Part shown: positions 1-64,000 of the stretch, one piece after another
Layout: each line of letters starts with the position of its first letter
Position numbering within the stretch: the first letter of the stretch is position 1
NCBI RefSeq assembly: GCF_000018545.1
Contig: NC_012587.1
Span: forward strand, 992,001-1,056,000
From: Sinorhizobium fredii NGR234
GTDB taxonomy: Bacteria > Pseudomonadota > Alphaproteobacteria > Rhizobiales > Rhizobiaceae
DNA length: 64,000 nucleotides
Reading direction: 5' to 3'
Program-made: the position numbers and the translations under genes
Notes under the pieces: generated by a model
The model's database searches: none
The model's input: the letters and a program-made list of their open reading frames with translations, nothing else
What the model was told of the DNA's origin: nothing

Positions 1-957
1 GGCAAAGAAGCGGGCTCGGGCGATCGAATATACCCGCGGCCGCCCCAAACGAATCAGGCACTATCGCGAACTGCTCAAGATCACGCACACGACTTTGAGT
101 TATCTGCAGCAGGCCAGTGAACAGGTGCCGCTGACGGCGGGCCCGGCCGGCGCACTGTGGCAGGCCCAACTCCGCCATTACCGGCCGCTGATCGAGCGGA
201 TCATCGCCCAGACCGAACAGCGGGTCCTGGTCGGGGAGCCGGTCCCTGCCGGCGAGAAGCTGGTGAGCCTGTTCGAGCCGCATGCCGACATCATCGTCAA
301 GGGCAGCCGCGACGTCGACTACGGCCACAAACTCAATCTGACCACCGGCAGAAGCGGACTGATCCTCGACCTCGTCATCGAAGCCGGCAATCCGACCGAC
401 AGCGAGCGCTTGCTGCCGATGCTGGAACGCCACATCGCCTTTTACGGCGAGCCGCCGCGTCAGGCGGCGGCCGACGGCGGCTATGCCAGCCGCGAAAACC
501 TGAGCGGAGCCAAAGCCCGCGGCATCCGCGACATGGCCTTCCACAAGAAGCGCGGCCTCAGCATCGAAGACATGGTCAGCAGCCGCTGGGTCTATCGCAA
601 GCTGCGCAACTTCCGCGCCGGCATCGAGGCCGGCATCTCTTGCCTGAAACGCGCTTATGGCTTGGGGCGCTGCACCTGGCGTGGGCTCGACCACTTCAAG
701 GCTTATGTCTGGTCCTCGGTGGTCGCTTACAATCTCGCCCTCTTCGCCCGCCTCAGGCCGACCTGACGCTCCTGATCCGGTGGCGTTCAGAGCAAGGCCG
801 GCGAGCGTCGGCCGATACCCCATGACCCATTGCCGCCAGATCGCTCTTCGGGCCATAACCTGCGCCGCCTTGTGCCATCACGCGTCCCAAGAAACGATGT
901 CAGCCGGCAAACAACCTTGCAAAACCGCAGAAAAACAGGCGTTTATGGATGGGCACT
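1..957 (+). mobile_element. Truncated insertion sequence, right end (IS5/ISNCY-type)
   Basis: The window opens inside a transposase gene, so the left end of the element is not visible. Downstream of the transposase stop there is about 190 bp without a convincing gene, ending in a stretch around 933-957 (GCGTTTATGGATGGGCA) that looks like an IS terminal repeat and is followed by the duplication-like string CTAGACTAG. The exact right end is inferred, because the matching left inverted repeat lies outside the window. Confidence 0.55.
2..766 (+). CDS. Transposase, 5' part outside the window
   Basis: The reading frame is open from base 2 to the stop at 766 (254 codons), so the gene runs in from the left and the TTG at 95 is not its start. 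The protein resembles DDE transposases of the IS5/ISNCY group. An acidic residue precedes a YGHKLNLTTG segment, the second catalytic Asp is probably the one in AADGGYAS, and the C-terminal part contains GIEAGISCLKRAYGLGRC, typical of the region around the catalytic Glu in this group. It would catalyse excision and insertion of its own element. Nothing in the visible part is frameshifted, so the copy may be functional. The family assignment is from remembered motifs only. Confidence 0.7.
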   Translation, partial: AKKRARAIEYTRGRPKRIRHYRELLKITHTTLSYLQQASEQVPLTAGPAGALWQAQLRHYRPLIERIIAQTEQRVLVGEPVPAGEKLVSLFEPHADIIVKGSRDVDYGHKLNLTTGRSGLILDLVIEAGNPTDSERLLPMLERHIAFYGEPPRQAAADGGYASRENLSGAKARGIRDMAFHKKRGLSIEDMVSSRWVYRKLRNFRAGIEAGISCLKRAYGLGRCTWRGLDHFKAYVWSSVVAYNLALFARLRPT

Positions 958-1065
958 AGACTAGAAGCGACGTCTCGCGCGTCCAGTTACACTTGCCGTG
1001 ATCGATGGGGTGCGGTGTGGCTTTCGCGGCATTGATCTTACGAGGCAGGCCGGTGCCTCTAGCCA

Positions 1066-1110
1066 ATCTCCCCCCTTGTGGGGGAGATGCCCGGCAGGGC
1101 AGAGGGGGTG
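1066..1110 (+). repeat. RIME-like palindromic repeat, copy 1
   Basis: A dyad (ATCTCCCCCCTTGTGGGGGAGAT) is followed by the asymmetric tail GCCCGGCAGGGCAGAGGGGG. Near-identical copies occur at 59426-59470 (inverted) and 59568-59613. This dispersed intergenic element is common in rhizobial chromosomes. Together with the IS end it fills the gene-free stretch 767-1145, where I see no other gene. Confidence 0.85.
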
Positions 1111-1145
1111 TTACGCCCTCTGCCCGTGTGCAAGAGTCGGGCGTA

Positions 1146-1811
1146 TCAGATGGCAGGAGAAATCAGCGCGCCTGAGGCGTCGCCGACCGCATGGCTGACA
1201 GCGCGCCCGTCCTTCATTTCCACCTGGCCCTCGGCGACCAGCCTGAGCGCCAGCGGATAGGTCTTGTGCTCCACCGTCAGCACGCGTGCGGCAAGCGTCT
1301 CCGGCGTGTCGCCGGCAAGAATCGGCACGGCGGCCTGGGCGACGATCGGGCCGTCGTCCATGGCTTCGGTTACGAAATGCACGCTGCAGCCGGCAAGCTT
1401 CATGCCGGCCTCGAGCGCGCGCTGATGCGTGTTGAGCCCCGGGAAGAGCGGCAGCAGCGACGGATGGATGTTGAGGATCCGGCCCTCGTGGCGCTGGATG
1501 AAGGCTGCGGACAGCAGGCGCATGTAGCCGGCAAGGCAGATGATGTCCGGTTGCAGCCGGTCGAGTTCTGCGAGGATCGCCGCCTCGTGGGCTTCCTTGC
1601 TGGGGAAATCCTTGCGGACGAAGGAAAAGGTCGGAATGCCGAGTGCTGCCGCCTTGGCGAGGCCGCCGGCCTCCGCCTTGTCGGCGATGACGGCAATGAT
1701 CTCGGCCGGGAAATCCGGGTCAGCCGCAGCCTTCGCCAGCGACAGCATGTTGGACCCGCCGCCCGAGATGAAGACGACGACCTTTTTCTTCCTGGCGGCG
1801 GCGAGGCTCAT
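1146..1811 (-). CDS. purN: Phosphoribosylglycinamide formyltransferase (GAR transformylase)
   Basis: 221 residues. PurN transfers the formyl group of 10-formyltetrahydrofolate to GAR, the third step of de novo purine synthesis, in the cytosol. The N-terminus has the phosphate-binding loop FISGGGSNM. The catalytic region reads [19 protein letters not shown], with the Asn-Ile-His core. The later DDGPIVAQ segment carries the catalytic Asp. The ATG at 1811 overlaps the TGA of purM (ATGA), so the two are translationally coupled, the usual purMN arrangement. Much of the same frame stays open upstream of this ATG, but only as a shadow of purM. Confidence 0.95.
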
Positions 1812-2878
1812 AGGGCGAGGCTGCCCTTGTAGATCGTGCCCGGCGCACCGTCCTGCCGCGCCACCATGCGGCCGAGCCTGAAGACCGTTTCGCCTTCGCC
1901 CGCCAGAACCGCCGCGACCCTGTCGGCTTCCTCCGCCGGAACGACGGCGATCATGCCGACGCCACAGTTGAAGGTGCGCAGCATCTCGTTGGCGGCGACG
2001 CCGCCGGTCTTGGCAAGCCAGGAGAAAACGGCCGGCGGCTTGATGGCGTCGAGGTCGATCTCGGCGGCGAGGTGCTTCGGCAGGACGCGCGGAATGTTCT
2101 CCGGGAAGCCGCCGCCGGTGATGTGCGCCAGCGCCTTGATCGCGCCGGTGGCGCGGATCGCCTTCAGAAGCGGCTTCACATAGATGCGCGTCGGGGTCAT
2201 CAAGAGGTCGGCAAGCGTGCCCTCGCCGAAGGGCGCCGGCGCGTCCCAGGCGAGACCCGAGAGCGAGACGATCTTGCGCACCAGCGAATAGCCGTTCGAG
2301 TGCACGCCGGAGGAGGCGAGGCCGAGGATGACGTCGCCTTCGGCAATGCCTCCTGCCGGCAGAAGCTGCCCGCGTTCGGCGGCGCCGACGGCGAAACCGG
2401 CGAGATCGTAGTCGCCGCCGGAATACATTCCGGGCATTTCGGCCGTTTCGCCGCCGATCAGCGCGCAGCCAGCCTCGCGGCAGCCGGCGGCGATGCCGGC
2501 GACGATCGCCGCGCCCTGGTCGGGATCGAGTTTGCCGGTGGCGAAATAGTCGAGGAAGAACAAGGGTTCGGCGCCCTGCACGACGAGGTCGTTGACGCAC
2601 ATGGCGACAAGGTCGATGCCGACGGTGTCGTGCTTGTTCGCGTCGATGGCGATCTTGAGCTTGGTGCCGACGCCGTCATTGGCGGCGACCAGCACCGGAT
2701 CGGTGAAGCCGGCCGCCTTGAGATCGAAGAGGCCGCCGAAGCCGCCGATCTCGCCGTCGGCGCCGGGACGCCGGGTCGAGCGCACATGCGGCTTGATCTT
2801 CTCGACCATCAGGTTGCCGGCATCGATATCCACACCCGCGTCGCTATAGGTGAGGCCGTTCTTTCCCGACTGGCTCAT
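1808..2878 (-). CDS. purM: Phosphoribosylformylglycinamidine cyclo-ligase (AIR synthetase)
   Basis: 356 residues. PurM closes the imidazole ring of FGAM with ATP to give AIR, the fifth purine step. The protein begins [20 protein letters not shown], the family's typical N-terminus. It carries the conserved [11 protein letters not shown] signature and a glycine-rich [10 protein letters not shown] segment. I chose the ATG at 2878 because a GGAG sits 7 nt upstream and the homologous N-terminus starts there; the frame is open 15 codons further. It is first gene of a purM-purN pair. The 238 bp to the divergent permease gene should hold its promoter. Confidence 0.95.
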
Positions 2879-3034
2879 GCTCGTTCTCCAAGGCTCGTCG
2901 TATTTTGCGGATGCGATTGGCACGGCAAGCTGAGGAGTGCAAGCGCAGAGGCCCGGCCTTGCGGCCTTTTTTCACGTTTTTGCCTTTCTCCTGTCCCCCT
3001 CGGACGCCAAGGGAGCGTATTGAGGGGCGTCGGG

Positions 3035-3064
3035 CTTGACCTGCGCGCGCGCCGCACCCTATCT
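3035..3064 (+). promoter_or_regulatory. Likely housekeeping promoter for the permease-hdaA operon
   Basis: CTTGAC at 3035-3040 matches the rhizobial -35 consensus exactly. CTATCT at 3059-3064, 18 nt downstream, is close to the CTATAT -10 consensus. The start codon of the permease gene is 53 nt further on. This is a motif call only. Confidence 0.5.
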
Positions 3065-3116
3065 CGTCGGACGAACGACGCGGGGCGCGACGCGCCGGAG
3101 GCGTGACGAGGATACC

Positions 3117-4283
3117 ATGGGCAATCGGATCAGCGGTTTCGGACTTCAGCGCCAGATATTCTTCTGGCTGCTTGTGCTTGCCGCCTTCATTGCCTTTCTG
3201 ATGGTGTTCAGCTCCATCCTCCTGCCGTTCCTCGCCGGCATGGCACTTGCGTATTTCCTCGATCCCGTCGCCGACCGGCTGCAACGCCTCGGCCTCAGCC
3301 GCCTGATGGCGACGATCGCCATTCTCGTCACTTTCATCGTCCTCTTTGCGCTGTCGCTGATCATCGTCATCCCGCTGATTTTCACGCAAGCCGCCGACTT
3401 CATCCAGAAGATGCCCGGCTATGTCGCGAGGCTCCAGGCCTTTGTGGCGGACACCACCCAGTCGACGCTGGTGCCCGACTGGCTCGAGGCCCAAATGGCG
3501 GCGATCAAGCAGAATTCAGCCAAGCTCCTCGAGCAGGGCGCAACCTTTCTCGGCACCCTGTTCCAGCAGCTCTGGAATTCCGGCATGGCGTTGCTGGACA
3601 TCCTGTCGCTGTTCATCATCACACCGGTCGTCGCCTTCTATCTGTTGCTCGACTGGGACCACATGGTCCAGAAGGTCGATAGCTGGGTGCCGCGCGACCA
3701 TGTCGACGTCGTGCGCCAGATCGCCCGCGACATGAACACGACGATTGCCGGTTTCGTGCGTGGCCAGGGATCGCTTTGCGTCATTCTCGGCCTCTATTAC
3801 GCCATCGGCCTGTCGCTCGTCGGACTCAACTTCGGCCTGCTGATCGGCTTCTTTGCCGGCATGATCAGCTTCATTCCCTATGTCGGATCGCTGGTCGGCC
3901 TCGTGCTCGCCGTCGGCGTGGCGGTCGTGCAGTTCTGGCCCGACTATATCTGGATCCTGCTCGTCCTTGCGGTCTTCTTCACCGGCCAGTTTCTCGAAGG
4001 CAACATTCTCCAGCCGAAGCTGGTCGGCAAGAGCGTCGGTCTCCATCCCGTCTGGCTGATGTTCGCCCTGCTGGCCTTCGGCGCGCTGTTCGGTTTCGTC
4101 GGCCTTCTCGTCGCCGTGCCGGCGGCCGCGGCGATCGGCGTCCTTGTCCGTTTCGGTATCCAGCGGTACCTTGATAGCGACCTCTACCACGGGCATAGGA
4201 CGGCCGCGAAGCAGCAGCCGGAGGACCAGGAGCCCGGCCGACACATGCCATCCTCCAGAGCACAGCATGACAAGACGCCCTAA
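3117..4283 (+). CDS. AI-2E family (PerM-like) membrane permease
   Basis: 388 residues with about eight hydrophobic helices in the inner membrane. The pattern is that of the AI-2E/PerM family: two or three helices near the N-terminus, a soluble stretch around 90-150 (KMPGYVARLQAF onward), then a long C-terminal membrane half including FGLLIGFFAGMISFIPYVGS. Family members export varied small molecules or ions, and the substrate here cannot be inferred. The ATG at 3117 was chosen because homologues start close to the first helix; the upstream extension is arginine-rich and unlike a protein start. Its 3' end overlaps hdaA by 17 nt, and this permease-hdaA order is common in rhizobia. Confidence 0.85.
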   Translation: MGNRISGFGLQRQIFFWLLVLAAFIAFLMVFSSILLPFLAGMALAYFLDPVADRLQRLGLSRLMATIAILVTFIVLFALSLIIVIPLIFTQAADFIQKMPGYVARLQAFVADTTQSTLVPDWLEAQMAAIKQNSAKLLEQGATFLGTLFQQLWNSGMALLDILSLFIITPVVAFYLLLDWDHMVQKVDSWVPRDHVDVVRQIARDMNTTIAGFVRGQGSLCVILGLYYAIGLSLVGLNFGLLIGFFAGMISFIPYVGSLVGLVLAVGVAVVQFWPDYIWILLVLAVFFTGQFLEGNILQPKLVGKSVGLHPVWLMFALLAFGALFGFVGLLVAVPAAAAIGVLVRFGIQRYLDSDLYHGHRTAAKQQPEDQEPGRHMPSSRAQHDKTP

Positions 4284-4956
4284 CGAACAATTGCCGCTCG
4301 TCTTCGGCCATGACCCGGCAACCGGCCGGGAGGATCTGCTCGTTTCCGATCGCCTGAGCGCGGCCATTGCGATTGTCGATCACTGGCCGGAGTGGCCGTC
4401 GCCGGTCGTCATCATCGCCGGACCGGTCGGCTCCGGGAAGTCGCATCTCGCCAGCATCTGGCGGGAAAGGTCGGACGCGGTGGCAATCCACCCCGTCGCC
4501 GGCTCGAATGCCGCCGACATCGCCGCCTCGAAGCCGGTGCTCTTCGAGGACGTCGACCGGCAGGGTTTCGACGATACGGCGCTCTTCCATGTCATCAACA
4601 GCGTGCGCCAGAACGGAACGGCGCTGCTGATGACCTCGCGGCTGTGGCCGATGTCCTGGCCGGTCGCGCTCCCGGATCTCAAATCGCGCCTGAAGGCGGC
4701 GACCGTCGTCGAGATCGGCGAGCCGGACGACGAACTCCTGACCCAGGTGCTCTTCAAGCTTTTCGCCGATCGCCAGCTGCTCGTCGACGAGCGTTTCGTC
4801 GCCTATATAGTCAATCGGATGGAGCGCTCGCTCGAGGCGGCGCAGACGATCGTCGAGCGGCTGGATCATTCGGCGCTCGCCCGCGGCACGCGGCTGACAC
4901 GTGCCCTTGCGGCGGAAGTCTTGGAAGAACTCGCAAATGCCCGCCGGTCCGATTGA
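4267..4956 (+). CDS. hdaA: DnaA-related regulator of replication initiation (HdaA)
   Basis: 229 residues, matching HdaA of Caulobacter and relatives. HdaA bound to the sliding clamp stimulates ATP hydrolysis by DnaA after initiation and so prevents re-firing of the origin. The N-terminus contains EQLPLVFGH, a good match to the clamp-binding motif of Hda proteins. A Walker A GPVGSGKS lies near residue 50 and a Walker B-like LFEDVDRQ near 95. There is no C-terminal DNA-binding domain as in DnaA, which distinguishes it. The ATG at 4267 lies within the end of the permease gene, so the two are likely co-transcribed. ppk follows closely. Confidence 0.9.
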   Translation: MTRRPNEQLPLVFGHDPATGREDLLVSDRLSAAIAIVDHWPEWPSPVVIIAGPVGSGKSHLASIWRERSDAVAIHPVAGSNAADIAASKPVLFEDVDRQGFDDTALFHVINSVRQNGTALLMTSRLWPMSWPVALPDLKSRLKAATVVEIGEPDDELLTQVLFKLFADRQLLVDERFVAYIVNRMERSLEAAQTIVERLDHSALARGTRLTRALAAEVLEELANARRSD

Positions 4957-5014
4957 CTGTCACAGAACCGTCGTCAAAGTGGGATAGCCGGTGCATCCGG
5001 AGCAATGGGGTCTG

Positions 5015-7207
5015 ATGGGAATGGATAACGCGACGTCTGCAATCACCGAACACAAGGCGCCGGCGGAACAGCACGATCTTCTGTCGAGCCCGGAGCGTTT
5101 CATCAACCGCGAATTCTCCTGGCTCCAGTTCAACCGCCGCGTGCTCGAGGAAACGTTGAACACCGCGCACCCGCTCCTGGAGCGCGTCCGCTTCCTGTCG
5201 ATTTCCGCCGCCAACCTCGATGAATTCTTCATGGTCCGCGTCGCCGGCCTCGAGGGGCAGGTGCGATCGGGTCTTTCATTGCGCAGTCCGGACGGCAAGA
5301 CCCCGGCCGAACAGCTCGACGACATCCTGAAGGAAATCGACAATCTGCAGATGGAGCAGCAGGCCTCGCTCGCCGTCCTGCAGCAGTATCTCGCCAAGGA
5401 AGACATCCTCATCGTTCGCCCTGCCTCCCTGTCCGCCCAGGACAGAAGCTGGCTTGCCAACGAATTCGACCAATCGATCTTCCCGGTGCTGACGCCGCTC
5501 TCCATCGATCCGGCCCATCCGTTCCCGTTCATTCCGAATCTTGGCTTCTCGATCGGCCTGCAGCTCATCAGCAAGACCGGCCGCGAGCCGATGACGGCGC
5601 TGTTGCGCCTGCCGGTGGCGCTTGACCGGTTCGTCCGCCTGCCGGACGTCAAGAACGTCATCCGCTACATCACCCTCGAAGATGTCGTGGGCCAGTTCAT
5701 CGACCGTCTGTTCCCGGGCTATGAGGTCCAGGGGTCTGGTACGTTCCGCATCATCCGCGACAGCGATATCGAGGTCGAGGAAGAGGCCGAAGACCTAGTG
5801 CGCCTGTTCGAGACGGCCTTGAAGCGCCGCCGCCGCGGGTCGGTGATCCGCATCGAAACCGACTCCGAAATGCCCGCTTCGCTCCGCCAGTTCGTCGTTC
5901 ACGAGCTCGGCGTTCCCGACAATCGCGTCGCCGTTCTGCCAGGGCTTCTCGCGCTCAACACGCTTTCGGAAATCACCAAGGCGCCGCGCGAGGATCTGCG
6001 TTTCGAGCCCTACAACCCGCGCTTCCCGGAACGCGTTCGCGAGCATGGCGGCGACTGCCTCGCCGCGATCCGCGAGAAGGACATGGTGGTCCACCATCCC
6101 TACGAGTCCTTCGACGTCGTGGTGCAGTTCCTGCTGCAGGCCGCGCGCGATCCCGACGTGCTGGCGATCAAGCAGACGCTCTACCGTACCTCCAACGACA
6201 GCCCGATCGTGCGCGCCCTGGTCGACGCCGCCGAGGCGGGCAAGTCGGTGACCGCGCTCGTCGAACTGAAGGCCCGGTTCGACGAGGAGGCGAACATCCG
6301 CTGGGCGCGCGACCTCGAGCGCGCCGGCGTCCAGGTGGTCTTCGGTTTCATCGAACTGAAGACGCACTCGAAAATGTCGATGGTCGTTCGCCGCGAGGAA
6401 GGCAAGCTCAGGACCTATTGCCATCTCGGCACCGGCAACTATCACCCGGTCACGGCGAAGATCTATACCGACCTGTCCTTCTTCACCTGCAATCCGGTGA
6501 TCGCCCACGACATGGCGAACATCTTCAACTTCATCACCGGCTACGGCGAGCCGGAGGCAGGAATGAAGCTCGCCGTCTCGCCGCATACCTTGCGTCCGCG
6601 CATCCTCAAGCACATCGACGAAGAGATTGCGCATGCCGAGGCGGGCCGGCCGGCGTCCATCTGGATGAAGATGAACTCGCTCGTCGATCCGGAAATCATC
6701 GACGCCCTCTACAAGGCAAGCCGCGCCGGCGTCGAGATCGACCTCGTCGTTCGCGGCATCTGCTGCCTGCGGCCGCAGGTGCCGGGTCTCTCCGACAATA
6801 TCCGTGTCAAGTCCATCGTCGGCCGCTTCCTCGAGCATTCCCGGATATTCTGCTTCGGCAACGGCCACGGCCTGCCTTCGGAAAATGCGCTTGTCTATAT
6901 TGGTTCGGCGGATATGATGCCGCGCAATCTGGACCGGCGGGTCGAGACGCTCGTGCCTCTCATCAACCGGACTGTGCACGAACAGGTTCTTTCGCAGATC
7001 ATGCTGGGCAATCTCATCGACAACCAGCAGAGCTACGAGATTCTTCCGGACGGCACGTCGCGCCGCATGGAAGTCGGCAAGGACACCGAGCCGTTCAACG
7101 CGCAGCATTATTTCATGACCAATCCCAGCCTCTCGGGCCGGGGTGAAGCCCTGAAGTCCAGTGCACCGAAGCTGATTGCCGGCTGGAAAAGCGGTTGGCG
7201 CAAGTAA
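5015..7207 (+). CDS. ppk: Polyphosphate kinase
   Basis: 730 residues from the ATG at 5015; a GTG at 4991 and an ATG at 5021 are alternatives. PPK1 polymerises the gamma-phosphate of ATP into polyphosphate, usually membrane-associated. The N domain starts with [20 protein letters not shown] and is followed by [20 protein letters not shown], both PPK1 hallmarks. The catalytic half has the autophosphorylated His in [16 protein letters not shown], then [20 protein letters not shown], and a second phospholipase-D-like half with [16 protein letters not shown]. The length is normal for the family. The gene overlaps the start region of ppx, so synthesis and degradation of polyphosphate are encoded together. 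Confidence 0.95.
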
Positions 7208-7218
7208 ACTGGAATCGC

Positions 7219-8742
7219 ATGGTCGAATCAGAAGCGCAGGGGCGTCTGCCCGGCATCCGCCCGGTGTCCGTCGTGGACATCGGCTCGAACTCCATTCGCC
7301 TCGTGGTCTACGAGGGGCTCAGCCGCGCCCCCGCGGTGCTCTTCAATGAAAAGGTGATGTGCGGTCTCGGCAAGGGGATCGACGCGACCGGCCGGATGGA
7401 GGAGGAGAGCGTTCAGCGGGCGCTGAAGGCGCTGCACCGTTTCCGTGCGCTGTCCGATCAGGCGCGTGCCACGCAAACCTATGTGCTGGCAACCGCCGCC
7501 GCGCGCGAGGCTTCGAACGGCGCAGCCTTCATCGAGAAGGCGGAAGCCATCCTTGACCAGAGGGTTCGCATCCTGAGCGGCGAGGAGGAAGCCTATTACT
7601 CCGCCATGGGCGTCGTCAGCGGCTACCACGATCCGGATGGTGTCGTCGGCGACCTTGGCGGCGGTTCGCTCGAACTGGTCGACGTCGAGGGCCGGCGGAT
7701 CGGCAACGGCATAACCCTGCCGCTCGGCGGCATCCGCCTCTTCGAACACAGCAATGGCTCCTTGAGCCGGGCGCGCACCTGGGTGCGGAAGTTCATGAAG
7801 GGGGCGGATGTCCTGAGGCGTGGTACCGGGCGAACTTTCTACGCCGTCGGTGGAACCTGGCGCTCCATTGCCAAGCTTCAGATGGAAGCGCGCGACTACC
7901 CGCTGCACATGATGCAGGGCTACGAAATCTCCTATGACGAGGCGATGGCGATCCTGGCCGAGGTGATCGAGCCCAGGATCTTGAAACCGTCGGCCTTTGC
8001 GACGATTTCCAAGAGCCGTCGCAGCCTCTTGCCGTTCGGCGCGGTAACGATGCAGGAGGCGATCTCCATCATGAAACCGGAGCGGATTTCGTTTTCCGCG
8101 CTCGGTGTTCGTGAAGGCTACCTCTACTCGCTGCTTTCCGACCAGGAGCGCCTGCAGGACCCGTTGCTGACCGCGGCCGACGAGATCGCCATCCTGCGCG
8201 CCCGTTCCCCGGAACATGCCCGCGAACTTGCCGAATGGACCGGCCGGATGGTGCCGCATTTCGGCATCGTGGAAACCGAGGAGGAGAGCCGTTACCGGCA
8301 GGCGGCCTGCCTGCTGGCGGACATCAGTTGGCGCGCGCATCCGGACTATCGCGGCCTTCAGGCGCTGAACATCATCGCCCATTCCGCCTTCACGGGGATC
8401 ACCCATGCCGGCCGGGCCTACATCGCGCTTGCCAACTATTATCGCTTCGAGGGGCTCAACGACGACGGCGCCACGAGTCCTCTCGCCGGCATCACGACGC
8501 CGCGCCTGCTGGAACTGGCGAAGCTGCTCGGCGGCCTGTTGCGGGTGGCCTATCAATTCTCCGCCTCCATGCCGGGTGTCGCCCGCCATCTCACCCTCAG
8601 ACCGTCGACGCGGCCGGATGTCGACCTCGAATTCGTCGTGCCCGCGGCCTATCTCGATTTCGAGGGCGAACGCCTTGATGGCCGCCTGCAGCAGCTCGGC
8701 CGTCTGACGGGCAAGAAACTCGCCTTCCACTTCGAGCGCTGA
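7219..8742 (+). CDS. ppx: Exopolyphosphatase
   Basis: 507 residues of the Ppx/GppA phosphatase family, which removes phosphate from polyphosphate ends or hydrolyses pppGpp. The ASKHA-fold phosphate loop VVDIGSNSIRLVVYE is at the N-terminus and the second phosphate motif GDLGGGSLELVDV near residue 145. An HD-like C-terminal part follows and includes LNIIAHSAFTGITHAGRA. ATG 7219 is preferred over TTG 7195, which would overlap ppk, because homologues begin a short distance before the IGSNS motif. The stop codon already overlaps the downstream palindromic repeat. Confidence 0.93.
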   Translation: MVESEAQGRLPGIRPVSVVDIGSNSIRLVVYEGLSRAPAVLFNEKVMCGLGKGIDATGRMEEESVQRALKALHRFRALSDQARATQTYVLATAAAREASNGAAFIEKAEAILDQRVRILSGEEEAYYSAMGVVSGYHDPDGVVGDLGGGSLELVDVEGRRIGNGITLPLGGIRLFEHSNGSLSRARTWVRKFMKGADVLRRGTGRTFYAVGGTWRSIAKLQMEARDYPLHMMQGYEISYDEAMAILAEVIEPRILKPSAFATISKSRRSLLPFGAVTMQEAISIMKPERISFSALGVREGYLYSLLSDQERLQDPLLTAADEIAILRARSPEHARELAEWTGRMVPHFGIVETEEESRYRQAACLLADISWRAHPDYRGLQALNIIAHSAFTGITHAGRAYIALANYYRFEGLNDDGATSPLAGITTPRLLELAKLLGGLLRVAYQFSASMPGVARHLTLRPSTRPDVDLEFVVPAAYLDFEGERLDGRLQQLGRLTGKKLAFHFER

Positions 8743-8847
8743 GCGGGATGAGGAAAAGTGTGCGCGGTTTTCCGCCCGCATCCCGCTCTAACCTATTAGA
8801 ATCGATCACCATGATTTTAGGTCGACCCGACCTAAAATCATCGTGAT
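8741..8847. repeat. Composite palindromic repeat (GAGCGGGATGAGG family)
   Basis: Two adjacent dyads. The first is GAGCGGGATGAGG ... CCGCATCCCGCTC. The second is a long near-perfect palindrome with arms ATGATTTTAGGTCG and CGACCTAAAATCAT. A second full copy lies at 61535-61643 and a partial one at 57331-57362. It belongs to the rhizobial intergenic mosaic repeats. Sitting between convergent ppx and the phytase-like gene, its stem-loops could also stabilise or terminate the ppx transcript. Confidence 0.85.
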
Positions 8848-8912
8848 CTTGGCGCCGCCGCCCATTGGGCGATAGCGGTCGCGCGAGGATTCCCACGCGC
8901 GACCGTTCGAGC

Positions 8913-10271
8913 CTATTCGGCCTTGAGGAATTCGCCCGCTTCGAGCAGCACGAATTCGTTGTCGTCTGCCTTGTCGAGCGAACGTCCGGCCGAGAAGGGC
9001 AGGTTGTTGTCGTTGCCGACGACGATATGCGTGTCGTCTACCCGGTCGACGTTCTCGATCGTCACGAAGGGCATGTCGTAGGAGCCGTCGCCGCCGCCCT
9101 GGCGTCTCCGGTTGTCCGGATCGGCGATCTTCAGGAGATCGATATAGCCGATCTTGCGCACCGCCTTGCCGACGTTCTCGTCATCCATCGCGATCTTGTA
9201 GACGCGCTTCAGTTTCGAACCGACCGCGTAGCAATCGGGCTTGGGCTCCTTGGGATCGGCACAGGCCTTGTCGACGGTGCCGGCGCCGTTGTCGCGCTCG
9301 ATCACCAGCGCCGTCTTTTCGTCGAGCATGTTGAAGTCACCGATCGCCTCGCCGCCTTCGGCAAGCGGATAGAGCCAACTGCGCCCGGTCCAGGTCTTGC
9401 TTGCCGCGTCGAGCTCGACGATGCGGAGCGCCGGGCGGCCATCCGCCTGCTCGACCGTTTCGCCATCCGTCCAGATCGGTCCTTCGAGCAGGCCGTAGAG
9501 CTTCGTGCCGTCCTTCGACAGCGCCAGCCCCTCGTAACCGCCCGAGCGCTTGAGGTTGAAGGCCGGCGTCTTCTTGGAAGGGTCCGCCTGCAGAGCCAGC
9601 GTCGGATTGTCCGGCGAGAGCACCGGCTTGCCCTCCACCATCGTCGCGATGACGTCGGTGAGCTTGCCGGTCGCGTCGAACTTCAGGACATAGGGACCGA
9701 ATTCCTCGCCGACCCAGAAACCGTCGGCGACGGGCTGGATCGATTCGACGTCGAAGTCCCCGCCGGTCAGATAGCGGCTCGCCGCACCTTCCATGACGAT
9801 CGGGAAGGGGGCCTTGCGGTCGGGATCGGACAGGAAGACGGTTTCCAGGGCTTGGACCTTGCCTGCGTCCCAGTCGATCCTCAGGTGATGAAGCATCAGC
9901 ATGGCGTCGGTCGAATTGAGCTTGTTGCCGAAGCCGTTGTCCGAAAGGCTCCAGAAGGTGCCGTCCGGCATCGCCTTGATACCGGAAAAGCCCTGCATCG
10001 GCTGGCCATTGAAGGGGAGCGACAGCCCGGTCGGACGAACCCCGTCCTTGCCCGGCACGCTGCCGAGTTGCACGGCGCGCTTGCGGTCGGCGGTCGAGAA
10101 CTTGCCGGAAGTCTTGAGGTAATCGGCCGTATCCGCCGGCGCGGCGATGATGGTATTGGCCGGAAGGACGGCATGCGCCTTCAGCGTCGCCGGAAAGGCT
10201 TTCTCCTCGGCGAGCGCACTCGTCGACATCAAAAGCGTCAGCGTCACGCCGGCAAGAAACGATTTCGTCAT
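8913..10271 (-). CDS. Secreted esterase-like/phytase-like protein (PF13449-type)
   Basis: 452 residues with a clear Sec signal peptide (MTKSFLAGVTLTLLMSTSALA, cut after ALA). The mature part is a beta-propeller-type repeat protein of the esterase-like/phytase-like family, with LSDNGFGNKLNSTDA, WVGEEFGPYVLKFD and NGGYEGLA-like segments (here SGGYEGLALSKDG). Acidic loops such as DFDVESIQP suggest calcium or metal binding. The real substrate is unknown; a phosphoester or sugar-phosphate role is an inference from the family name. The ATG at 10271 has AGGGTG 8 nt upstream and is better than the GTG three codons before. A possible Pho box lies upstream (see 10354). Confidence 0.75.
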   Translation of the reverse strand: MTKSFLAGVTLTLLMSTSALAEEKAFPATLKAHAVLPANTIIAAPADTADYLKTSGKFSTADRKRAVQLGSVPGKDGVRPTGLSLPFNGQPMQGFSGIKAMPDGTFWSLSDNGFGNKLNSTDAMLMLHHLRIDWDAGKVQALETVFLSDPDRKAPFPIVMEGAASRYLTGGDFDVESIQPVADGFWVGEEFGPYVLKFDATGKLTDVIATMVEGKPVLSPDNPTLALQADPSKKTPAFNLKRSGGYEGLALSKDGTKLYGLLEGPIWTDGETVEQADGRPALRIVELDAASKTWTGRSWLYPLAEGGEAIGDFNMLDEKTALVIERDNGAGTVDKACADPKEPKPDCYAVGSKLKRVYKIAMDDENVGKAVRKIGYIDLLKIADPDNRRRQGGGDGSYDMPFVTIENVDRVDDTHIVVGNDNNLPFSAGRSLDKADDNEFVLLEAGEFLKAE

Positions 10272-10353
10272 GAAGTTCACCCTGGGTTGGAGATCGGACG
10301 ATCCCCGATAGGCGGCTTTGATGACGCTTGCTTGATGCTTGTTTTACAGCCCG

Positions 10354-10371
10354 GTGAAGCTTTGATGACAG
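10354..10371 (-). promoter_or_regulatory. Possible PhoB box upstream of the phytase-like gene
   Basis: On the minus strand the sequence reads CTGTCATCAAAGCTTCAC. The first half matches the CTGTCAT half-site exactly and the second half (GCTTCAC) matches 4 of 7. It ends 82 nt before the start codon. The string GCTTTGATGAC occurs here and again 44 bp away (10315-10325 and 10359-10369), about four helical turns. Suggestive, not firm. Confidence 0.35.
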
Positions 10372-10468
10372 TGGCAAGCCCGTCCCGGCGCCGTGCACGA
10401 ATGTTCAAGATCGATGACGGTTTCCCGCGCTAAGCTGGCGGTCGTTGACGGAGATCGGATTGCTCATC

Positions 10469-10876
10469 ATGTTCGAGACGAAATTTGCGATAGTGCTGCG
10501 CGATGACCTCGCCCAATGGCAGAAGCTGAATGTCACCGCATTCCTGGCGACGGGCATTGCCGGGCAGAAGCCTGATATCATCGGCGAGCCCTATCGCGAC
10601 GCAGCCGGCAATGCCTACAATGCCTTGAGCATCCAGCCAATCATCGTGCTTTCGGCGGACGGCACGACACTGAGCAACATCCAGAGACGCGCGCTGGAAC
10701 GCGATATTCAAACCTCGCTCTATGTCGACGCGATGTTCTCGACCGGTCACGACAGTGCAAACCGCGAGGTCTTCTCGCGATCCGGTCCGGACGACGCCAC
10801 CGTCGCCGGGATTGCCATTCATGCCGAGAGGAAGCTCGTCGACAAGATCACCAGGGGCGCGAAGCTACACGGCTAG
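10469..10876 (+). CDS. DUF2000 family protein
   Basis: 135 residues. MFETKFAIVLRDDLAQWQKLNVTAFL at the start is characteristic of the DUF2000 family (split here: MFETKFAIVLRDD then LAQWQKLNVTAFL). These small soluble alpha/beta proteins resemble peptidyl-tRNA hydrolase folds and have no established function. The gene stands alone between a divergent exported protein and a convergent cyclase gene. ATG 10469 is chosen by homology. A TTG at 10460 has a better-spaced GGAG (10449 region) and would add three residues, so the start is uncertain. Confidence 0.7.
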   Translation: MFETKFAIVLRDDLAQWQKLNVTAFLATGIAGQKPDIIGEPYRDAAGNAYNALSIQPIIVLSADGTTLSNIQRRALERDIQTSLYVDAMFSTGHDSANREVFSRSGPDDATVAGIAIHAERKLVDKITRGAKLHG

Positions 10877-10884
10877 AGCCTTCC

Positions 10885-11952
10885 TCACGCCGAATGATCG
10901 GCCGTCGCGATTGCGTTCCGCGAGTCCGGCAATGGCGGGCCGCCGGCACGGAGCGAGAACACCCCGAGCCGCTGGCCACGCCCCTTGACCTCGTGCTCGC
11001 CGAGGTCTTCGCTTTTGACGAAGGCGGGCAGGCGCATGCGACGCAGCAGGTCGGCGGAAATCAGCACCTGCCGGTCGAGCGTCCGGCAGAGGCCTTCGAG
11101 ACGCGCCGTCGTGTTCACCGTGTCGCCGAAATAGGTGATCTTGTGCCGGTCGACGCCGATTTCGGCGGCGACGATCGTTCCGCCGTGGAGTGCGGCGCGC
11201 AGCCGCGGCACCTCACCGTAAACCTTGCGCCAGCGTGCCGCCGACGCTTCGACCTGGTCGAGAATGTCGAAGACGCAGCGAATGCAGGCGGCGTCCGCCA
11301 CGGCGCGATCGAAAGACCAGGTGATGACGGCGGCGTCGCCGATATAATCGTCGATGGATCCGCGGTAGCGCAGGACCGGGTCGGCAAGCTCGGCAAACAG
11401 CTTTCCGAGATATTCCTGCATCTTGAGATCGCCGAAGCGCTCGGCATAGGAAGTCGAGCCGGCGACATCGACAAACAGGAAGACGCGTTCCTCCTGAACC
11501 GGCTTGCGGTAACGTCCCGTCAGCAGGCTCAGGAACACGTCGCGGCCGAGCAATTCCCGCACCCGCAGGACGAAAATAATCGGACCGGAGACGACGAGCG
11601 CATAGACGAGCGCATTGAAGGACGGCACCATCGCGTCACTCCAGGACTGCTGCAGAACGCCCGTCAGCTTCAGTACCACCCCTGCTGCGACGAAGCCAAG
11701 ATTCTCGACCGCGAAATAGACGGCGATCGAGGACAGCAGAAAGGCCGGCGTCGGAAAGCTGTGGATCGTCCTGTAGAGGCGCCGGAAGATGATGCGCCGC
11801 TCAAAGGCAAGGACCGGCATGCAGATGAAGACCGCAAAGGTCGCGCCGATCAAGGCACCGTCGCCATAGACGACCCAGGCATAGGCCACGCCGCTACCGG
11901 CGACGACCAGAAGCAACAGGATGAACTCGAGCGTGGAAAATCTCCAGCGCAT
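10885..11952 (-). CDS. Membrane-anchored class III nucleotidyl cyclase
   Basis: 355 residues. The N-terminal 135 residues carry four or so membrane helices, followed by a class III adenylate/guanylate cyclase domain (about 155-345). The first metal-binding Asp is in FLFVDVAGST, the second in YIGDAAVITW, and the Asn/Arg transition-state pair lies in FGDTVNTTARLE. It would convert ATP or GTP to a cyclic nucleotide at the membrane. The position usually holding the adenine-selecting Lys in bacterial adenylate cyclases is acidic here (SIDDYIGDA), as it is in guanylate cyclases, so the substrate is open. Rhizobia carry many such cyclases. The sensory input of the membrane part is unknown. Confidence 0.85.
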   Translation of the reverse strand: MRWRFSTLEFILLLLVVAGSGVAYAWVVYGDGALIGATFAVFICMPVLAFERRIIFRRLYRTIHSFPTPAFLLSSIAVYFAVENLGFVAAGVVLKLTGVLQQSWSDAMVPSFNALVYALVVSGPIIFVLRVRELLGRDVFLSLLTGRYRKPVQEERVFLFVDVAGSTSYAERFGDLKMQEYLGKLFAELADPVLRYRGSIDDYIGDAAVITWSFDRAVADAACIRCVFDILDQVEASAARWRKVYGEVPRLRAALHGGTIVAAEIGVDRHKITYFGDTVNTTARLEGLCRTLDRQVLISADLLRRMRLPAFVKSEDLGEHEVKGRGQRLGVFSLRAGGPPLPDSRNAIATADHSA

Positions 11953-12112
11953 GCGCGATGGCCCCGAAAAGCGAAATACCGAAAGGATGGCCGCAGTTTG
12001 GGCAGCCCCATCCGCAGCGATGCGAACTCTGATCCTCGGCCTTGGCGTCGGCTCAGCTTCCGAGCCTGGCTAAGGCCGGATTCGGGCGGAAAGGTGTTGG
12101 CAGCCGCGGCGT

Positions 12113-13264
12113 TCAGCCAGGGATGTCCACTGCTTCGATCTTCTTTCCGACGAACCGAAGCGCGACTTCGCCGTTGATGAGCTTCAGCGCCATCTCGCCG
12201 AACAATTCGCGGCGCCAGCCTTTCAGCGCGGCGACGTCGGCCTTTTCGCCTTCGGCGGCGATCCGGTCGAGATCGTCGCTGCTGGCGATGATCTTGGCGG
12301 CCACGCCCTCCTTCTCGGAAATCAGCTTCAAGAGCACCTTCAGCATCTCGCCCGCTGCGGCAGCGCCCTCCGGGGTGTGATTCTGCCGGGGGAGGCGGGG
12401 CAGGTCGGTCTTCGGGATCGCCAAGGCCTCGCTGACCGCTTCGACGATCGCCGCGCCCGCGCTGGAGCGCTCCCAGCCTTTCGGAATGGTCCTCAGCCGG
12501 CCGAGCGCCTCCGCGTCCTTCGGCTGCTGCTGGGCAATCTCGTAGATCGCGTCGTCCTTGATGATCCGGCCGCGCGGCACGTTGCGCGCCCGCGCTTCGC
12601 GCTCGCGCCAGGCGGCGATCTTCTGCAGCACCGCCAGCTCGATCGGCTTTCTGACGCGCATCTTCAGACGCTGCCAGGCATTCTCCGGATGGAGATCGTA
12701 GGTCTCGCGGCTCTCCAGAATCGCCATTTCTTCGGCGAGCCAGGAGGAGCGTCCTTCTCGTTCGAGCTCCGCTTTCAGGTAGTGGTAGACGTCCCTGAGA
12801 TGCGTCACGTCAGCCAGCGCATAGTCGAGCTGCTTGTCGGTCAGGGGCCGGCGGCTCCAGTCGGTGAAGCGCGACGACTTGTCGATCTGCACGTTCTTGA
12901 TGCGGCTGACGAGTTGGTCATAGGAGACGCTGTCGCCGAAACCGCAGACCATGGCGGCAACTTGCGTGTCGAAGAGCGGATGCGGAATGAGATTGCCGAG
13001 ATGGTGGATGATCTCGATGTCCTGGCGCGCCGCATGGAAAACCTTGACGACGTCGGCATTGGCCATCAGCGCGAAGAACGGCGCGAGGTCGATCCCCGGC
13101 GCCATCGGATCAACGATCACCGCCGTGTCGGGGCCGGCCATCTGGATCAGGCAGAGTTCAGGCCAGAACGTCGTCTCGCGCAGAAATTCCGTATCGATCG
13201 TAATGTAGCTCGAGAGCGCCAGCTCTTGGCAGGCGGCCTCCAGTTCTGCTGTCGTCTGAATCAT
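12113..13264 (-). CDS. rnd: Ribonuclease D
   Basis: 383 residues, the usual length. A 3'-5' exoribonuclease that trims tRNA precursors and other small RNAs. The DEDDy catalytic residues are visible: ITIDTEFLRE (Asp and Glu), VFHAARQDIEII (Asp) and the Tyr/Asp pair in LDYALADVTHL. The C-terminal half is the HRDC domain, beginning near ARNVPRGRIIKDDAIYEIA. It is monocistronic, and the gap to the cyclase gene contains nothing recognisable. Confidence 0.95.
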   Translation of the reverse strand: MIQTTAELEAACQELALSSYITIDTEFLRETTFWPELCLIQMAGPDTAVIVDPMAPGIDLAPFFALMANADVVKVFHAARQDIEIIHHLGNLIPHPLFDTQVAAMVCGFGDSVSYDQLVSRIKNVQIDKSSRFTDWSRRPLTDKQLDYALADVTHLRDVYHYLKAELEREGRSSWLAEEMAILESRETYDLHPENAWQRLKMRVRKPIELAVLQKIAAWREREARARNVPRGRIIKDDAIYEIAQQQPKDAEALGRLRTIPKGWERSSAGAAIVEAVSEALAIPKTDLPRLPRQNHTPEGAAAAGEMLKVLLKLISEKEGVAAKIIASSDDLDRIAAEGEKADVAALKGWRRELFGEMALKLINGEVALRFVGKKIEAVDIPG

Positions 13265-13344
13265 CGGGGCTTAAATCACTGTGGCGAAAATGAGGCTTGA
13301 ACCTTCCCTCTATAGTTTCGCTGCGGGCGTCTCAATCGAAATTG

Positions 13345-14745
13345 TCAGATAATTCTGAAATAGCCGGTCATTCCGGTCTTTTGATGTTCGATGATGTGGC
13401 AGTGGATCACCCAGTCGCCGAGATTGTCGGCAACGAGCGCCACCTCCGCCTGCTCGTCAGGCAAAAGCAGGATCGTGTCGGTCGGTGGCGGCAGAAAGCT
13501 CCGCTTGTTCGAGCTCAGGATGCGGAAACTCAAGCCATGCAGGTGGATCGGGTGCGCGTGCGGGGTGCGGTTGGCGATCTCGAGCACATAGCTTTTGCCG
13601 AGCTTCAGTTCCTCGATCGGTGCAATCGGGTCGGGCGTGTCCCCCGGCCACGGAACCTTGTTGAGCGCCCAAAAGGTGTAACCGAGCGAACCGCAGACCG
13701 ATGGTACCGCCGTGTGTTCGGCCGTTGCCGTGAGTTCGAGGGGAATCCGCTGCGCCGTCGACAGGTCGGCTCTAGCGACCGGATTGGCCGGAAGGGGGGC
13801 GACGTCGCCAAGGTCCCGCTTTAGGGAAGGGCCGACTGACCTGAGCGTCGCGATCGTCCACGGGTTCGAGCCGCGGAAGTTGCCCAGTGTCGCGCCTGCC
13901 CCTTCGCTGTCGGGCATGCGCATGATGAGATCGACGCGCTGTCCCGGCCCGATGTCGAGCCGGTCGAGCAGGAACGGATGATCGACCGGATTGCCGTCGA
14001 GCGCGACCACCTTCGCCTCGGCCCCCTCGAGGCCGATCGTGTAGATGCGCGTCACGTCGGTCGCGGCGATCCTGACGCGAACGAGCCCGCCGGCCGGTGC
14101 GTCATAGACAGGTTCCTGCTGCCAATTCGCCGTTCTGACGGTCCCGTAGGTGCCGCCGCGCGCGGCATCGCGTGGCTTGAAGGGGTCGATGTATTTCCCC
14201 CCGGCGCCCAGCCGCCAGTCACGAAGATTGAGGACGATCTCCGCGTCGAACGTCGGGTCCGCCGGGTTTTCGACGACGATCACCCCGGTCAGGCCATGGC
14301 CCATCTGCGTCAGCGTGTTGCAATGGGGATGGTACCAGAACGTGCCGGCGTCCGGCGGGGTGAAACTGTAGTCGAAGTGATCGCCGGGATAGACGTAAGC
14401 CTGGGTCATCTCCGGCACGCCGTCCATCGCATTGGCGATCCGCAAGCCGTGCCAATGGACCGTCGTCGGCTCGTCGAGCCTGTTGACGAGCCTTGCCGCA
14501 TAGGGTTCGCCCTTGCGCATCCTCAGGACGGGCGGCAGGTGGGTATGGACCGCGTCGCCAAGTCCGTATGTCATGACGGGCGTGACACCATCGGCGGCAA
14601 TCTGCGCCTTTGCCAGCTGCGCCGTGAGGAGCTGAGCTTCGGGAACCGCCCCGGCGCGTGCGGCGAGCCCGGCGCCAAGCGCAAAGGCACCGCCAAGTGC
14701 GGCCGAGCCCTGGAGAAAAGTGCGGCGGCTGAGCAACGGCGTCAT
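13345..14745 (-). CDS. Tat-exported multicopper oxidase
   Basis: 466 residues. A twin-arginine signal (SRRTFLQGSAALGGAFALGA) exports the folded protein to the periplasm. All four copper-ligand motifs are present: HWHGLRI, WYHPHCNT, HPIHLHG and HCHIIEHQKTGM. The last includes the Cys flanked by His that binds type 1 copper and an axial Met. It oxidises a phenolic or metal substrate and reduces O2 to water. The spread resembles three-domain bacterial laccase/CueO-like oxidases, but the methionine-rich region of CueO is not obvious. ATG 14745 is preferred to a GTG three codons upstream. No copper regulator is adjacent, so a copper-tolerance role is unproven. Confidence 0.88.
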   Translation of the reverse strand: MTPLLSRRTFLQGSAALGGAFALGAGLAARAGAVPEAQLLTAQLAKAQIAADGVTPVMTYGLGDAVHTHLPPVLRMRKGEPYAARLVNRLDEPTTVHWHGLRIANAMDGVPEMTQAYVYPGDHFDYSFTPPDAGTFWYHPHCNTLTQMGHGLTGVIVVENPADPTFDAEIVLNLRDWRLGAGGKYIDPFKPRDAARGGTYGTVRTANWQQEPVYDAPAGGLVRVRIAATDVTRIYTIGLEGAEAKVVALDGNPVDHPFLLDRLDIGPGQRVDLIMRMPDSEGAGATLGNFRGSNPWTIATLRSVGPSLKRDLGDVAPLPANPVARADLSTAQRIPLELTATAEHTAVPSVCGSLGYTFWALNKVPWPGDTPDPIAPIEELKLGKSYVLEIANRTPHAHPIHLHGLSFRILSSNKRSFLPPPTDTILLLPDEQAEVALVADNLGDWVIHCHIIEHQKTGMTGYFRII

Positions 14746-14814
14746 AGCGTCCACATTAGGCCGGGCGGAGCGCGGAACATGTCGCCCCTGTGGCGTTTCA
14801 GGAATGGCGTCGTT

Positions 14815-16110
14815 CTAAACCTGATCCTCGCGTTCAGCAATTCGATCGGATCGCGCATCTTGCCGCAGGCTCCCTCCATCGTGCTGAGGATGGCTGCCGG
14901 CCGCCAGCTTGTTGAAGAAGGACGAGGTGCGCAGCAAGTTGCGGAACGGCATGGAGCGTTCCCCGGTGGGAACCGCTTCTCGCGCCGTCATGCGCTGCAG
15001 AGTATAGAGCATGAAGAGGAAAAGGATCACCGCGGTGTAGATGAAGAGTGCCCGCGGCCCGAACAGATCGAGCATGAAGGAGGCGAAGAGCGGTCCGATG
15101 ATCGCGCCGAGCGACCAGAAAAACAGCATGCCGGCGGAAACCAGTGCATGCTGCCCTTCCGCCGCGTGGTCGTTGGCATGGGCTGAACAGAGCGAATAGA
15201 GCGGCATGGCGAAGGCGCCGAAGGCGAAGATGCCGGCAAAGTTCAGCCACTCGTCGCTGCCGGCGCCGAAGGCGAGGAAGAGCCCGGCAACAAGCGACCC
15301 GAACGTAGCGACCAGGATGATCAGCCGGCGGTCGAACTGGTCCGAGTAGTGCCCGAGTGGATATTGCAGAACGACGCCGCCGATGATGCCGGCGCTCATG
15401 AAGGTGGCAATCGCGGTGACCGACAGTCCGATCCCCTGCGCATAGATCGGTCCGAGCGACCGGAAAGCCGCGTTCGTGAGCCCGACGACGATACAGCCGA
15501 TCGTGGCGAGCGGCGAGATGTTCCAGGGCGCCTTGACGTCGAAGCGGATCGCTTCCGGCGCGACGGGGCTCGAGCGGTCGGCAAAGGAGATCGGCACGAG
15601 CGACAGCGTCAGCGCCATCGAGATGAAGGCGAAGAGCTCGAAGCCGCCGATTCCCACGCCCGGAATCAAGTATTGCGCGGCGGTCACCGAGCCGAGATCG
15701 ACCAGCCGGTAGATCGACAGCGTGCGCGCCCGGTTGGCATTGGTGACGCTGGCGTTCAGCCAGCTTTCGACCGTTGCGAAGAGGCCGGCGAAGCAGATGC
15801 CGGCGACGAGCCGCATGACGAACCAGAACCACGGCTCGATGACGAGCACCATGGCGATCGCCGCCGCCGAGGCGATTGCCGCCATTGCGGAGAAGGTGCG
15901 GATATGGCCGATGGCTCTGAGAATGCGGGTCACGTAGACGCAGCCGATCGCAAAGCCGACATTGTAGCCCGCGCCGACGACGCCGATCAGCGATGTCGAA
16001 AACCCTTCATCGAGCGCCCGCAAGGATATGAAGGTGCCCTGCAAGCCATTGCCGCCGATCAGGATGCCGGCGGTGAGGAGGAGGGGGATCAGCGGGCGTA
16101 TCTTGGACAT
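14815..16110 (-). CDS. MFS transporter, YcaD-like
   Basis: 431 residues with twelve predicted membrane helices and a hydrophilic 45-residue C-terminal tail. The order of motifs (GYNVGFAIGCVYVTRILRAIGH in loop 2-3, split around RIL; later QYPLGHYSDQFDRRLII in loop 8-9) is that of major facilitator antiporters of the YcaD group. The substrate is unknown. It lies upstream of the multicopper oxidase on the same strand with a 69 bp gap, so the pair might share a transcript, but no functional link is evident. Confidence 0.8.
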   Translation of the reverse strand: MSKIRPLIPLLLTAGILIGGNGLQGTFISLRALDEGFSTSLIGVVGAGYNVGFAIGCVYVTRILRAIGHIRTFSAMAAIASAAAIAMVLVIEPWFWFVMRLVAGICFAGLFATVESWLNASVTNANRARTLSIYRLVDLGSVTAAQYLIPGVGIGGFELFAFISMALTLSLVPISFADRSSPVAPEAIRFDVKAPWNISPLATIGCIVVGLTNAAFRSLGPIYAQGIGLSVTAIATFMSAGIIGGVVLQYPLGHYSDQFDRRLIILVATFGSLVAGLFLAFGAGSDEWLNFAGIFAFGAFAMPLYSLCSAHANDHAAEGQHALVSAGMLFFWSLGAIIGPLFASFMLDLFGPRALFIYTAVILFLFMLYTLQRMTAREAVPTGERSMPFRNLLRTSSFFNKLAAGSHPQHDGGSLRQDARSDRIAEREDQV

Positions 16111-16284
16111 GGGCGCATCCGGCTTTACGGCGGCGACTCGTGGCGGCAGGCGGGTCTTCCCTGTTTAGCGGGGCGCCGCAGGCGGGGACAGTAGCGATTT
16201 GTGACCTTTTCCGGAATCTTGTGCGGTTCCGGCGCCGCGAGGCAATACGGGCGGATCGACCGACGGCGCGGGTGGCGCCGCGGC

Positions 16285-16313
16285 CTTGACAAATCGGGCG
16301 CATCATGCGCTTT
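16285..16313 (+). promoter_or_regulatory. Possible aspS promoter
   Basis: CTTGAC at 16285-16290 is a perfect rhizobial -35 hexamer. The -10 region 17 nt later (CGCTTT) is poor. It lies about 80 nt before the aspS start codon. The rest of 16111-16391 shows only GC-rich sequence and no gene. Confidence 0.35.
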
Positions 16314-16391
16314 TCCGCCCGACTTTGGCTATGCCGCCGCGCCCGCCCTTGGCGAGCCTCGCGCGGCTTTCTGCAATTCCAGGACCAGACG

Positions 16392-18179
16392 ATGCACCGT
16401 TACCGCAGCCACACCTGTGCCGCACTCCGCAAGTCGGATGTCGGCTCCACCGTTCGCCTTTCCGGCTGGGTTCACCGCGTCCGCGACCATGGCGGCGTGC
16501 TCTTTATCGACCTGCGCGATCACTACGGCATGACCCAGGTCGTCGCCGATCCGGATTCGCCGGCCTTCAAGATGGCCGAGACCGTACGCGGCGAGTGGGT
16601 CATTCGCATCGACGGAACGGTGAAGGCCCGCACCGACGACACCGTCAACAAGAACATGCCGACCGGCGAGATCGAGCTCTATGCCCGCGAGATCGAAGTG
16701 CTGTCGGCCGCCAAGGAACTGCCGCTGCCGGTTTTCGGCGAGCCGGACTATCCGGAAGACGTGCGCCTCAAGTATCGCTTCCTCGACCTTCGCCGCGAGA
16801 CGCTGCACAGGAACATCGTCAAGCGCACCGAGGTCATTTCGGCCATGCGGCGTGGCATGTCCGACATCGGCTTCACCGAGTATACGACGCCGATCCTGAC
16901 GGCCTCGTCGCCGGAAGGCGCGCGCGACTTCCTCGTGCCGAGCCGCATCCATCCCGGGACCTTCTACGCGCTGCCGCAGGCGCCGCAACAGTACAAGCAG
17001 CTCCTGATGGTCGCCGGCTTCGACCGCTATTTCCAGATCGCCCCCTGCTTTCGTGACGAAGATCCGCGCGCCGACCGGCTGCCCGGCGAGTTCTACCAGC
17101 TCGACCTCGAAATGAGCTTCGTCGAGCAGGAAGACGTCTGGGACACGATGGAGCCGATGATCCGCGCGATCTTCGCGGATTTCGCCGACGGCAAGCCGGT
17201 CACCGACAAGTTCCCGCGCATCCCCTATGACACGGCGATCCGCAAGTACGGTTCCGACAAGCCGGACCTCCGCAACCCGATCGAGATGCAGGAAGTCACC
17301 CAGCATTTCGCCGGCTCCGGCTTCAAGGTCTTCGCCAACATGATCGCCACCAATCCGAAGGTAGAGATCTGGGCGATCCCGGCCAAGACAGGTGGCTCTC
17401 GCGCATTCTGCGACCGCATGAACGCCTGGGCCCAGAGCCAGGGGCAGCCCGGCCTCGGCTATATCTTCTGGCGCAAGGAAGGCGAGAAGCTCGAGGGCGC
17501 CGGCCCGCTTGCCAAGAACATCGGCGAGGAGCGCACCGATGCGATCCGCACCCAGCTCGGTCTCGAGGATGGCGATGCCTGCTTCTTCGTCGCCGGCGAG
17601 CCGGCGAAGTTCTACAAGTTCGCCGGCGAGGCTCGCACCAGGGCCGGCGAAGAGCTGAACCTCGTCGATCGCGACCGGTTCGAACTGTGCTGGATCGTCG
17701 ACTTCCCGTTCTATGAATGGAACGAGGACGAGAAGCGCGTCGACTTCGCCCACAACCCGTTCTCGATGCCGCAGGGTGGGCTCAAGGCGCTCTCCGGCGA
17801 CGATCTGCTGTCGATCAAGGCCTTCCAGTACGACATGGTCTGCAACGGCTTCGAGATCGCATCGGGCTCGATCCGTAACCAGTCACCGGAACTGATGGTC
17901 AAGGCCTTCGAGAATGTCGGCCTCAGCCAAGCGGATGTCGAAGAGCAGTTCGGCGGCCTTTACCGCGCCTTCCAGTACGGTGCCCCTCCGCATGGCGGCA
18001 TGGCCTTCGGTATCGACCGCATCGTCATGCTGATCGTCGGCGCCAAGAACCTGCGCGAGATCTCGCTGTTCCCGATGAACCAGCAGGCAGTCGATCTGTT
18101 GATGGGCGCGCCGTCGCCGGCGACGCCGGCGCAGCTGCGCGAGCTGGCGATCCGCCCGATCCCGCAGAAGAAGGACTGA
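16392..18179 (+). CDS. aspS: Aspartyl-tRNA synthetase
   Basis: 595 residues, a class II synthetase that charges tRNA-Asp (and in many alphaproteobacteria also tRNA-Asn). The N-terminal OB-fold begins [19 protein letters not shown]. Class II motif 2 is [20 protein letters not shown] and motif 3 is [20 protein letters not shown] (20 residues). The bacterial GAD insertion lies between. The ATG at 16392 has AGGA 10 nt upstream, and homologues start here, so the 29-codon open extension is rejected. Whether it is discriminating cannot be told without knowing if gatCAB is in the genome. Confidence 0.95.
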
Positions 18180-18185
18180 GGTTCA

Positions 18186-18276
18186 CTGCAGCGCCGCGCG
18201 TCGTATCAGACGGGCAAAGGAAGCTGTAGCACCTGAGATCCTTGAATCGGCTACGATTTCGGAAAACGTGCAGCAG
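18186..18276. repeat. Sinorhizobium-type ABC palindromic repeat, degenerate copy
   Basis: CTGCAGCGCCGCGCGTCGTA ... CAAAGGAAGCTGTAGCAC is the CTACAGCG/CGCTGTAG unit seen better preserved at 43460-43566. It is followed by a degenerate second unit around 18241-18276. It lies just after aspS. Confidence 0.7.
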
Positions 18277-18283
18277 AAGTGAC

Positions 18284-18317
18284 AAAAACCCGGCGAGATG
18301 ATCGCCGGGTTTCTCCG
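18284..18317 (-). terminator. Rho-independent terminator between aspS and groEL
   Basis: A perfect CCCGGCGA/TCGCCGGG stem with a 5-nt loop is flanked by AAAAA on the left and TTT on the right. The longer U-run is formed on the minus strand, 24 nt after the groEL stop. It may also serve aspS. Confidence 0.85.
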
Positions 18318-18341
18318 TTTGGGACGCGGATCGTGTGGGTC

Positions 18342-19994
<1,653 letters not shown>

Positions 19995-20093
19995 TCAGGT
20001 ACTCACACCGGCCGCAGCGGCCGGACCTCACGAATGAACCTTTCCGGCCCCAGGAGCGAGACGATCGCCCGTCCTGAGGCGGGAGGTTCGCGG

Positions 20094-20312
20094 TCATTCC
20101 TCATCGACGTCGGGGGTCAGGATGTCGATGAGGGCGGCAACCCGGCCGGCCGGAAGATGGCGGCCCTCGCCGATCAGGGCTTCGTCGTTGTTGACCCAGG
20201 CAATCGCTTCGGCGAGCTCGCTCGTGGTCGCGCCCGTCGCGAGAAGTTCGGCCATCAGGGTTTCATCGACCGGGCCGAGAATGGCGGTGATATCCGAATG
20301 CTTCAGTCCCAT
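20094..20312 (-). CDS. Small acidic protein encoded upstream of groEL
   Basis: 72 residues, beginning MGLKHSDITAILGPVDETLM and ending in TPDVDEE. It is acidic and predicted mostly helical, with no signal peptide and no Cys. AAGGAGG stands 5 nt before the ATG, a near-perfect ribosome binding site, which argues that it is real. The groEL start is 123 nt downstream on the same strand. The position is where groES would normally be, but the sequence is not GroES: it has no mobile loop and is too short. Its function is unknown. Confidence 0.7.
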   Translation of the reverse strand: MGLKHSDITAILGPVDETLMAELLATGATTSELAEAIAWVNNDEALIGEGRHLPAGRVAALIDILTPDVDEE

Positions 20313-20433
20313 TGCGTCCTCCTTCCGCATTTTTTCGGTCGGGAATGCACAAACTGCCGGCAAACCATGCCTTCATAGATAGGCCGGCGCAGGCGAGCAT
20401 CAAGCACCACATCACAACATCGATCGCGGCGAC

Positions 20434-20466
20434 AAAAAAAGCCCGGCGGAGGTCCGCCAGGCTTTG
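20434..20466 (-). terminator. Terminator of the exported 397-aa protein gene
   Basis: An AAGCC(C/T)GGCGGA ... TCCGCCAGGCTT stem with a short GG loop is followed, on the minus strand, by a run of seven U. It lies 40 nt after the stop codon at 20506. Confidence 0.85.
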
Positions 20467-20505
20467 TCACGGAGGCCGCTCCGAGTCGCGGCGTTTCATG
20501 GTGCG

Positions 20506-21699
20506 TCAGTCGTTCGCCGTCACCTTGACGCCGAGAACCGACGGGATGGTGTTCGGAGCGCCCATGGCGGCACCCATGATCATCGGGAACGGCACGGGCT
20601 TTTCCGGTTCGGCGCTGATCGTCAGGCTCTTCGGCGCGTCGAGATAGGTGCTGACTGCGGCCGACACTTGGTTCTGCAGGTCCGGCAGGTTCAACTGCGC
20701 CATCATGATCGGCACGAGACCCTTCAGCGACTGTGCCATCTGCTCGCCGGTGACGCCCTGCTGGCTGCCGGCATAGTCGAGCGCCTTCTTGGTGATCGAG
20801 GCGTCGTCGAAACGGATCGAGGCGCTGTTGAACGTCAGTTGCTGCATGAGGCCGAGCATGGCGAGGCCCATTGCCTGGTTGGCCTCTTCCTTGTTCGGAT
20901 TGGCTTGCGCGGCCTTGTTCGCCTCCTGCAGCGCCTTCAGGAACTGGAGCGTGTAGCCGGAGAAATCCATGGCGATGTTCAACCGGCCGACGTTCTTGAA
21001 GTCGAAGGCGTATTCCTCGACGGCGAGATTGCCGCTCTCGAGTTCCCAGCTTCCCTTCATCGTCATCTGGCCGTCGAGCTGCTTCACGCCGAGCTTCTCG
21101 ATCGCATCCTTCGCCTTGGCGTCCTCCACATCCGACAGGTCCGCGGACAGTCCGGCCAATGTCGCATCGAAGTCGAAGCCGGCGTCATTTCCCTGCCGGC
21201 TCAGATTGCTCTCGATGCTGGCGATCTTGAAGACGTCCTTGCCCTTGACCTTGACCTCGATCGGGCCGGTGCCGAAGGACTCGTAGAGGAGAATGTCGTC
21301 GATGGTGCCGCCCGAGGCATTGCCGGGAACGGAGAGGCCGCCGATCGCGATCTGCTTTACGGAAACGCTGTCCTCTTTCTCGCTCACATTGACGTCCGCA
21401 AAGGAAACCGTTTCGGCCGTGTAGCCGCCGTCATCGCTTTCCTCGACGCCTTCGAACGTCACATCGCCGATGTTGATCGAATCGCCGGGTTGTCCGGTCA
21501 CTTGCAGCTTTACGCCGCTCGCCGTCACTGCGTCGCCGTCCACCTCCGCCTTGTCGAAGGCGAGCGAGGTGCCGTTCACCTCCAGCGCGGCACTCAGCTT
21601 CTTCATCATGTCCGCGCCGTCCAGGGCGAAGGCCGGGCCGGCAAGCGTGACGAAGGCGGCGCTGGCCATCATCAGGCGGATCTTGCGCGTATGCATCAT
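20506..21699 (-). CDS. Exported protein of unknown function
   Basis: 397 residues with a Sec signal peptide (MMHTRKIRLMMASAAFVTLA, followed by GPAFA and cleavage). The mature protein is rich in Asp, Ser and Ala, with alternating beta-type segments such as DKAEVDGDAVTASGVKLQV and VSFADVNVSEKEDSVSVKQI. This is reminiscent of repetitive periplasmic lipid- or outer-membrane-associated beta proteins. I do not recognise a named family. ATG 21699 has AGGAA 7 nt upstream, and the longer open frame is rejected. It is monocistronic with its own terminator. Confidence 0.75.
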   Translation of the reverse strand: MMHTRKIRLMMASAAFVTLAGPAFALDGADMMKKLSAALEVNGTSLAFDKAEVDGDAVTASGVKLQVTGQPGDSINIGDVTFEGVEESDDGGYTAETVSFADVNVSEKEDSVSVKQIAIGGLSVPGNASGGTIDDILLYESFGTGPIEVKVKGKDVFKIASIESNLSRQGNDAGFDFDATLAGLSADLSDVEDAKAKDAIEKLGVKQLDGQMTMKGSWELESGNLAVEEYAFDFKNVGRLNIAMDFSGYTLQFLKALQEANKAAQANPNKEEANQAMGLAMLGLMQQLTFNSASIRFDDASITKKALDYAGSQQGVTGEQMAQSLKGLVPIMMAQLNLPDLQNQVSAAVSTYLDAPKSLTISAEPEKPVPFPMIMGAAMGAPNTIPSVLGVKVTAND

Positions 21700-24389
<2,690 letters not shown>

Positions 24390-24449
24390 TCGCTTCTGGT
24401 TGTCCACAGCTTCCACGTCTTTCGCGGCGAGCCCTGCAACTCTTCGATG

Positions 24450-24478
24450 TTTCCTTAAATCGGCCGCGATTTGACGAA
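24450..24478. repeat. Partial ABC-repeat module
   Basis: TCCTTAAATCGGCCGCGATTT is a diverged copy of the TCCTTAAATCGACCTCGATTTAAGGA dyad at 43469-43496. Only one arm is well kept. Confidence 0.6.
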
Positions 24479-24502
24479 TGATGCGCCGGAGAGAGGAACG
24501 CG

Positions 24503-24826
24503 ATGATCTCGGCTCTTGACGATACACTGTTGGCGCTCGCCGATCCCACACGCCGCCGCATATTCGAAGTCCTGTTTGCTGGTGAAACCGCCATTGCGGA
24601 CGTCGCCACAGCGGTCGGCGCGGAAGAGGACGAGTTGTCGAATCACATGGTGATACTGGAGGAGGCGGGGCTGATTACCCGCCGGCACCAGGACGATCAC
24701 GAGGTGGTCGCCGCCGACCCGGGCCCATTGGAGATCGCGGCGGAATGGATCAACACCAATCGCGAGCTTTGGGCGATGCGATCGCAGATCGAGGAGACGG
24801 GGCCAGTTCCGACCGCCCCGCAATGA
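24503..24826 (+). CDS. ArsR-like winged-helix transcriptional regulator
   Basis: 107 residues. The N-terminal 80 residues are an ArsR-type winged helix: LADPTRRRIFEVLFAGETAIADVA, then recognition helix EDELSNHMVILEEAGLITRR (each under 20 when split at the Ala-rich turn). It has no Cys or His cluster that would bind a metal, so it is not a classical metal sensor. Such short members usually respond to small molecules or act with a neighbour. The neighbouring DMT pump gene is convergent and separated by a repeat, so the regulatory target is unknown. Confidence 0.75.
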   Translation: MISALDDTLLALADPTRRRIFEVLFAGETAIADVATAVGAEEDELSNHMVILEEAGLITRRHQDDHEVVAADPGPLEIAAEWINTNRELWAMRSQIEETGPVPTAPQ

Positions 24827-24870
24827 CTACAGCACCGCGCGTTTCAGACGTGCAAAGGTCGCTGCAGCAG
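24827..24870. repeat. ABC-repeat module (CTACAGC ... GCTGCAG)
   Basis: CTACAGCACCGCGCGTTTCA ... GCAAAGGTCGCTGCAG matches, in inverse orientation, the unit at 43521-43566. It separates the convergent regulator and transporter genes. Confidence 0.75.
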
Positions 24871-24877
24871 GCCGCCG

Positions 24878-25789
24878 TCACCCGGTAAATGGCAATTGCG
24901 CACCGGGAGGCCGCGCCTTCGCCGCCTTGCTGCGCATCTGCCAGAGCGAGTGGCCGATCAAGGCGAGGATCAGGATCGAGCCGCCAATGACGGTTTGCAG
25001 AGTGGGCGTCTCGGAAAAGACGATCCACACCCAGATCGGCGCCAGGATCGTCTCGAGCAGATAGAACATCCCCACTTCCGGTGCCGAGAGATACCGCGGC
25101 CCGGTGCCCAGACAAAAGAAGGCGACGGGGATCATCACCAGCCCGTTGAAAAGAATGTAGCCCGGTGCGGCAATGGCGATTCCGCTCGGCGGCAGGAGCG
25201 TGAGCGCCGCCAGCGCCGGGAAGATCGCCGTCGTCAGCGGCACCAGCGCCATGTCCCGTCCGTCGGCGCGGCTGATGGTGATGGCGCTCGCCAGCAGGAA
25301 GGCCGAGCAGGCGGCCATGGCGTCGCCGAACAGATGTCCGCTTTCAAGCCCGTCCTGGACGATCACCCCGACGCCGATGAGCATGATCGCCATCGTCAGC
25401 AGCGTCGCGTTGGGGGGCCGCTCCTTCAGGAAGATCCAGGAAAGGATCGCCGCGAACATCGAGGTGAAGGCCAGGATGAAGACGACGTTCGCCGTCGACG
25501 TGTTGAACACGGCGAGCAGGAAGGTGAAGGAATTGATGCCGTAGAAGAGGCCGGCGATCAGCCCGGCCTTGCCGGGGATCAGCGCGATGCGGCGGCCGAG
25601 CACGCGATTGATGAAAAGCCAGGCGGCAATCGCCACGGCAAAGGTCGACAGGCTGCGCACGGCGAGAATCGACCACACTTCTCCGTCTGCCGAACGGATG
25701 AGCGGGATGTCGAAGGAAAGCGCGAGGCCGCCGAGGCCCGTGATGGCAAGGCCGCGCCGGTGCCGGGCGGCGTCAGAGGAGGAAGTCAA
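24878..25789 (-). CDS. EamA/DMT-family transporter
   Basis: 303 residues with ten predicted membrane helices in two EamA repeats. The first repeat runs from about 10 to 145 (ITGLGGLALSFDIPLIRSAD ...) and the second from about 160 to 290, ending with SETPTLQTVIGGSILILALIG. Drug/metabolite transporters of this type export metabolites or amino acids. The substrate is unknown. It starts 3 nt after the stop of bpt and is probably translated from the same mRNA. Confidence 0.82.
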   Translation of the reverse strand: MTSSSDAARHRRGLAITGLGGLALSFDIPLIRSADGEVWSILAVRSLSTFAVAIAAWLFINRVLGRRIALIPGKAGLIAGLFYGINSFTFLLAVFNTSTANVVFILAFTSMFAAILSWIFLKERPPNATLLTMAIMLIGVGVIVQDGLESGHLFGDAMAACSAFLLASAITISRADGRDMALVPLTTAIFPALAALTLLPPSGIAIAAPGYILFNGLVMIPVAFFCLGTGPRYLSAPEVGMFYLLETILAPIWVWIVFSETPTLQTVIGGSILILALIGHSLWQMRSKAAKARPPGAQLPFTG

Positions 25790-25792
25790 TCG

Positions 25793-26572
25793 TCAATCCG
25801 TGGCGGTTTCGGGGGAGTCTTCCCCTCCAGCATAACGCTCCCAACCGCGCGCCATAAGGTGCTCTTGCGGCAAAAACTTTGTTTTATACCCCATCTTGCG
25901 GGATCCCTTGACCCAGTAGCCGAGATAGACGTGCGGCAGGCCGCGTTCCTTTGCCCGGCGGATATGATCGAGGATCATGAAGGTACCGAGCGAGCGGTTT
26001 GCGAGGCTCGGGTCGAAGAAGGAATAGACCATCGACAGCCCGTCGCCCATCCGGTCGGTGAGCGCCGTGGCGATCAGCGGGCCTCGGGCCCTCTCGCTGA
26101 TGCCATCGCCTTCGGCCCGCAGGCGGTACTCGATGATCTTCGTATGCACATGAGTATCCTCGACCATCATTGCGTAGTCGAGCACCGACATGTCCGACAT
26201 GCCCCCCCTCTGGTGCCGGCAATCCAGATAGCGGCGGAAGAGGTTGTACTGTTCGCTCGATGGTTCGGCAGGGTACTCGGTGGAGACCACGTCCTGGTTC
26301 CCCGCCAGCACGCGGCGCATCGAGCGGGTGGGCATGAATTCGTTGGCGAGGATGCGCACCGAAATGCAGGCGCGACAGGTTTCGCATGCCGGGCGATAGG
26401 CAATGTTCTGCGAACGGCGGAAGCCACCCTGGGTCAGGAGATCGTTCAACTCGGGCGCGCGCTCACCCACCATGTGCGTGAAGACTTTCCGTTCCATCTC
26501 GTTGGGCAGGTAGGGACAGGCTGCCGGGGCGGTCAGATAGAATTGCGGAGACGATGTGGTCTGCGTGTTCAT
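25793..26572 (-). CDS. bpt: Aspartate/glutamate leucyltransferase
   Basis: 259 residues. Bpt transfers leucine from Leu-tRNA to N-terminal Asp or Glu of proteins, marking them for ClpAP via the N-end rule. The N-terminal region [16 protein letters not shown] and the Cys pair of [12 protein letters not shown] are characteristic of the ATE/Bpt family. The C-terminal half has [20 protein letters not shown] (20 residues), also diagnostic. The length matches rhizobial Bpt. It is first of a two-gene operon with the DMT transporter. Confidence 0.92.
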
Positions 26573-26734
26573 CGAGCGCGGGGGTCACTCTTCGCGAGGT
26601 TACTCTGCAATAGGATGGCCGAAGAATGAAAAACGTCAACACACTCGTTCGGGGACGAGAGAGCGTGCCGGCAAATTTTTCTCGGGGCGCTGTCGCTTGT
26701 CGCTCGGCCCGGCTCCGTCGGGGCCGTGAAATTG

Positions 26735-27199
26735 TCAATACATGTCGCGCCGGACGCCGACGGTGCCGATCAGGAGATCGTGCAGCAACCTGCCGCGATC
26801 GGTGAACAGCCCGATCAGCAGGATCAGCGGCGTCAGCAGGGCATTGGCGATCCAGAAGATCGCCAGATGGACGATGGCCGTCAGGAAATCCATCGGCCGG
26901 CCGTCGGTTCGGGCGATCGCTACGCCCATGATCCTCATTCCGAGCGACGCCTGCTCGCGGCCGCCGACCGTCAGTCCGAAATAGAGCATCGCCACGAGCG
27001 CGAAGAGGACCGGGTAGAGAAGGAAGCCGAGGCCGAGCGTCAGGATGCCCAGGAAGAACACGACCACCGCCGCTGGGATCCACAGCAGCGCGACGATCAG
27101 ATAGTCGATGATGAAGGCGAACACCCGGCGCGACAGGACACCCTGGTAGGCGCGCCAGTCCTGGCTCGGAAGTCGGAGTTCCTGGTTTTGCATGCTCAT
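26735..27199 (-). CDS. RDD family membrane protein
   Basis: 154 residues with three to four membrane helices. The RDD signature is present as VLSRRVFAFIIDYLIVALLW near residue 20, with Arg and Asp at the usual places, and a second conserved segment GREQASLGMRIMGVAIART. Family members have been linked to Na+/H+ exchange in a few cases, but most are uncharacterised. It is downstream of hemB on the same strand and 77 bp away, so it may be co-transcribed. Confidence 0.8.
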   Translation of the reverse strand: MSMQNQELRLPSQDWRAYQGVLSRRVFAFIIDYLIVALLWIPAAVVVFFLGILTLGLGFLLYPVLFALVAMLYFGLTVGGREQASLGMRIMGVAIARTDGRPMDFLTAIVHLAIFWIANALLTPLILLIGLFTDRGRLLHDLLIGTVGVRRDMY

Positions 27200-27276
27200 G
27201 TCAGCCTCGCATCGTTTCGATCACATATGGGGAACGAATTCGACAAAACAATGCGTCTGTCGTGCGGACCGGCCGC

Positions 27277-28290
27277 TCAGCGTTTTGCCAGGATCCTCGC
27301 CACTTCGACGGCGAAATAGCTGAGGATGCCGTCGCAGCCGGCGCGCTTGAAGGCGAGTAGCGTCTCGAGCATGACGCGCTCGCCGTCGATCCAGCCGTTG
27401 GCGGCTGCCGCCTTGATCTGCGTGTATTCGCCCGAGACCTGATAGGCGAAGACCGGCAGGCCGAAGGCTTCCTTCATCCGCCAGCAGATGTCGAGATAGG
27501 GCAGGCCCGGTTTCACCATCAACATGTCGGCGCCTTCCTCGACGTCGAGCGCGGCGTCGCGGATCGCCTCGGTGCCGTTGGCCGGATCGATGTAGTAGGA
27601 CTTCTTGTCGCCCTTCAGCAGGCCGCCGGTGCCGATCGCCTCGCGATAGGGGCCGTAGAAGGCCGAGGCGAACTTCGTCGCATAGGACATGATGCCGACA
27701 TTCTGGTGGCCGGCCGCATCGAGCGCCTGGCGGATGGCGCCGATCCGCCCGTCCATCATTTCGGAAGGTGCGATGATGTCGGAGCCGGCATCCGCCTGGA
27801 TGACGGCGGCGCGGGCGACCGCCTCCACCGTCTCGTCGTTGACGATCTCGCCGGCGCGCAGGATGCCGTCATGGCCGTGGCTGGTGAACGGATCGAGCGC
27901 GACGTCGGTAATGACGCCAATATTCGGCACGGCCTTCCTGATCGCCCGCGTCGCCTCGTTGATGAGGTTGTCGGCGGCAAGGCTGTTCGAGCCGGTTTCG
28001 TCGCGGAGCGCCATCTCGATGTTCGGGAAGGTGGCGACGGCGGGAATGCCGAGGTCGGCCGCCTCCCTGACCGCCTCGACGGCCTTGTCGATGCTCATGC
28101 GGCTGACGCCGGGCATCGCTTCGATCGGCTGAACGATGCCGCTTCCCGGCACGATGAAGATCGGCCAGATCAGGTCGTCGACGGTCAGCCGGTTCTCCTG
28201 CACCAGGCGGCGCGTCCAGTCCGCCTTGCGGTTGCGGCGCATCCGACGGTGTCCGGTGATCCTGTCCACAAGATTTGTCCTGTCGTTCAT
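27277..28290 (-). CDS. hemB: Delta-aminolevulinic acid dehydratase (porphobilinogen synthase)
   Basis: 337 residues. HemB condenses two ALA molecules to porphobilinogen, the second common step of haem synthesis. The Schiff-base lysines lie in MSYATKFASAFYGPYRE and DMLMVKPGLPYLD. The metal loop reads DVALDPFTSHGHDGI. It lacks the three zinc cysteines, so this is the Mg-dependent type described in rhizobia and plants. The start at 28290 (MNDRTNLVDRITGHRRMRR) agrees with rhizobial homologues. It feeds the haem supply that HemN, further along the window, completes without oxygen. Confidence 0.95.
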   Translation of the reverse strand: MNDRTNLVDRITGHRRMRRNRKADWTRRLVQENRLTVDDLIWPIFIVPGSGIVQPIEAMPGVSRMSIDKAVEAVREAADLGIPAVATFPNIEMALRDETGSNSLAADNLINEATRAIRKAVPNIGVITDVALDPFTSHGHDGILRAGEIVNDETVEAVARAAVIQADAGSDIIAPSEMMDGRIGAIRQALDAAGHQNVGIMSYATKFASAFYGPYREAIGTGGLLKGDKKSYYIDPANGTEAIRDAALDVEEGADMLMVKPGLPYLDICWRMKEAFGLPVFAYQVSGEYTQIKAAAANGWIDGERVMLETLLAFKRAGCDGILSYFAVEVARILAKR

Positions 28291-28448
28291 CGCGCCCGTG
28301 TCCTTCTTCTTTCATCTGCGTCGGTCGAAGGCGGTTTATCACGCGCCTCGGCAGATTGAAAACCGCATCGGGGCGGGTGAGGGGCTGCGGCATTTCCACC
28401 CGCGCTTAGCGCTGGTGGATTGGCGGCACTCGGCCTATCTTGCCGCCC

Positions 28449-28883
28449 ATGCTTCACGATTCTGCTCATGTCCCGAAGCCGTCGCTCACCGAAGTGCTGT
28501 TCGGCTGGTTCCTGCGCCTGGTCTCGGCGTCCTGCTTCTGGTTCGCGCTGAACTACTGGGCGATGCTGATCGGCTTCTCTCACGGCGGTGCCGGTCGATT
28601 CGATTTGCTGGCGCCGGAGTGGCGTGCCGCCGCGACCGCGCTTGCCGTGCTTTATCCGGTTGCCGCCATAGGCCTCTGGTTGCTCGTCTCCTGGGGACCG
28701 GTGATCTGGGTGCTTGCGGCCGCCATCGAGACGGTCATGTACGAGTTCTATCCGGGCATGCTCGACGCGCGTCCTCTGCTCCTCGTGCTGCATGGGGCGG
28801 TCGCCGTCACCTTTGTTCTCTTCCGTGCGGCGATACTCTGGCAGCGCCTGCGCCAGGCGCGGCAGGTAAGGGTTGATTCACCC
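28449..28883 (+). CDS. Small membrane protein (DUF6163-like)
   Basis: About 144 residues from ATG 28449 with four predicted membrane helices: WFLRLVSASCFWFALNYWAML, a second around residue 60, WLLVSWGPVIWVLAAAIETV and a fourth near 115. It resembles the rhizobial family that sits directly upstream of ldtR. No function is known. An alternative start, TTG 28440, would add three residues, and no strong ribosome binding site distinguishes them. The stop codon ends at 28886. Confidence 0.7.
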
Positions 28884-29016
28884 TGAGACAGGCTCCGTGA
28901 ATGGTAAGTACATGTTAAGGCTGCGGTTTAAGTAGAATTTTAGACGTATTCGATAGGGTCTCACTCAAGGCGGGAAGACAAAGAAACACCGCCAAACGAA
29001 ACAGTGAGGCACCAAA

Positions 29017-29529
29017 ATGAACACCAAGATGAAGCCGCAGGTAGCAGCACCCCGGGACCCGCAGGAAGAAACGATCCGTGGTCTCTATATGGAATCCCTT
29101 CACCTCGTCGAGCGTCTGCATCGCCGTCTGCTCGACGTCATCAAGGACGAGTTCGACCGGCAGGGCCGCAGCGACGTCAACGCCGTCCAGGCGCTGCTGC
29201 TCTTCAACATCGGCAATTCGGAGCTGACGGCCGGCGAGCTTCGCTCCCGCGGCTACTACCTCGGCTCCAACGTCTCCTACAACGTCAAGAAACTCGTCGA
29301 TCTTGGCCTCATCAACCATCAGCGCTCCCGCATCGACCGTCGCTCGGTCCGCATCAGCCTGACGGAAGAAGGCCAGGAGATCGCCGAGACCGTCGCCAAG
29401 CTCTATGAGCGCCATATCGGTTCGATCCACAAGGTCGGCGGCATCGGCTCGGACGAATTCACCCAGATGAACAAACTCCTGCAGCGCCTCGACCGCTTCT
29501 GGAACGACAGCATCATGTATCGCCTGTAA
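29017..29529 (+). CDS. ldtR: MarR-family regulator LdtR
   Basis: 170 residues. A winged helix-turn-helix protein of the MarR family, matching LdtR of S. meliloti and Liberibacter, which controls cell-wall L,D-transpeptidase genes and stress tolerance. Key segments are FDRQGRSDVNAVQALLLFN, the recognition region ELRSRGYYLGSNVSYNVKKL, and the wing SRIDRRSVRISLTEEGQ. It is followed on the same strand by the L,D-transpeptidase gene 346 bp away, the arrangement known from Sinorhizobium. The 130 bp upstream (28887-29016) is AT-richer than its surroundings and presumably carries its promoter and autoregulatory site. Confidence 0.9.
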   Translation: MNTKMKPQVAAPRDPQEETIRGLYMESLHLVERLHRRLLDVIKDEFDRQGRSDVNAVQALLLFNIGNSELTAGELRSRGYYLGSNVSYNVKKLVDLGLINHQRSRIDRRSVRISLTEEGQEIAETVAKLYERHIGSIHKVGGIGSDEFTQMNKLLQRLDRFWNDSIMYRL

Positions 29530-29875
29530 TCCCGCGCATATCACCTCCAGTTTCAAGGGTCGGGCGCAATCCCTGCGTGTCCGACCTTTGCTGGCATTTC
29601 CCGACCGAGTTGTTGTCGGAACGCTGCCGCGCCATGCCTCGGGAGAGGTCGAGACACGAATTGGCCATATTGCTATGACAGCGACGCTTCGATGCGGCAG
29701 GTGCGCAATTGCGTTTTCGCGGCGATTCGTTTTCGCCCCGATCTGCCGGGATGGCTCTCGCTCGCACGACCGTGAAAGCAATTTGAGGGCCGGGTGGGCA
29801 CGCGGGTTTACCTTTGTTAACCATGTCGTGCTAGGGCTCGGGCAGCGCGCGTTTTGCGCATTGGGTGGTAGGACT
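29530..29875. other. Gene-free region between ldtR and the L,D-transpeptidase
   Basis: A GGTCGG ... CCGACC hairpin followed by TTT (29556-29588) could be a weak ldtR terminator. The rest has no convincing ORF and no repeat. It is long enough for a separate promoter of the transpeptidase gene and an LdtR site. I do not know the LdtR consensus well enough to point to one. Confidence 0.5.
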
Positions 29876-31204
29876 ATGTCGAAAAACAACGGAATTGACG
29901 CTTTCTCGCGCCGCGCGTTTCTGCGTTCGGCCGCAACGTTCGGTGCCGCCGCGTGGGCTGGCGCCGCCAGTGCCCAGGACGCACTGGGCGAGCTCATCAA
30001 TTCGCCGCGCCGCGGCTCCTGGGATGACCAGTTCGACGCCAAGGCCTCGCGCACCGCGACGGCAGTTCTCTCCAATACGCCGGTCTTCGGTCCTCAGACG
30101 ATCGGCCACGTGCAGCAGGCCATCTTCGATTACCAGCAGATCGTCGCCGCCGGCGGCTGGCCCCAGGTTCCGCAGACCGGTGCAAGGCTCGAACTCGGCG
30201 TCACCGACCCCTCGGTCCAGCAACTGCGTCAGCGCCTGATGGTCTCGGGCGACCTGCCGCGGTCGGCCGGTATTTCCTCTTCCTTCGACTCCTATGTCGA
30301 CGGCGCGGTCAAGCGCTTCCAGGCGCGCCACGGCCTGCCGGCCGACGGCGTGATCGGCGAATATTCCTTCAAGGCGCTGAACGTCGACGCCGCAACGCGG
30401 CTCGCCCAGCTCGAGACCAACCTTGTGCGGCTCCAGTCGATGTCGGGCGATCTCGGCCGACGCTATGTCATGGTCAACATTCCCGCCGCCTATATCGAGG
30501 CGGTCGAGAATGGTCGCGTCGTGCTGCGCCATACCGCGATCGTCGGCAAGATCGACCGCCAGTCGCCGATCCTCAATTCGAAGATCTACGAGGTCATTCT
30601 CAACCCTTACTGGACCGCGCCGCGCTCGATCGTCCAGAAGGACATCATGCCTTTGATGCGCAAGGACCCGACCTATCTCGAGCGCAACGCCATCCGCCTC
30701 CTGGACGGCAGCGGCAACGAGGTGTCGCCTGAAACCGTTGACTGGAACGCCGAGAAGGCGCCCAACCTGATGTTCCGTCAGGATCCGGGCAAGATCAACG
30801 CGATGTCCTCGACGAAGATCAACTTCCACAACGAACATTCGGTCTACATGCACGATACGCCGCAGCAGGGCCTGTTCAACAAGCTGATGCGCTTCGAGTC
30901 GTCGGGCTGCGTGCGCGTGCAGAACGTCCGTGACCTCTCCACCTGGCTGCTCAAGGAAACGCCCGGCTGGTCGCGCCAGCAGATTGAGGCGACCATCAAA
31001 ACGGGCGTCAATACGCCGATCAAGCTTGCCGAAGAAGTGCCGGTCTACTTCACCTATATCACCGCCTGGTCGGCCAAGGATCGTGTCGTCCAGTTCCGCG
31101 ACGATATCTATCAGCGCGACGGCGCAGCGGAGCTCGCCCTGCAGACGACGACCGGAATCGAGCAGTCGCCCGGCGCCATCGATGCCGACGCCTTGCCGCA
31201 ATAA
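29876..31204 (+). CDS. ldtP: Tat-exported L,D-transpeptidase with peptidoglycan-binding domain
   Basis: 442 residues. A twin-arginine signal (SRRAFLRSAATFGAAAWAG) is followed by a PG_binding_1 domain near 115-175 (FQARHGLPADGVIGEYSFKA) and a YkuD catalytic domain. The catalytic motif is intact: NEHSVYMHDTP followed by FESSGCVRVQNVRDL with the nucleophilic Cys. It makes 3-3 cross-links or attaches lipoproteins to peptidoglycan in the periplasm. The ATG at 29876 follows TAGGA and gives a proper Tat signal; 96 more open codons upstream are noise. It pairs with ldtR. Confidence 0.92.
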   Translation: MSKNNGIDAFSRRAFLRSAATFGAAAWAGAASAQDALGELINSPRRGSWDDQFDAKASRTATAVLSNTPVFGPQTIGHVQQAIFDYQQIVAAGGWPQVPQTGARLELGVTDPSVQQLRQRLMVSGDLPRSAGISSSFDSYVDGAVKRFQARHGLPADGVIGEYSFKALNVDAATRLAQLETNLVRLQSMSGDLGRRYVMVNIPAAYIEAVENGRVVLRHTAIVGKIDRQSPILNSKIYEVILNPYWTAPRSIVQKDIMPLMRKDPTYLERNAIRLLDGSGNEVSPETVDWNAEKAPNLMFRQDPGKINAMSSTKINFHNEHSVYMHDTPQQGLFNKLMRFESSGCVRVQNVRDLSTWLLKETPGWSRQQIEATIKTGVNTPIKLAEEVPVYFTYITAWSAKDRVVQFRDDIYQRDGAAELALQTTTGIEQSPGAIDADALPQ

Positions 31205-31227
31205 GCAAAGTGCAGCATCCTAGATTC

Positions 31228-31261
31228 AAAGCCGCGCATTCCCCGGGATGCGTGGCTTTTT
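31228..31261 (+). terminator. Terminator after the L,D-transpeptidase gene
   Basis: AAGCCGCGCAT ... ATGCGTGGCTT stem (one G-U type mismatch) around a CCCCGGG loop, then TTTTTC. It is 24 nt after the stop codon. Confidence 0.85.
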
Positions 31262-31389
31262 CATGATTGCCCCGCCGCGATATTTGGGCGCGGCGGATGG
31301 TGGAAATGGCGCAAACCGCACAGCGGATATTGCTCTCGGCGTGCGAGGAAGCTAAAGGAACAGCCACCCTTGAGAGGAGCCTCGCGCCG

Positions 31390-32685
31390 ATGCCTGCACA
31401 GACCACTGACGCCTTCTTCACCCGCTCTCTCGCCGACAGCGACCCGGAAATCTTCGGTGCGATCGAGAAGGAGCTGGGTCGCCAGCGCCACGAGATCGAG
31501 CTGATCGCCTCCGAAAACATCGTGTCCCGCGCCGTCCTCGAGGCCCAGGGCTCGATCATGACCAACAAATATGCCGAGGGCTATCCGGGCAAGCGCTATT
31601 ACGGCGGCTGCCAGTATGTCGATATCGCCGAGGAACTGGCGATCGATCGCGCCAAGAAGCTCTTCGGCGTCAACTTCGCCAACGTGCAGCCCAACTCCGG
31701 TTCGCAGATGAACCAGGCGGTGTTCCTGGCGCTGCTGCAGCCCGGCGACACCTTCATGGGCCTCGACCTCAATTCCGGCGGCCACCTGACCCACGGCTCC
31801 CCGGTGAACATGTCGGGCAAGTGGTTCAACGTGGTTTCCTACGGCGTACGCGAAGACGATCACCTGCTCGACATGGACGATGTCGCCGAGAAGGCCCGCA
31901 AGCACAAGCCGAAGCTGATCATCGCCGGCGGCACCGCCTATTCGCGCATCTGGGACTGGAAGCGTTTCCGCGAAATCGCCGACGAAATCGGCGCATGGCT
32001 GATGGTCGACATGGCCCATATTGCCGGCCTCGTCGCCGGTGGCCAGCATCCGTCGCCGTTCCCGCATTGCCACGTCGCGACGACCACGACGCACAAGTCG
32101 CTGCGCGGCCCGCGCGGCGGCATGATCCTCACCAATGACGAGGATATCGCCAAGAAGATCAACTCGGCCGTCTTCCCCGGCCTCCAGGGCGGCCCGCTGA
32201 TGCATGTGATCGCCGCCAAGGCCGTTGCCTTCGGCGAGGCGCTGCAGCCCTCCTTCAAGGACTATGCGGCCCAGATCGTCAAGAATGCCCGCACGCTTGC
32301 CGAGACGCTGAAGGCCAACGGCCTAGACATCGTCTCCGGCGGCACCGACAACCACCTGATGCTGGTCGACCTGCGCAAGAAGAACGCGACCGGCAAGCGC
32401 GCCGAGGCGGCGCTCGGTCGTGGCTACATCACCTGCAACAAGAACGGCATCCCCTTCGATCCGGAAAAGCCCTTCGTCACCTCGGGCGTTCGCCTCGGTG
32501 CGCCGGCCGGCACGACGCGCGGCTTCAAGGAGGCCGAATTCAAGGAAATCGGCGAGTTGATCGTCGAGGTGCTTGACGGTCTCAAGGCCGCCAACTCCGA
32601 TGAAGGCAATGCCGCCGTCGAAGCTGCCGTTCGCGAAAAGGTCGTGAAGCTCACCGACCGTTTCCCGATGTACGGCTACATGTGA
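31390..32685 (+). CDS. glyA: Serine hydroxymethyltransferase
   Basis: 431 residues. A PLP enzyme that interconverts serine and glycine and supplies one-carbon units as methylenetetrahydrofolate. The PLP-binding Lys is in [14 protein letters not shown]. The N-terminal motif [16 protein letters not shown] and the later [15 protein letters not shown] are diagnostic. ATG 31390 is preferred because homologues start just before [15 protein letters not shown]; an in-frame ATG 123 nt upstream has no support. It heads a cluster glyA-nrdR-ribD-ribE on one strand with short gaps. Confidence 0.95.
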
Positions 32686-32697
32686 TCGGACGATTGC

Positions 32698-33171
32698 ATG
32701 CGCTGCCCCTATTGCAGTTCCGAAGACAGCCAGGTGAAGGATTCCCGTCCGGCCGAGGACGGGAACGCCATTCGCCGCCGCCGCATCTGCCCGGATTGCG
32801 GCGGCCGGTTCACGACCTTCGAGCGGGTGCAGCTGCGTGAGCTGATGATCATCAAGAAGACCGGTCGGAAGGTGCCTTTCGACCGGGACAAGCTGTTGCG
32901 CTCCTTCGAGATCGCGCTTCGCAAGCGCCCCGTCGATCGCGACCGTATCGAGCGGGCGGTGTCCGGCATCGTCCGTCGCCTGGAAAGCTCCGGCGAGACC
33001 GAGATTCCCTCGGAGGAAATCGGCCTTCAGGTGCTCGAGGCCCTGAAGAGCCTCGACGACGTCGCCTTCGTGCGTTACGCCTCCGTCTATCGGGACTTCT
33101 CCCATGCCGAGGATTTCGAGAAGGTCATCGCGGAGATCAGCGCCAAGATCGCGCGCGATCCCAGCGAATAG
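32698..33171 (+). CDS. nrdR: Transcriptional repressor NrdR
   Basis: 157 residues. The N-terminus is a zinc ribbon ([17 protein letters not shown], then [12 protein letters not shown]), followed by an ATP-cone (about 49-140) that senses dATP/ATP. NrdR represses ribonucleotide reductase genes; those genes are not in this window. It begins 12 nt after glyA and is followed 15 nt later by ribD, the common nrdR-rib linkage. Confidence 0.96.
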
Positions 33172-33186
33172 CTGGCGGAGCGACCT

Positions 33187-34290
33187 ATGAGCGGGCCGAC
33201 GCGTGAGGACGAGAGATTCATGGCGGCGGCACTGCGCCTCGCCCGCCGCAATCTCGGTCTGACATCGACAAATCCCTCTGTTGGCTGCGTCATCGTCAAG
33301 GACGACACCATTGTCGGCCGCGCCGTGACGGCGCCGGGCGGGCGCCCGCATGCCGAGACACAGGCGCTCGCCGACGCCGGTGAGCAGGCGCGGGGGGCGA
33401 CCGCCTATGTCACCCTCGAACCCTGTTCGCATCACGGCAGGACGCCGCCTTGCGTCGATGCGCTGATCGCCTCGGGGATTGCCCGCGTCGTCGTCTGCCT
33501 TCTCGACCCCGACGAGCGTGTCGCCGGCCGTGGGGTGGTGATGCTGCGCGACGCCGGCATCGATGTCGATCTTGGCGTGCTCCGCGATGAGGGCGAACGT
33601 GTGCTCGAAGCCTATCTCATGCGCCAGAGGATGAAACGGCCGCATGTCACGCTCAAGCTTGCCGTTTCGGCAGACGGCATGATCGGCCGAAAGGGTGAGG
33701 GCCAAGTCAGGATCACCGGTGCGGTCTCGCGCGCCCAGGTCCAGGTGCTGCGCGCCGAGACGGATGCCATCCTCGTCGGCGTCGGCACGGCAAACGCCGA
33801 CGATCCGGAACTCACCGTTCGGTTACCTGGACTTGAAGCGCGTTCGCCGATCCGCATCGTCCTTGATCGTCGTCTCGATCTGGCGGTCGAATCGAAGCTC
33901 GTTCGCTCGGCGCGGGCGGTTCTATCGTTCGCCGTTGCCGATTCGGTGCTCGATGCGCCCGCAATGACGAGGCGCAGCACGCTGGAAGAAGCGGGCGTCG
34001 AAGTGTTGAACGCCGACACGATATACGACCTTTTGATCGCACTTGCCTCGCGCGGCATTTCATCGCTTCTGGTCGAAGGCGGGGCGCGGGCGGCGCGCCA
34101 GTTTCTCGATGCGGGTCTTGTCGATCGAATCCTGCTTTACACCGGGCCCGCAACCATTGGCGAAGACGGCATCCGATCCCCATTTGATCGAATGACCGTG
34201 CCGGCGGGATTCTCGCTCAAGCGCACCGCCCGTTACGGCAACGACATATTCGATGACTACGAAAGAGATAGCGGATGTTCACAGGCATAA
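33187..34290 (+). CDS. ribD: Bifunctional riboflavin deaminase/reductase
   Basis: 367 residues. The N-terminal deaminase has the zinc site HAETQAL and PCSHHGRTPPC. The C-terminal half is the 5-amino-6-(5-phosphoribosylamino)uracil reductase, with VTLKLAVSADGMIG and a late LLVEGGARAARQFLDAGLVD segment (20 residues). It performs two consecutive steps of riboflavin synthesis. The end overlaps ribE by 16 nt, so the two are translated together. No FMN riboswitch is visible upstream. Confidence 0.95.
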   Translation: MSGPTREDERFMAAALRLARRNLGLTSTNPSVGCVIVKDDTIVGRAVTAPGGRPHAETQALADAGEQARGATAYVTLEPCSHHGRTPPCVDALIASGIARVVVCLLDPDERVAGRGVVMLRDAGIDVDLGVLRDEGERVLEAYLMRQRMKRPHVTLKLAVSADGMIGRKGEGQVRITGAVSRAQVQVLRAETDAILVGVGTANADDPELTVRLPGLEARSPIRIVLDRRLDLAVESKLVRSARAVLSFAVADSVLDAPAMTRRSTLEEAGVEVLNADTIYDLLIALASRGISSLLVEGGARAARQFLDAGLVDRILLYTGPATIGEDGIRSPFDRMTVPAGFSLKRTARYGNDIFDDYERDSGCSQA

Positions 34291-34895
34291 TCACCGATGT
34301 CGGTACCGTGGAAAAGGTCGCGGCACTGAGAGAGGGCGTCAAGCTTCGCGTCGCCACCAGCTATGATCCGAAGACGATCGACCTGGGTGCCTCGATCGCC
34401 CATGCCGGCGTGTGCCTGACCGTAACGGCCCTGCCGGAGGCCGGCAGCAATGAGCGTTGGTTCGAAGTCGAGGCCTGGGAAGAGGCCTTGAGGCTGACGA
34501 CGATTTCCGGCTGGCGGGAGGGCGTGCGTATCAATCTCGAGCGGTCGCTGAAGATCGGCGACGAACTCGGCGGCCACATTGTCTCCGGCCATGTGGACGG
34601 CCAGGCGGAAATCCTTGCCGTCGAGCCGGAAGGCGACGCCGTGCGCTTTCGCCTCAGGGCGCCGGAGCAACTCGCGCGCTTTGTCGCGCCGAAGGGATCC
34701 GTGGCGCTCGACGGCACGTCTCTGACGGTCAATCGGGTCGATGGCGCCGAGTTCGACGTGCTGTTGATACGCCATTCGCTTGAGGTCACCACCTGGGGTG
34801 AGCGCCGGGCCGGCGACTTCGTCAATTTCGAGGTCGATACCATGGCCCGCTATGCGGCAAGGCTTGCAGAGTTTCCGGCTCCGAAATCGGAATGA
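34275..34895 (+). CDS. ribE: Riboflavin synthase, alpha chain
   Basis: 206 residues. The enzyme dismutates two 6,7-dimethyl-8-ribityllumazine molecules to riboflavin. The start MFTGIITDVGTVEKV is the signature N-terminus, and the protein consists of two lumazine-binding barrels (about 1-97 and 98-195), each with a GGHI(V)SGHVDG- or SVALDGTSLTVN-type motif. The lumazine substrate is made by RibH, encoded 2 kb further on. Confidence 0.95.
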   Translation: MFTGIITDVGTVEKVAALREGVKLRVATSYDPKTIDLGASIAHAGVCLTVTALPEAGSNERWFEVEAWEEALRLTTISGWREGVRINLERSLKIGDELGGHIVSGHVDGQAEILAVEPEGDAVRFRLRAPEQLARFVAPKGSVALDGTSLTVNRVDGAEFDVLLIRHSLEVTTWGERRAGDFVNFEVDTMARYAARLAEFPAPKSE

Positions 34896-34901
34896 AAAGA
34901 T

Positions 34902-34945
34902 TCCTGCAGCGATCTTTGTGCGTCTGAAAGGACGCACGGCGCTGT
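34902..34945. repeat. ABC-repeat module
   Basis: CTGCAGCGATCTTTGTGCGT ... ACGCACGGCGCTGTGACC, the same unit as at 43521-43566 with a few changes. It lies immediately after ribE. Confidence 0.75.
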
Positions 34946-34954
34946 GACCGAGAA

Positions 34955-34981
34955 GCCCGCCCCCGGTGAGCCAGGGGCGGG
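34955..34981. terminator. Strong hairpin between convergent genes
   Basis: A perfect GCCCGCCCC/GGGGCGGGC stem with a 9-nt loop, without a U-run. It sits 8 nt beyond the stop of the minus-strand gene at 34989 and about 60 nt after ribE, so it may stop transcription from both sides. Confidence 0.6.
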
Positions 34982-34988
34982 CAATCCG

Positions 34989-35339
34989 TCAGCGAACATA
35001 GATGGTCAACCCACCATCGGCGGCTTCCTCGGCGCCGGCGATGTTGTTCATCTCGACGTTTTGCGCCTTCAGCTTGGCGGCCAGCGGCTTGTTGGCCTCG
35101 ACTGCGGCCATAAGGGAGGCGCGTTGCTCCGCCGACGCCTCGTCGATCCACATCCGGGTCTGGTTCTCTTGCTTCAACGTGTCGACGTCGACGATCCTGA
35201 CATTGTCGCCCTTGAAGGCGCGAACGCTCTGATCGATGTGGCTCGGCCAATTCATCTTGGCGTCGGTGGCATAGGTCATGCCACCGAAGCTCAGTGTGGC
35301 GAGGGCGGCGATGACGGAAAAAGTCGCAATGCGGTTCAT
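34989..35339 (-). CDS. Small exported protein of unknown function
   Basis: 116 residues with a Sec signal peptide (MNRIATFSVIAALATLSFGG, then MTYA). The mature 90 residues contain SVRAFKGDNVRIVDVDTLKQ and a helical EASAEQRASLMAAVEANKPL segment, with no Cys. I do not recognise the family. The ATG at 35339 has GGAG 9 nt upstream; an ATG two codons earlier overlaps the binding site too closely. It lies convergent to ribE. The region 35340-35628 upstream has no gene. Confidence 0.7.
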   Translation of the reverse strand: MNRIATFSVIAALATLSFGGMTYATDAKMNWPSHIDQSVRAFKGDNVRIVDVDTLKQENQTRMWIDEASAEQRASLMAAVEANKPLAAKLKAQNVEMNNIAGAEEAADGGLTIYVR

Positions 35340-35628
35340 TGTCATGCTCCTTTGCTTTGCGGCTGCGGGCCCGGGCCGGCAATCGAACGCATGACTCGCG
35401 CGATTGCCAGATCCATTGGGCGGCGCCGACTTGGCCAGCACCGACCGTTTGCGGGTGGGGTCATCCGCAGCGAGGGGTGCTGGACTGTTTCGACTGGTTG
35501 AGGCGGCGTTTCCGCGCCGTGCCAACGGTTAGAAAACTGGGCCGGAATGTGGCCGTTTCCATGGCGTAAGACACTGAAAAATAATTAAAAATTGTTCATG
35601 TTCACGGATGCCTGGGCGTCCGGTCGGC

Positions 35629-36165
35629 TCAGTTTGCGCCCGTCGACCGCCGTTCGAACATGAGCATCGGCCTGCCGTGATAGGTGGTGCGCCAGAATTC
35701 CCTGAAACCGTGCTTGAGCGCGACCCGGATCGAAGTCTCGTTTCCGGGCTCGATGATGCAGGTCTTTCTGAGGGCGGGAAACTCGCGGTCGCCCCAGGCG
35801 AGCGCAGCGGCGACGGCTTCCGACGCAAGGCCGCGGCCATGGCTCCTGGGCGAAAGGGCCCAGCCCATCTCCATCGTTCCCTCGAGCGACGGTGTGATCT
35901 GGCGGTGGGGATCGTGAAAGCCGGCCTCGCCGATGAAGGCACCGCCCTCCTTCTCCTGGATCGCAAAGAATCCGAAGCCGAAATAGTGCCACATCCCGAC
36001 CTGGCGCAGAAAGCGCGTCCAGGATTGTTCGCGCGTGTAGGGAACGCCCCCCACGTAGCGCGTCACCTGCTCGTCTGCGAAGAGCGCGCTGTAGGAGGGA
36101 AAATCGTCGCGCCGGTAGGGACGCAAGATAAGCCGTTCGGTCTCGAGCACGGGCACACGATGCAT
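35629..36165 (-). CDS. GNAT-family N-acetyltransferase (RimJ/RimL-like)
   Basis: 178 residues. The start MHRVPVLETERLILRPYRRD is typical of RimJ/RimL-type acetyltransferases. The acetyl-CoA loop is RSHGRGLASEAVAAAL, and the late PGNETSIRVALKHGFRE is also conserved. It acetylates an unknown amine, either a protein N-terminus or a small molecule. Its ATG is 2 nt after the stop of the cupin gene, so the pair is one operon. Confidence 0.82.
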   Translation of the reverse strand: MHRVPVLETERLILRPYRRDDFPSYSALFADEQVTRYVGGVPYTREQSWTRFLRQVGMWHYFGFGFFAIQEKEGGAFIGEAGFHDPHRQITPSLEGTMEMGWALSPRSHGRGLASEAVAAALAWGDREFPALRKTCIIEPGNETSIRVALKHGFREFWRTTYHGRPMLMFERRSTGAN

Positions 36166-36167
36166 TT

Positions 36168-36716
36168 TTACTCCGGTTTGGCTGATAGGGAATGGGGGAT
36201 TTGGTCTTGAGCCTGAGCGCCCGGTTCGTCGTCCCAATATTCCGTTGAGGATCGGGGCCGGCCGATAAAGTCGAACGAAGTCTCGCCCGTGCCGGCCCGC
36301 CGGGTTCTGGCGAGGAACTTGCCGGAATCGGGATATTCGCAGATTTCGGTCGCCGCCATGGTCGATATGGACAGATATTTGAGCGGCAGCGTTCCGGTGT
36401 TGATCAGGTGATGGGCCGTTTCGGGACCGCCGGCCGGTGCGCCGAGCACGTCCCCGGGCCCGACGGCATGGCGTTCGCCGCCGAAGCGGTACGTTCCCTC
36501 TCCTTCGAGGATAATGAACAGTTCTTCTTCGACATGGTGGTTGTGGAAGGGGCAGCCGGATTTGCCGGGCGGTACCTCGCCATAGCTGATGCCGAGGTCC
36601 TTGAGACCGAGAAGCGCGCCGAACGAGGCGTCCTGCGACTCGAAGAACGAGCCCCGGCTCCAGTGGTTGAGGCCGAGTTCCTTGAGGCTGACAATAGGCT
36701 TGCGGACTTCCGTCAT
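36168..36716 (-). CDS. Cupin-domain protein
   Basis: 182 residues. The single cupin barrel has PFHNHHVEEELFIILEGEG (metal-binding His, His, Glu) and a second motif around VGPGDVLGAPAGGPETAHHL (20 residues) with the last His. Such proteins bind a divalent metal and act as isomerases, dioxygenases or small-molecule sensors; the substrate is unknown. GGAGGAAC lies 6 nt before ATG 36716, an excellent ribosome binding site that fixes the start. It is divergent from ribH across a 244 bp gap that shows no gene or riboswitch. Confidence 0.8.
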   Translation of the reverse strand: MTEVRKPIVSLKELGLNHWSRGSFFESQDASFGALLGLKDLGISYGEVPPGKSGCPFHNHHVEEELFIILEGEGTYRFGGERHAVGPGDVLGAPAGGPETAHHLINTGTLPLKYLSISTMAATEICEYPDSGKFLARTRRAGTGETSFDFIGRPRSSTEYWDDEPGAQAQDQIPHSLSAKPE

Positions 36717-36960
36717 GGCGTTCCTCCCGACCGTGGCGGCGTTCCGCAACGTGAACAGCTTCACCTTGCAGAATCGCCCGCAATATACTTGAGGTTTTAA
36801 GCCTAGTATATGCCGGAACTGTCGTCGGGCAGTCTGAAGCGGAGCATGGCGCGGCAAATGGCCCCCGCATGGAGGAATTTGCTTGCCATTCTGTGCAGGC
36901 CGTGGTTTGACCGCCGCCTGCGTCGGCTGAGGCCGGCCGATATTTCAAGACAGGTGAACC

Positions 36961-37422
36961 ATGGCGAAGACCAAGCCCCTCCGCATCCTGATTGTGGAAG
37001 CGCGCTTCTATGACGATATGGCGGATGCGATGCTCGACGGAGCGAAGCAGGCGTTGGACGCCGCCGGCGCGACCTATGATATTGTCACGGTTCCGGGCGC
37101 ACTGGAAATTCCCGCGGCCATCGCGATGGCGCTCGACGGCGCCGATGAAGGCGGCACCGACTACGACGGCTTCGTCGCGCTCGGCATGGTGATCCGCGGC
37201 GAAACCTATCATTTCGACATCGTCGCCAACGAGTCGGCGCGCGCCCTGATGGATCTTGCCGTGAGCGAGAGCCTGGCGCTCGGCAACGGCATCCTGACGG
37301 TGGAAAATGAGGAGCAGGCGTGGGCGCGTGCCCGCCGGTCGGAGGGGGACAAGGGCGGCTTTGCCGCACGCGCCGCGCTGACTATGATCGAACTGAAGAA
37401 CAAGCTGGGTGCAGAAAAGTGA
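36961..37422 (+). CDS. ribH: 6,7-dimethyl-8-ribityllumazine synthase
   Basis: 153 residues. RibH joins the RibD-pathway pyrimidine with dihydroxybutanone phosphate to give lumazine. The motifs are [15 protein letters not shown], the [20 protein letters not shown] loop (20 residues) with the catalytic His, and [15 protein letters not shown]. Its last codon overlaps the GTG of nusB, the widespread ribH-nusB coupling. Confidence 0.95.
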
Positions 37423-37901
37423 CGAACACGCCTTCGGATCAGCCGCTGAAGCAGGCCAATCAGCGCGGCGCCGCGCGCCTTGCGGCCGTGCAGGCGCTTT
37501 ACCAGATGGAAATCGGCGGAACCGGCGTCCTCGAGATCGTTGCCGAGTTCGAGGCGCATCGCCTAGGTCAGGAACTTGACGGCGAGACCTACCTGAAGGC
37601 CGACGCCTCCTGGTTCCGCTCGATCGTCTCCGGCGTCGTGCGCGACCAGCGCAAGCTCGACCCGCTGATCGGTTCGGCCCTTCAGGACGACTGGGCGCTT
37701 TCGCGGCTCGATTCCACCGTGCGTGCCATCCTGCGCGCCGGCACCTTCGAGCTGCTGGAGCGCAAGGACGTGCCGGTTGCGGTGATCGTCACCGAATATG
37801 TCGAGATCGCCAAGGCCTTCTTCGAGGACGAGGAGCCGAAACTCGTCAACGCCGTTCTCGACAGGATCGCCAAGCAGATTCGTGGCGAGCGCCGGAAATA
37901 G
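37419..37901 (+). CDS. nusB: Transcription antitermination factor NusB
   Basis: 160 residues from a GTG that overlaps the ribH stop (GTGA). All-helical protein that with NusE binds boxA RNA and prevents early termination in rRNA operons. [20 protein letters not shown] (20 residues) at the N-terminus and [21 protein letters not shown] near the C-terminus (core: [10 protein letters not shown]) are family marks. A longer frame upstream is the ribH shadow. Confidence 0.93.
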
Positions 37902-37907
37902 TCCCTG

Positions 37908-39134
37908 ATGCTTGCGGCAGCGGAAGACATCGCAACGGTTCTTCGCGAGGCACGCCGCAACGTCCTTTTGCTGACCGTCGCCCAGGCGCTGCTCGGTGTG
38001 GTGGGGCCGATCAGTTTTGCCGTCGGCGGTGTCGCCGGCTATCAATTGCTCGGCGACGACAAGTCTCTCGCGACCGCGCCGCTGACCGCATTCAATGTCG
38101 GCATGGCGCTTGGCGTCATCCTGGTGGCAATCCTGTCGCGATGGGCCGGCCGGCGCTTTGCCTTCATGGTCGGCGCGACGATTGCCGCGATCGGTGGCAT
38201 TGTCGCTACCGCGGCTCTGTTCCGGGAGAGTTTCTGGATTTTTGCGGCCGGTCTGGCCATTCTCGGCTTATCGAGCGGCTTTACCCAGAAGCTGCGTTTC
38301 GCTGCCGCGGATGCATCGCCGTCCTTCTACAAGGCGAAGGCGATCTCCTGGATCCTTGGCGGCGGCATCGTCTCAGCGGTCCTTGGGCCGCAAATCGTCA
38401 TCTTCGCCGGTGATTATTTCGCACCCGTCTGGTTCGCCGGGGCCTTCGTCGCCCTGATACCGGTCTGTCTCTTCGCCCTTTTCTTCTTTTTGCCCCTGCG
38501 GCTGCCGGAAACCACGACGGCGTCGTCAGCGCAAGCGGGCCCGCCGGCCCGGCCGCTCCGCGAGATCGCCGGTAACCGGCGCTTTCTGACCGGGATGGTC
38601 TGCGGCATCTCGTCCTATGCCCTGATGACCTTCATGATGACAGGCGCGCCGGTCGCCATGGTCGTCGGCTGCGGCTTTTCGAGCGATCTGGCGACCCTCG
38701 GGATCCAGTGGCACGTTCTGGCGATGTTCGCTCCGAGCTTCGCCACCGGCTGGCTGATCAGCCGCCTCGGTGCGGAGCGCGTCGTCGCCTGCGGGCTCTT
38801 GCTGCTCATGGGCTGCGCCGCCGTCGCCCATCTTGGTGTGGCGCTCTGGAATTTCTGGGGCGCGCTGGTTCTCCTCGGGCTCGGCTGGAATTTCGGCTTC
38901 ATCGGCGCCACGGCGATCGTCGCGCAAAGCTACCGTCCGCACGAGGCCGACAAGGTCCAGGGCTTCCACGACATCGTGCTGTTTTCCACCGTTGCCGGCT
39001 CGTCCTTCGCTTCCGGCAAGGTTCTGGCCGTCTTCGGCTGGGACATGCTCAACGCGGTCATCTGGCCGGTGACGGGCCTTTGCCTCGTGCTCCTCTTTCT
39101 CCTGATGCGTGCAAGCAAGAGCGTTGCAGCCTGA
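37908..39134 (+). CDS. MFS transporter
   Basis: 408 residues with twelve predicted membrane helices. The loop 2-3 region reads LSRWAGRRFAFMVGATIAAI (20 residues), a variant of the MFS motif A. The protein starts 6 nt after nusB and is probably co-transcribed with ribH-nusB. The substrate is unknown. A role in export of a flavin-pathway compound is only a speculation from position. Confidence 0.8.
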   Translation: MLAAAEDIATVLREARRNVLLLTVAQALLGVVGPISFAVGGVAGYQLLGDDKSLATAPLTAFNVGMALGVILVAILSRWAGRRFAFMVGATIAAIGGIVATAALFRESFWIFAAGLAILGLSSGFTQKLRFAAADASPSFYKAKAISWILGGGIVSAVLGPQIVIFAGDYFAPVWFAGAFVALIPVCLFALFFFLPLRLPETTTASSAQAGPPARPLREIAGNRRFLTGMVCGISSYALMTFMMTGAPVAMVVGCGFSSDLATLGIQWHVLAMFAPSFATGWLISRLGAERVVACGLLLLMGCAAVAHLGVALWNFWGALVLLGLGWNFGFIGATAIVAQSYRPHEADKVQGFHDIVLFSTVAGSSFASGKVLAVFGWDMLNAVIWPVTGLCLVLLFLLMRASKSVAA

Positions 39135-39338
39135 AGTCGCTCGCGTCTTCCTAAGAAAACCTGGTCCACCCAGCCCTGGTGTTCCGGCATTTTCAGGGGC
39201 TTGACGATCCACATTCGCAACCGCACTCTGGCCGCGCCGTGAGGGCATACCGCTTGAGGAGGCGGGTGCGATTCGCGGAAAACGAGGGGCCGGCGGCAGG
39301 GAGTTGAGCCCGCGGGTTTTAACGGAGGATAATGCGAA

Positions 39339-41474
39339 ATGACCATATTGTTGGGCGTTATCGCATGCGGGTTGCTTTCGGTGGCCTATGCCATCTGGGC
39401 AACACAGTCGGTGCTGGCCGCCGACCAGGGGAACGCCCGCATGCAGGAGATCGCAGGTTTTATCAGGGAGGGGGCACAGGCCTACCTCGCGCGTCAGTAC
39501 ACAACCATTGCCATCGTCGGTGTCGTCGTCTTCTTCGCCGCATGGGTTCTGCTCTCGAGTGCGGCCGCCATTGGATTTCTGATCGGCGCGGTGCTCTCGG
39601 GCGCGGCCGGCTACATCGGCATGCATGTCTCGGTCAGGGCCAATGTCCGCACGGCCCAGGCCGCATCGGTCAGCCTCGCCTCCGGTCTCGACATCGCTTT
39701 CAAATCCGGTGCCATCACCGGTCTTCTGGTGGCCGGCCTCGCTCTGCTGGGCGTCTCGGTCTACTACTTCATACTCACCGTTGGCCTCGGCCATGGTCCG
39801 GCCGAGCGTGAGGTCATCGATGCGCTTGTCGCACTCGGCTTCGGGGCCTCGCTGATCTCGATCTTCGCCCGCCTCGGCGGCGGCATCTTTACCAAGGGCG
39901 CCGATGTCGGCGGCGACCTCGTCGGCAAGGTGGAAGCCGGCATCCCCGAAGACGATCCGCGCAACCCGGCGACGATTGCCGACAATGTTGGCGACAATGT
40001 CGGCGACTGCGCCGGCATGGCCGCGGACCTCTTCGAGACCTATGCGGTCTCCGTGGTCGCGACCATGGTCCTCGCATCGATCTTCTTCGCCGGCGCGCCG
40101 GTGCTCGCGACCGTCATGACCTATCCGCTGGCGATCTGCGCCGCCTGCATCATCACTTCGATCATCGGCACCTTCTTCGTCAAGCTCGGCACGAATGGTT
40201 CGATCATGGGAGCGCTCTATCGAGGGCTGATCGTCACCGGCGCACTGTCGATCCTCGGGCTCGGCGCGGCCACGTCGCTGACGATCGGCTGGGGCTCGAT
40301 CGGAACCGTTGCAGGGCAGGATGTCACCGGCTGGGCGCTGTTCGTCTGCGGCCTCATCGGCCTCGTCGTCACAGCGCTCATCGTGGTGATCACCGAGTAC
40401 TATACCGGCACGAACAAGCGGCCGGTGAACTCGATCGCGCAGGCCTCGGTGACCGGACACGGCACCAATGTGATCCAGGGCCTCGCCGTGTCGCTCGAAT
40501 CGACCGCCCTGCCGGCCATCGTCATCGTCGGTGGCATCATCACCACCTATCAACTCGCCGGTCTTTTCGGCACCGCCATCGCCGTCACGGCCATGTTGGG
40601 TCTCGCCGGCATGATCGTGGCGCTCGATGCCTTCGGCCCGGTCACCGACAATGCCGGCGGCATTGCGGAGATGTCGCACCTGCCGCCCGAGGTGCGCAAG
40701 TCGACCGACGCTCTGGATGCGGTCGGCAACACGACGAAAGCGGTCACCAAGGGCTACGCGATCGGCTCGGCCGGCCTCGGCGCCCTCGTATTGTTCGCGG
40801 CCTATTCCAACGACCTCGCTTTTTTCGCCGCGAATGGTGACAAGCATCCCTACTTCGCCGATGTCGGCGCGATCTCGTTCGATCTCTCGAACCCCTATGT
40901 CGTCGCCGGCCTGATCTTCGGCGGTCTCATCCCTTATCTCTTCGGCGGCATTGCCATGACCGCCGTCGGCAGGGCAGGGGGCGCGGTGGTCGAGGAAGTG
41001 CGCCGTCAGTTCAAGGAAAAGCCGGGCATCATGGAAGGCAAGGACAGGCCGGACTATGGCCGCGCCGTCGACATGCTGACCAAGGCGGCGATCCGCGAGA
41101 TGATCATTCCCTCGCTCTTGCCGGTGCTGGCACCGATCGTCGTCTATTTCGGCGTGCTGCTGATCTCCGGATCGAAGGCCTCGGCCTTCGCGGCACTCGG
41201 CGCCTCGCTGCTTGGCGTCATCGTCAACGGCCTGTTCGTGGCTATCTCGATGACCTCAGGCGGCGGCGCCTGGGACAATGCGAAGAAGAGCTTCGAGGAC
41301 GGTTTCGTCGACAAGAACGGCACGCGCCACATGAAGGGCTCGGAGGCGCACAAGGCGTCGGTCACCGGCGACACGGTCGGCGATCCTTACAAGGATACGG
41401 CCGGTCCGGCCGTCAACCCGGCGATCAAGATCACCAATATCGTCGCCTTGTTGCTGCTCGCCGTACTCGCCTGA
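39339..41474 (+). CDS. hppA: Proton-pumping membrane pyrophosphatase, K+-independent type
   Basis: 711 residues with about sixteen membrane helices. It couples hydrolysis of pyrophosphate to outward proton transport. The Mg-PPi site includes [20 protein letters not shown] and [20 protein letters not shown] (each 20 residues). The motif GNTTKA has Lys where K+-dependent enzymes have Ala, which places it in the K+-independent class. The C-terminal [18 protein letters not shown] completes the active site. It is monocistronic with a strong terminator. The 204 bp before it contain nothing I recognise. Confidence 0.95.
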
Positions 41475-41492
41475 CCGTACGATCCTTCAAGG

Positions 41493-41526
41493 AAAAAAGC
41501 CCGCGGAACCGAGTTCCGCGGGCTTT
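41493..41526. terminator. Bidirectional terminator between hppA and bamE
   Basis: AAGCCCGCGGAAC/GTTCCGCGGGCTT perfect stem with a CGA loop, AAAAAA on the left and TTT on the right. It serves hppA on the plus strand and, with the longer U-run, bamE on the minus strand. Confidence 0.9.
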
Positions 41527-41548
41527 ATCGTGAGGAGAATTTCGTCGG

Positions 41549-42055
41549 TTATTGCCCGAAGTTCTTGAACAGGTTGCGCGCCGCGGCCTGTCCCGCACCG
41601 GGGCCGGTCAGAAGCTGGCCCAGGAAGCTCGTTTCCTTGCCGCCCGTCGGCGTGGTGCGCGACAGCATGTCGAAGACCTTGCCGTCCTTCATCGTGTAGT
41701 GGGCAAGCTGGCTGACGACGCCTTCCTTGTCGAAATAGACGGCGAGGATCGACTGGTCGATCAGCTTGGGTTTCATGAAGGCAACCGGACGCTTGCGCTT
41801 CTGCGAGATGTAGTAGAACACCTCGTTGTCGAACGTCGCCGTCGTCGAGGGCGTACCGAGCGAGAGCAGCACCTGTTCGCGGCTCGATCCGACAGGAACC
41901 AGATTGAGGGTTTCCTGGTCGACGACATAGCCCTGGTGCAGGACTTCGCCGACATTGGCTGCCTGGCAGCCGGCAAGCACTCCAGTGCATAGGGAAGCCA
42001 CGACCACGGCACGGCCAAGAACTTTCAGGTTTGATGTCAGATACCGCTTCGTCAA
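41549..42055 (-). CDS. bamE: Outer-membrane assembly lipoprotein BamE (SmpA/OmlA)
   Basis: 168 residues from a TTG start. GGGGAG lies 6 nt before TTG 42055, whereas the upstream ATGs in the same frame have no such site. The signal peptide ends in the lipobox VLAGC, so Cys is lipidated. The SmpA/OmlA domain contains LVPVGSSREQVLLSLGTPST (20 residues) and FDNEVFYYISQKRKRP. It is part of the BAM complex that inserts beta-barrel proteins. It is divergent from the cytochrome bc1 chaperone gene. Confidence 0.88.
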   Translation of the reverse strand: MTKRYLTSNLKVLGRAVVVASLCTGVLAGCQAANVGEVLHQGYVVDQETLNLVPVGSSREQVLLSLGTPSTTATFDNEVFYYISQKRKRPVAFMKPKLIDQSILAVYFDKEGVVSQLAHYTMKDGKVFDMLSRTTPTGGKETSFLGQLLTGPGAGQAAARNLFKNFGQ

Positions 42056-42194
42056 CGACTGCTCCCCTTGGAGTAACGATGGCATATGCGCCATTGCATT
42101 TCGTGCCTGCTTCGGTAAACCAGCTTCGGCTATCATGCAATAACGTCATGGGCGCGTGCCCACGGATTCGAGAAAGCCACGGCTGGGCTTTGTT

Positions 42195-42734
42195 ATGATT
42201 TTTGGACTGTTCAAGAAAAAAAGCGGCAACATTGCGATTGTGGAGCGCCAGTATGGCCTTCTGACCGCGGCGGCGCGCCAGCCGTTTCTCTATACCGACC
42301 TCGATGTGCCCGACACGGTGATGGGGCGTTTCGAGATGTTGTCGGCGATCCTGATACTTTATTTCCGCCGTACCCGCGCCTCGGCACGCACCGGCCAGGA
42401 AATCGCCCAGGAGATCGTCGATGCCTTCTTCGAGGACGTCGACCACTCGATCCGCGAACTCGGCGTCGGCGACGTCGGCGTGCCGAAGAAGATGAAAAAG
42501 TTTGCCGGCATGTTCTATGGCCGCCTGGAGTCCTATGCGGCGGCGCTCGAAATAGGCGACAGGCAGGCGCTTGCCGACGCGTTGCGGCGCAATTTTCATC
42601 CGCAGCAAGAAGACGCGCCGCCGATGATCGGCTTGGCGCGCTACCTCATTTCCGCCGAAGCCGCGCTCGCGGACGTCCCGGAAGACTTGGTCGAAACGGG
42701 ACAGTTGCGCGTTCCGCCGGCAGCGGGCCAATAG
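42195..42734 (+). CDS. Ubiquinol-cytochrome c reductase chaperone (CBP3-like)
   Basis: 179 residues starting MIFGLFKKKSGNIAIVERQY (20 residues). It matches the ubiquinol-cytochrome c chaperone family (mitochondrial Cbp3), with QPFLYTDLDVPDTVMGRFEM and DVDHSIRELGVGDVGVPKKM (20 each). It should help assemble cytochrome b of the bc1 complex. ATG 42195 is preferred over one 13 codons upstream by homology. It is followed 66 nt later by the DUF177 gene on the same strand. Confidence 0.85.
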   Translation: MIFGLFKKKSGNIAIVERQYGLLTAAARQPFLYTDLDVPDTVMGRFEMLSAILILYFRRTRASARTGQEIAQEIVDAFFEDVDHSIRELGVGDVGVPKKMKKFAGMFYGRLESYAAALEIGDRQALADALRRNFHPQQEDAPPMIGLARYLISAEAALADVPEDLVETGQLRVPPAAGQ

Positions 42735-42800
42735 GCGCTCGGCAACGCAGCGGCATCTGCGCATCGGTAAGGACGCGGCGCTGCAGGAAGGATCATTGTC

Positions 42801-43352
42801 ATGACGCAGGAAACCAAACCGGCATTTTCCTACCCGGTAAGGGTAGGACATATATCCGCCAACCCGGTCAGCGTGCATCTGTCCGCCAACGAGGCCGAGC
42901 GGCGGGCGCTCGCTGCATTGTGGAAGGTCAACGAGGTCGGCTCGCTTGTCGCCGACCTGCAGATCGGACGCTGGAAGAAGGATGGGGTCAAGATCAAGGG
43001 CGAGGTGCGGGCGGAGCTCGTCCAGAGCTGCGTCGTGACGCTGGACGCCGTCGAGGCGGAGATCGTCGAGCCGGTCGAGGCGATCTTCGTGCCGGAGGGC
43101 TCCCGCCTGGCGCGGCAAGCCGACAATGATGGCGGCGAGATGATCCTCGATCCTGGCGGGCCGGACATTCCCGATACCTTCTCAGGCGATACGATCGACG
43201 TCGGCGTGGTCGTCAGCGAGCATGTGGCGCTTGCGATCGATCCCTATCCCCGCAAGGAGGGTGTCGTCTTCGGCGAGCGCATCGAAAGCACGGCGGCAGA
43301 TGACAAGCGCCCCAACCCGTTCGCGGTCCTGAAGGATTTGAAAAAGGATTGA
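42801..43352 (+). CDS. YceD family protein (DUF177)
   Basis: 183 residues. The family marks are LVQSCVVTLDAVEAEIVEPV (20 residues, with the conserved Cys-Val-Val-Thr-Leu) and a C-terminal RPNPFAVLKDLKKD. YceD proteins are involved in 23S rRNA accumulation in some bacteria and plastids. In E. coli yceD is followed by rpmF and plsX. Here plsX follows but rpmF is missing and a palindromic repeat fills the gap. Confidence 0.85.
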   Translation: MTQETKPAFSYPVRVGHISANPVSVHLSANEAERRALAALWKVNEVGSLVADLQIGRWKKDGVKIKGEVRAELVQSCVVTLDAVEAEIVEPVEAIFVPEGSRLARQADNDGGEMILDPGGPDIPDTFSGDTIDVGVVVSEHVALAIDPYPRKEGVVFGERIESTAADDKRPNPFAVLKDLKKD

Positions 43353-43459
43353 AACGCGGTCGGCCGGGCTTACAATTCGGTTGTCACGCAGGCGAAAAGC
43401 AGTATTTTGGCCCGACTTCAGCCGAGGGGGCCGTGGTGCCGACGCGCTGCATGCTGGCC

Positions 43460-43566
43460 TACTGCATGTCTCCTTAAATCGACCTCGATTTAAGGACGAA
43501 GACATGCAGCAATTCAAAGTGCTACAGCGACCTTTGCGCGCCTGATAAGGCGCGCGGCGCTGTAGG
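43460..43566. repeat. ABC palindromic repeat, best-preserved copy
   Basis: Three modules are clear: TGCATGTC ... GACATGCA around the inner dyad TCCTTAAATCGACCTCGATTTAAGGA (core arms TTAAATCGA), then CTACAGCGACC ... GGCGCTGTAG with inner arms GCGCGCC/GGCGCGC. The element belongs to the Sinorhizobium A-B-C mosaic repeats. It occupies most of the 301 bp between DUF177 and plsX, where I see no rpmF or other gene. Confidence 0.85.
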
Positions 43567-43653
43567 GGTCAGAAGGTAGGACGAATCGCCGTTGCGTAAG
43601 GATTGCGCAGGGGCGGGATGCGTTGCGTGGCGGGAAGAAGGGATAAGACACGC

Positions 43654-44697
43654 GTGGTCAGAATTTCACTTGACGTTATGGGAGGCGACTATGGTCCGGA
43701 GGTCGTCATCCCGGGTGCTGCCAGGGCACTCGAACGTCACCCGGACATAAAGTTCGTCCTGTTCGGCCAGGAAGCGCGCTGCGCCGAACTCTTGGCCAAG
43801 TACCCGAAGCTTCAGGCAAGCAGCACCTTTCATGATTGCGAAATCGCCGTCGGCATGGATGAGAAGCCGAGCCAGGCGCTCAGGCGCGGCCGCGGCAAGT
43901 CGACCATGTGGAAAGCGATCGACGCCATCAATGCCGACGAGGCGGATGTGGTGGTCTCGGCCGGCAATACCGGCGCGCTCATGGCCATGTCGGTCTTCTG
44001 CCTTCGCACCATGCAGGGCATCCAGCGCCCGGCGATCGCCGCCATCTGGCCGACGCTCAAGGGCGAGAGCATCGTGCTCGATGTCGGCGCGACGATCGGC
44101 GCGGACGCACAGCAGCTCATGGACTTCGCCTTGATGGGCGGCGCCATGGCCCGCGCCCTCTTCGAGGTCGAGCGTCCCTCCGTCGGCCTGCTGAATGTCG
44201 GCGTCGAGGAGATTAAGGGCCAGGAAGAGGTCAAGGAAGCCGGCAGGCTCATCCGCGAGGCCAATATCGAGGGGATCGAATATTACGGCTTCGTCGAGGG
44301 CGACGACATCGGCCGCGGCACCGTCGACGTCGTCGTCACCGAAGGCTTCTCCGGCAATATCGCGCTGAAGGCGGCGGAAGGAACGGCACGCCAGATCGCC
44401 GAGTATCTGCGTTCCGCCATGTCGCGCACCCTTCTTGCGAAGATCGGCTATATCTTCGCCAAGGGGGCCTTCGACAGGCTGCGTGAGAAGATGGACCCGC
44501 GCAAGGTCAATGGCGGCGTCTTCCTGGGGCTCAACGGCGTGGTCATCAAGAGCCACGGCGGCACGGATGCCGAGGGCTTCGCCGCCGCGATCGACGTCGG
44601 CTACGATATGGTGAAGAACGGCCTGAAGGCCAAGATCGAGGCCGACCTGGCACGCTATCATGGCGCCGAGCCGACCGAAGCCCTGCCGCCGGCATGA
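43654..44697 (+). CDS. plsX: Phosphate acyltransferase PlsX
   Basis: 347 residues from GTG 43654. PlsX converts acyl-ACP to acyl-phosphate for phospholipid synthesis. The motifs are [35 protein letters not shown] and [20 protein letters not shown] (20 residues). The GTG gives the length and the N-terminus expected for the family. An ATG 12 codons upstream (43618) is less likely. It is followed 18 nt later by fabH. Confidence 0.94.
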
Positions 44698-44715
44698 TTG
44701 AAGAGGTTTGATTAG

Positions 44716-45687
44716 ATGATCCGTTCTGTCGTTCGCGGCTTCGGTGCAGCGCTGCCGAAGCGAGTGATGACCAATAGGGAAATGGAATCCAAGGTCGACA
44801 CGTCCGACGAATGGATCGTGCAGCGGACCGGCATTCGCCAGCGCCACATCGCGGGTGAGGGCGAGACGACCGCCTCGCTCGGCGAGAGGGCGGCGCGCGC
44901 GGCGCTCGAGAGGGCCGGCATGACCGCCGATGATCTCGACCTGATCATCGTCGCGACTTCCACGCCCGACAACACCTTCCCGGCCACCGCGGTCAATATC
45001 CAGAACCGCCTCGGCATGCGCCACGGGGCGGCCTTCGACCTACAGGCCGTCTGTTCCGGCTTCGTCTATGCGGTCGCTACGGCCGATGCCTATATTCGTG
45101 GCGGCCTTGCCAGGCGTGCCCTGGTCATCGGCGCCGAGACATTCTCGCGCATCCTCGACTGGTCGGACCGCACGACCTGCGTGCTCTTCGGTGACGGCGC
45201 CGGCGCCATCATCCTCGAGGGGCAAAGGGGCGAGGGCACCACCGCCGATCGTGGCGTGCTGACGGCGCAACTGCGCTCCGACGGCATGCACGGCGACAAG
45301 CTCTATGTCGACGGCGGCCCCTCGACGACCGGCACCGTCGGCCATCTCCGCATGGAGGGGCGCGAGGTCTTCAAGCACGCCGTCGGCATGATCACCGACG
45401 TGATCGAGGCGGCCTTCGAAGCAACGGGAACGTCGGCCGACGACGTCGACTGGCTGGTTCCGCACCAGGCCAATCGCCGGATTATCGACGGGTCGGCGAA
45501 GAAGCTCGGCATTCCGAGCGAAAAGGTTGTGGTGACCGTTGACCTGCACGGCAATACGTCCGCCGCTTCCATTCCGCTGGCGCTCGACACCGCCGCCTCC
45601 GACGGCCGCATCAAGAAGGGTGACCTCGTGATGCTCGAAGCCATGGGCGGTGGCTTCACCTGGGGTTCCGTTCTCATCCGCTGGTAA
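44716..45687 (+). CDS. fabH: Beta-ketoacyl-ACP synthase III
   Basis: 323 residues. FabH starts fatty-acid synthesis by condensing acetyl-CoA with malonyl-ACP. The catalytic triad is visible: Cys in [15 protein letters not shown], His in [13 protein letters not shown] and Asn in [16 protein letters not shown]. It forms the plsX-fabH pair, with ihfA following. Confidence 0.96.
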
Positions 45688-45709
45688 AAAAATTGAATGA
45701 CCGCAGGCG

Positions 45710-45738
45710 CTTGACCGAAAAAGGCAAGGGCAATAGTC
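45710..45738 (+). promoter_or_regulatory. Likely ihfA promoter
   Basis: CTTGAC at 45710-45715, 17 nt spacer and ATAGTC at 45733-45738, close to the rhizobial CTTGAC-N17-CTATAT consensus. It lies about 40 nt before the ihfA start codon. Confidence 0.5.
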
Positions 45739-45778
45739 TTCAATCGCTGATCGGCATGCCAGACATCGGTGGGGGAAG

Positions 45779-46117
45779 ATGAGCGGAAAAACAGTAACGC
45801 GAGCAGACTTGGCTGAGTCGGTTTTTCGCAAGGTCGGTTTGTCTCGGACGGAGTCTGCCGAGTTGGTGGAGACCGTTATCGACGAGATCTGCAACGCAAT
45901 CGTGCGTGGCGAGAGCGTGAAACTGTCTTCTTTTGCAACCTTCCAGGTGCGCGACAAGAACGAACGCATCGGGCGAAATCCGAAGACGGGCGAGGAGGTG
46001 CCGATCTCGCCGCGCCGGGTGATGACGTTCAAGGCGTCCAACGTGCTGAAGCAGCGGGTCTTGAAGGCGCATCTCAGCCGAAGGGCCAAGCAGAAGCAGA
46101 CCGGCACGGCCTCCTGA
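45779..46117 (+). CDS. ihfA: Integration host factor, alpha subunit
   Basis: 112 residues. IHF-alpha bends DNA with IHF-beta. The start [20 protein letters not shown] (20 residues) and the arm [20 protein letters not shown] with [11 protein letters not shown] are diagnostic. It has a GGGGGA ribosome binding site. The C-terminal tail KQKQTGTAS is a little longer than in E. coli. Confidence 0.95.
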
Positions 46118-46250
46118 GGCACGGCCGCAACCACAATGTGGTTGAAAACCCATCCATAAGCCATTGAAATGGGCCTGATTCGTGCGATCATCGCGCAGGA
46201 TCCAGTCATTGCGACTCGTCACTTCGCATGAATATGGAAATGGGGACGAC

Positions 46251-46781
46251 ATGGAAAAGAGCCCGGACGCATTCCGCACCATCAGCGAGGTCGCAGACGA
46301 ACTCGATCTGCCCCAGCACGTGTTGCGGTTCTGGGAGACGCGTTTCCAGCAGATCAAGCCGATGAAGCGTGGCGGCGGCCGGCGCTACTACCGGCCCGAG
46401 GACGTCGATCTGCTCAAGGGCATTCGCCACCTGCTCTATGATCACGGCTACACGATCAAGGGCGTGCAGAAGCTTCTGAAGGCCAATGGCAACAAGTTCG
46501 TCGCCGCGATCGCGAGCGGCGATCTGGCCACCGTCGAGGCGCTTGCGGCGTCCAGCCATGAAGAGCCGCCCGCGCCGAAGATCGGTGTCGCCGATGAAGA
46601 TCAGATCGTCGGCCGCGCCAAGGCCCCTGCTAGCCGGCGCTTCTTCTCATTTGGGGCCGGCAGCGACGATGCTGAAATTTCGATCGGCAAGGCCTCTGTC
46701 GGCAAAGAGGACCGGGCGCTCCTGCAGGAAGCGCTCTATGATCTTCTCGAGTGCAAACGCCTGCTCGACCAGGTGCGGTAG
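46251..46781 (+). CDS. MerR-family transcriptional regulator
   Basis: 176 residues. The N-terminal winged helix reads [20 protein letters not shown] (20 residues), [20 protein letters not shown] and [19 protein letters not shown]. This is the class of MerR proteins that sits after ihfA across the Rhizobiales. The C-terminal 80 residues lack Cys and an obvious ligand site. The target is unknown. It ends 7 nt before the end of the convergent stress-protein gene. This marks the visible boundary between the core fatty-acid locus and the anaerobic block. Confidence 0.88.
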
Positions 46782-46788
46782 CCGAGGC

Positions 46789-47634
46789 TCATCGCACCAT
46801 CAACACCGGGACAACCGGGACGTCGATCATCGCCTTCGTCACGCCGCCGAACACCTTTTCGCGGATGCGCGAGTGCCCGTAGGCACCCATCACGATCAGG
46901 TCCGCCGACGTGTCGAGCGCATGCTGGTTGAGAACGTCCTCGACGCGGAGTCCGGCGCCGGGCAGCCGATCGACAGTCACTTTGATACCGTGACGCGCGA
47001 GATAGGCGGCAATATCGGCGCCCGGCTCTCCGCCGCTCTTGCCCGAAGCTGCCCCCGAAGCCGGCTTTGGATCGACCAGAACGACATTCACCCTCTCGGC
47101 GTTTCTCATCACATCCAGCGCTTCGCGGGCCGCCCGTGCCGATTCGATGCTCGCGTTCCATGCCAGGAGAACTTTTCTCGGCCGCAAGGTCGCCGATTGG
47201 AGATCGGCGGCGAGCAGGACCGGTCGCGCTGAGTGGAAGAGAGCGCCTTCTACGACGCCGGCCCGCAGTCGCTCGTCGCTTCTCAAGCTCGAGCCGATCA
47301 CGGTGACATCGGCATACCGCGCCCGTTCTCCGAGATCGTGCTCGAGCCACATCGACTCGGCGTATCGTCCAACCACATCGTGGGATACTCCAAGGCCGTA
47401 GAGCACGTTCCTGGCTTCCTTGACGGCCTTGCCAAGGTCTTCGATGTCGCTGGCCCTTTCGTCAAGCCAGGCGGCCGACATGGCCGCGAAGTCTCCCACC
47501 GGCGGCAAGGTGGCGATCTTGATAGGCAGAACCGAAAGATGCGCGCCGTCCGATGCGCAAAGATTTGCTGCTGCCCGAAGATCACTTTCGAATTGGCTGA
47601 TGCCAATGACAACGAGAATGGTTTTGTAGGACAT
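46789..47634 (-). CDS. Tandem universal stress protein
   Basis: 281 residues with two Usp folds. The first (1-140) starts MSYKTILVVIGISQFESDLR (20 residues). The second (150-281) ends with the ATP-binding signature DLIVMGAYGHSRIREKVFGG (20 residues) and TKAMIDVPVVPVLMVR. Only the second domain has the G-x2-G-x9-G(S/T) nucleotide motif. Such proteins are often induced by low oxygen. GGGAG lies 9 nt before ATG 47634. An FNR-type box 63 nt upstream supports anaerobic control. Confidence 0.88.
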   Translation of the reverse strand: MSYKTILVVIGISQFESDLRAAANLCASDGAHLSVLPIKIATLPPVGDFAAMSAAWLDERASDIEDLGKAVKEARNVLYGLGVSHDVVGRYAESMWLEHDLGERARYADVTVIGSSLRSDERLRAGVVEGALFHSARPVLLAADLQSATLRPRKVLLAWNASIESARAAREALDVMRNAERVNVVLVDPKPASGAASGKSGGEPGADIAAYLARHGIKVTVDRLPGAGLRVEDVLNQHALDTSADLIVMGAYGHSRIREKVFGGVTKAMIDVPVVPVLMVR

Positions 47635-47696
47635 GGTTGGGTCTCCCGAAGCCTGAGCCTGGAAATAGAATTTACTTCCCGGTAACGACGGCGACA

Positions 47697-47710
47697 TTGA
47701 TCGGGGTCAA
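47697..47710 (-). promoter_or_regulatory. FNR/FixK-type box upstream of the universal stress protein gene
   Basis: TTGATCGGGGTCAA, one base from the palindrome TTGAT-N4-ATCAA. It lies 63 nt before the start codon of the minus-strand stress-protein gene, a usual position for class II activation. Confidence 0.65.
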
Positions 47711-47729
47711 CAACGCCGATTGGTCGCCG

Positions 47730-47918
47730 TCACGGGCGAGACCGAAGAGGCGGGATCCTGCCGTGAAAGACCACTGATCGGCCGTCGGTGCCTCCCGATC
47801 GTCCTGCATCCTCCTGCAACGCGTCGAGGAGAAAGCTCATCTCCCCGAGCCCGGGAGATTGCGACATGACGATATCCAATGCCTCTTCCCGCCAACGATT
47901 GCGCTTCGAGCCGTCCAT
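47730..47918 (-). CDS. Possible small protein downstream of the ubi operon
   Basis: 62 codons, starting MDGSKRNRWREEALDIVMSQ (20 residues) and continuing with SPGLGEMSFLLDAL. AAAGGG lies 10 nt before the ATG, it follows the 131-aa gene by 20 nt on the same strand, and its third positions are mostly G or C. These points favour a real gene, but it has no recognised family and could be chance. Confidence 0.4.
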   Translation of the reverse strand: MDGSKRNRWREEALDIVMSQSPGLGEMSFLLDALQEDAGRSGGTDGRSVVFHGRIPPLRSRP

Positions 47919-47938
47919 GAACAACACCCTTTCACCGT

Positions 47939-48334
47939 TCAGTCTTCGCTCGCCAACTGCAACCGACGCGCCCGTTTCAGCAGATTTGACGCCAGCTCCG
48001 CTGCGGCGGCGATGTCGCCGAAGAGCAGCCCGGCTTCCGCGATCATGCCTTCGTCGAGCGCGCCGGGTTCGTTCGGATTGAAATCGCCGAGCAGCACAAG
48101 CAGCGCCTCGATTCGTCGTCGCTGGTTGTCCGCAAGACCGATGAGGCGCTCCGTGATCCGGGCACCTTCAAGTCTTTCGAGGTCGCGCAGCGCCTCCTCC
48201 ATTCGGTCGCGGCATTCGCAGTCGGCCGCGCCGGTCTGCATGACGCCACGCATCCGCTTGACGGCGCGACTGATTTCCTCGCTGGTTTGGGCAAGCGCCG
48301 ATGCGATCGCGGTGGCGGCGTCGTTCGGTCTCAT
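47939..48334 (-). CDS. Unknown 131-aa protein, last coupled gene of the ubiTUV operon
   Basis: 131 residues, predicted almost wholly helical, with a Cys pair in AADCECRDRMEEAL and a heptad-like region EEALRDLERLEGARITERLI (20 residues). No signal peptide or membrane helix. Its ATG overlaps the TGA of ubiV (ATGA), so it is translationally coupled to the O2-independent ubiquinone genes. I do not recognise the family. It may be an accessory or regulatory partner of UbiUV. Its size and helicity would also suit a four-helix-bundle protein. Confidence 0.75.
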   Translation of the reverse strand: MRPNDAATAIASALAQTSEEISRAVKRMRGVMQTGAADCECRDRMEEALRDLERLEGARITERLIGLADNQRRRIEALLVLLGDFNPNEPGALDEGMIAEAGLLFGDIAAAAELASNLLKRARRLQLASED

Positions 48335-49266
48335 TCCGCTCCCCGGTGTCCAATGTTGCGGGCGCGGGCCACCCAGGCGGCGCCTTCCTGGCCGTGGTGA
48401 AATCCGTTTGAAAGCGGGGCCGCGGGATAGAGCTGCCGAAGCCGCGCAATACCGCCTTCGGCATCGGTGCGGCCGTTTAGAACGTCGTCGTAGAGGCTGG
48501 CGACCGCCACCATGTCGCAATCCTGCGGCGACAGCCGGAAGCGGCTGACACCGATCGAGACGAGGTCCAGCAGTTCGGTTAGCAGGGCCTGGCAGGTGAA
48601 TGAGACTGTCTGCACGCCATTAAGGGCGAGGAAGGACTGACGGTCGAGAGTCTTCACCAGCAAACCATCGGGGTCCTCGGCGCAGACGAACTGGCAATTG
48701 TCCTTGATGTGCCCTTTGGCGCGAGCATGCGCACAGCGCGCGGAAATGGCGAGCGGCATTCGCCCGAAGGCGAGCACTTCGAGCGCGATGTCCGGTGTCC
48801 CGGCGGCGATCTCGGCGATCGAGCTTGCGGGCAGTTCGGGCGGCAAGCATATGTTCGACGCACCCCGCCTTGCCAGCAGCCGGGCCGTCGCCGCGTTATA
48901 GACATTGATGAACGGCCCGATCGAATGGGGCTTGCCTTCGAGCAAGGCGAGGGCGGAAAGGTCGTTGGCCTCGATCGGAAAGGGGCTGTCGGCGACGAGG
49001 GAACGGATGTATTGGCTCTCGCGTTCGAGCGTCACGAGGGCGAGGGTGGAAAGGACGACATGCTTTCCTGCCGACTCCAGCCGCTCGATCACCGCCGACA
49101 GATGCGGTTCGGTGAAGTGCAGCCGCTTCGAGCAGACGGTTTCACCGATGATTACGCGGTGCACCGGCGCCTCGTCGGCCATCCGAAAATAGAAGTCCCG
49201 CCACTTCTCCCCCTCCCAGAGGTAGGGAACGGGACCGAGCGTCAGCGTGGGTTTACCGGTATTCAT
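48331..49266 (-). CDS. ubiV: O2-independent ubiquinone hydroxylation protein UbiV
   Basis: 311 residues of the U32 peptidase-like family. Together with UbiU it hydroxylates the ubiquinone ring without O2, using prephenate as oxygen donor. The four Fe-S ligands expected from E. coli UbiV are present: C45 in GETVCSKR, then C178, C191 and C195 in the ARCAHARAKGHIKDNCQFVC stretch (20 residues). The spacing C-x12-C-x3-C is the same as I recall for E. coli C180/C193/C197. ATG 49266 lies 8 nt after GGAGGT. The ATG two codons earlier is too close to it. The gene overlaps the ends of ubiU and of the 131-aa gene. Confidence 0.93.
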   Translation of the reverse strand: MNTGKPTLTLGPVPYLWEGEKWRDFYFRMADEAPVHRVIIGETVCSKRLHFTEPHLSAVIERLESAGKHVVLSTLALVTLERESQYIRSLVADSPFPIEANDLSALALLEGKPHSIGPFINVYNAATARLLARRGASNICLPPELPASSIAEIAAGTPDIALEVLAFGRMPLAISARCAHARAKGHIKDNCQFVCAEDPDGLLVKTLDRQSFLALNGVQTVSFTCQALLTELLDLVSIGVSRFRLSPQDCDMVAVASLYDDVLNGRTDAEGGIARLRQLYPAAPLSNGFHHGQEGAAWVARARNIGHRGAE

Positions 49267-49272
49267 AGACAT

Positions 49273-50250
49273 TTACCTCCAGCGCTTCTCGTAGGCGCCG
49301 GACGTCGTGCGCTGCCCTTCGCTCAACAGCCTGAGGCGGGCAAGCAGGGCCTGGCGGTGTTCGGGTCTCGCATCGAGTGCCTTGCGAAGCGTCGAGACGA
49401 CTTCGGCGACATAGGCCTTGCCCCGCTGTCGGCCCTCGATCTTGAGCGCGCTGACGCCCGCTTCTCTCAGAGCATCGATCTGGTCCATGACGTCGAGGGA
49501 AACCGGGTCCTCGAAGGCATAGCCGCTGGCGTCGGCGATATCGAAGCGGCCCTTGCAAAGCGTCGGGTAGCCTGCCGCTTCCTCGCGCGGAAAGCGGTTG
49601 ATCGTATAGGACCCGAGCTCCGAGACGAGGTCGCCGCCATCCTGCCGGTAGCGCACATGGCTGGCCGGCGAGCACACGCCGTTCATGTTGGGCGATTTGC
49701 CGGTGGCATAGGAGGAGAGCGTGCAGCGGCCTTCGGCCATCACGCAGAGCCCGCCGAAGACGAAGACCTCGATCTCGCAGCGAATCTGCCGGGCGAGGCG
49801 GGCGATGTCGGAGATCGTCAGCGTGCGCGGCAACACGACGCGCTTGGCGCCGAAGGCTTCGACCAGGAAATTCACCGCGTCCGGGTTCGACGCAGAGGCT
49901 TGCACCGAGACGTGCAGCCGTTGCCCGGGATAGGTCTCGGCGACATGGGCCATCAGGCCGAAATCGGCAAGGATGAGCGCGTCGGCGCCGAGGCGGACGG
50001 CGTCGGCCGCAGCCTCGTACCACAGGCTCTCGTGGCCGGCCCGCATGAAGGTGTTGAGCGCCACGAAAGTCTGGGTTCCCTTGCGCCGGGCATAGGAAAT
50101 CGCTTCCCCAAGCTCTTCGCGCGAAAAGTTGAGGCCGGGAAAATTGCGAGCGTTTGTTTCGTCACGGAAGCCGCAATAGACCGCATCGGCGCCGGCATCG
50201 ACCGCTTCGCGGAAGGCCGCCGGCGTTCCGGCCGGGCAGATCAGTTCCAT
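49273..50250 (-). CDS. ubiU: O2-independent ubiquinone hydroxylation protein UbiU
   Basis: 325 residues, U32 peptidase family, partner of UbiV. The start MELICPAGTPAAFREAVDAG (20 residues) is typical. The cluster ligands fall at C169, C176, C193 and C232 (GGLCVMAEGRC, NGVCSP and YPTLCKGRFD), the same positions I recall for the [4Fe-4S] ligands of E. coli UbiU. The start ATG 50250 lies inside the end of ubiT. The large open frame upstream is a shadow of ubiT. With UbiT and UbiV it supports ubiquinone synthesis during anaerobic respiration. Confidence 0.94.
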   Translation of the reverse strand: MELICPAGTPAAFREAVDAGADAVYCGFRDETNARNFPGLNFSREELGEAISYARRKGTQTFVALNTFMRAGHESLWYEAAADAVRLGADALILADFGLMAHVAETYPGQRLHVSVQASASNPDAVNFLVEAFGAKRVVLPRTLTISDIARLARQIRCEIEVFVFGGLCVMAEGRCTLSSYATGKSPNMNGVCSPASHVRYRQDGGDLVSELGSYTINRFPREEAAGYPTLCKGRFDIADASGYAFEDPVSLDVMDQIDALREAGVSALKIEGRQRGKAYVAEVVSTLRKALDARPEHRQALLARLRLLSEGQRTTSGAYEKRWR

Positions 50251-50747
50251 GCGACGGACTCCCCGGCAAGCGCGCGTCGGCGGATCGCAGCCGCCGTTCG
50301 GCTGATAAGCGGGGCGAACGGCCCGGCGGCCGCGCCGAGATCGCGCGGCAGGTCGATCTCCGAGCCGTCGAGGGCGTTGCGCAGCGCCAGCATTGCCTCC
50401 ATGTCGCCGGTGACGGTAAGCGCCCGTGAAAAGAACAGCGCATCGGCGTCGCAGCGGCCTTCGAGAAGCGCCAGCAGCAGGAACAACGGTCCTTCCACTG
50501 CGGCATCGGTGGCGGGATCTGCGGTGCGGCGCAATACGGAGATTGCCGGCCGCGCCGGCTCGACGAGGAAGACGAGCGGCAGGTCGGTCGGCCGGAAGGC
50601 ATAACGTTTCGGTTTGTGCTCGCCGAGACGCTCGAAGAGCGTCGGATGCCGCTTGAGCAAACTCTTGAACATGAGCTTCACTGTCCCCTCGATCAGGGGA
50701 ATCGGCACGGCGGCAAGCGGTGCGGCCAGCGGGCGGGGGACTTCCAT
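50241..50747 (-). CDS. ubiT: Anaerobic ubiquinone biosynthesis accessory factor UbiT
   Basis: 168 residues with an SCP2-type lipid-binding domain (about 45-150), the counterpart of aerobic UbiJ. RRTADPATDAAVEGPLFLLL (20 residues) and DALFFSRALTVTGDMEAMLA (20) are the recognisable part. It is first of the operon ubiT-ubiU-ubiV-131-aa gene, overlapping ubiU by 10 nt. It is needed only in anaerobic ubiquinone synthesis in E. coli. An FNR-family box lies 65 nt upstream. Confidence 0.88.
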   Translation of the reverse strand: MEVPRPLAAPLAAVPIPLIEGTVKLMFKSLLKRHPTLFERLGEHKPKRYAFRPTDLPLVFLVEPARPAISVLRRTADPATDAAVEGPLFLLLALLEGRCDADALFFSRALTVTGDMEAMLALRNALDGSEIDLPRDLGAAAGPFAPLISRTAAAIRRRALAGESVAWN

Positions 50748-50811
50748 AACTCTCGCCTTTTGCGGAATGTCGATTCGACACTGAGCCTAGCGGCGATGTC
50801 CGCTGCACAAT

Positions 50812-50825
50812 TTGAGCCAGCGCAA
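50812..50825. promoter_or_regulatory. FNR/NnrR-type box in the ubiT/ubiD divergent promoter
   Basis: TTGAGCCAGCGCAA fits TTG-N8-CAA and shares its CGCAA half with the nor boxes at 53473 and 54407. It lies 65 nt before ubiT (minus strand) and 35 nt before the ubiD-like gene (plus strand). It could activate ubiT; for ubiD it is closer than a normal activator site. Confidence 0.6.
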
Positions 50826-50859
50826 AGACAGAAGTGGTTTCGCGGGCGAGACACCGCCC

Positions 50860-52368
50860 ATGAACCGCGCAGAGTCACCCATTCGCCGCTTTTCCGGGCT
50901 TCAGGAATTCGCCGCCATGCTCGAGCAGCGTGGCCGGTTGCGCCGCATAGCGCGACCCGTTTCGCTCGTCCATGAGGTGACGGAGATCCACCGGCGCGCG
51001 CTCAAATCAGACGGGCCGGCATTGCTCTTCGAGAAACCGGTCGATGCCTCCGGCCGCATCTGCGACATACCGCTTCTCGTCAATCTGTTCGGCACGCAAG
51101 AGAGGATCGAGTGGGGGTTCGGGCTCCCGACAGGCGGGCTGCCGGCGCTGGCGGATATGCTGGCGGAACTGCGCGAACCGAGACCGCCGCAATCGGTGAA
51201 GGATGCCTGGAGCAAGATGCCGCTGTTGAAAGCCGCGCTTGCGATGCGGCCGCGAAACGTGGCACGGCCGCCAGTGCAGGAGACGGTCTGGCGCGGTTCC
51301 GACGTGGACCTCGGGCGCCTGCCGATCCAGTGGTGCTGGCCGGGCGAGCCGGCGCCGCTTGTCACCTGGCCACTCGTGATCACCCGTGCGCCGGACGATC
51401 CGAGCGACGTCAATGTCGGCGTCTACCGCATGCAGGTGCTCGGCCCGAACCGGCTCATCCTGCGATGGCTGGCGCATCGCGGCGGCGCCCGCCACCACCG
51501 CCTGTGGCGAGACCGCGGCGAGGACATGCCGGTGGCGGTCGCGATCGGCGCCGATCCGGCGACCATCCTTGCGGCGGTGATGCCCTTGCCCGAGAATATG
51601 AGCGAGCTCAACTTTGCCGGACTGCTGAAGGCGGAGCGGCCGCAGGTTGCCCCGGCTATCACCGTGCCGCTGTCGGTTCCGGCCACGGCCGAGATCGTCC
51701 TCGAGGGAGTCGTCTCGTGTAACGAGACCGCCGAAGAGGGACCTTATGGCGACCACACCGGCTACTACAACTCCGTCGAGCGCTTTCCGGTGCTGACGTT
51801 GTCGGCCATCACCATGCGCCGCAAGCCCCACTATCTCTCGACCTATACGGGCCGCCCGCCGGATGAGCCGTCGAAGCTCGGCGAGGCGATGATGGAGCTC
51901 TTCCTGCCGCTGGTGAGGCGGCAATTCCCGGAAATCGTCGACCTCTACCTGCCGCCGGAGGCCTGCTCCTATCGGGCCATGGTGGTCTCGCTCGACAAGC
52001 GATATCCGGGTCAGGCGAAGCGGATCATGATAGGCCTGTGGTCGATGCTGCCGCAGTTCACCTACACCAAGCTGATCATCGCCGTCGATCCGGATATCGA
52101 CGTCAGGAATTGGGCCGACGTCATCTGGGCGATTTCGACCCGCTTCGACGCCAGCCGCGACGTCACGATCCTCACCGATACGCCCATCGACTATCTCGAT
52201 TTCGCCTCGCCAAAGCCGGGGCTCGGCGGCAAGCTCGGGCTCGACGCGACCAGAAAGCTTGGAGCCGAGACGGAGCGCGAGTGGGGGCGTGTTCTCGAAA
52301 TGCCGGCGGAACTCGTCGAGAGGGTGGATCGGCTCTGGGTGGAACTGGGTCTGGGAGAACCCTCATAA
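50860..52368 (+). CDS. ubiD: UbiD-family decarboxylase
   Basis: 502 residues. UbiD enzymes decarboxylate 4-hydroxy-3-polyprenylbenzoate with prenylated FMN, an early ubiquinone step. The prFMN and metal site is visible: NVGVYRMQVLGPNRLILRWL (20 residues), HRGGARHHR and the catalytic Glu region NETAEEGPYGDHTGYY. It is divergent from ubiT over a shared box. This links it to the anaerobic route, although UbiD itself works with or without oxygen. ATG 50860 is used; an in-frame TTG at 50812 lies inside the regulatory box and is rejected. No ubiX, which makes the cofactor, is in the window. Confidence 0.88.
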   Translation: MNRAESPIRRFSGLQEFAAMLEQRGRLRRIARPVSLVHEVTEIHRRALKSDGPALLFEKPVDASGRICDIPLLVNLFGTQERIEWGFGLPTGGLPALADMLAELREPRPPQSVKDAWSKMPLLKAALAMRPRNVARPPVQETVWRGSDVDLGRLPIQWCWPGEPAPLVTWPLVITRAPDDPSDVNVGVYRMQVLGPNRLILRWLAHRGGARHHRLWRDRGEDMPVAVAIGADPATILAAVMPLPENMSELNFAGLLKAERPQVAPAITVPLSVPATAEIVLEGVVSCNETAEEGPYGDHTGYYNSVERFPVLTLSAITMRRKPHYLSTYTGRPPDEPSKLGEAMMELFLPLVRRQFPEIVDLYLPPEACSYRAMVVSLDKRYPGQAKRIMIGLWSMLPQFTYTKLIIAVDPDIDVRNWADVIWAISTRFDASRDVTILTDTPIDYLDFASPKPGLGGKLGLDATRKLGAETEREWGRVLEMPAELVERVDRLWVELGLGEPS

Positions 52369-52403
52369 TAGTCTCCCGGCGGTTGCTGGGCGGCAACGCG
52401 GGT

Positions 52404-53090
52404 TCAATTGGCGGTCGCCAGCACCAACGGGTCGGCATAGAACAGGACGGCATGGCCGCCGGCAAGCAGCCACAGCGTCAGGGCCGCCGTCGATACGGCC
52501 GCCAAGGCCAGCGGCCAGTCCCCCGTGACGCGAGCGCGTCCGGTGAGAACCGCCGCGAAAGGCAGGATCGACGTCGCCGCAGCCTCTTGTGACCATTTTT
52601 CCCCGAGCCGTCGGCGCGCACGTTTCTCCAGCATCGGTATGCTGGCAAGCGCGAACAGCGCGAAGCCCCCGAAGAGGATCAGCGAGCGCAGGTCTCCATT
52701 GGCGACCAGATGGCCGAGCGCCCAGATGGCGAAGCCCCAAAGAACGGGATGCCGGGTGATCGCGACGACGGCGCCCGGCATCGCTCCCTGGCGGATCGAG
52801 GCCGACAGCGGGTTGACGCTGAAGAGCCCGGCAAGCACGAGAAAGACACCGGTCGGGGCGGCGATCAGCGTGACCCAGGCCTGCCAGGCCGTCGGGTCCC
52901 AAAGCGGAATGTAGTCGACGTTCAATGCCGCGTAGAACACCCAGCCGAGGACGAGGATGGAAACGATCGAATAGAGCGAGAAATAGGTCGCCCTGCCGAG
53001 ACGGGCTATCAGCCGCTCGCGAATAGCGGGCATCGCCGGAATGGAGTGGAGGAGAAGAAAAACGAGGAGCGCCAGCAGGAATTGCAGCAT
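52404..53090 (-). CDS. nnrU: NnrU family membrane protein
   Basis: 228 residues with about six membrane helices. The NnrU signature is present: LLLHSIPAMPAIRERLIARL (20 residues), RLGRATYFSLYSIVSILVL and ITRHPVLWGFAIWALGHLVA (20). NnrU is required for nitrite and NO respiration in Rhodobacter, its biochemical role being unsettled; the fold is related to isoprenylcysteine methyltransferase-like and NnrU/MAPEG-type helical proteins. The gene is convergent with ubiD and follows the 51-aa gene on the same strand. Confidence 0.88.
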   Translation of the reverse strand: MLQFLLALLVFLLLHSIPAMPAIRERLIARLGRATYFSLYSIVSILVLGWVFYAALNVDYIPLWDPTAWQAWVTLIAAPTGVFLVLAGLFSVNPLSASIRQGAMPGAVVAITRHPVLWGFAIWALGHLVANGDLRSLILFGGFALFALASIPMLEKRARRRLGEKWSQEAAATSILPFAAVLTGRARVTGDWPLALAAVSTAALTLWLLAGGHAVLFYADPLVLATAN

Positions 53091-53127
53091 CTTGATTTAG
53101 CCTCAGTCTCCGTTGCGTGCCGGTTTG

Positions 53128-53206
53128 CCCCTCATCCCGCTGCCGCGACCTACTCCCCGCAGGCGGGGAGAGGGTTAGTCCTCGGGTTAAACCCGAGGAG
53201 AGGGGC
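53128..53206. repeat. Palindromic intergenic repeat (CTCCCCGCAGGCGGGGAG type)
   Basis: Two dyads follow each other: CTCCCCGCAGGCGGGGAG and CCTCGGGTTAAACCCGAGG. This is a widespread rhizobial intergenic element. It lies between the 51-aa gene and nnrU and may affect read-through into nnrU. Confidence 0.75.
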
Positions 53207-53269
53207 GGCTTCGTCTCATTCCCTCAATCTAACGCAACACCTTCGACCGCTACCCCTCTCTCCATGCTT

Positions 53270-53425
53270 TCATTTGTCAATGAACAGGACGGCGGCGCAG
53301 GCGACGGACGCCAGCACGGCAGCAAGCGTGCCGGTGCGTTGCAGAACCCCCATCCGGTAGAGCACCAGCGCGAAGACGATGATGATCGGGGTGGCGACCG
53401 AGAGGCCGATCTGTGCGTCGTTCAT
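53270..53425 (-). CDS. 51-aa membrane protein divergent from norE
   Basis: 51 residues, too short for ordinary gene finding, starting MNDAQIGLSVATPIIIVFAL (20 residues) and ending AAVLFIDK. It has two hydrophobic helices (about 8-24 and 33-48) joined by a basic loop (RMGVLQRTG). GGAG lies 6 nt before ATG 53425. It points away from norE and an NnrR-type box lies between. nnrU follows on the same strand. This arrangement suggests a small subunit or assembly factor of the NO-reduction machinery. The family is not recognised. Confidence 0.7.
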   Translation of the reverse strand: MNDAQIGLSVATPIIIVFALVLYRMGVLQRTGTLAAVLASVACAAVLFIDK

Positions 53426-53472
53426 GGCAATCTCCGTTTTCACGGAACATAGCGGGTCGGCTGGACGGGTCT

Positions 53473-53486
53473 TTGATCAAGCGCAA
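53473..53486. promoter_or_regulatory. NnrR/FNR-type box between norE and the 51-aa gene
   Basis: TTGATCAAGCGCAA, TTG-N8-CAA. It is 53 nt before norE (plus strand) and 47 nt before the 51-aa gene (minus strand), so it can serve both divergent transcripts. Confidence 0.7.
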
Positions 53487-53539
53487 AGAACCGGCCTCTC
53501 CTTTTTCCTATCCGCTCGGTAACCGATCGGAGATGCGGC

Positions 53540-54091
53540 ATGGAAAACGCAATAGCGGCCGGCGCAGCCGGCGAAGAGGAAGCGGACACCTTTATTCTCT
53601 GGGTCCTGATCTGGAGCGAGCTTGCCGCCTTCGGCATTCTCATCGGCGCCTTCCTGGTGGCGTCGATGATCGCGCCGGAGGATTTCGCCATCGCACGGCT
53701 CCACCTCAAACCGGGAATTGCCGCTCTCAACACGCTGGTGCTGCTGACCAGCGGCTGGCAGGCCGCGATCGCGGCGGGGCAGCATGCGTCCACCGCCAGG
53801 CGGCGGCGGGCATTGGTGCTGGCGGCGCTTCTTGGCTTCGCCTTCGTTGCCATCAAGATCTACGAGTACAGCACCGAAATCCGTTTTGCCGGCGAGGCCG
53901 CGTTCCATTCCTTCTTCGAACTGTACTTCATCCTCACCGGCTTTCACCTCGTCCACGTGGGCTTCGTCGGCCTCCTGCTGCTCGTCGTCGCCTGGAGACC
54001 GCGTCCGGTCAATATCGTTCTCGTTACCACCCTCTGGCACGTCATCGATCTCGTCTGGATCGTCATGTTCCCGATACTCTATCTGGTGTGA
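53540..54091 (+). CDS. norE: NorE, cytochrome oxidase subunit III-like protein
   Basis: 183 residues with five membrane helices, of the haem-copper oxidase subunit III family. The hallmark FHSFFELYFILTGFHLVHVG (20 residues) lies in the middle, and the C-terminus is TLWHVIDLVWIVMFPILYLV. NorE is not catalytic but raises NO reductase activity in Paracoccus and Rhodobacter. It is followed by norF 5 nt later. Confidence 0.92.
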   Translation: MENAIAAGAAGEEEADTFILWVLIWSELAAFGILIGAFLVASMIAPEDFAIARLHLKPGIAALNTLVLLTSGWQAAIAAGQHASTARRRRALVLAALLGFAFVAIKIYEYSTEIRFAGEAAFHSFFELYFILTGFHLVHVGFVGLLLLVVAWRPRPVNIVLVTTLWHVIDLVWIVMFPILYLV

Positions 54092-54096
54092 ACAGG

Positions 54097-54387
54097 ATGA
54101 CCGACCGCACCCCCCGACAGTTGACGAAGACCTGGATCATCCTCGTCCTGATGGTTCTTGCCGGTCTGCTGCTTTCGCTCAAAGTCCAGGACACTGCCGC
54201 CCCACTGGTCTTCACGCTCGGCTTCCTGATGCTCGCGGTCCTGAAGGCCCGTCTCGTCGTCCTGGATTTTCTGGGCCTGCGTTCCGGCCCGCGGGTCTTG
54301 CGGGTTGGCCTCATCGTTTGGCCGCTGTTCTTCGCGCTTGCCGCTGCGGCAAAAGCGCTCATCGCATCCATTTCTCTCGTCGGCTGA
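54097..54387 (+). CDS. norF: NorF, small NO reductase accessory membrane protein
   Basis: 96 residues with three predicted membrane helices (LTKTWIILVLMVLAGLLLSL, then VFTLGFLMLAVLKARLVVLD, each 20, and a third near 75-92). The pattern and the place between norE and norC are those of NorF; family members resemble cytochrome c oxidase subunit IV in size. The central KARLVVLDFLGLR with charged residues inside a helix is typical. ATG 54097 is taken; a GTG three codons upstream overlaps norE. Confidence 0.85.
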   Translation: MTDRTPRQLTKTWIILVLMVLAGLLLSLKVQDTAAPLVFTLGFLMLAVLKARLVVLDFLGLRSGPRVLRVGLIVWPLFFALAAAAKALIASISLVG

Positions 54388-54406
54388 AGGGCTCTTCGCC
54401 GCCTGT

Positions 54407-54420
54407 TTGCAGAAACGCAA
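54407..54420 (+). promoter_or_regulatory. NnrR-type box upstream of norC
   Basis: TTGCAGAAACGCAA, close to the NnrR sites described for Rhodobacter-type nor promoters (TTG...CGCAA or CACAA). It lies 126 nt before the norC start, leaving room for an untranslated leader of about 85 nt. Confidence 0.65.
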
Positions 54421-54546
54421 AGACCGGCCGCGCGCAGACCTTAGAAGAGATCGCGTTTACCGGTGGGCGGGGGAATCCGCGGCCGACCGGCGGGAATTGC
54501 GCAGGTCCGCGTGATTGCGGCCTCCGGGAATAGAAAGGACCATGGG

Positions 54547-54999
54547 ATGGCAGAACGCCTTACCAAGACAGGGGCACGGAACGTCTTCTACGGCGGTTCC
54601 ATCTTCTTCTTCGCAATCTTTGTCGGCCTCACGGCCCACAGCCACTACTACATGAAAACCGAATCCACCGACGAGTCGACGCTGACCGACTCCGTCGCGC
54701 GCGGCAAGCACGTCTGGGAGAAGAACTCCTGTATCAACTGCCACACCCTGCTCGGCGAGGGCGCCTATTTCGCACCGGAGATCGGCAATGTGTGGAAGCG
54801 ATGGGGCGGCGAGTCCGACCCGGAAGGCGCGCGCGAGACGCTCAAGTCCTGGATGGCCGCACAGCCCTCCGGTGCCGAAGGGCGGCGGCAGATGCCGCAA
54901 TTCAATCTCACCGAGCAGGAACTGAACGACCTTGCCGACTTCCTCGAATGGACGAGCCGCATCAAGACGCAGAACTGGCCTCCGAACGAGGCGGGTTGA
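54547..54999 (+). CDS. norC: Nitric oxide reductase, cytochrome c subunit
   Basis: 150 residues. One N-terminal membrane anchor (RNVFYGGSIFFFAIFVGLTA, 20 residues) holds a periplasmic haem c domain. The haem motif is CINCH in WEKNSCINCHTLLGEGAYFA (20), and the axial Met is probably in RRQMPQFNLTEQEL. It passes electrons from cytochrome c to NorB. AAGGA lies 11 nt before ATG 54547. Confidence 0.96.
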   Translation: MAERLTKTGARNVFYGGSIFFFAIFVGLTAHSHYYMKTESTDESTLTDSVARGKHVWEKNSCINCHTLLGEGAYFAPEIGNVWKRWGGESDPEGARETLKSWMAAQPSGAEGRRQMPQFNLTEQELNDLADFLEWTSRIKTQNWPPNEAG

Positions 55000-55023
55000 G
55001 ACGGCGCGACAAGGAGAAAAGAC

Positions 55024-56370
55024 ATGAAATATCAAACCCAAAAGGTCGCGATGCTGTATTTCTACGGCGCGCTCGGCCTGTTTCTTGCCCAGGTCCTGTT
55101 CGGCGTGCTCGCCGGCACCATCTACGTGCTGCCCAACACGCTCTCCGAATTGCTGCCCTTCAACATCGTTCGCATGGTGCATACCAACGCGCTGATCGTC
55201 TGGCTGCTGATGGGCTTCATGGGCGCCACCTACTATCTCTTGCCGGAAGAAGCGGAAACCGAGCTCTACAGCCCGAAGATCGCGATCGCCCAGTTCTGGA
55301 TCTTCCTCATCGCCGCGGCCGTTGCGGTCGTCGGCTATCTCTTCCACATCCACGAGGGCCGGGAATTCCTTGAACAGCCCTTCGCGATCAAGGTCGGTAT
55401 CGTCGTCGTGGCGCTGATGTTTCTCTTCAACATCACCCTGACGGTCCTCAAGGGCCGCAAGACGACGGTAACAAACATCCTGATCTTCGGCCTCTGGGGT
55501 GTGGCGATCTTCTTCCTGTTCGCCTTCTACAACCCGATCAATCTCGCGCTCGACAAGATGTACTGGTGGTATGTCGTGCATCTCTGGGTCGAAGGCGTCT
55601 GGGAACTGATCATGGCCTCCGTGCTGGCCTTCCTGATGATCAAGCTCAACGGCATCGACCGTGAGGTCGTCGAAAAGTGGCTCTACGTCATCGTCGGCCT
55701 GGCGCTCTTCTCCGGCATCCTCGGCACCGGCCACCACTACTACTGGATCGGCGCGCCGGGCTACTGGCAGTGGATCGGTTCGCTGTTCTCGACGCTCGAG
55801 GTCGCGCCCTTCTTCACCATGGTGGTCTTCACCTTCGTGATGACCTGGAAGGCCGGCCGCAAGCATCCGAACAAGGCGGCTCTCCTCTGGTCGATCGGCT
55901 GCTCGGTGATGGCGTTCTTCGGCGCCGGCGTCTGGGGCTTCCTGCACACGCTGTCGTCGGTCAACTACTACACCCACGGCACGCAGGTCACCGCCGCGCA
56001 CGGGCACCTCGCCTTCTTCGGTGCCTATGTGATGCTCAACCTTGCGATCATGGCCTATGCCATTCCGGAGATCCGCGGGCGGGCGCCCTATAACCAGTGG
56101 CTGTCGATCGTCAGCTTCTGGGCCATGTGCAGCGCGATGTCGGTAATGACCTTCGCACTCACCTTCGCCGGCGTCGTCCAGGTCCACCTGCAGCGGGTCC
56201 TCGGTGAGAGCTTCATGGCCGTGCAGGACCAACTCGCGCTCTTCTACTGGGTGCGCCTCGGCTCCGGCGTCGTCGTCCTGATCTCGGCGCTCATGTTCAT
56301 CTGGGCGGTCCTGGTCCCTGGCCGGAGCCGGAGTCCGGCTCCTAGCCAGGCCGTCCAACCTGCCGAATGA
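55024..56370 (+). CDS. norB: Nitric oxide reductase, large subunit
   Basis: 448 residues with twelve membrane helices. It reduces two NO to N2O at a haem b3/non-haem iron centre. A haem b ligand is the His in NIVRMVHTNALIVWLLMGFM (20 residues). The active-site region has WVEGVWELIMASVLAF, with the Glu specific to NO reductases, and TGHHYYWIGAPGYWQ with the iron-binding His pair. LSSVNYYTHGTQVTAAHGHL (20) carries the next His ligands. The length fits the NorC-dependent (cNor) type; the quinol-type fusion N-terminus is absent. Confidence 0.97.
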   Translation: MKYQTQKVAMLYFYGALGLFLAQVLFGVLAGTIYVLPNTLSELLPFNIVRMVHTNALIVWLLMGFMGATYYLLPEEAETELYSPKIAIAQFWIFLIAAAVAVVGYLFHIHEGREFLEQPFAIKVGIVVVALMFLFNITLTVLKGRKTTVTNILIFGLWGVAIFFLFAFYNPINLALDKMYWWYVVHLWVEGVWELIMASVLAFLMIKLNGIDREVVEKWLYVIVGLALFSGILGTGHHYYWIGAPGYWQWIGSLFSTLEVAPFFTMVVFTFVMTWKAGRKHPNKAALLWSIGCSVMAFFGAGVWGFLHTLSSVNYYTHGTQVTAAHGHLAFFGAYVMLNLAIMAYAIPEIRGRAPYNQWLSIVSFWAMCSAMSVMTFALTFAGVVQVHLQRVLGESFMAVQDQLALFYWVRLGSGVVVLISALMFIWAVLVPGRSRSPAPSQAVQPAE

Positions 56371-56438
56371 GGTCCAGCGGGCGGTCCGATGACGGGCCGC
56401 CCGCCTTTTGTCCTGCCAATCGATTTCGGAGTTTTCCA

Positions 56439-57251
56439 ATGAACATCGCCTTGAAAAACCCGCTGGCTGCGGAACACGACATCCCGGCCTATTCTCCCTC
56501 GGGTCAGGAATGCGCGCTCTTCGAAAGCGCCTGGATTCGCCGGCTCCCGCTGCTCTTGAAGGGGCCGACCGGCTGCGGCAAGACGCGCTTCGTTGCCCAT
56601 ATGGCCGCAAGGCTCGGCCTGCCGCTTTCAACCGTGTCGTGCCATGACGACCTTGCCGCCGCGGACCTGACCGGCCGTTATCTCCTCAAGGGCGGTGATA
56701 CCGTGTGGGTCGACGGGCCGCTGACGCGCGCCGTTCGCGAGGGCGGCATCTGCTATCTCGACGAGATCGTCGAGGCCCGCAAGGACGTCGCCGTCGTGCT
56801 CCATCCCCTGACCGACGACCGGCGCATCCTGCCGCTGGAACGCACCGGCGAGGTGCTCGAGGCGCCGCCCGGCTTCATGCTGGTCGTCTCCTATAACCCC
56901 GGCTACCAGAACCTCCTGAAAACCCTGAAGCCGAGCACGCGCCAGCGCTTCGTCGCCATCGAGTTTGACTTTCTGCCGCGGGATCGCGAGATCGCCGTCG
57001 TCTCTGAGGAAAGCGGCCTCGACGCCGCCCGGGTCGCACCGCTCGTCGATCTCGCCCATCGGCTGCGAGCCTTGAAAGGCCACGACCTCGAGGAAGGCGT
57101 ATCGACGCGCCTCATCGTCTACTGCGCGAGCCTGGTCGATAGCGGCCTGTCGCTGCGCGACGCCGTGATCGCGACGATGATCGAGCCGCTGACGGACGAG
57201 CCGGACGTCAAGGCGGCGCTGATCGAGGTCGCCGACGCGATCATCCGCTGA
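56439..57251 (+). CDS. norQ: NorQ, AAA+ ATPase activating NO reductase
   Basis: 270 residues, MoxR/CbbQ-type AAA+ protein. Walker A is GPTGCGKT at 42-49 and the Walker B region is GICYLDEIVEARKDV. The N-terminus reads YSPSGQECALFESAW. With NorD it inserts the non-haem iron into NorB. GGAG lies 8 nt before ATG 56439; the longer frame overlapping norB is not needed. Confidence 0.94.
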   Translation: MNIALKNPLAAEHDIPAYSPSGQECALFESAWIRRLPLLLKGPTGCGKTRFVAHMAARLGLPLSTVSCHDDLAAADLTGRYLLKGGDTVWVDGPLTRAVREGGICYLDEIVEARKDVAVVLHPLTDDRRILPLERTGEVLEAPPGFMLVVSYNPGYQNLLKTLKPSTRQRFVAIEFDFLPRDREIAVVSEESGLDAARVAPLVDLAHRLRALKGHDLEEGVSTRLIVYCASLVDSGLSLRDAVIATMIEPLTDEPDVKAALIEVADAIIR

Positions 57252-57364
57252 AGCGCGTCGCGCTTTAGGTCTTTGTTTATATGCATGTCGTCATCCCAAA
57301 ACCGCTGCACACTTTTGGGCGACATGCTTAGAGCGGGATGAGGATTCCGCCCGCATCCCGCTGC
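57252..57364. repeat. Palindromic repeat pair inside the nor operon
   Basis: The first module has arms GCATGTCGTCATCCCAAAA and TTTTGGGCGACATGC. The second, 57331-57362, is GAGCGGGATGAGGATTCCGC ... GCATCCCGCT, a short copy of the element at 8741 and 61535. They lie between norQ and norD and may form mRNA stem-loops that lower norD expression relative to norCBQ. Confidence 0.8.
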
Positions 57365-57386
57365 AACCCTCTGAAGGACTCGACGA

Positions 57387-59282
57387 ATGCTGGATTTCCT
57401 CGAACTCGAAGAAACCGTCGGCCGCGCCTGGCACCGCCTCATCGGCAACACGCGCACCTGGCCGCGCTTTCCGCATGAGGCCGTCCGGCTTGACGAGGTC
57501 CAGGCCGTTCTTGCGGTATACTTCCGCGGTCTCGGCGGAGAGCGGGCGGTTCAGATCGCGCCTGCCCGCGGCCGCACCTCGACGCATCGTCTGCGGTTGC
57601 GCCAGCGCATGGGGCTTGGCGAGGAAAAGCTTGTGCAGCCTGCACGCGACCACGCGACCTTGATGCTGCCGGCCGAGATCGATCTTTTTCCTCTCCGGCG
57701 GCTCAACCGCGATCTCTACTTTTGGCTGGCGGCGACGATGGCGGTCATGCCGCTCTCGCCGATCCGTGACGGCGATCCTCTCGCCCGTGACCTGTCAAGC
57801 CTCGCCCGGGCGGAAGAGACGGTGCGGGCAGTGCTCACGACCTTCCCGGCGCTGCGTCCGCGCTATCGGCGTCTCTGCAAGGCAGTGCTCGACGTACGGC
57901 AAAGGCGGTCGCTTCCGGCGGTCGAGCAGCATGTCGAAAATCGAACCCTGGACATTCTGAAAAGAGGTGCCGGACGGATCGAGGAAGTGATGCCGGTGAT
58001 CTTTCCTAGTCGTGCGCCGCCCGGCTACCTGCCGATGCTGCCGGTGCCGCTCTGGCCCGACGCGCTGCTGCGTGAAGAGACGGAGCGGCGGAACGGCGAA
58101 GACGAGCCGGCGCGCGGCGGCGGCAGGGCGGAAGGACCGGAGACGACGCGCCATGTGGCAACGCGCGAGGCGCAGCGGCAGTCGGAGCGGAGCCCTTTCA
58201 TCCTCAACCGCTTCGAAAAAATTCTCGCCATGGCCGAGATGGTCAATGTCGATCGCCCCGCCGACGACAGCGACGATCACGACGCCAGCGCCGCCGACGA
58301 GCTTGACGACATGACGCTCGGCGAACGGCAGGGTCGTCCGGCCGCACGCTTTCGCTTCGACCTCGACCTGCCGCCGGAAGCGCTCGACCGGACCCCGCTC
58401 ATGGCGGAACTTACTTATCCCGAATGGGACTATCGCAGCGGCAGCTACCTCAAGGATCATTGCCGCGTGCTTGCCGCACCGGCTTCGGCAGAAGGCACGG
58501 CCGGCGAGGCGGACCCGGCGACGAAGAGCCTGATCCGGCGCGTGCGTCGTCAGTTCGAAGTCTTGCGGCCGCGCCACGAGATGCTGCGGGCACAGATTGA
58601 CGGGGCCGATCTCGATCTCGACGCGGTTGTCCGGGCTCGAACCGACCTTAGGGCCGGGGGGCAGGGCAGCGACCGCATCCACATGATGAGCCGTCCGCAG
58701 GCGCACGATCTCGCAGTGACGATCCTCGTCGACGTGTCGCTCTCGACCGACGCCTGGTTCGACGATCTCCGCGTCCTCGACGTCGAGAAGCAGGCGCTTC
58801 TGGTCCTGGCGCACGGGCTCTCCGCCTGCGGCGATGCTCATGAAATCCTCACCTTCACCTCGCGGCGGCGGGATTGGGTGCGGATCGAGACGGTCAAGGC
58901 ATTCGACGAGGCGATGAGCGCGACCATCGAGGCGCGCATCGCGGCGCTGAAACCCGGCTACTACACGCGCATCGGCACCGCCATCCGGCACGCCGCAGCG
59001 GGTCTTGTCGAACGGCCGAACCGCCGCAAACTCCTGATCGTCCTCACCGACGGCAAGCCGAACGATGTCGATCACTACGAGGGGCGGTTTGCGCTCGAAG
59101 ACAGCCGCCGGGCTGTCGGCGAAGCACGCCGCTCGGGGGTCAGCGTGTTCGGGGTGACAGTGGATCGCGAGGCGAAATCCTACATTCCGGTGATCTTCGG
59201 GCAAAACGGCTATGCCGTCGTCAGCAATATCGGCAGGCTGCCTTCGGCTCTGCCGGCAATCTATCGCGGCCTCGTAAGGTAG
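57387..59282 (+). CDS. norD: NorD, VWA-domain protein for NO reductase activation
   Basis: 631 residues. The C-terminal 200 residues are a von Willebrand factor A domain with a MIDAS motif DVSLSTD in VTILVDVSLSTDAWFD and a later LIVLTDGKPNDVDHYEGRFA (20 residues). The middle is acidic and poorly conserved (DRPADDSDDHDASAADELDD, 20). It works with NorQ in the cytosol to mature NorB. The length is normal for NorD. Confidence 0.93.
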   Translation: MLDFLELEETVGRAWHRLIGNTRTWPRFPHEAVRLDEVQAVLAVYFRGLGGERAVQIAPARGRTSTHRLRLRQRMGLGEEKLVQPARDHATLMLPAEIDLFPLRRLNRDLYFWLAATMAVMPLSPIRDGDPLARDLSSLARAEETVRAVLTTFPALRPRYRRLCKAVLDVRQRRSLPAVEQHVENRTLDILKRGAGRIEEVMPVIFPSRAPPGYLPMLPVPLWPDALLREETERRNGEDEPARGGGRAEGPETTRHVATREAQRQSERSPFILNRFEKILAMAEMVNVDRPADDSDDHDASAADELDDMTLGERQGRPAARFRFDLDLPPEALDRTPLMAELTYPEWDYRSGSYLKDHCRVLAAPASAEGTAGEADPATKSLIRRVRRQFEVLRPRHEMLRAQIDGADLDLDAVVRARTDLRAGGQGSDRIHMMSRPQAHDLAVTILVDVSLSTDAWFDDLRVLDVEKQALLVLAHGLSACGDAHEILTFTSRRRDWVRIETVKAFDEAMSATIEARIAALKPGYYTRIGTAIRHAAAGLVERPNRRKLLIVLTDGKPNDVDHYEGRFALEDSRRAVGEARRSGVSVFGVTVDREAKSYIPVIFGQNGYAVVSNIGRLPSALPAIYRGLVR

Positions 59283-59304
59283 ACGGGGGCAGGTCGCGAA
59301 ACGG

Positions 59305-59339
59305 AAGGCCCGGCATGCGCGTACATGCCGGGCCTTTCT
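59305..59339 (+). terminator. Terminator of the norCBQD operon
   Basis: AAGGCCCGGCATG/CATGCCGGGCCTT stem with a CGCGTA loop and TTTCTG following. It starts 23 nt after the norD stop codon. Confidence 0.88.
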
Positions 59340-59425
59340 GCCTGAGGTGACTTCTCATCCGACTGCATCGTTCCGGCCGACTGGGTATCGCGTGAAGTAG
59401 CGCCTCCGAGGTGGTCAGCGCGATA

Positions 59426-59470
59426 CCCCCCTCTGCCCTGCCGGGCATCTCCCCCACAAGGAGGGAGATC
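59426..59470 (-). repeat. RIME-like palindromic repeat, copy 2 (inverted)
   Basis: It matches copy 1 (1066-1110) in reverse orientation. With copy 3, about 100 bp away and in the opposite orientation, it forms a long inverted repeat between convergent norD and hemN. The stretch 59283-59637 otherwise holds only the terminator. Confidence 0.85.
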
Positions 59471-59567
59471 GGCAGGTGGTGATGTCCCGCTCGGCCTACT
59501 ATGCCGCACCCGATCGCCAAATTCGGCATCGGAGAACTTGGTGTTGGGCTGGACCGCGCTTCCAGCC

Positions 59568-59613
59568 GATCTCCCCCCTTGTGGGGGAGATGCCCGGCAG
59601 GGCAGAGGGGGTT
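59568..59613 (+). repeat. RIME-like palindromic repeat, copy 3
   Basis: Same sequence and orientation as copy 1, nearly identical over 45 nt, ending 24 nt before the hemN stop codon. Confidence 0.85.
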
Positions 59614-59637
59614 TCAACGCCCGCCTTTCCCGGCAAC

Positions 59638-60990
59638 CTACGCCGCCTTGCTGTGCGTCCTGCCCGACTGCTCCAGATAGGCATCGAAGGCGGCGGCGAC
59701 GGCGCGGATCAGAAATCGTCCTTCATCGCGCAACCGTATGACCCCGCCGACATTTTCGAGGATGCCGTCGCTTTCGAGCATTGCGAGCTTGGCGTTGCCG
59801 TGGAGCAGCATCTGCGGGTCGAAGCCGTGTGCGGCGGCGATGGCGGGCACATCGACGCGGAAGTCGCACATCAGCCGCTCGATGATGTTTGCCCTGAGCC
59901 GGTCCTCCGCCGTCAGGCGATAGCCCTTCACGGTGGCAAGACGGCCGGAGGCGATCCGCTGCGCATAGACACCGGGAGGTATCTCGTTCTGGACATAACC
60001 ATCCGTCATCCGGCCGATGGCCGAGGCACCGAAGCCGATGAGGGTCTCGCAGGCGTCGGTCGTGTAGCCCTGGAAATTGCGGCGCAACTGCCCGTTTTGC
60101 TGTGCGAGTGCCAGGCTGTCGTCCGGCCGGGCGAAATGGTCGAGGCCGATGCGGCGGTAGCCGGCGGCGACGAGAGTTGCGGCTATCGCTTCGGCCTGGG
60201 CGACGCGGCCTTCCGCATCCGCCAGCGCTTTCTCGTCAATGAGCTTCTGATGCTTCTTGAAGGACGGGATATGGGCATAGCCGAAGACCGCGAAGCGGTC
60301 CGGCCCCATGGCGATTGCGGCCTTGGCCGTTTCGATGCAGGATTCGACCGTCTGGTGCGGCAGGCCGTAGATGAGATCGAAATTGATGCTGTCGACGCCG
60401 GCCCGGCGCAGCCGGGAAACCGCCTCCATCGTTTGCTCCTCGCTCTGGATCCGGTTGATCGCCTTCTGCACGACCGGATCAAAGCTCTGCACCCCGAGAC
60501 TTGCCCGGCGGACCCCGGCTTCTCCGAGAGCCGTGGCCATCTCCTGCTCGAGCGTCCGGGGATCGATCTCCACGGCGATCTCGGCGGTATCGGCGAAGTC
60601 GAAACGCTCGCGCAGAAGCCGGACAAGCGCCAGCATTTCCTCCGGCTGCATGATCGTCGGTGTTCCCCCGCCGAAATGCACATGGTCGATGTTGAGCGGC
60701 GCCTTCGTCCTTGCGGCCACGAGGCCTATCTCCTGGCGGAGCATGTCGAGGTAGTCGAGGATCGGCTGGTCGCGCTGTGTGATCGTCGTGTGGCAGCCGC
60801 AGTACCAGCACATCGAGCGGCAGAAAGGGATGTGCAGGTAGAGCGACGCCGGCCTGTCGAGCGGCGTTGCGGCAAGCCAGTCGCGATAGGTGCCGACGTC
60901 GATCGCGGGTGAGAAGCGCGGCGCAGTCGGGTAGCTCGTGTAGCGCGGCAGGCGCGCCTCGCCATATTTCGCGACAAGGGACGGTTGCAT
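59638..60990 (-). CDS. hemN: Oxygen-independent coproporphyrinogen III dehydrogenase
   Basis: 450 residues, radical SAM enzyme that decarboxylates two propionates of coproporphyrinogen III without O2. The cluster motif is CRSMCWYCGCH (C-x3-C-x2-C plus the HemN-type extra Cys). YLHIPFCRSMCWYCGCH and HVHFGGGTPTIM are diagnostic of true HemN rather than HemW. It provides haem for NorB, NorC and other cytochromes under low oxygen. An FNR-type box lies 68 nt upstream. It is convergent with norD. Confidence 0.95.
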   Translation of the reverse strand: MQPSLVAKYGEARLPRYTSYPTAPRFSPAIDVGTYRDWLAATPLDRPASLYLHIPFCRSMCWYCGCHTTITQRDQPILDYLDMLRQEIGLVAARTKAPLNIDHVHFGGGTPTIMQPEEMLALVRLLRERFDFADTAEIAVEIDPRTLEQEMATALGEAGVRRASLGVQSFDPVVQKAINRIQSEEQTMEAVSRLRRAGVDSINFDLIYGLPHQTVESCIETAKAAIAMGPDRFAVFGYAHIPSFKKHQKLIDEKALADAEGRVAQAEAIAATLVAAGYRRIGLDHFARPDDSLALAQQNGQLRRNFQGYTTDACETLIGFGASAIGRMTDGYVQNEIPPGVYAQRIASGRLATVKGYRLTAEDRLRANIIERLMCDFRVDVPAIAAAHGFDPQMLLHGNAKLAMLESDGILENVGGVIRLRDEGRFLIRAVAAAFDAYLEQSGRTHSKAA

Positions 60991-61057
60991 GAGAAATTCC
61001 TTCCAGTGCGGGAGAACGGTTCGAGCGCCATCCTAGAGGTGCACCGGGTCCTGATCT

Positions 61058-61071
61058 TTGACCAATATCAA
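61058..61071 (-). promoter_or_regulatory. FNR/FixK box upstream of hemN
   Basis: TTGACCAATATCAA, one base from TTGAT-N4-ATCAA, the best FNR/FixK match in the window. It lies 68 nt before the hemN start codon on the minus strand. Confidence 0.75.
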
Positions 61072-61103
61072 GGATCGGGACGAAGGCGTTTCTCGCGAAT
61101 TGT

Positions 61104-61117
61104 TTGCTCGGCGTCAA
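61104..61117 (+). promoter_or_regulatory. FNR-family box facing the DUF2249 gene
   Basis: TTGCTCGGCGTCAA fits TTG-N8-CAA. It lies 107 nt before the DUF2249 gene at 61225 and 33 bp from the hemN box, so the divergent genes appear to have separate sites. Confidence 0.5.
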
Positions 61118-61224
61118 AGTGGCAGGGCGGGCCCGAGGTTACGGTCAGCCAAGTTCCGCTATGGTGAGCCGCCGCCTTGCCGGAACGACATGAGGGGCGG
61201 CCATCAAAGAGATTTGCCACGACA

Positions 61225-61500
61225 ATGACGGATACAAAGCCATCCATCGACGTTCGCACAGTTCCGCCGCGCGAGCGCCATCCCCGGATTTTCGGTATGC
61301 TCGGCGCGCTCCTGCCGGGCGGTTCGATGCAGATCACCAGCGACCACGATCCGCGCCCCCTGCATTACCAGCTGGAGACGAATTTTCCGGGCCAGTTCGG
61401 CTGGGATTATCTGGAAGAAGGGCCGGAGGTATGGCGCGTTGAAATAGCCCGCCTGGAAGACGGAGCAGGCTGCGAATGCTGCTGCGGGTCGGATCATTGA
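61225..61500 (+). CDS. DUF2249 protein with Cys-rich C-terminus
   Basis: 91 residues. One DUF2249 domain (about 8-78), with GALLPGGSMQITSDHDPRPL (20 residues) and YQLETNFPGQFGWDYLEEGP (20). The protein ends AGCECCCGSDH: four Cys and a His in the last ten residues, a likely metal or persulfide site. DUF2249 proteins have a TusA/SirA-like fold and cluster with denitrification genes, but their activity is not established. ATG 61225 is chosen as first codon before the domain. The gene is divergent from hemN. Confidence 0.8.
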   Translation: MTDTKPSIDVRTVPPRERHPRIFGMLGALLPGGSMQITSDHDPRPLHYQLETNFPGQFGWDYLEEGPEVWRVEIARLEDGAGCECCCGSDH

Positions 61501-61534
61501 TCCGCTTCACTTGAATGCGGTGAACTCGTAACCG

Positions 61535-61643
61535 GAGCGGGATGAGGAGAAGTGCGCGGTTTTTCGGCCGCATCCCGCTCTAGCTTTTCAGAATCGATCA
61601 CGGTCTATGATTTTGGGTCGAACAGACCCAGATCATCGTGATC
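61535..61643. repeat. Composite palindromic repeat, second full copy
   Basis: It has the same layout as 8741-8847: GAGCGGGATGAGG ... CCGCATCCCGCTC, then a GATCACGGTCTATGATTTTG ... GATCATCGTGATC dyad. It fills the gap between the DUF2249 gene and the membrane-protein gene, ending 16 nt before the latter's start. Confidence 0.85.
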
Positions 61644-61658
61644 CAGGGGTGAGGCGAA

Positions 61659-63017
61659 ATGCCAGGCGCCACGCTTTCCCGATGGACGATGTCCTACTTC
61701 GCTGCCGCCTGCCTCTTCCTGCTGATTGGCGAAGGCGCGATGGCGGCTGGTTACGGTTATCCGTTCGCGGGCGTCGATGCGCCGGAAACCCTGGCGCTCG
61801 TCCATGTTGTCGCCATCGGCTGGCTCGGCCTGCTGATGGTGGGAGCGCTCCTGCAATTCGTGCCGGTGCTGGTCGCCGCACCGCTGCGCTGGCGGCGGCT
61901 GGCCCTGCCGGTCCTGCTTCTGCTTGTCGGCGGACTTCTTTTGCTCGTCGGCGGCTTTGGTGCCTTGGCGGGTGTAGCCGCGCTTTCACCCGGCATGCTG
62001 CCGTTCGGAGCGTTGTTGCTGGTGAGCGGTTTCGGACTTGCGGCCGCCATGCTGGCGGCGACGCTCTGTTCGGCACGGCCGCTGCCGCTGCCGGCCCGTT
62101 TCGTCGGGCTGGGACTGGTTGCGCTGGTGGCGACGGTTCTGGTCGGCGCCGTCTTCGCCCTCGTTCTTTCAGGCACCGTCGCGAGTGATCTCGCTGCTAC
62201 GTTGCTCATCTATGGCGTGCCGTCCCACGCAGCCCTCGGTCTCGGCGGCTGGCTGACCCTCACCGCCGTCGGGGTCAGCTACCGGCTGCTGCCGATGTTC
62301 ATGCTTGCGCCCGAGGAAACGCGCGGCACGTCCCGCCTCGTCTGGTGGGCCGCTAGCGCCGCCTTGGCGCTGGTCGTGGGCCGTATCGCCTGGCTCGTCT
62401 TTGATGTCTCGGCCGCGCGGGGACCGCTCGCGTTTGCGACGCTTCTTGCTGGTATCGCCACCCTTCTCTATTGCGCCGACGTGATCCGTCTGTTTCGCGA
62501 GCGCCGGCGCAAGGCGGTGGAACTCAATATCCGCGCAAGCTATGCGGCATTTGTGGCTCTCTTCCTGTCCGTGGCGTTGTTCATCGTCCCAGGCGCCAGG
62601 GCGGCGGCCGGCGAGGGGGCGGCGGCTCTCGTCTACCTCTTCGTCTTCGGCTGGCTCACGGGACTGGGGCTCGCACAGCTCTATAAGATCGTTCCCTTCC
62701 TGACCTGGCTCGAATGCTATGGCTCGGTTCTCGGCCGCGCCGCGGTCCCGCGTGTGCAGGATCTCGTCCGGGAGGGCCGCTCGAGCCTCTGGTTCTGTCT
62801 CTACTACGCAGCCGTGGCGGCGGCCACCGGCTCGCTTTTTGCCGAGAGCGCCCTATGGTTTCGCGCGGCGCTGCTGCTGCAACTCATTGCCACTGTCGGC
62901 CTGATGGCGGAACTGGTGCGCGCCCGGATGCTCTCATCCGTTGCCGAGCCGCTGCGTTTCCCCGTCGGGGCGCCAAGACCGCATCTCTTTCTTCCAATCG
63001 CTCGACAACAGGAGTGA
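61659..63017 (+). CDS. Polytopic membrane protein, NnrS-like/oxidase subunit I-like
   Basis: 452 residues with about twelve membrane helices. Histidines occur inside or at the ends of helices in patterns seen in haem-copper oxidase subunit I and NnrS: TLALVHVVAIGWLGLLMVGA (20 residues) and YGVPSHAALGLGGWLTLTAV (20), then RLLPMFMLAP. I cannot name it with certainty. It may be a haem- or copper-binding relative of NnrS. The gene is followed 3 nt later by the tandem DUF2249 gene, so they are one operon. A further nnrS-like gene ends at the window edge. Confidence 0.65.
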   Translation: MPGATLSRWTMSYFAAACLFLLIGEGAMAAGYGYPFAGVDAPETLALVHVVAIGWLGLLMVGALLQFVPVLVAAPLRWRRLALPVLLLLVGGLLLLVGGFGALAGVAALSPGMLPFGALLLVSGFGLAAAMLAATLCSARPLPLPARFVGLGLVALVATVLVGAVFALVLSGTVASDLAATLLIYGVPSHAALGLGGWLTLTAVGVSYRLLPMFMLAPEETRGTSRLVWWAASAALALVVGRIAWLVFDVSAARGPLAFATLLAGIATLLYCADVIRLFRERRRKAVELNIRASYAAFVALFLSVALFIVPGARAAAGEGAAALVYLFVFGWLTGLGLAQLYKIVPFLTWLECYGSVLGRAAVPRVQDLVREGRSSLWFCLYYAAVAAATGSLFAESALWFRAALLLQLIATVGLMAELVRARMLSSVAEPLRFPVGAPRPHLFLPIARQQE

Positions 63018-63020
63018 CCG

Positions 63021-63536
63021 ATGAATCCTGCACCCCGAGAACTCGACGTTCGGCCCATATTGAGAAGCGGCGGCGAGCCGTTCCAGGCCATCATGGAGGC
63101 CGTGAGCGGGCTGAAGCCCGGGCAGGGCTTGCGACTTTTAGCCCCATTCCGCCCGCAACCGCTCTTCAAGGTGATGGAGAGCCGCGGCTACGGCCACGCC
63201 GCGAAGGAGATCGACGGCGGCGACTGGGAGGTTCTGTTCACGCCGAACGCGACGGGCACGCCGGTGGAAGCGTCCGCCGACGCCGAGAATGCGGACACCT
63301 GGCCCGACCCGGCCGAACACCTCGATCTGACCGGGCTGGACCCGCCGGAGCCGATGGTGCGCATCCTGGCCGCCGCCGAACGGCTCCAGCCGGGCGAGGT
63401 CCTGTTCGCCCTGCTTTCGCGCGAGCCGGTTTTTCTTTTCCCGGAGCTTGCGAAACGCGGCCACCAGTGGGCGGGTAATTTCGACGAAACGCGCACCACC
63501 TTCCGCATATTCGTGCGTGCCGGAAAGAAAGGCTGA
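63021..63536 (+). CDS. Tandem DUF2249 protein
   Basis: 171 residues with two DUF2249-like halves. The first (about 5-75) has ELDVRPILRSGGEPFQAIME (20 residues) and GLRLLAPFRPQPLFKVMESR (20). The second (about 98-168) has HLDLTGLDPPEPMVRILAAA (20) and EVLFALLSREPVFLFPELAK (20). Both start with the L-D-(V/L)-(R/T) strand of the family. The Cys-rich tail of the 91-aa relative is missing; this protein has no Cys. It lies in one operon with the membrane protein before it and the DUF59 gene after it. Confidence 0.8.
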   Translation: MNPAPRELDVRPILRSGGEPFQAIMEAVSGLKPGQGLRLLAPFRPQPLFKVMESRGYGHAAKEIDGGDWEVLFTPNATGTPVEASADAENADTWPDPAEHLDLTGLDPPEPMVRILAAAERLQPGEVLFALLSREPVFLFPELAKRGHQWAGNFDETRTTFRIFVRAGKKG

Positions 63537-63540
63537 TGCC

Positions 63541-63834
63541 ATGACCGAAGCGATCAACGAGACCGTCTGCGGGGCGATCCGCGAGGCGCTGCGCATGATC
63601 ATCGATCCCGAACTTGGCCGCAACATCGTCGACCTCGGCCTCATCTACGATGTCTCCGTCGACGATGGCGGCATCGCCCATGTGACGATAACGACGACCA
63701 CGAAGGGTTGCCCGGCCAGCGAATATCTGAAGGAGGCCGTCCGCAATTGCGTCTGGTATGTGCCGGGGGTGGAATATGCCGAAGTGCGGCTGACCTACGA
63801 GCCGGCCTGGACGCCGGAGATGATGACGAACTGA
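63541..63834 (+). CDS. DUF59/MIP18-type metal-sulfur cluster assembly protein
   Basis: 97 residues. DPELGRNIVDLGLIYDVSVD (20 residues) and TTTTKGCPASEYLKEAVRNC (20, with the conserved Cys) are the two signatures of the DUF59 family (PaaD, SufT, MIP18). Members help deliver Fe-S clusters. The start is 4 nt after the tandem DUF2249 gene. In this context it may repair or load clusters hit by NO; that is inference. Confidence 0.85.
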   Translation: MTEAINETVCGAIREALRMIIDPELGRNIVDLGLIYDVSVDDGGIAHVTITTTTKGCPASEYLKEAVRNCVWYVPGVEYAEVRLTYEPAWTPEMMTN

Positions 63835-63858
63835 GGCTTTAGCAGTGCGGAGAAATGG

Positions 63859-63886
63859 AAACGGCCCGGAATCCCCGGGCCGTTTC
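63859..63886 (+). terminator. Terminator after the DUF59 gene
   Basis: AAACGGCCCGG/CCGGGCCGTTT stem with an AATCC loop. On the plus strand it ends in TTTCTG, and it lies 24 nt after the stop codon. The left A-run also gives a short U-run for the opposite strand, 23 nt after the partial gene. Confidence 0.85.
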
Positions 63887-63908
63887 TGCGTTGACCAGCT
63901 TGTGGCTT

Positions 63909-64000
63909 TCAATGCAACGCGCGGCGCTTGCGCACCAGAATTGGCCCGTATTCGAGGCAGAACAGCGCGAAAGCCAGGATCCACAGGCCACCGGACGCGG
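63909..64000 (-). CDS. NnrS family protein, C-terminal end only
   Basis: The minus strand is open from the window edge to TGA at 63909. The last 29 residues contain GGLWILAFALFCLEYGPILV (20), ending VRKRRALH. A Leu-Trp-x-Leu-Ala-Phe helix followed by Gly/Ala-Pro-Ile-Leu and a basic tail is how I remember NnrS proteins ending. NnrS is a haem- and copper-containing membrane protein that protects against NO. Most of the gene is outside the window. Confidence 0.6.
   Translation of the reverse strand, partial: ASGGLWILAFALFCLEYGPILVRKRRALH

Follow-up and report, generated by a model that had tools for sequence, protein, structure and literature searches.

The ubi locus and its neighborhood

The window analyzed here is a 64,000-nucleotide stretch of the Sinorhizobium fredii NGR234 chromosome, in whose annotation ubiV, ubiU and ubiT lie on the minus strand and ubiD diverges from them on the plus strand (Table 1). 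UbiT, UbiU and UbiV, named as such in an original prediction made from the DNA letters, each score above the cut-off of a curated equivalog model in an NCBIfam profile scan, UbiU having been scored with 5 extra upstream codons; ubiD was scanned from 50863, its start being the ATG at 50860. UbiD contains the domains PF01977, PF20696 and PF20695, and E. coli UbiD (5m1c) aligns with its residues 8-497 (E 7.9e-169). It scores below the E. coli-type equivalog PRK10922 (593.3 against a cut-off of 788 bits), a cut-off reached in 0 of the 219 genomes of our order sample (62 UbiU-positive and 157 UbiU-negative), and is therefore classed as a member of the UbiD family and not as that equivalog.

In translation, UbiU has cysteines at 5, 26, 158, 169, 176, 193 and 232, and UbiV at 47, 142, 180, 193, 197, 227 and 252. 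The predicted cluster ligands, UbiU 169, 176, 193 and 232 and the UbiV C-x12-C-x3-C motif (C180, C193, C197) with an upstream cysteine, are all present, and UbiU and the UbiV motif carry the numbering of the proven E. coli 4Fe-4S ligands (PMC6747719). The first UbiV ligand, Cys 47, corresponds to Cys 39 of E. coli by profile offset only, which gives each protein four ligand cysteines. The four genes had been predicted to overlap one another; ubiT and ubiU do so by 10 bp and ubiV and the 131-aa gene by 4 bp (ATGA), while ubiU and ubiV abut, with TAA followed by ATG.

The expected neighbors, nnrU, the nor genes and hemN, are in place, with norC, norB, norQ and norD in the order of a cNor cluster; the norF-like label is presumed from position. 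A Crp/Fnr gene adjoins nirK just beyond the window edge, and "NnrR" is for this gene a label from position only, since it scores above no named equivalog cut-off. The label NnrS for 61659-63017, a frame with no Pfam match, was not relied on.

Table 1. Features of the window discussed in the text (positions within the window)
Feature	Position	Strand	Model match	Remark
Uncharacterized gene, 131 aa	47939..48334	-		CxC three-helix family; ATGA overlap with ubiV stop
ubiV	48331..49272	-	NF047965, 369.3 bits (cut-off 275)	4Fe-4S U32-family protein, O2-independent ubiquinone hydroxylation
ubiU	49273..50250	-	NF047963, 490.3 bits (cut-off 440)	4Fe-4S U32-family partner
ubiT	50241..50747	-	NF047962, 72.9 bits (cut-off 46.9); PF02036	SCP2 lipid-binding accessory factor
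Crp/Fnr-type box TTGAGCCAGCGCAA	50812..50825			TTG-N8-CAA, between divergent ubiT and ubiD
ubiD	50860..52368	+	TIGR00148, 464.8 bits (cut-off 244.85)	Prenylated-FMN-dependent 3-polyprenyl-4-hydroxybenzoate decarboxylase
Junction	52369..52403			35 bp, site of ubiX in most relatives
nnrU	52404..53090	-	PF07298, 170.8 bits
TTG-N8-CAA box	53473..53486			Upstream of norE
norE (COX3-like)	53540..54091	+	PF00510
norF-like small membrane protein	54088..54387	+		Label by position
TTG-N8-CAA box	54407..54420			Upstream of norC
norC, cytochrome c	54463..54999	+	PF00034	Start codon uncertain
norB	55024..56370	+	PF00115
norQ	56433..57251	+	PF08406	CbbQ/NirQ/NorQ C-terminal
norD (VWA)	57387..59282	+	PF00092
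hemN, O2-independent coproporphyrinogen oxidase	59638..60990	-	PF04055 + PF06969
TTG-N8-CAA box	61058..61071			Between hemN and DUF2249 gene
Second TTG-N8-CAA box	61104..61117			Between hemN and DUF2249 gene

Crp/Fnr-type boxes and regulation

The TTG-N8-CAA box from which ubiD points away, as predicted, recurs in 72 of 72 homologous divergent ubiT-ubiD regions, against a mean of 2.2 for shuffled sequence and about 4 for randomly chosen places; it is above chance, and it is both conserved and at promoter distance, as a member of an NnrR/FNR regulon would have it. Boxes of this type occur at the ubi, nor and hemN genes, at nirK and at one nap start, lying within 300 bp of 8 of the 12 anaerobic or denitrification starts tested (usp aside) versus 0 of 5 housekeeping starts. 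None was found within 300 bp of nnrU, the gene labelled nnrS, the regulator gene or napA.

The predicted tie of the ubi genes to an NO-respiration block is, across genomes, common and not universal: a norB, norC, norQ or norD match lies in the flank of 31 of 71 ubi loci of at least 18 kb, one of these (L083) being a 24% norB-like match only. This count bears on a possible, though somewhat doubtful, alternative in which an O2-sensing regulator of the FNR/FixK type, not the NO-sensing NnrR, controls the module and the nor genes are mere neighbors. Such control is also favored by the E. coli genes ubiUV and ubiT, which are Fnr-controlled (PMC10470549), and by the half-sites of relatives, with TTGAT-N4-ATCAA (8 Brucella-named loci) at one extreme and TTGCG-N4-CGCAA at the other. 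It is opposed by the right half-site of the window box, CGCAA, and by the Bradyrhizobium diazoefficiens operon bll7628-bll7627, which was 10-15-fold lower by microarray in an nnrR mutant under denitrifying anoxia (PMC6710368), even though FixK2 stands above NnrR in the cascade of that organism. Because half-sites range from NnrR-like to FNR-like among relatives, the regulator of the ubi module may vary by lineage.

That quinone supply and NO reduction are switched on together, as originally proposed, agrees with the boxes at both and with co-regulation published for relatives; against it, NirK was up 37-56-fold and NorC down 2-3-fold in NGR234 bacteroids (PMC3732241).

The 131-aa gene after ubiV

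The 131-aa protein, whose CxC motif is C39-x-C41, belongs to a hitherto undescribed family of CxC three-helix proteins found near ubiV, nirV or Crp/Fnr-like genes. Its AlphaFold model has a mean pLDDT of 87.5, and a Foldseek search of the PDB gave nothing at E <= 0.001 (best 0.63) and no hint of function. Family matches occur in 13 genomes: directly after ubiV in five, about 0.5 kb after ubiV in one, after nirV in four, and in the others near Crp/Fnr-like or usp-like matches. That the protein serves the UbiTUV pathway alone, as its fourth subunit, is unlikely; 11 of the 13 genomes are UbiU-positive and the ATGA overlap with ubiV is seen in many loci, but the placements just listed include several away from ubiV, and 51 of the 62 UbiU-positive genomes have no family match among the 18 best candidates scored per genome. 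With neighbors varying among nirV, Crp/Fnr-like and usp-like genes, a ubiquinone-specific role was rejected as the main reading.

UbiD and the anaerobic branch

Ubiquinone-type UbiD is present in 43 of the 62 UbiU-positive genomes and in 0 of the 157 UbiU-negative ones, and is therefore part of the anaerobic branch. Within this order the classical ubiquinone decarboxylase serves only anaerobic life, a simple rule that makes physiological sense. The two genes lie within 5 kb of each other in 30 of the 43 genomes, part of the remainder being split contigs. NGR234 also encodes two UbiH/UbiF-family hydroxylases and a UbiN-like oxygenase, the latter scoring 334.5 with its best NCBIfam model, short of the cut-off of 524; a UbiN-like protein is found in 187 of the 219 genomes.

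Ubiquinone-type UbiD is missing from 19 of the 62 UbiU-positive genomes, so the pathway is able to do without this enzyme. When the neighborhoods of these 19 were compared (frames of at least 90 aa), no decarboxylase candidate appeared near the ubi genes: UbiV and UbiU recur in 19 each and UbiT in 18, and the largest remaining clusters are ABC-transporter ATPase-like (7 of 19) and Crp/Fnr-like (6 of 19). Two intervening clusters (15 and 13 loci), which overlap ubi genes, were set aside as apparent shadow frames. It is in these genomes that an anaerobic decarboxylase still to be found should be sought.

Loss of ubiX from the operon

UbiD has no adjacent UbiX partner in NGR234, the junction after ubiD being clean, and the 64-kb window holds no ubiX match; judged from gene content, operon ubiX has evidently been lost in the window's lineage. 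The original prediction did not mention the missing gene. Elsewhere in the genome there is a single UbiX match, at C2:194440-194985 (225.3 bits) on the 2.4-Mb second replicon, and this UbiX seems to supply prenylated FMN to UbiD.

Fifteen genomes were found with ubiD and no adjacent ubiX, and all 15 have a distal UbiX that groups apart from operon UbiX in phylogenetic trees. With 83 rows, L100 having been left out for its odd length, 15 distal rows are split from 68 operon rows (taken from 80 loci and G155 only) with support 100/98. When four more genomes contributed five further distal rows, the split held at a lower support of 81/87, appearing in 78% of bootstrap trees; of the added rows, two formed long branches outside both groups. 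Simple relocation of ubiX within the genome is not supported, since the tree separates distal from operon rows.

Against two ubiX-less relatives the ubiD dN/dS is 0.152 and 0.130, which indicates purifying selection on ubiD since the loss of ubiX; three relatives that have ubiX give 0.126-0.150. It is improbable that the chromosomal UbiD has been idle since then, with an unnamed enzyme decarboxylating anaerobically as in the UbiU-positive genomes without UbiD: the existence of those 19 genomes and the clean 35-bp junction would suit this idea, but ubiD is intact with the ratios given, UbiX is present in 43 of 43 UbiD genomes of the order sample and 9 of 9 in a separate test set with none found lacking it, and no extra gene recurs by ubiTUV in the 19.

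The reading in which UbiD stays active with a distal partner extends beyond NGR234. It is rather likely that a ubi operon without its own prenyl-FMN synthase exists in rhizobia of the Sinorhizobium fredii type and has arisen independently in Neorhizobium and its kin, Martelella, Tianweitania, a Hyphomicrobiales MAG and two further families, depending on a UbiX from outside the operon group that is often near another UbiD-like decarboxylase and here sits on the second replicon.

Proposed mechanism and significance

Very probably, the locus gives a denitrifying rhizobium an O2-independent ubiquinone module, activated by a Crp/Fnr-type regulator within the NO-respiration regulon, which has lost its operon ubiX and draws prenylated FMN from the second-replicon UbiX. 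Without O2, the aerobic flavin hydroxylases would fail, including the UbiN-like oxygenase, which would combine decarboxylation and hydroxylation in one step. To judge from homology and Rhodobacter capsulatus genetics, UbiD would then decarboxylate the prenylated precursor; by analogy with E. coli, where all three proteins are needed, the UbiU-UbiV iron-sulfur pair would perform the hydroxylations with the help of UbiT, an SCP2 lipid-binding protein. The ubiT-ubiD box would be bound by an activator of the Crp/Fnr family, for which the NnrR-type gene by nirK is the likeliest candidate, and ubiT and ubiD would both be switched on along with nor, nir, nap and hemN, as the conserved boxes and the B. 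diazoefficiens nnrR data suggest. The ubiX that normally follows ubiD would have been lost in this lineage, leaving the sole remaining UbiX as the most likely source of prenylated FMN.

Rhizobia are a soil source of N2O, and this mechanism would place quinone supply inside their denitrification regulon. If the displacement of ubiX is real, chromosome-encoded ubiquinone-dependent anaerobic respiration would hang on second-replicon gene content, where one gene should decide O2-free ubiquinone synthesis. Among the open-access PMC papers listed in literature searches, none has a title or abstract that points to a displaced ubiX or to the CxC three-helix family.

Comparison with known systems

The original prediction was largely right in its interpretation. 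Its view of the layout as surprising in a group thought aerobic does not hold, rhizobial denitrification being well studied and ubi-nor clustering being not new but already published for relatives; what is added here is box conservation, the co-occurrence of UbiD and UbiU, the ubiX loss and the CxC three-helix family. In E. coli, ubiD presumably lies away from ubiUV and ubiT. The E. coli ubiUV/ubiT genes (yhbUVT) encode the same three proteins with the same cysteine ligands under Crp/Fnr-family control (PMC6747719 and PMC10470549), but are there described as two divergent operons under Fnr.

In Hyphomicrobium denitrificans, ubiXDTUV and a nor cluster (Hden_0564-0598) are clustered and co-regulated with denitrification (PMC12423496); the clustering with nor is alike, whereas ubiX is inside that cluster and absent from the one in NGR234. 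The B. diazoefficiens operon is similar in coupling a "sterol-binding" (SCP2) gene to a U32 gene behind a TTG-N8-CAA box, anoxia-induced and NnrR-dependent; we call it ubiT-ubiU-type from the published description. It was not recognized as ubiquinone genes, "ubi" and "ubiquinone" occurring 0 times in the main text of PMC6710368. Also related is the UbiN, UbiD-X and UbiU-V system of R. capsulatus, an organism that without ubiD-ubiX grows in air, where UbiN serves, and not anaerobically (PMC10626278). This accounts for a need for UbiD that is confined to anoxia; there, however, ubiD and ubiX share one operon, whereas NGR234 keeps its sole UbiX on another replicon.

Locus and gene products

The O2-independent ubiTUV module with its divergent ubiD is real and was well read from the raw sequence. 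UbiT, UbiU and UbiV all pass their curated models, and the cluster cysteines of the original prediction are borne out: the four UbiU ligands and the last three of UbiV are numbered as in E. coli, while the first UbiV ligand is C47 versus C39 in E. coli. The window UbiD aligns with the solved structure of its E. coli counterpart over residues 8-497 of 501 (E 7.9e-169) and scores over the UbiD subfamily cut-off; it misses the E. coli-type UbiD equivalog cut-off, which no genome in a 219-genome sample of the order reaches.

The window occupies C3:992001-1056000 of the 6,891,900-base genome G000, which comprises three contigs, including C3 (3,925,702 bases), which we take to be the chromosome, and C2 (2,430,033 bases), presumably pNGR234b. 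Sinorhizobium/Ensifer are the nearest named relatives, with a best UbiU identity of 94-97%. Leftward run ubiT, ubiU, ubiV and a 131-aa gene, and rightward ubiD, followed by nnrU, norE-norF-norC-norB-norQ-norD and hemN. Just past the window end lie nirK (562.5 bits against a cut-off of 296.3), a nirV-like gene whose sole domain match is FGE-sulfatase, a Crp/Fnr gene and napA-napB-napC, so the block spans nitrate to N2O; the names nirV, napB and napC are our tentative labels. Gene coordinates are collected in the table. The order of the NGR234 tags in passages of one report, NorC NGR_c09850, NirK NGR_c09950 and NapABC NGR_c10020-10040, agrees with the gene order here (PMC3732241).

Coordinates of the features discussed
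Feature	Position	Strand	Remark
Universal stress protein (usp) gene	window 46789-47697	-
FNR-like box TTGATCGGGGTCAA	window 47697-47710		just upstream of the probable usp start
131-aa CxC gene	window 47939-48334	-
TTG-N8-CAA box	window 50812-50825		between ubiT and ubiD
nirK to napC stretch (L168)	G000:C3:1056001-1075000
UbiX gene	G000:C2:194440-194985 (L113:9408-9992)	-	only UbiX of the genome; 2.4-Mb replicon
Salicylate-hydroxylase-like oxygenase, UbiN kind (L200)	C3:1359844-1361022		best model PRK06475, 334.5 bits (cut-off 524)
Short ubiU remnant (L167)	G242:C13:307842-307904		internal stop; one genome of the genus

The box between ubiT and ubiD

The predicted shared TTG-N8-CAA box is present, with its centre 72 bp upstream of ubiT and 41-44 bp upstream of ubiD, the range reflecting the choice of start codon. 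Among the best 80 of 581 confirmed related loci (L033-L112), 72 carry ubiT and ubiD as a divergent pair no more than 900 bp apart, the remaining 8 being left out, and at least one such box occurs in all 72 intervening regions, a regularity that is new as far as our searches show. Base shuffles of the same regions gave a mean of 2.2 loci with a box (maximum 7 in 300), and positions drawn at random from these loci a mean of 3.9 (maximum 10). The inner bases range from TTGCG-N4-CGCAA in several Rhizobiaceae and Devosia to TTGAT-N4-ATCAA in 8 Brucella-named loci. At L074, L075, L079, L087, L094-L096 and L098 the perfect FNR-type TTGAT-N4-ATCAA replaces the NnrR-like form.

Across the window and the following 19 kb, TTG-N8-CAA occurs 17 times, compared with a mean of 9.0 in shuffles. 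A box lies at most 300 bp upstream of 8 of 12 anaerobic or denitrification starts, usp not counted (ubiT, ubiD, norE, norC, hemN, a DUF2249 gene, nirK and a napF-like start), one box being common to ubiT/ubiD and two to hemN/DUF2249. Within the same distance none was found at nnrU, the gene labelled nnrS, the regulator gene or napA, nor at any of five housekeeping starts.

UbiD as part of the anaerobic branch

UbiU is present in 62 of the 219 genomes sampled from the order, each at least 95% complete; this count drops G009 and G050 from 64 matched genomes, as they hold only paralogues (168-175 bits), and retains three whose UbiU scores slightly below the cut-off (a partial one in G012, and those of G131 and G151). 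Ubiquinone-type UbiD, defined as above 500 bits across a score gap from 508.7 down to 188.3, occurs in 43 genomes, all with UbiU and with UbiX over its cut-off, and in none of the 157 genomes lacking UbiU, 20 of which have UbiX (Fisher P 5e-31 for UbiD-UbiU co-occurrence, relatedness ignored). UbiD lies at most 5 kb from UbiU in 30 of the 43. In this order UbiD thus belongs to the anaerobic branch; the rule that it occurs only together with UbiU, with these numbers, is new as far as our searches show.

This distribution fits R. capsulatus, in which UbiN carries out the decarboxylation in air, so that UbiD-X is required only in the absence of O2 (PMC10626278). The L200 oxygenase of NGR234 may be a UbiN; the genome also encodes two UbiH/UbiF-family hydroxylases over their cut-offs. 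With at most 8 scored candidates per genome, L200-type oxygenases at E <= 1e-50 were found in 187/219 genomes, including 132/157 without UbiU and 41/43 with UbiD. Nineteen UbiU-positive genomes (L175-L193) have no ubiquinone-type UbiD, five of them also having no UbiN-like oxygenase at E <= 1e-50.

Repeated loss of the local ubiX

Only 35 bp separate ubiD from nnrU in the window, where relatives carry ubiX. Among 71 related loci of at least 18 kb, 70 have ubiD and 62 ubiX (L085, L110 and L112, shorter loci without ubiX that end early, were left out of this test). Whole-genome searches found UbiX over cut-off elsewhere in the genomes of all nine long loci without it, and a second UbiX in one of five comparison genomes with a local copy. 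UbiU scores over cut-off in 23 of 33 genomes of the genus, 20 with adjacent ubiX and three (G000, G224, G237) with UbiX elsewhere, the distal UbiX of G224 and G237 being 97.9% and 95.9% identical to that of NGR234. Four of the 20 hold another UbiX, and one of the 10 remaining genomes (G248 among them only 70% complete) has UbiX. In the order sample, UbiX lies at most 2.5 kb from UbiD in 38 of 43 genomes, of which only G137 has a second UbiX over cut-off, and elsewhere in five (G000, G023, G087, G092, G116). Altogether, 15 distinct genomes lack an adjacent ubiX (G237, the L033 genome by coordinates, counted once) and all 15 have UbiX elsewhere; in G255, G256 and G258 it shares the contig at a distance of tens of kb. 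About seven lineages show the loss (Sinorhizobium, Neorhizobium and kin, Martelella, Tianweitania, a MAG and two further families), a rough figure drawn up without a species tree. ubiD stays under purifying selection, with dN/dS of 0.152 and 0.130 in comparison with two relatives that lack ubiX and 0.126-0.150 with three that have it.

In a midpoint-rooted tree of 83 UbiX rows, 15 of 15 distal copies (two identical in sequence, one from a genome that also has local ubiX) fall on one side and 68 of 68 operon copies on the other (support 100/98). Adding five distal rows still leaves one distal/operon label change (support 81/87; 78% of bootstrap trees agree), with two of the added rows, that of G087 and one of the G023 pair, on long branches that belong to neither group. 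The split speaks against the distal copies being relocated operon copies; they need not form one clade. As far as our searches show, this repeated operon-ubiX loss, in every case accompanied by a UbiX that is not of the operon group, is new.

Of 19 stretches examined around distal UbiX genes, 13 contain a UbiD-like gene with 25-30% identity to the window UbiD (L174 among them comes from a genome keeping local ubiX); in the other six none was found. In NGR234 it lies about 3.3 kb from the C2 UbiX, with GntR-like regulator and TctC-type receptor genes nearby, which we read as a probable catabolic setting. The same UbiX occurs in plasmid records of five further S. fredii strains, with 96.6-98.9% identity across residues 16-194.

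A CxC protein family

The product of the 131-aa gene has no Pfam or NCBIfam match (130 aa scanned); its predicted model has three helices (mean pLDDT 87.5) and no PDB match at E <= 0.001. Alignment with 24 relatives drawn from those 80 related loci leaves C39, C41, L82, F105 and A112 invariant besides the start. Homologues lie in L033-L112 and L224-L227. A profile of the family matches 151 proteins; among the 120 listed, none has a Pfam domain and the named ones are hypothetical, uncharacterized or putative proteins. With at most 18 scored candidates per genome, the family matches 13 of 219 genomes, 11 of them UbiU-positive, the match in G003 being weak. The gene directly follows ubiV in five of the 13, lies about 0.5 kb after it in G131, follows nirV in G123, G144, G162 and G180, and in G151 and G203 has weak Crp/Fnr-like or usp-like matches close by. 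It is more likely a small protein associated with anaerobiosis or NO than a ubiquinone enzyme. As far as our searches show, this three-helix family, whose members follow ubiV or nirV or sit close to Crp/Fnr-like matches, is undescribed.

Comparison with regulation in relatives

That quinone supply is switched on together with NO reduction is supported only in part. In passages of a study of NGR234 bacteroids that make no mention of ubi genes, NirK is up 37-56-fold and NorC down 2-3-fold (PMC3732241), which counts against simple co-switching. On the other side stands the B. diazoefficiens bll7628-bll7627 operon ('sterol-binding protein' and 'U32 family peptidase'), which by annotation is ubiT-ubiU; according to parts of PMC6710368, its expression drops 10.3- and 15-fold in an nnrR mutant (Table 1) and rises 10.1- and 75.3-fold in anoxia, and its promoter carries TTGTTCCCGCTCAA at -48. 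The words 'ubi' and 'ubiquinone' are absent from the main text of that paper, where the operon was not recognised as ubiquinone genes. In H. denitrificans, ubiXDTUV is clustered with nor and co-regulated with denitrification, as described in part of PMC12423496, and the main idea of the original prediction is already known in relatives.
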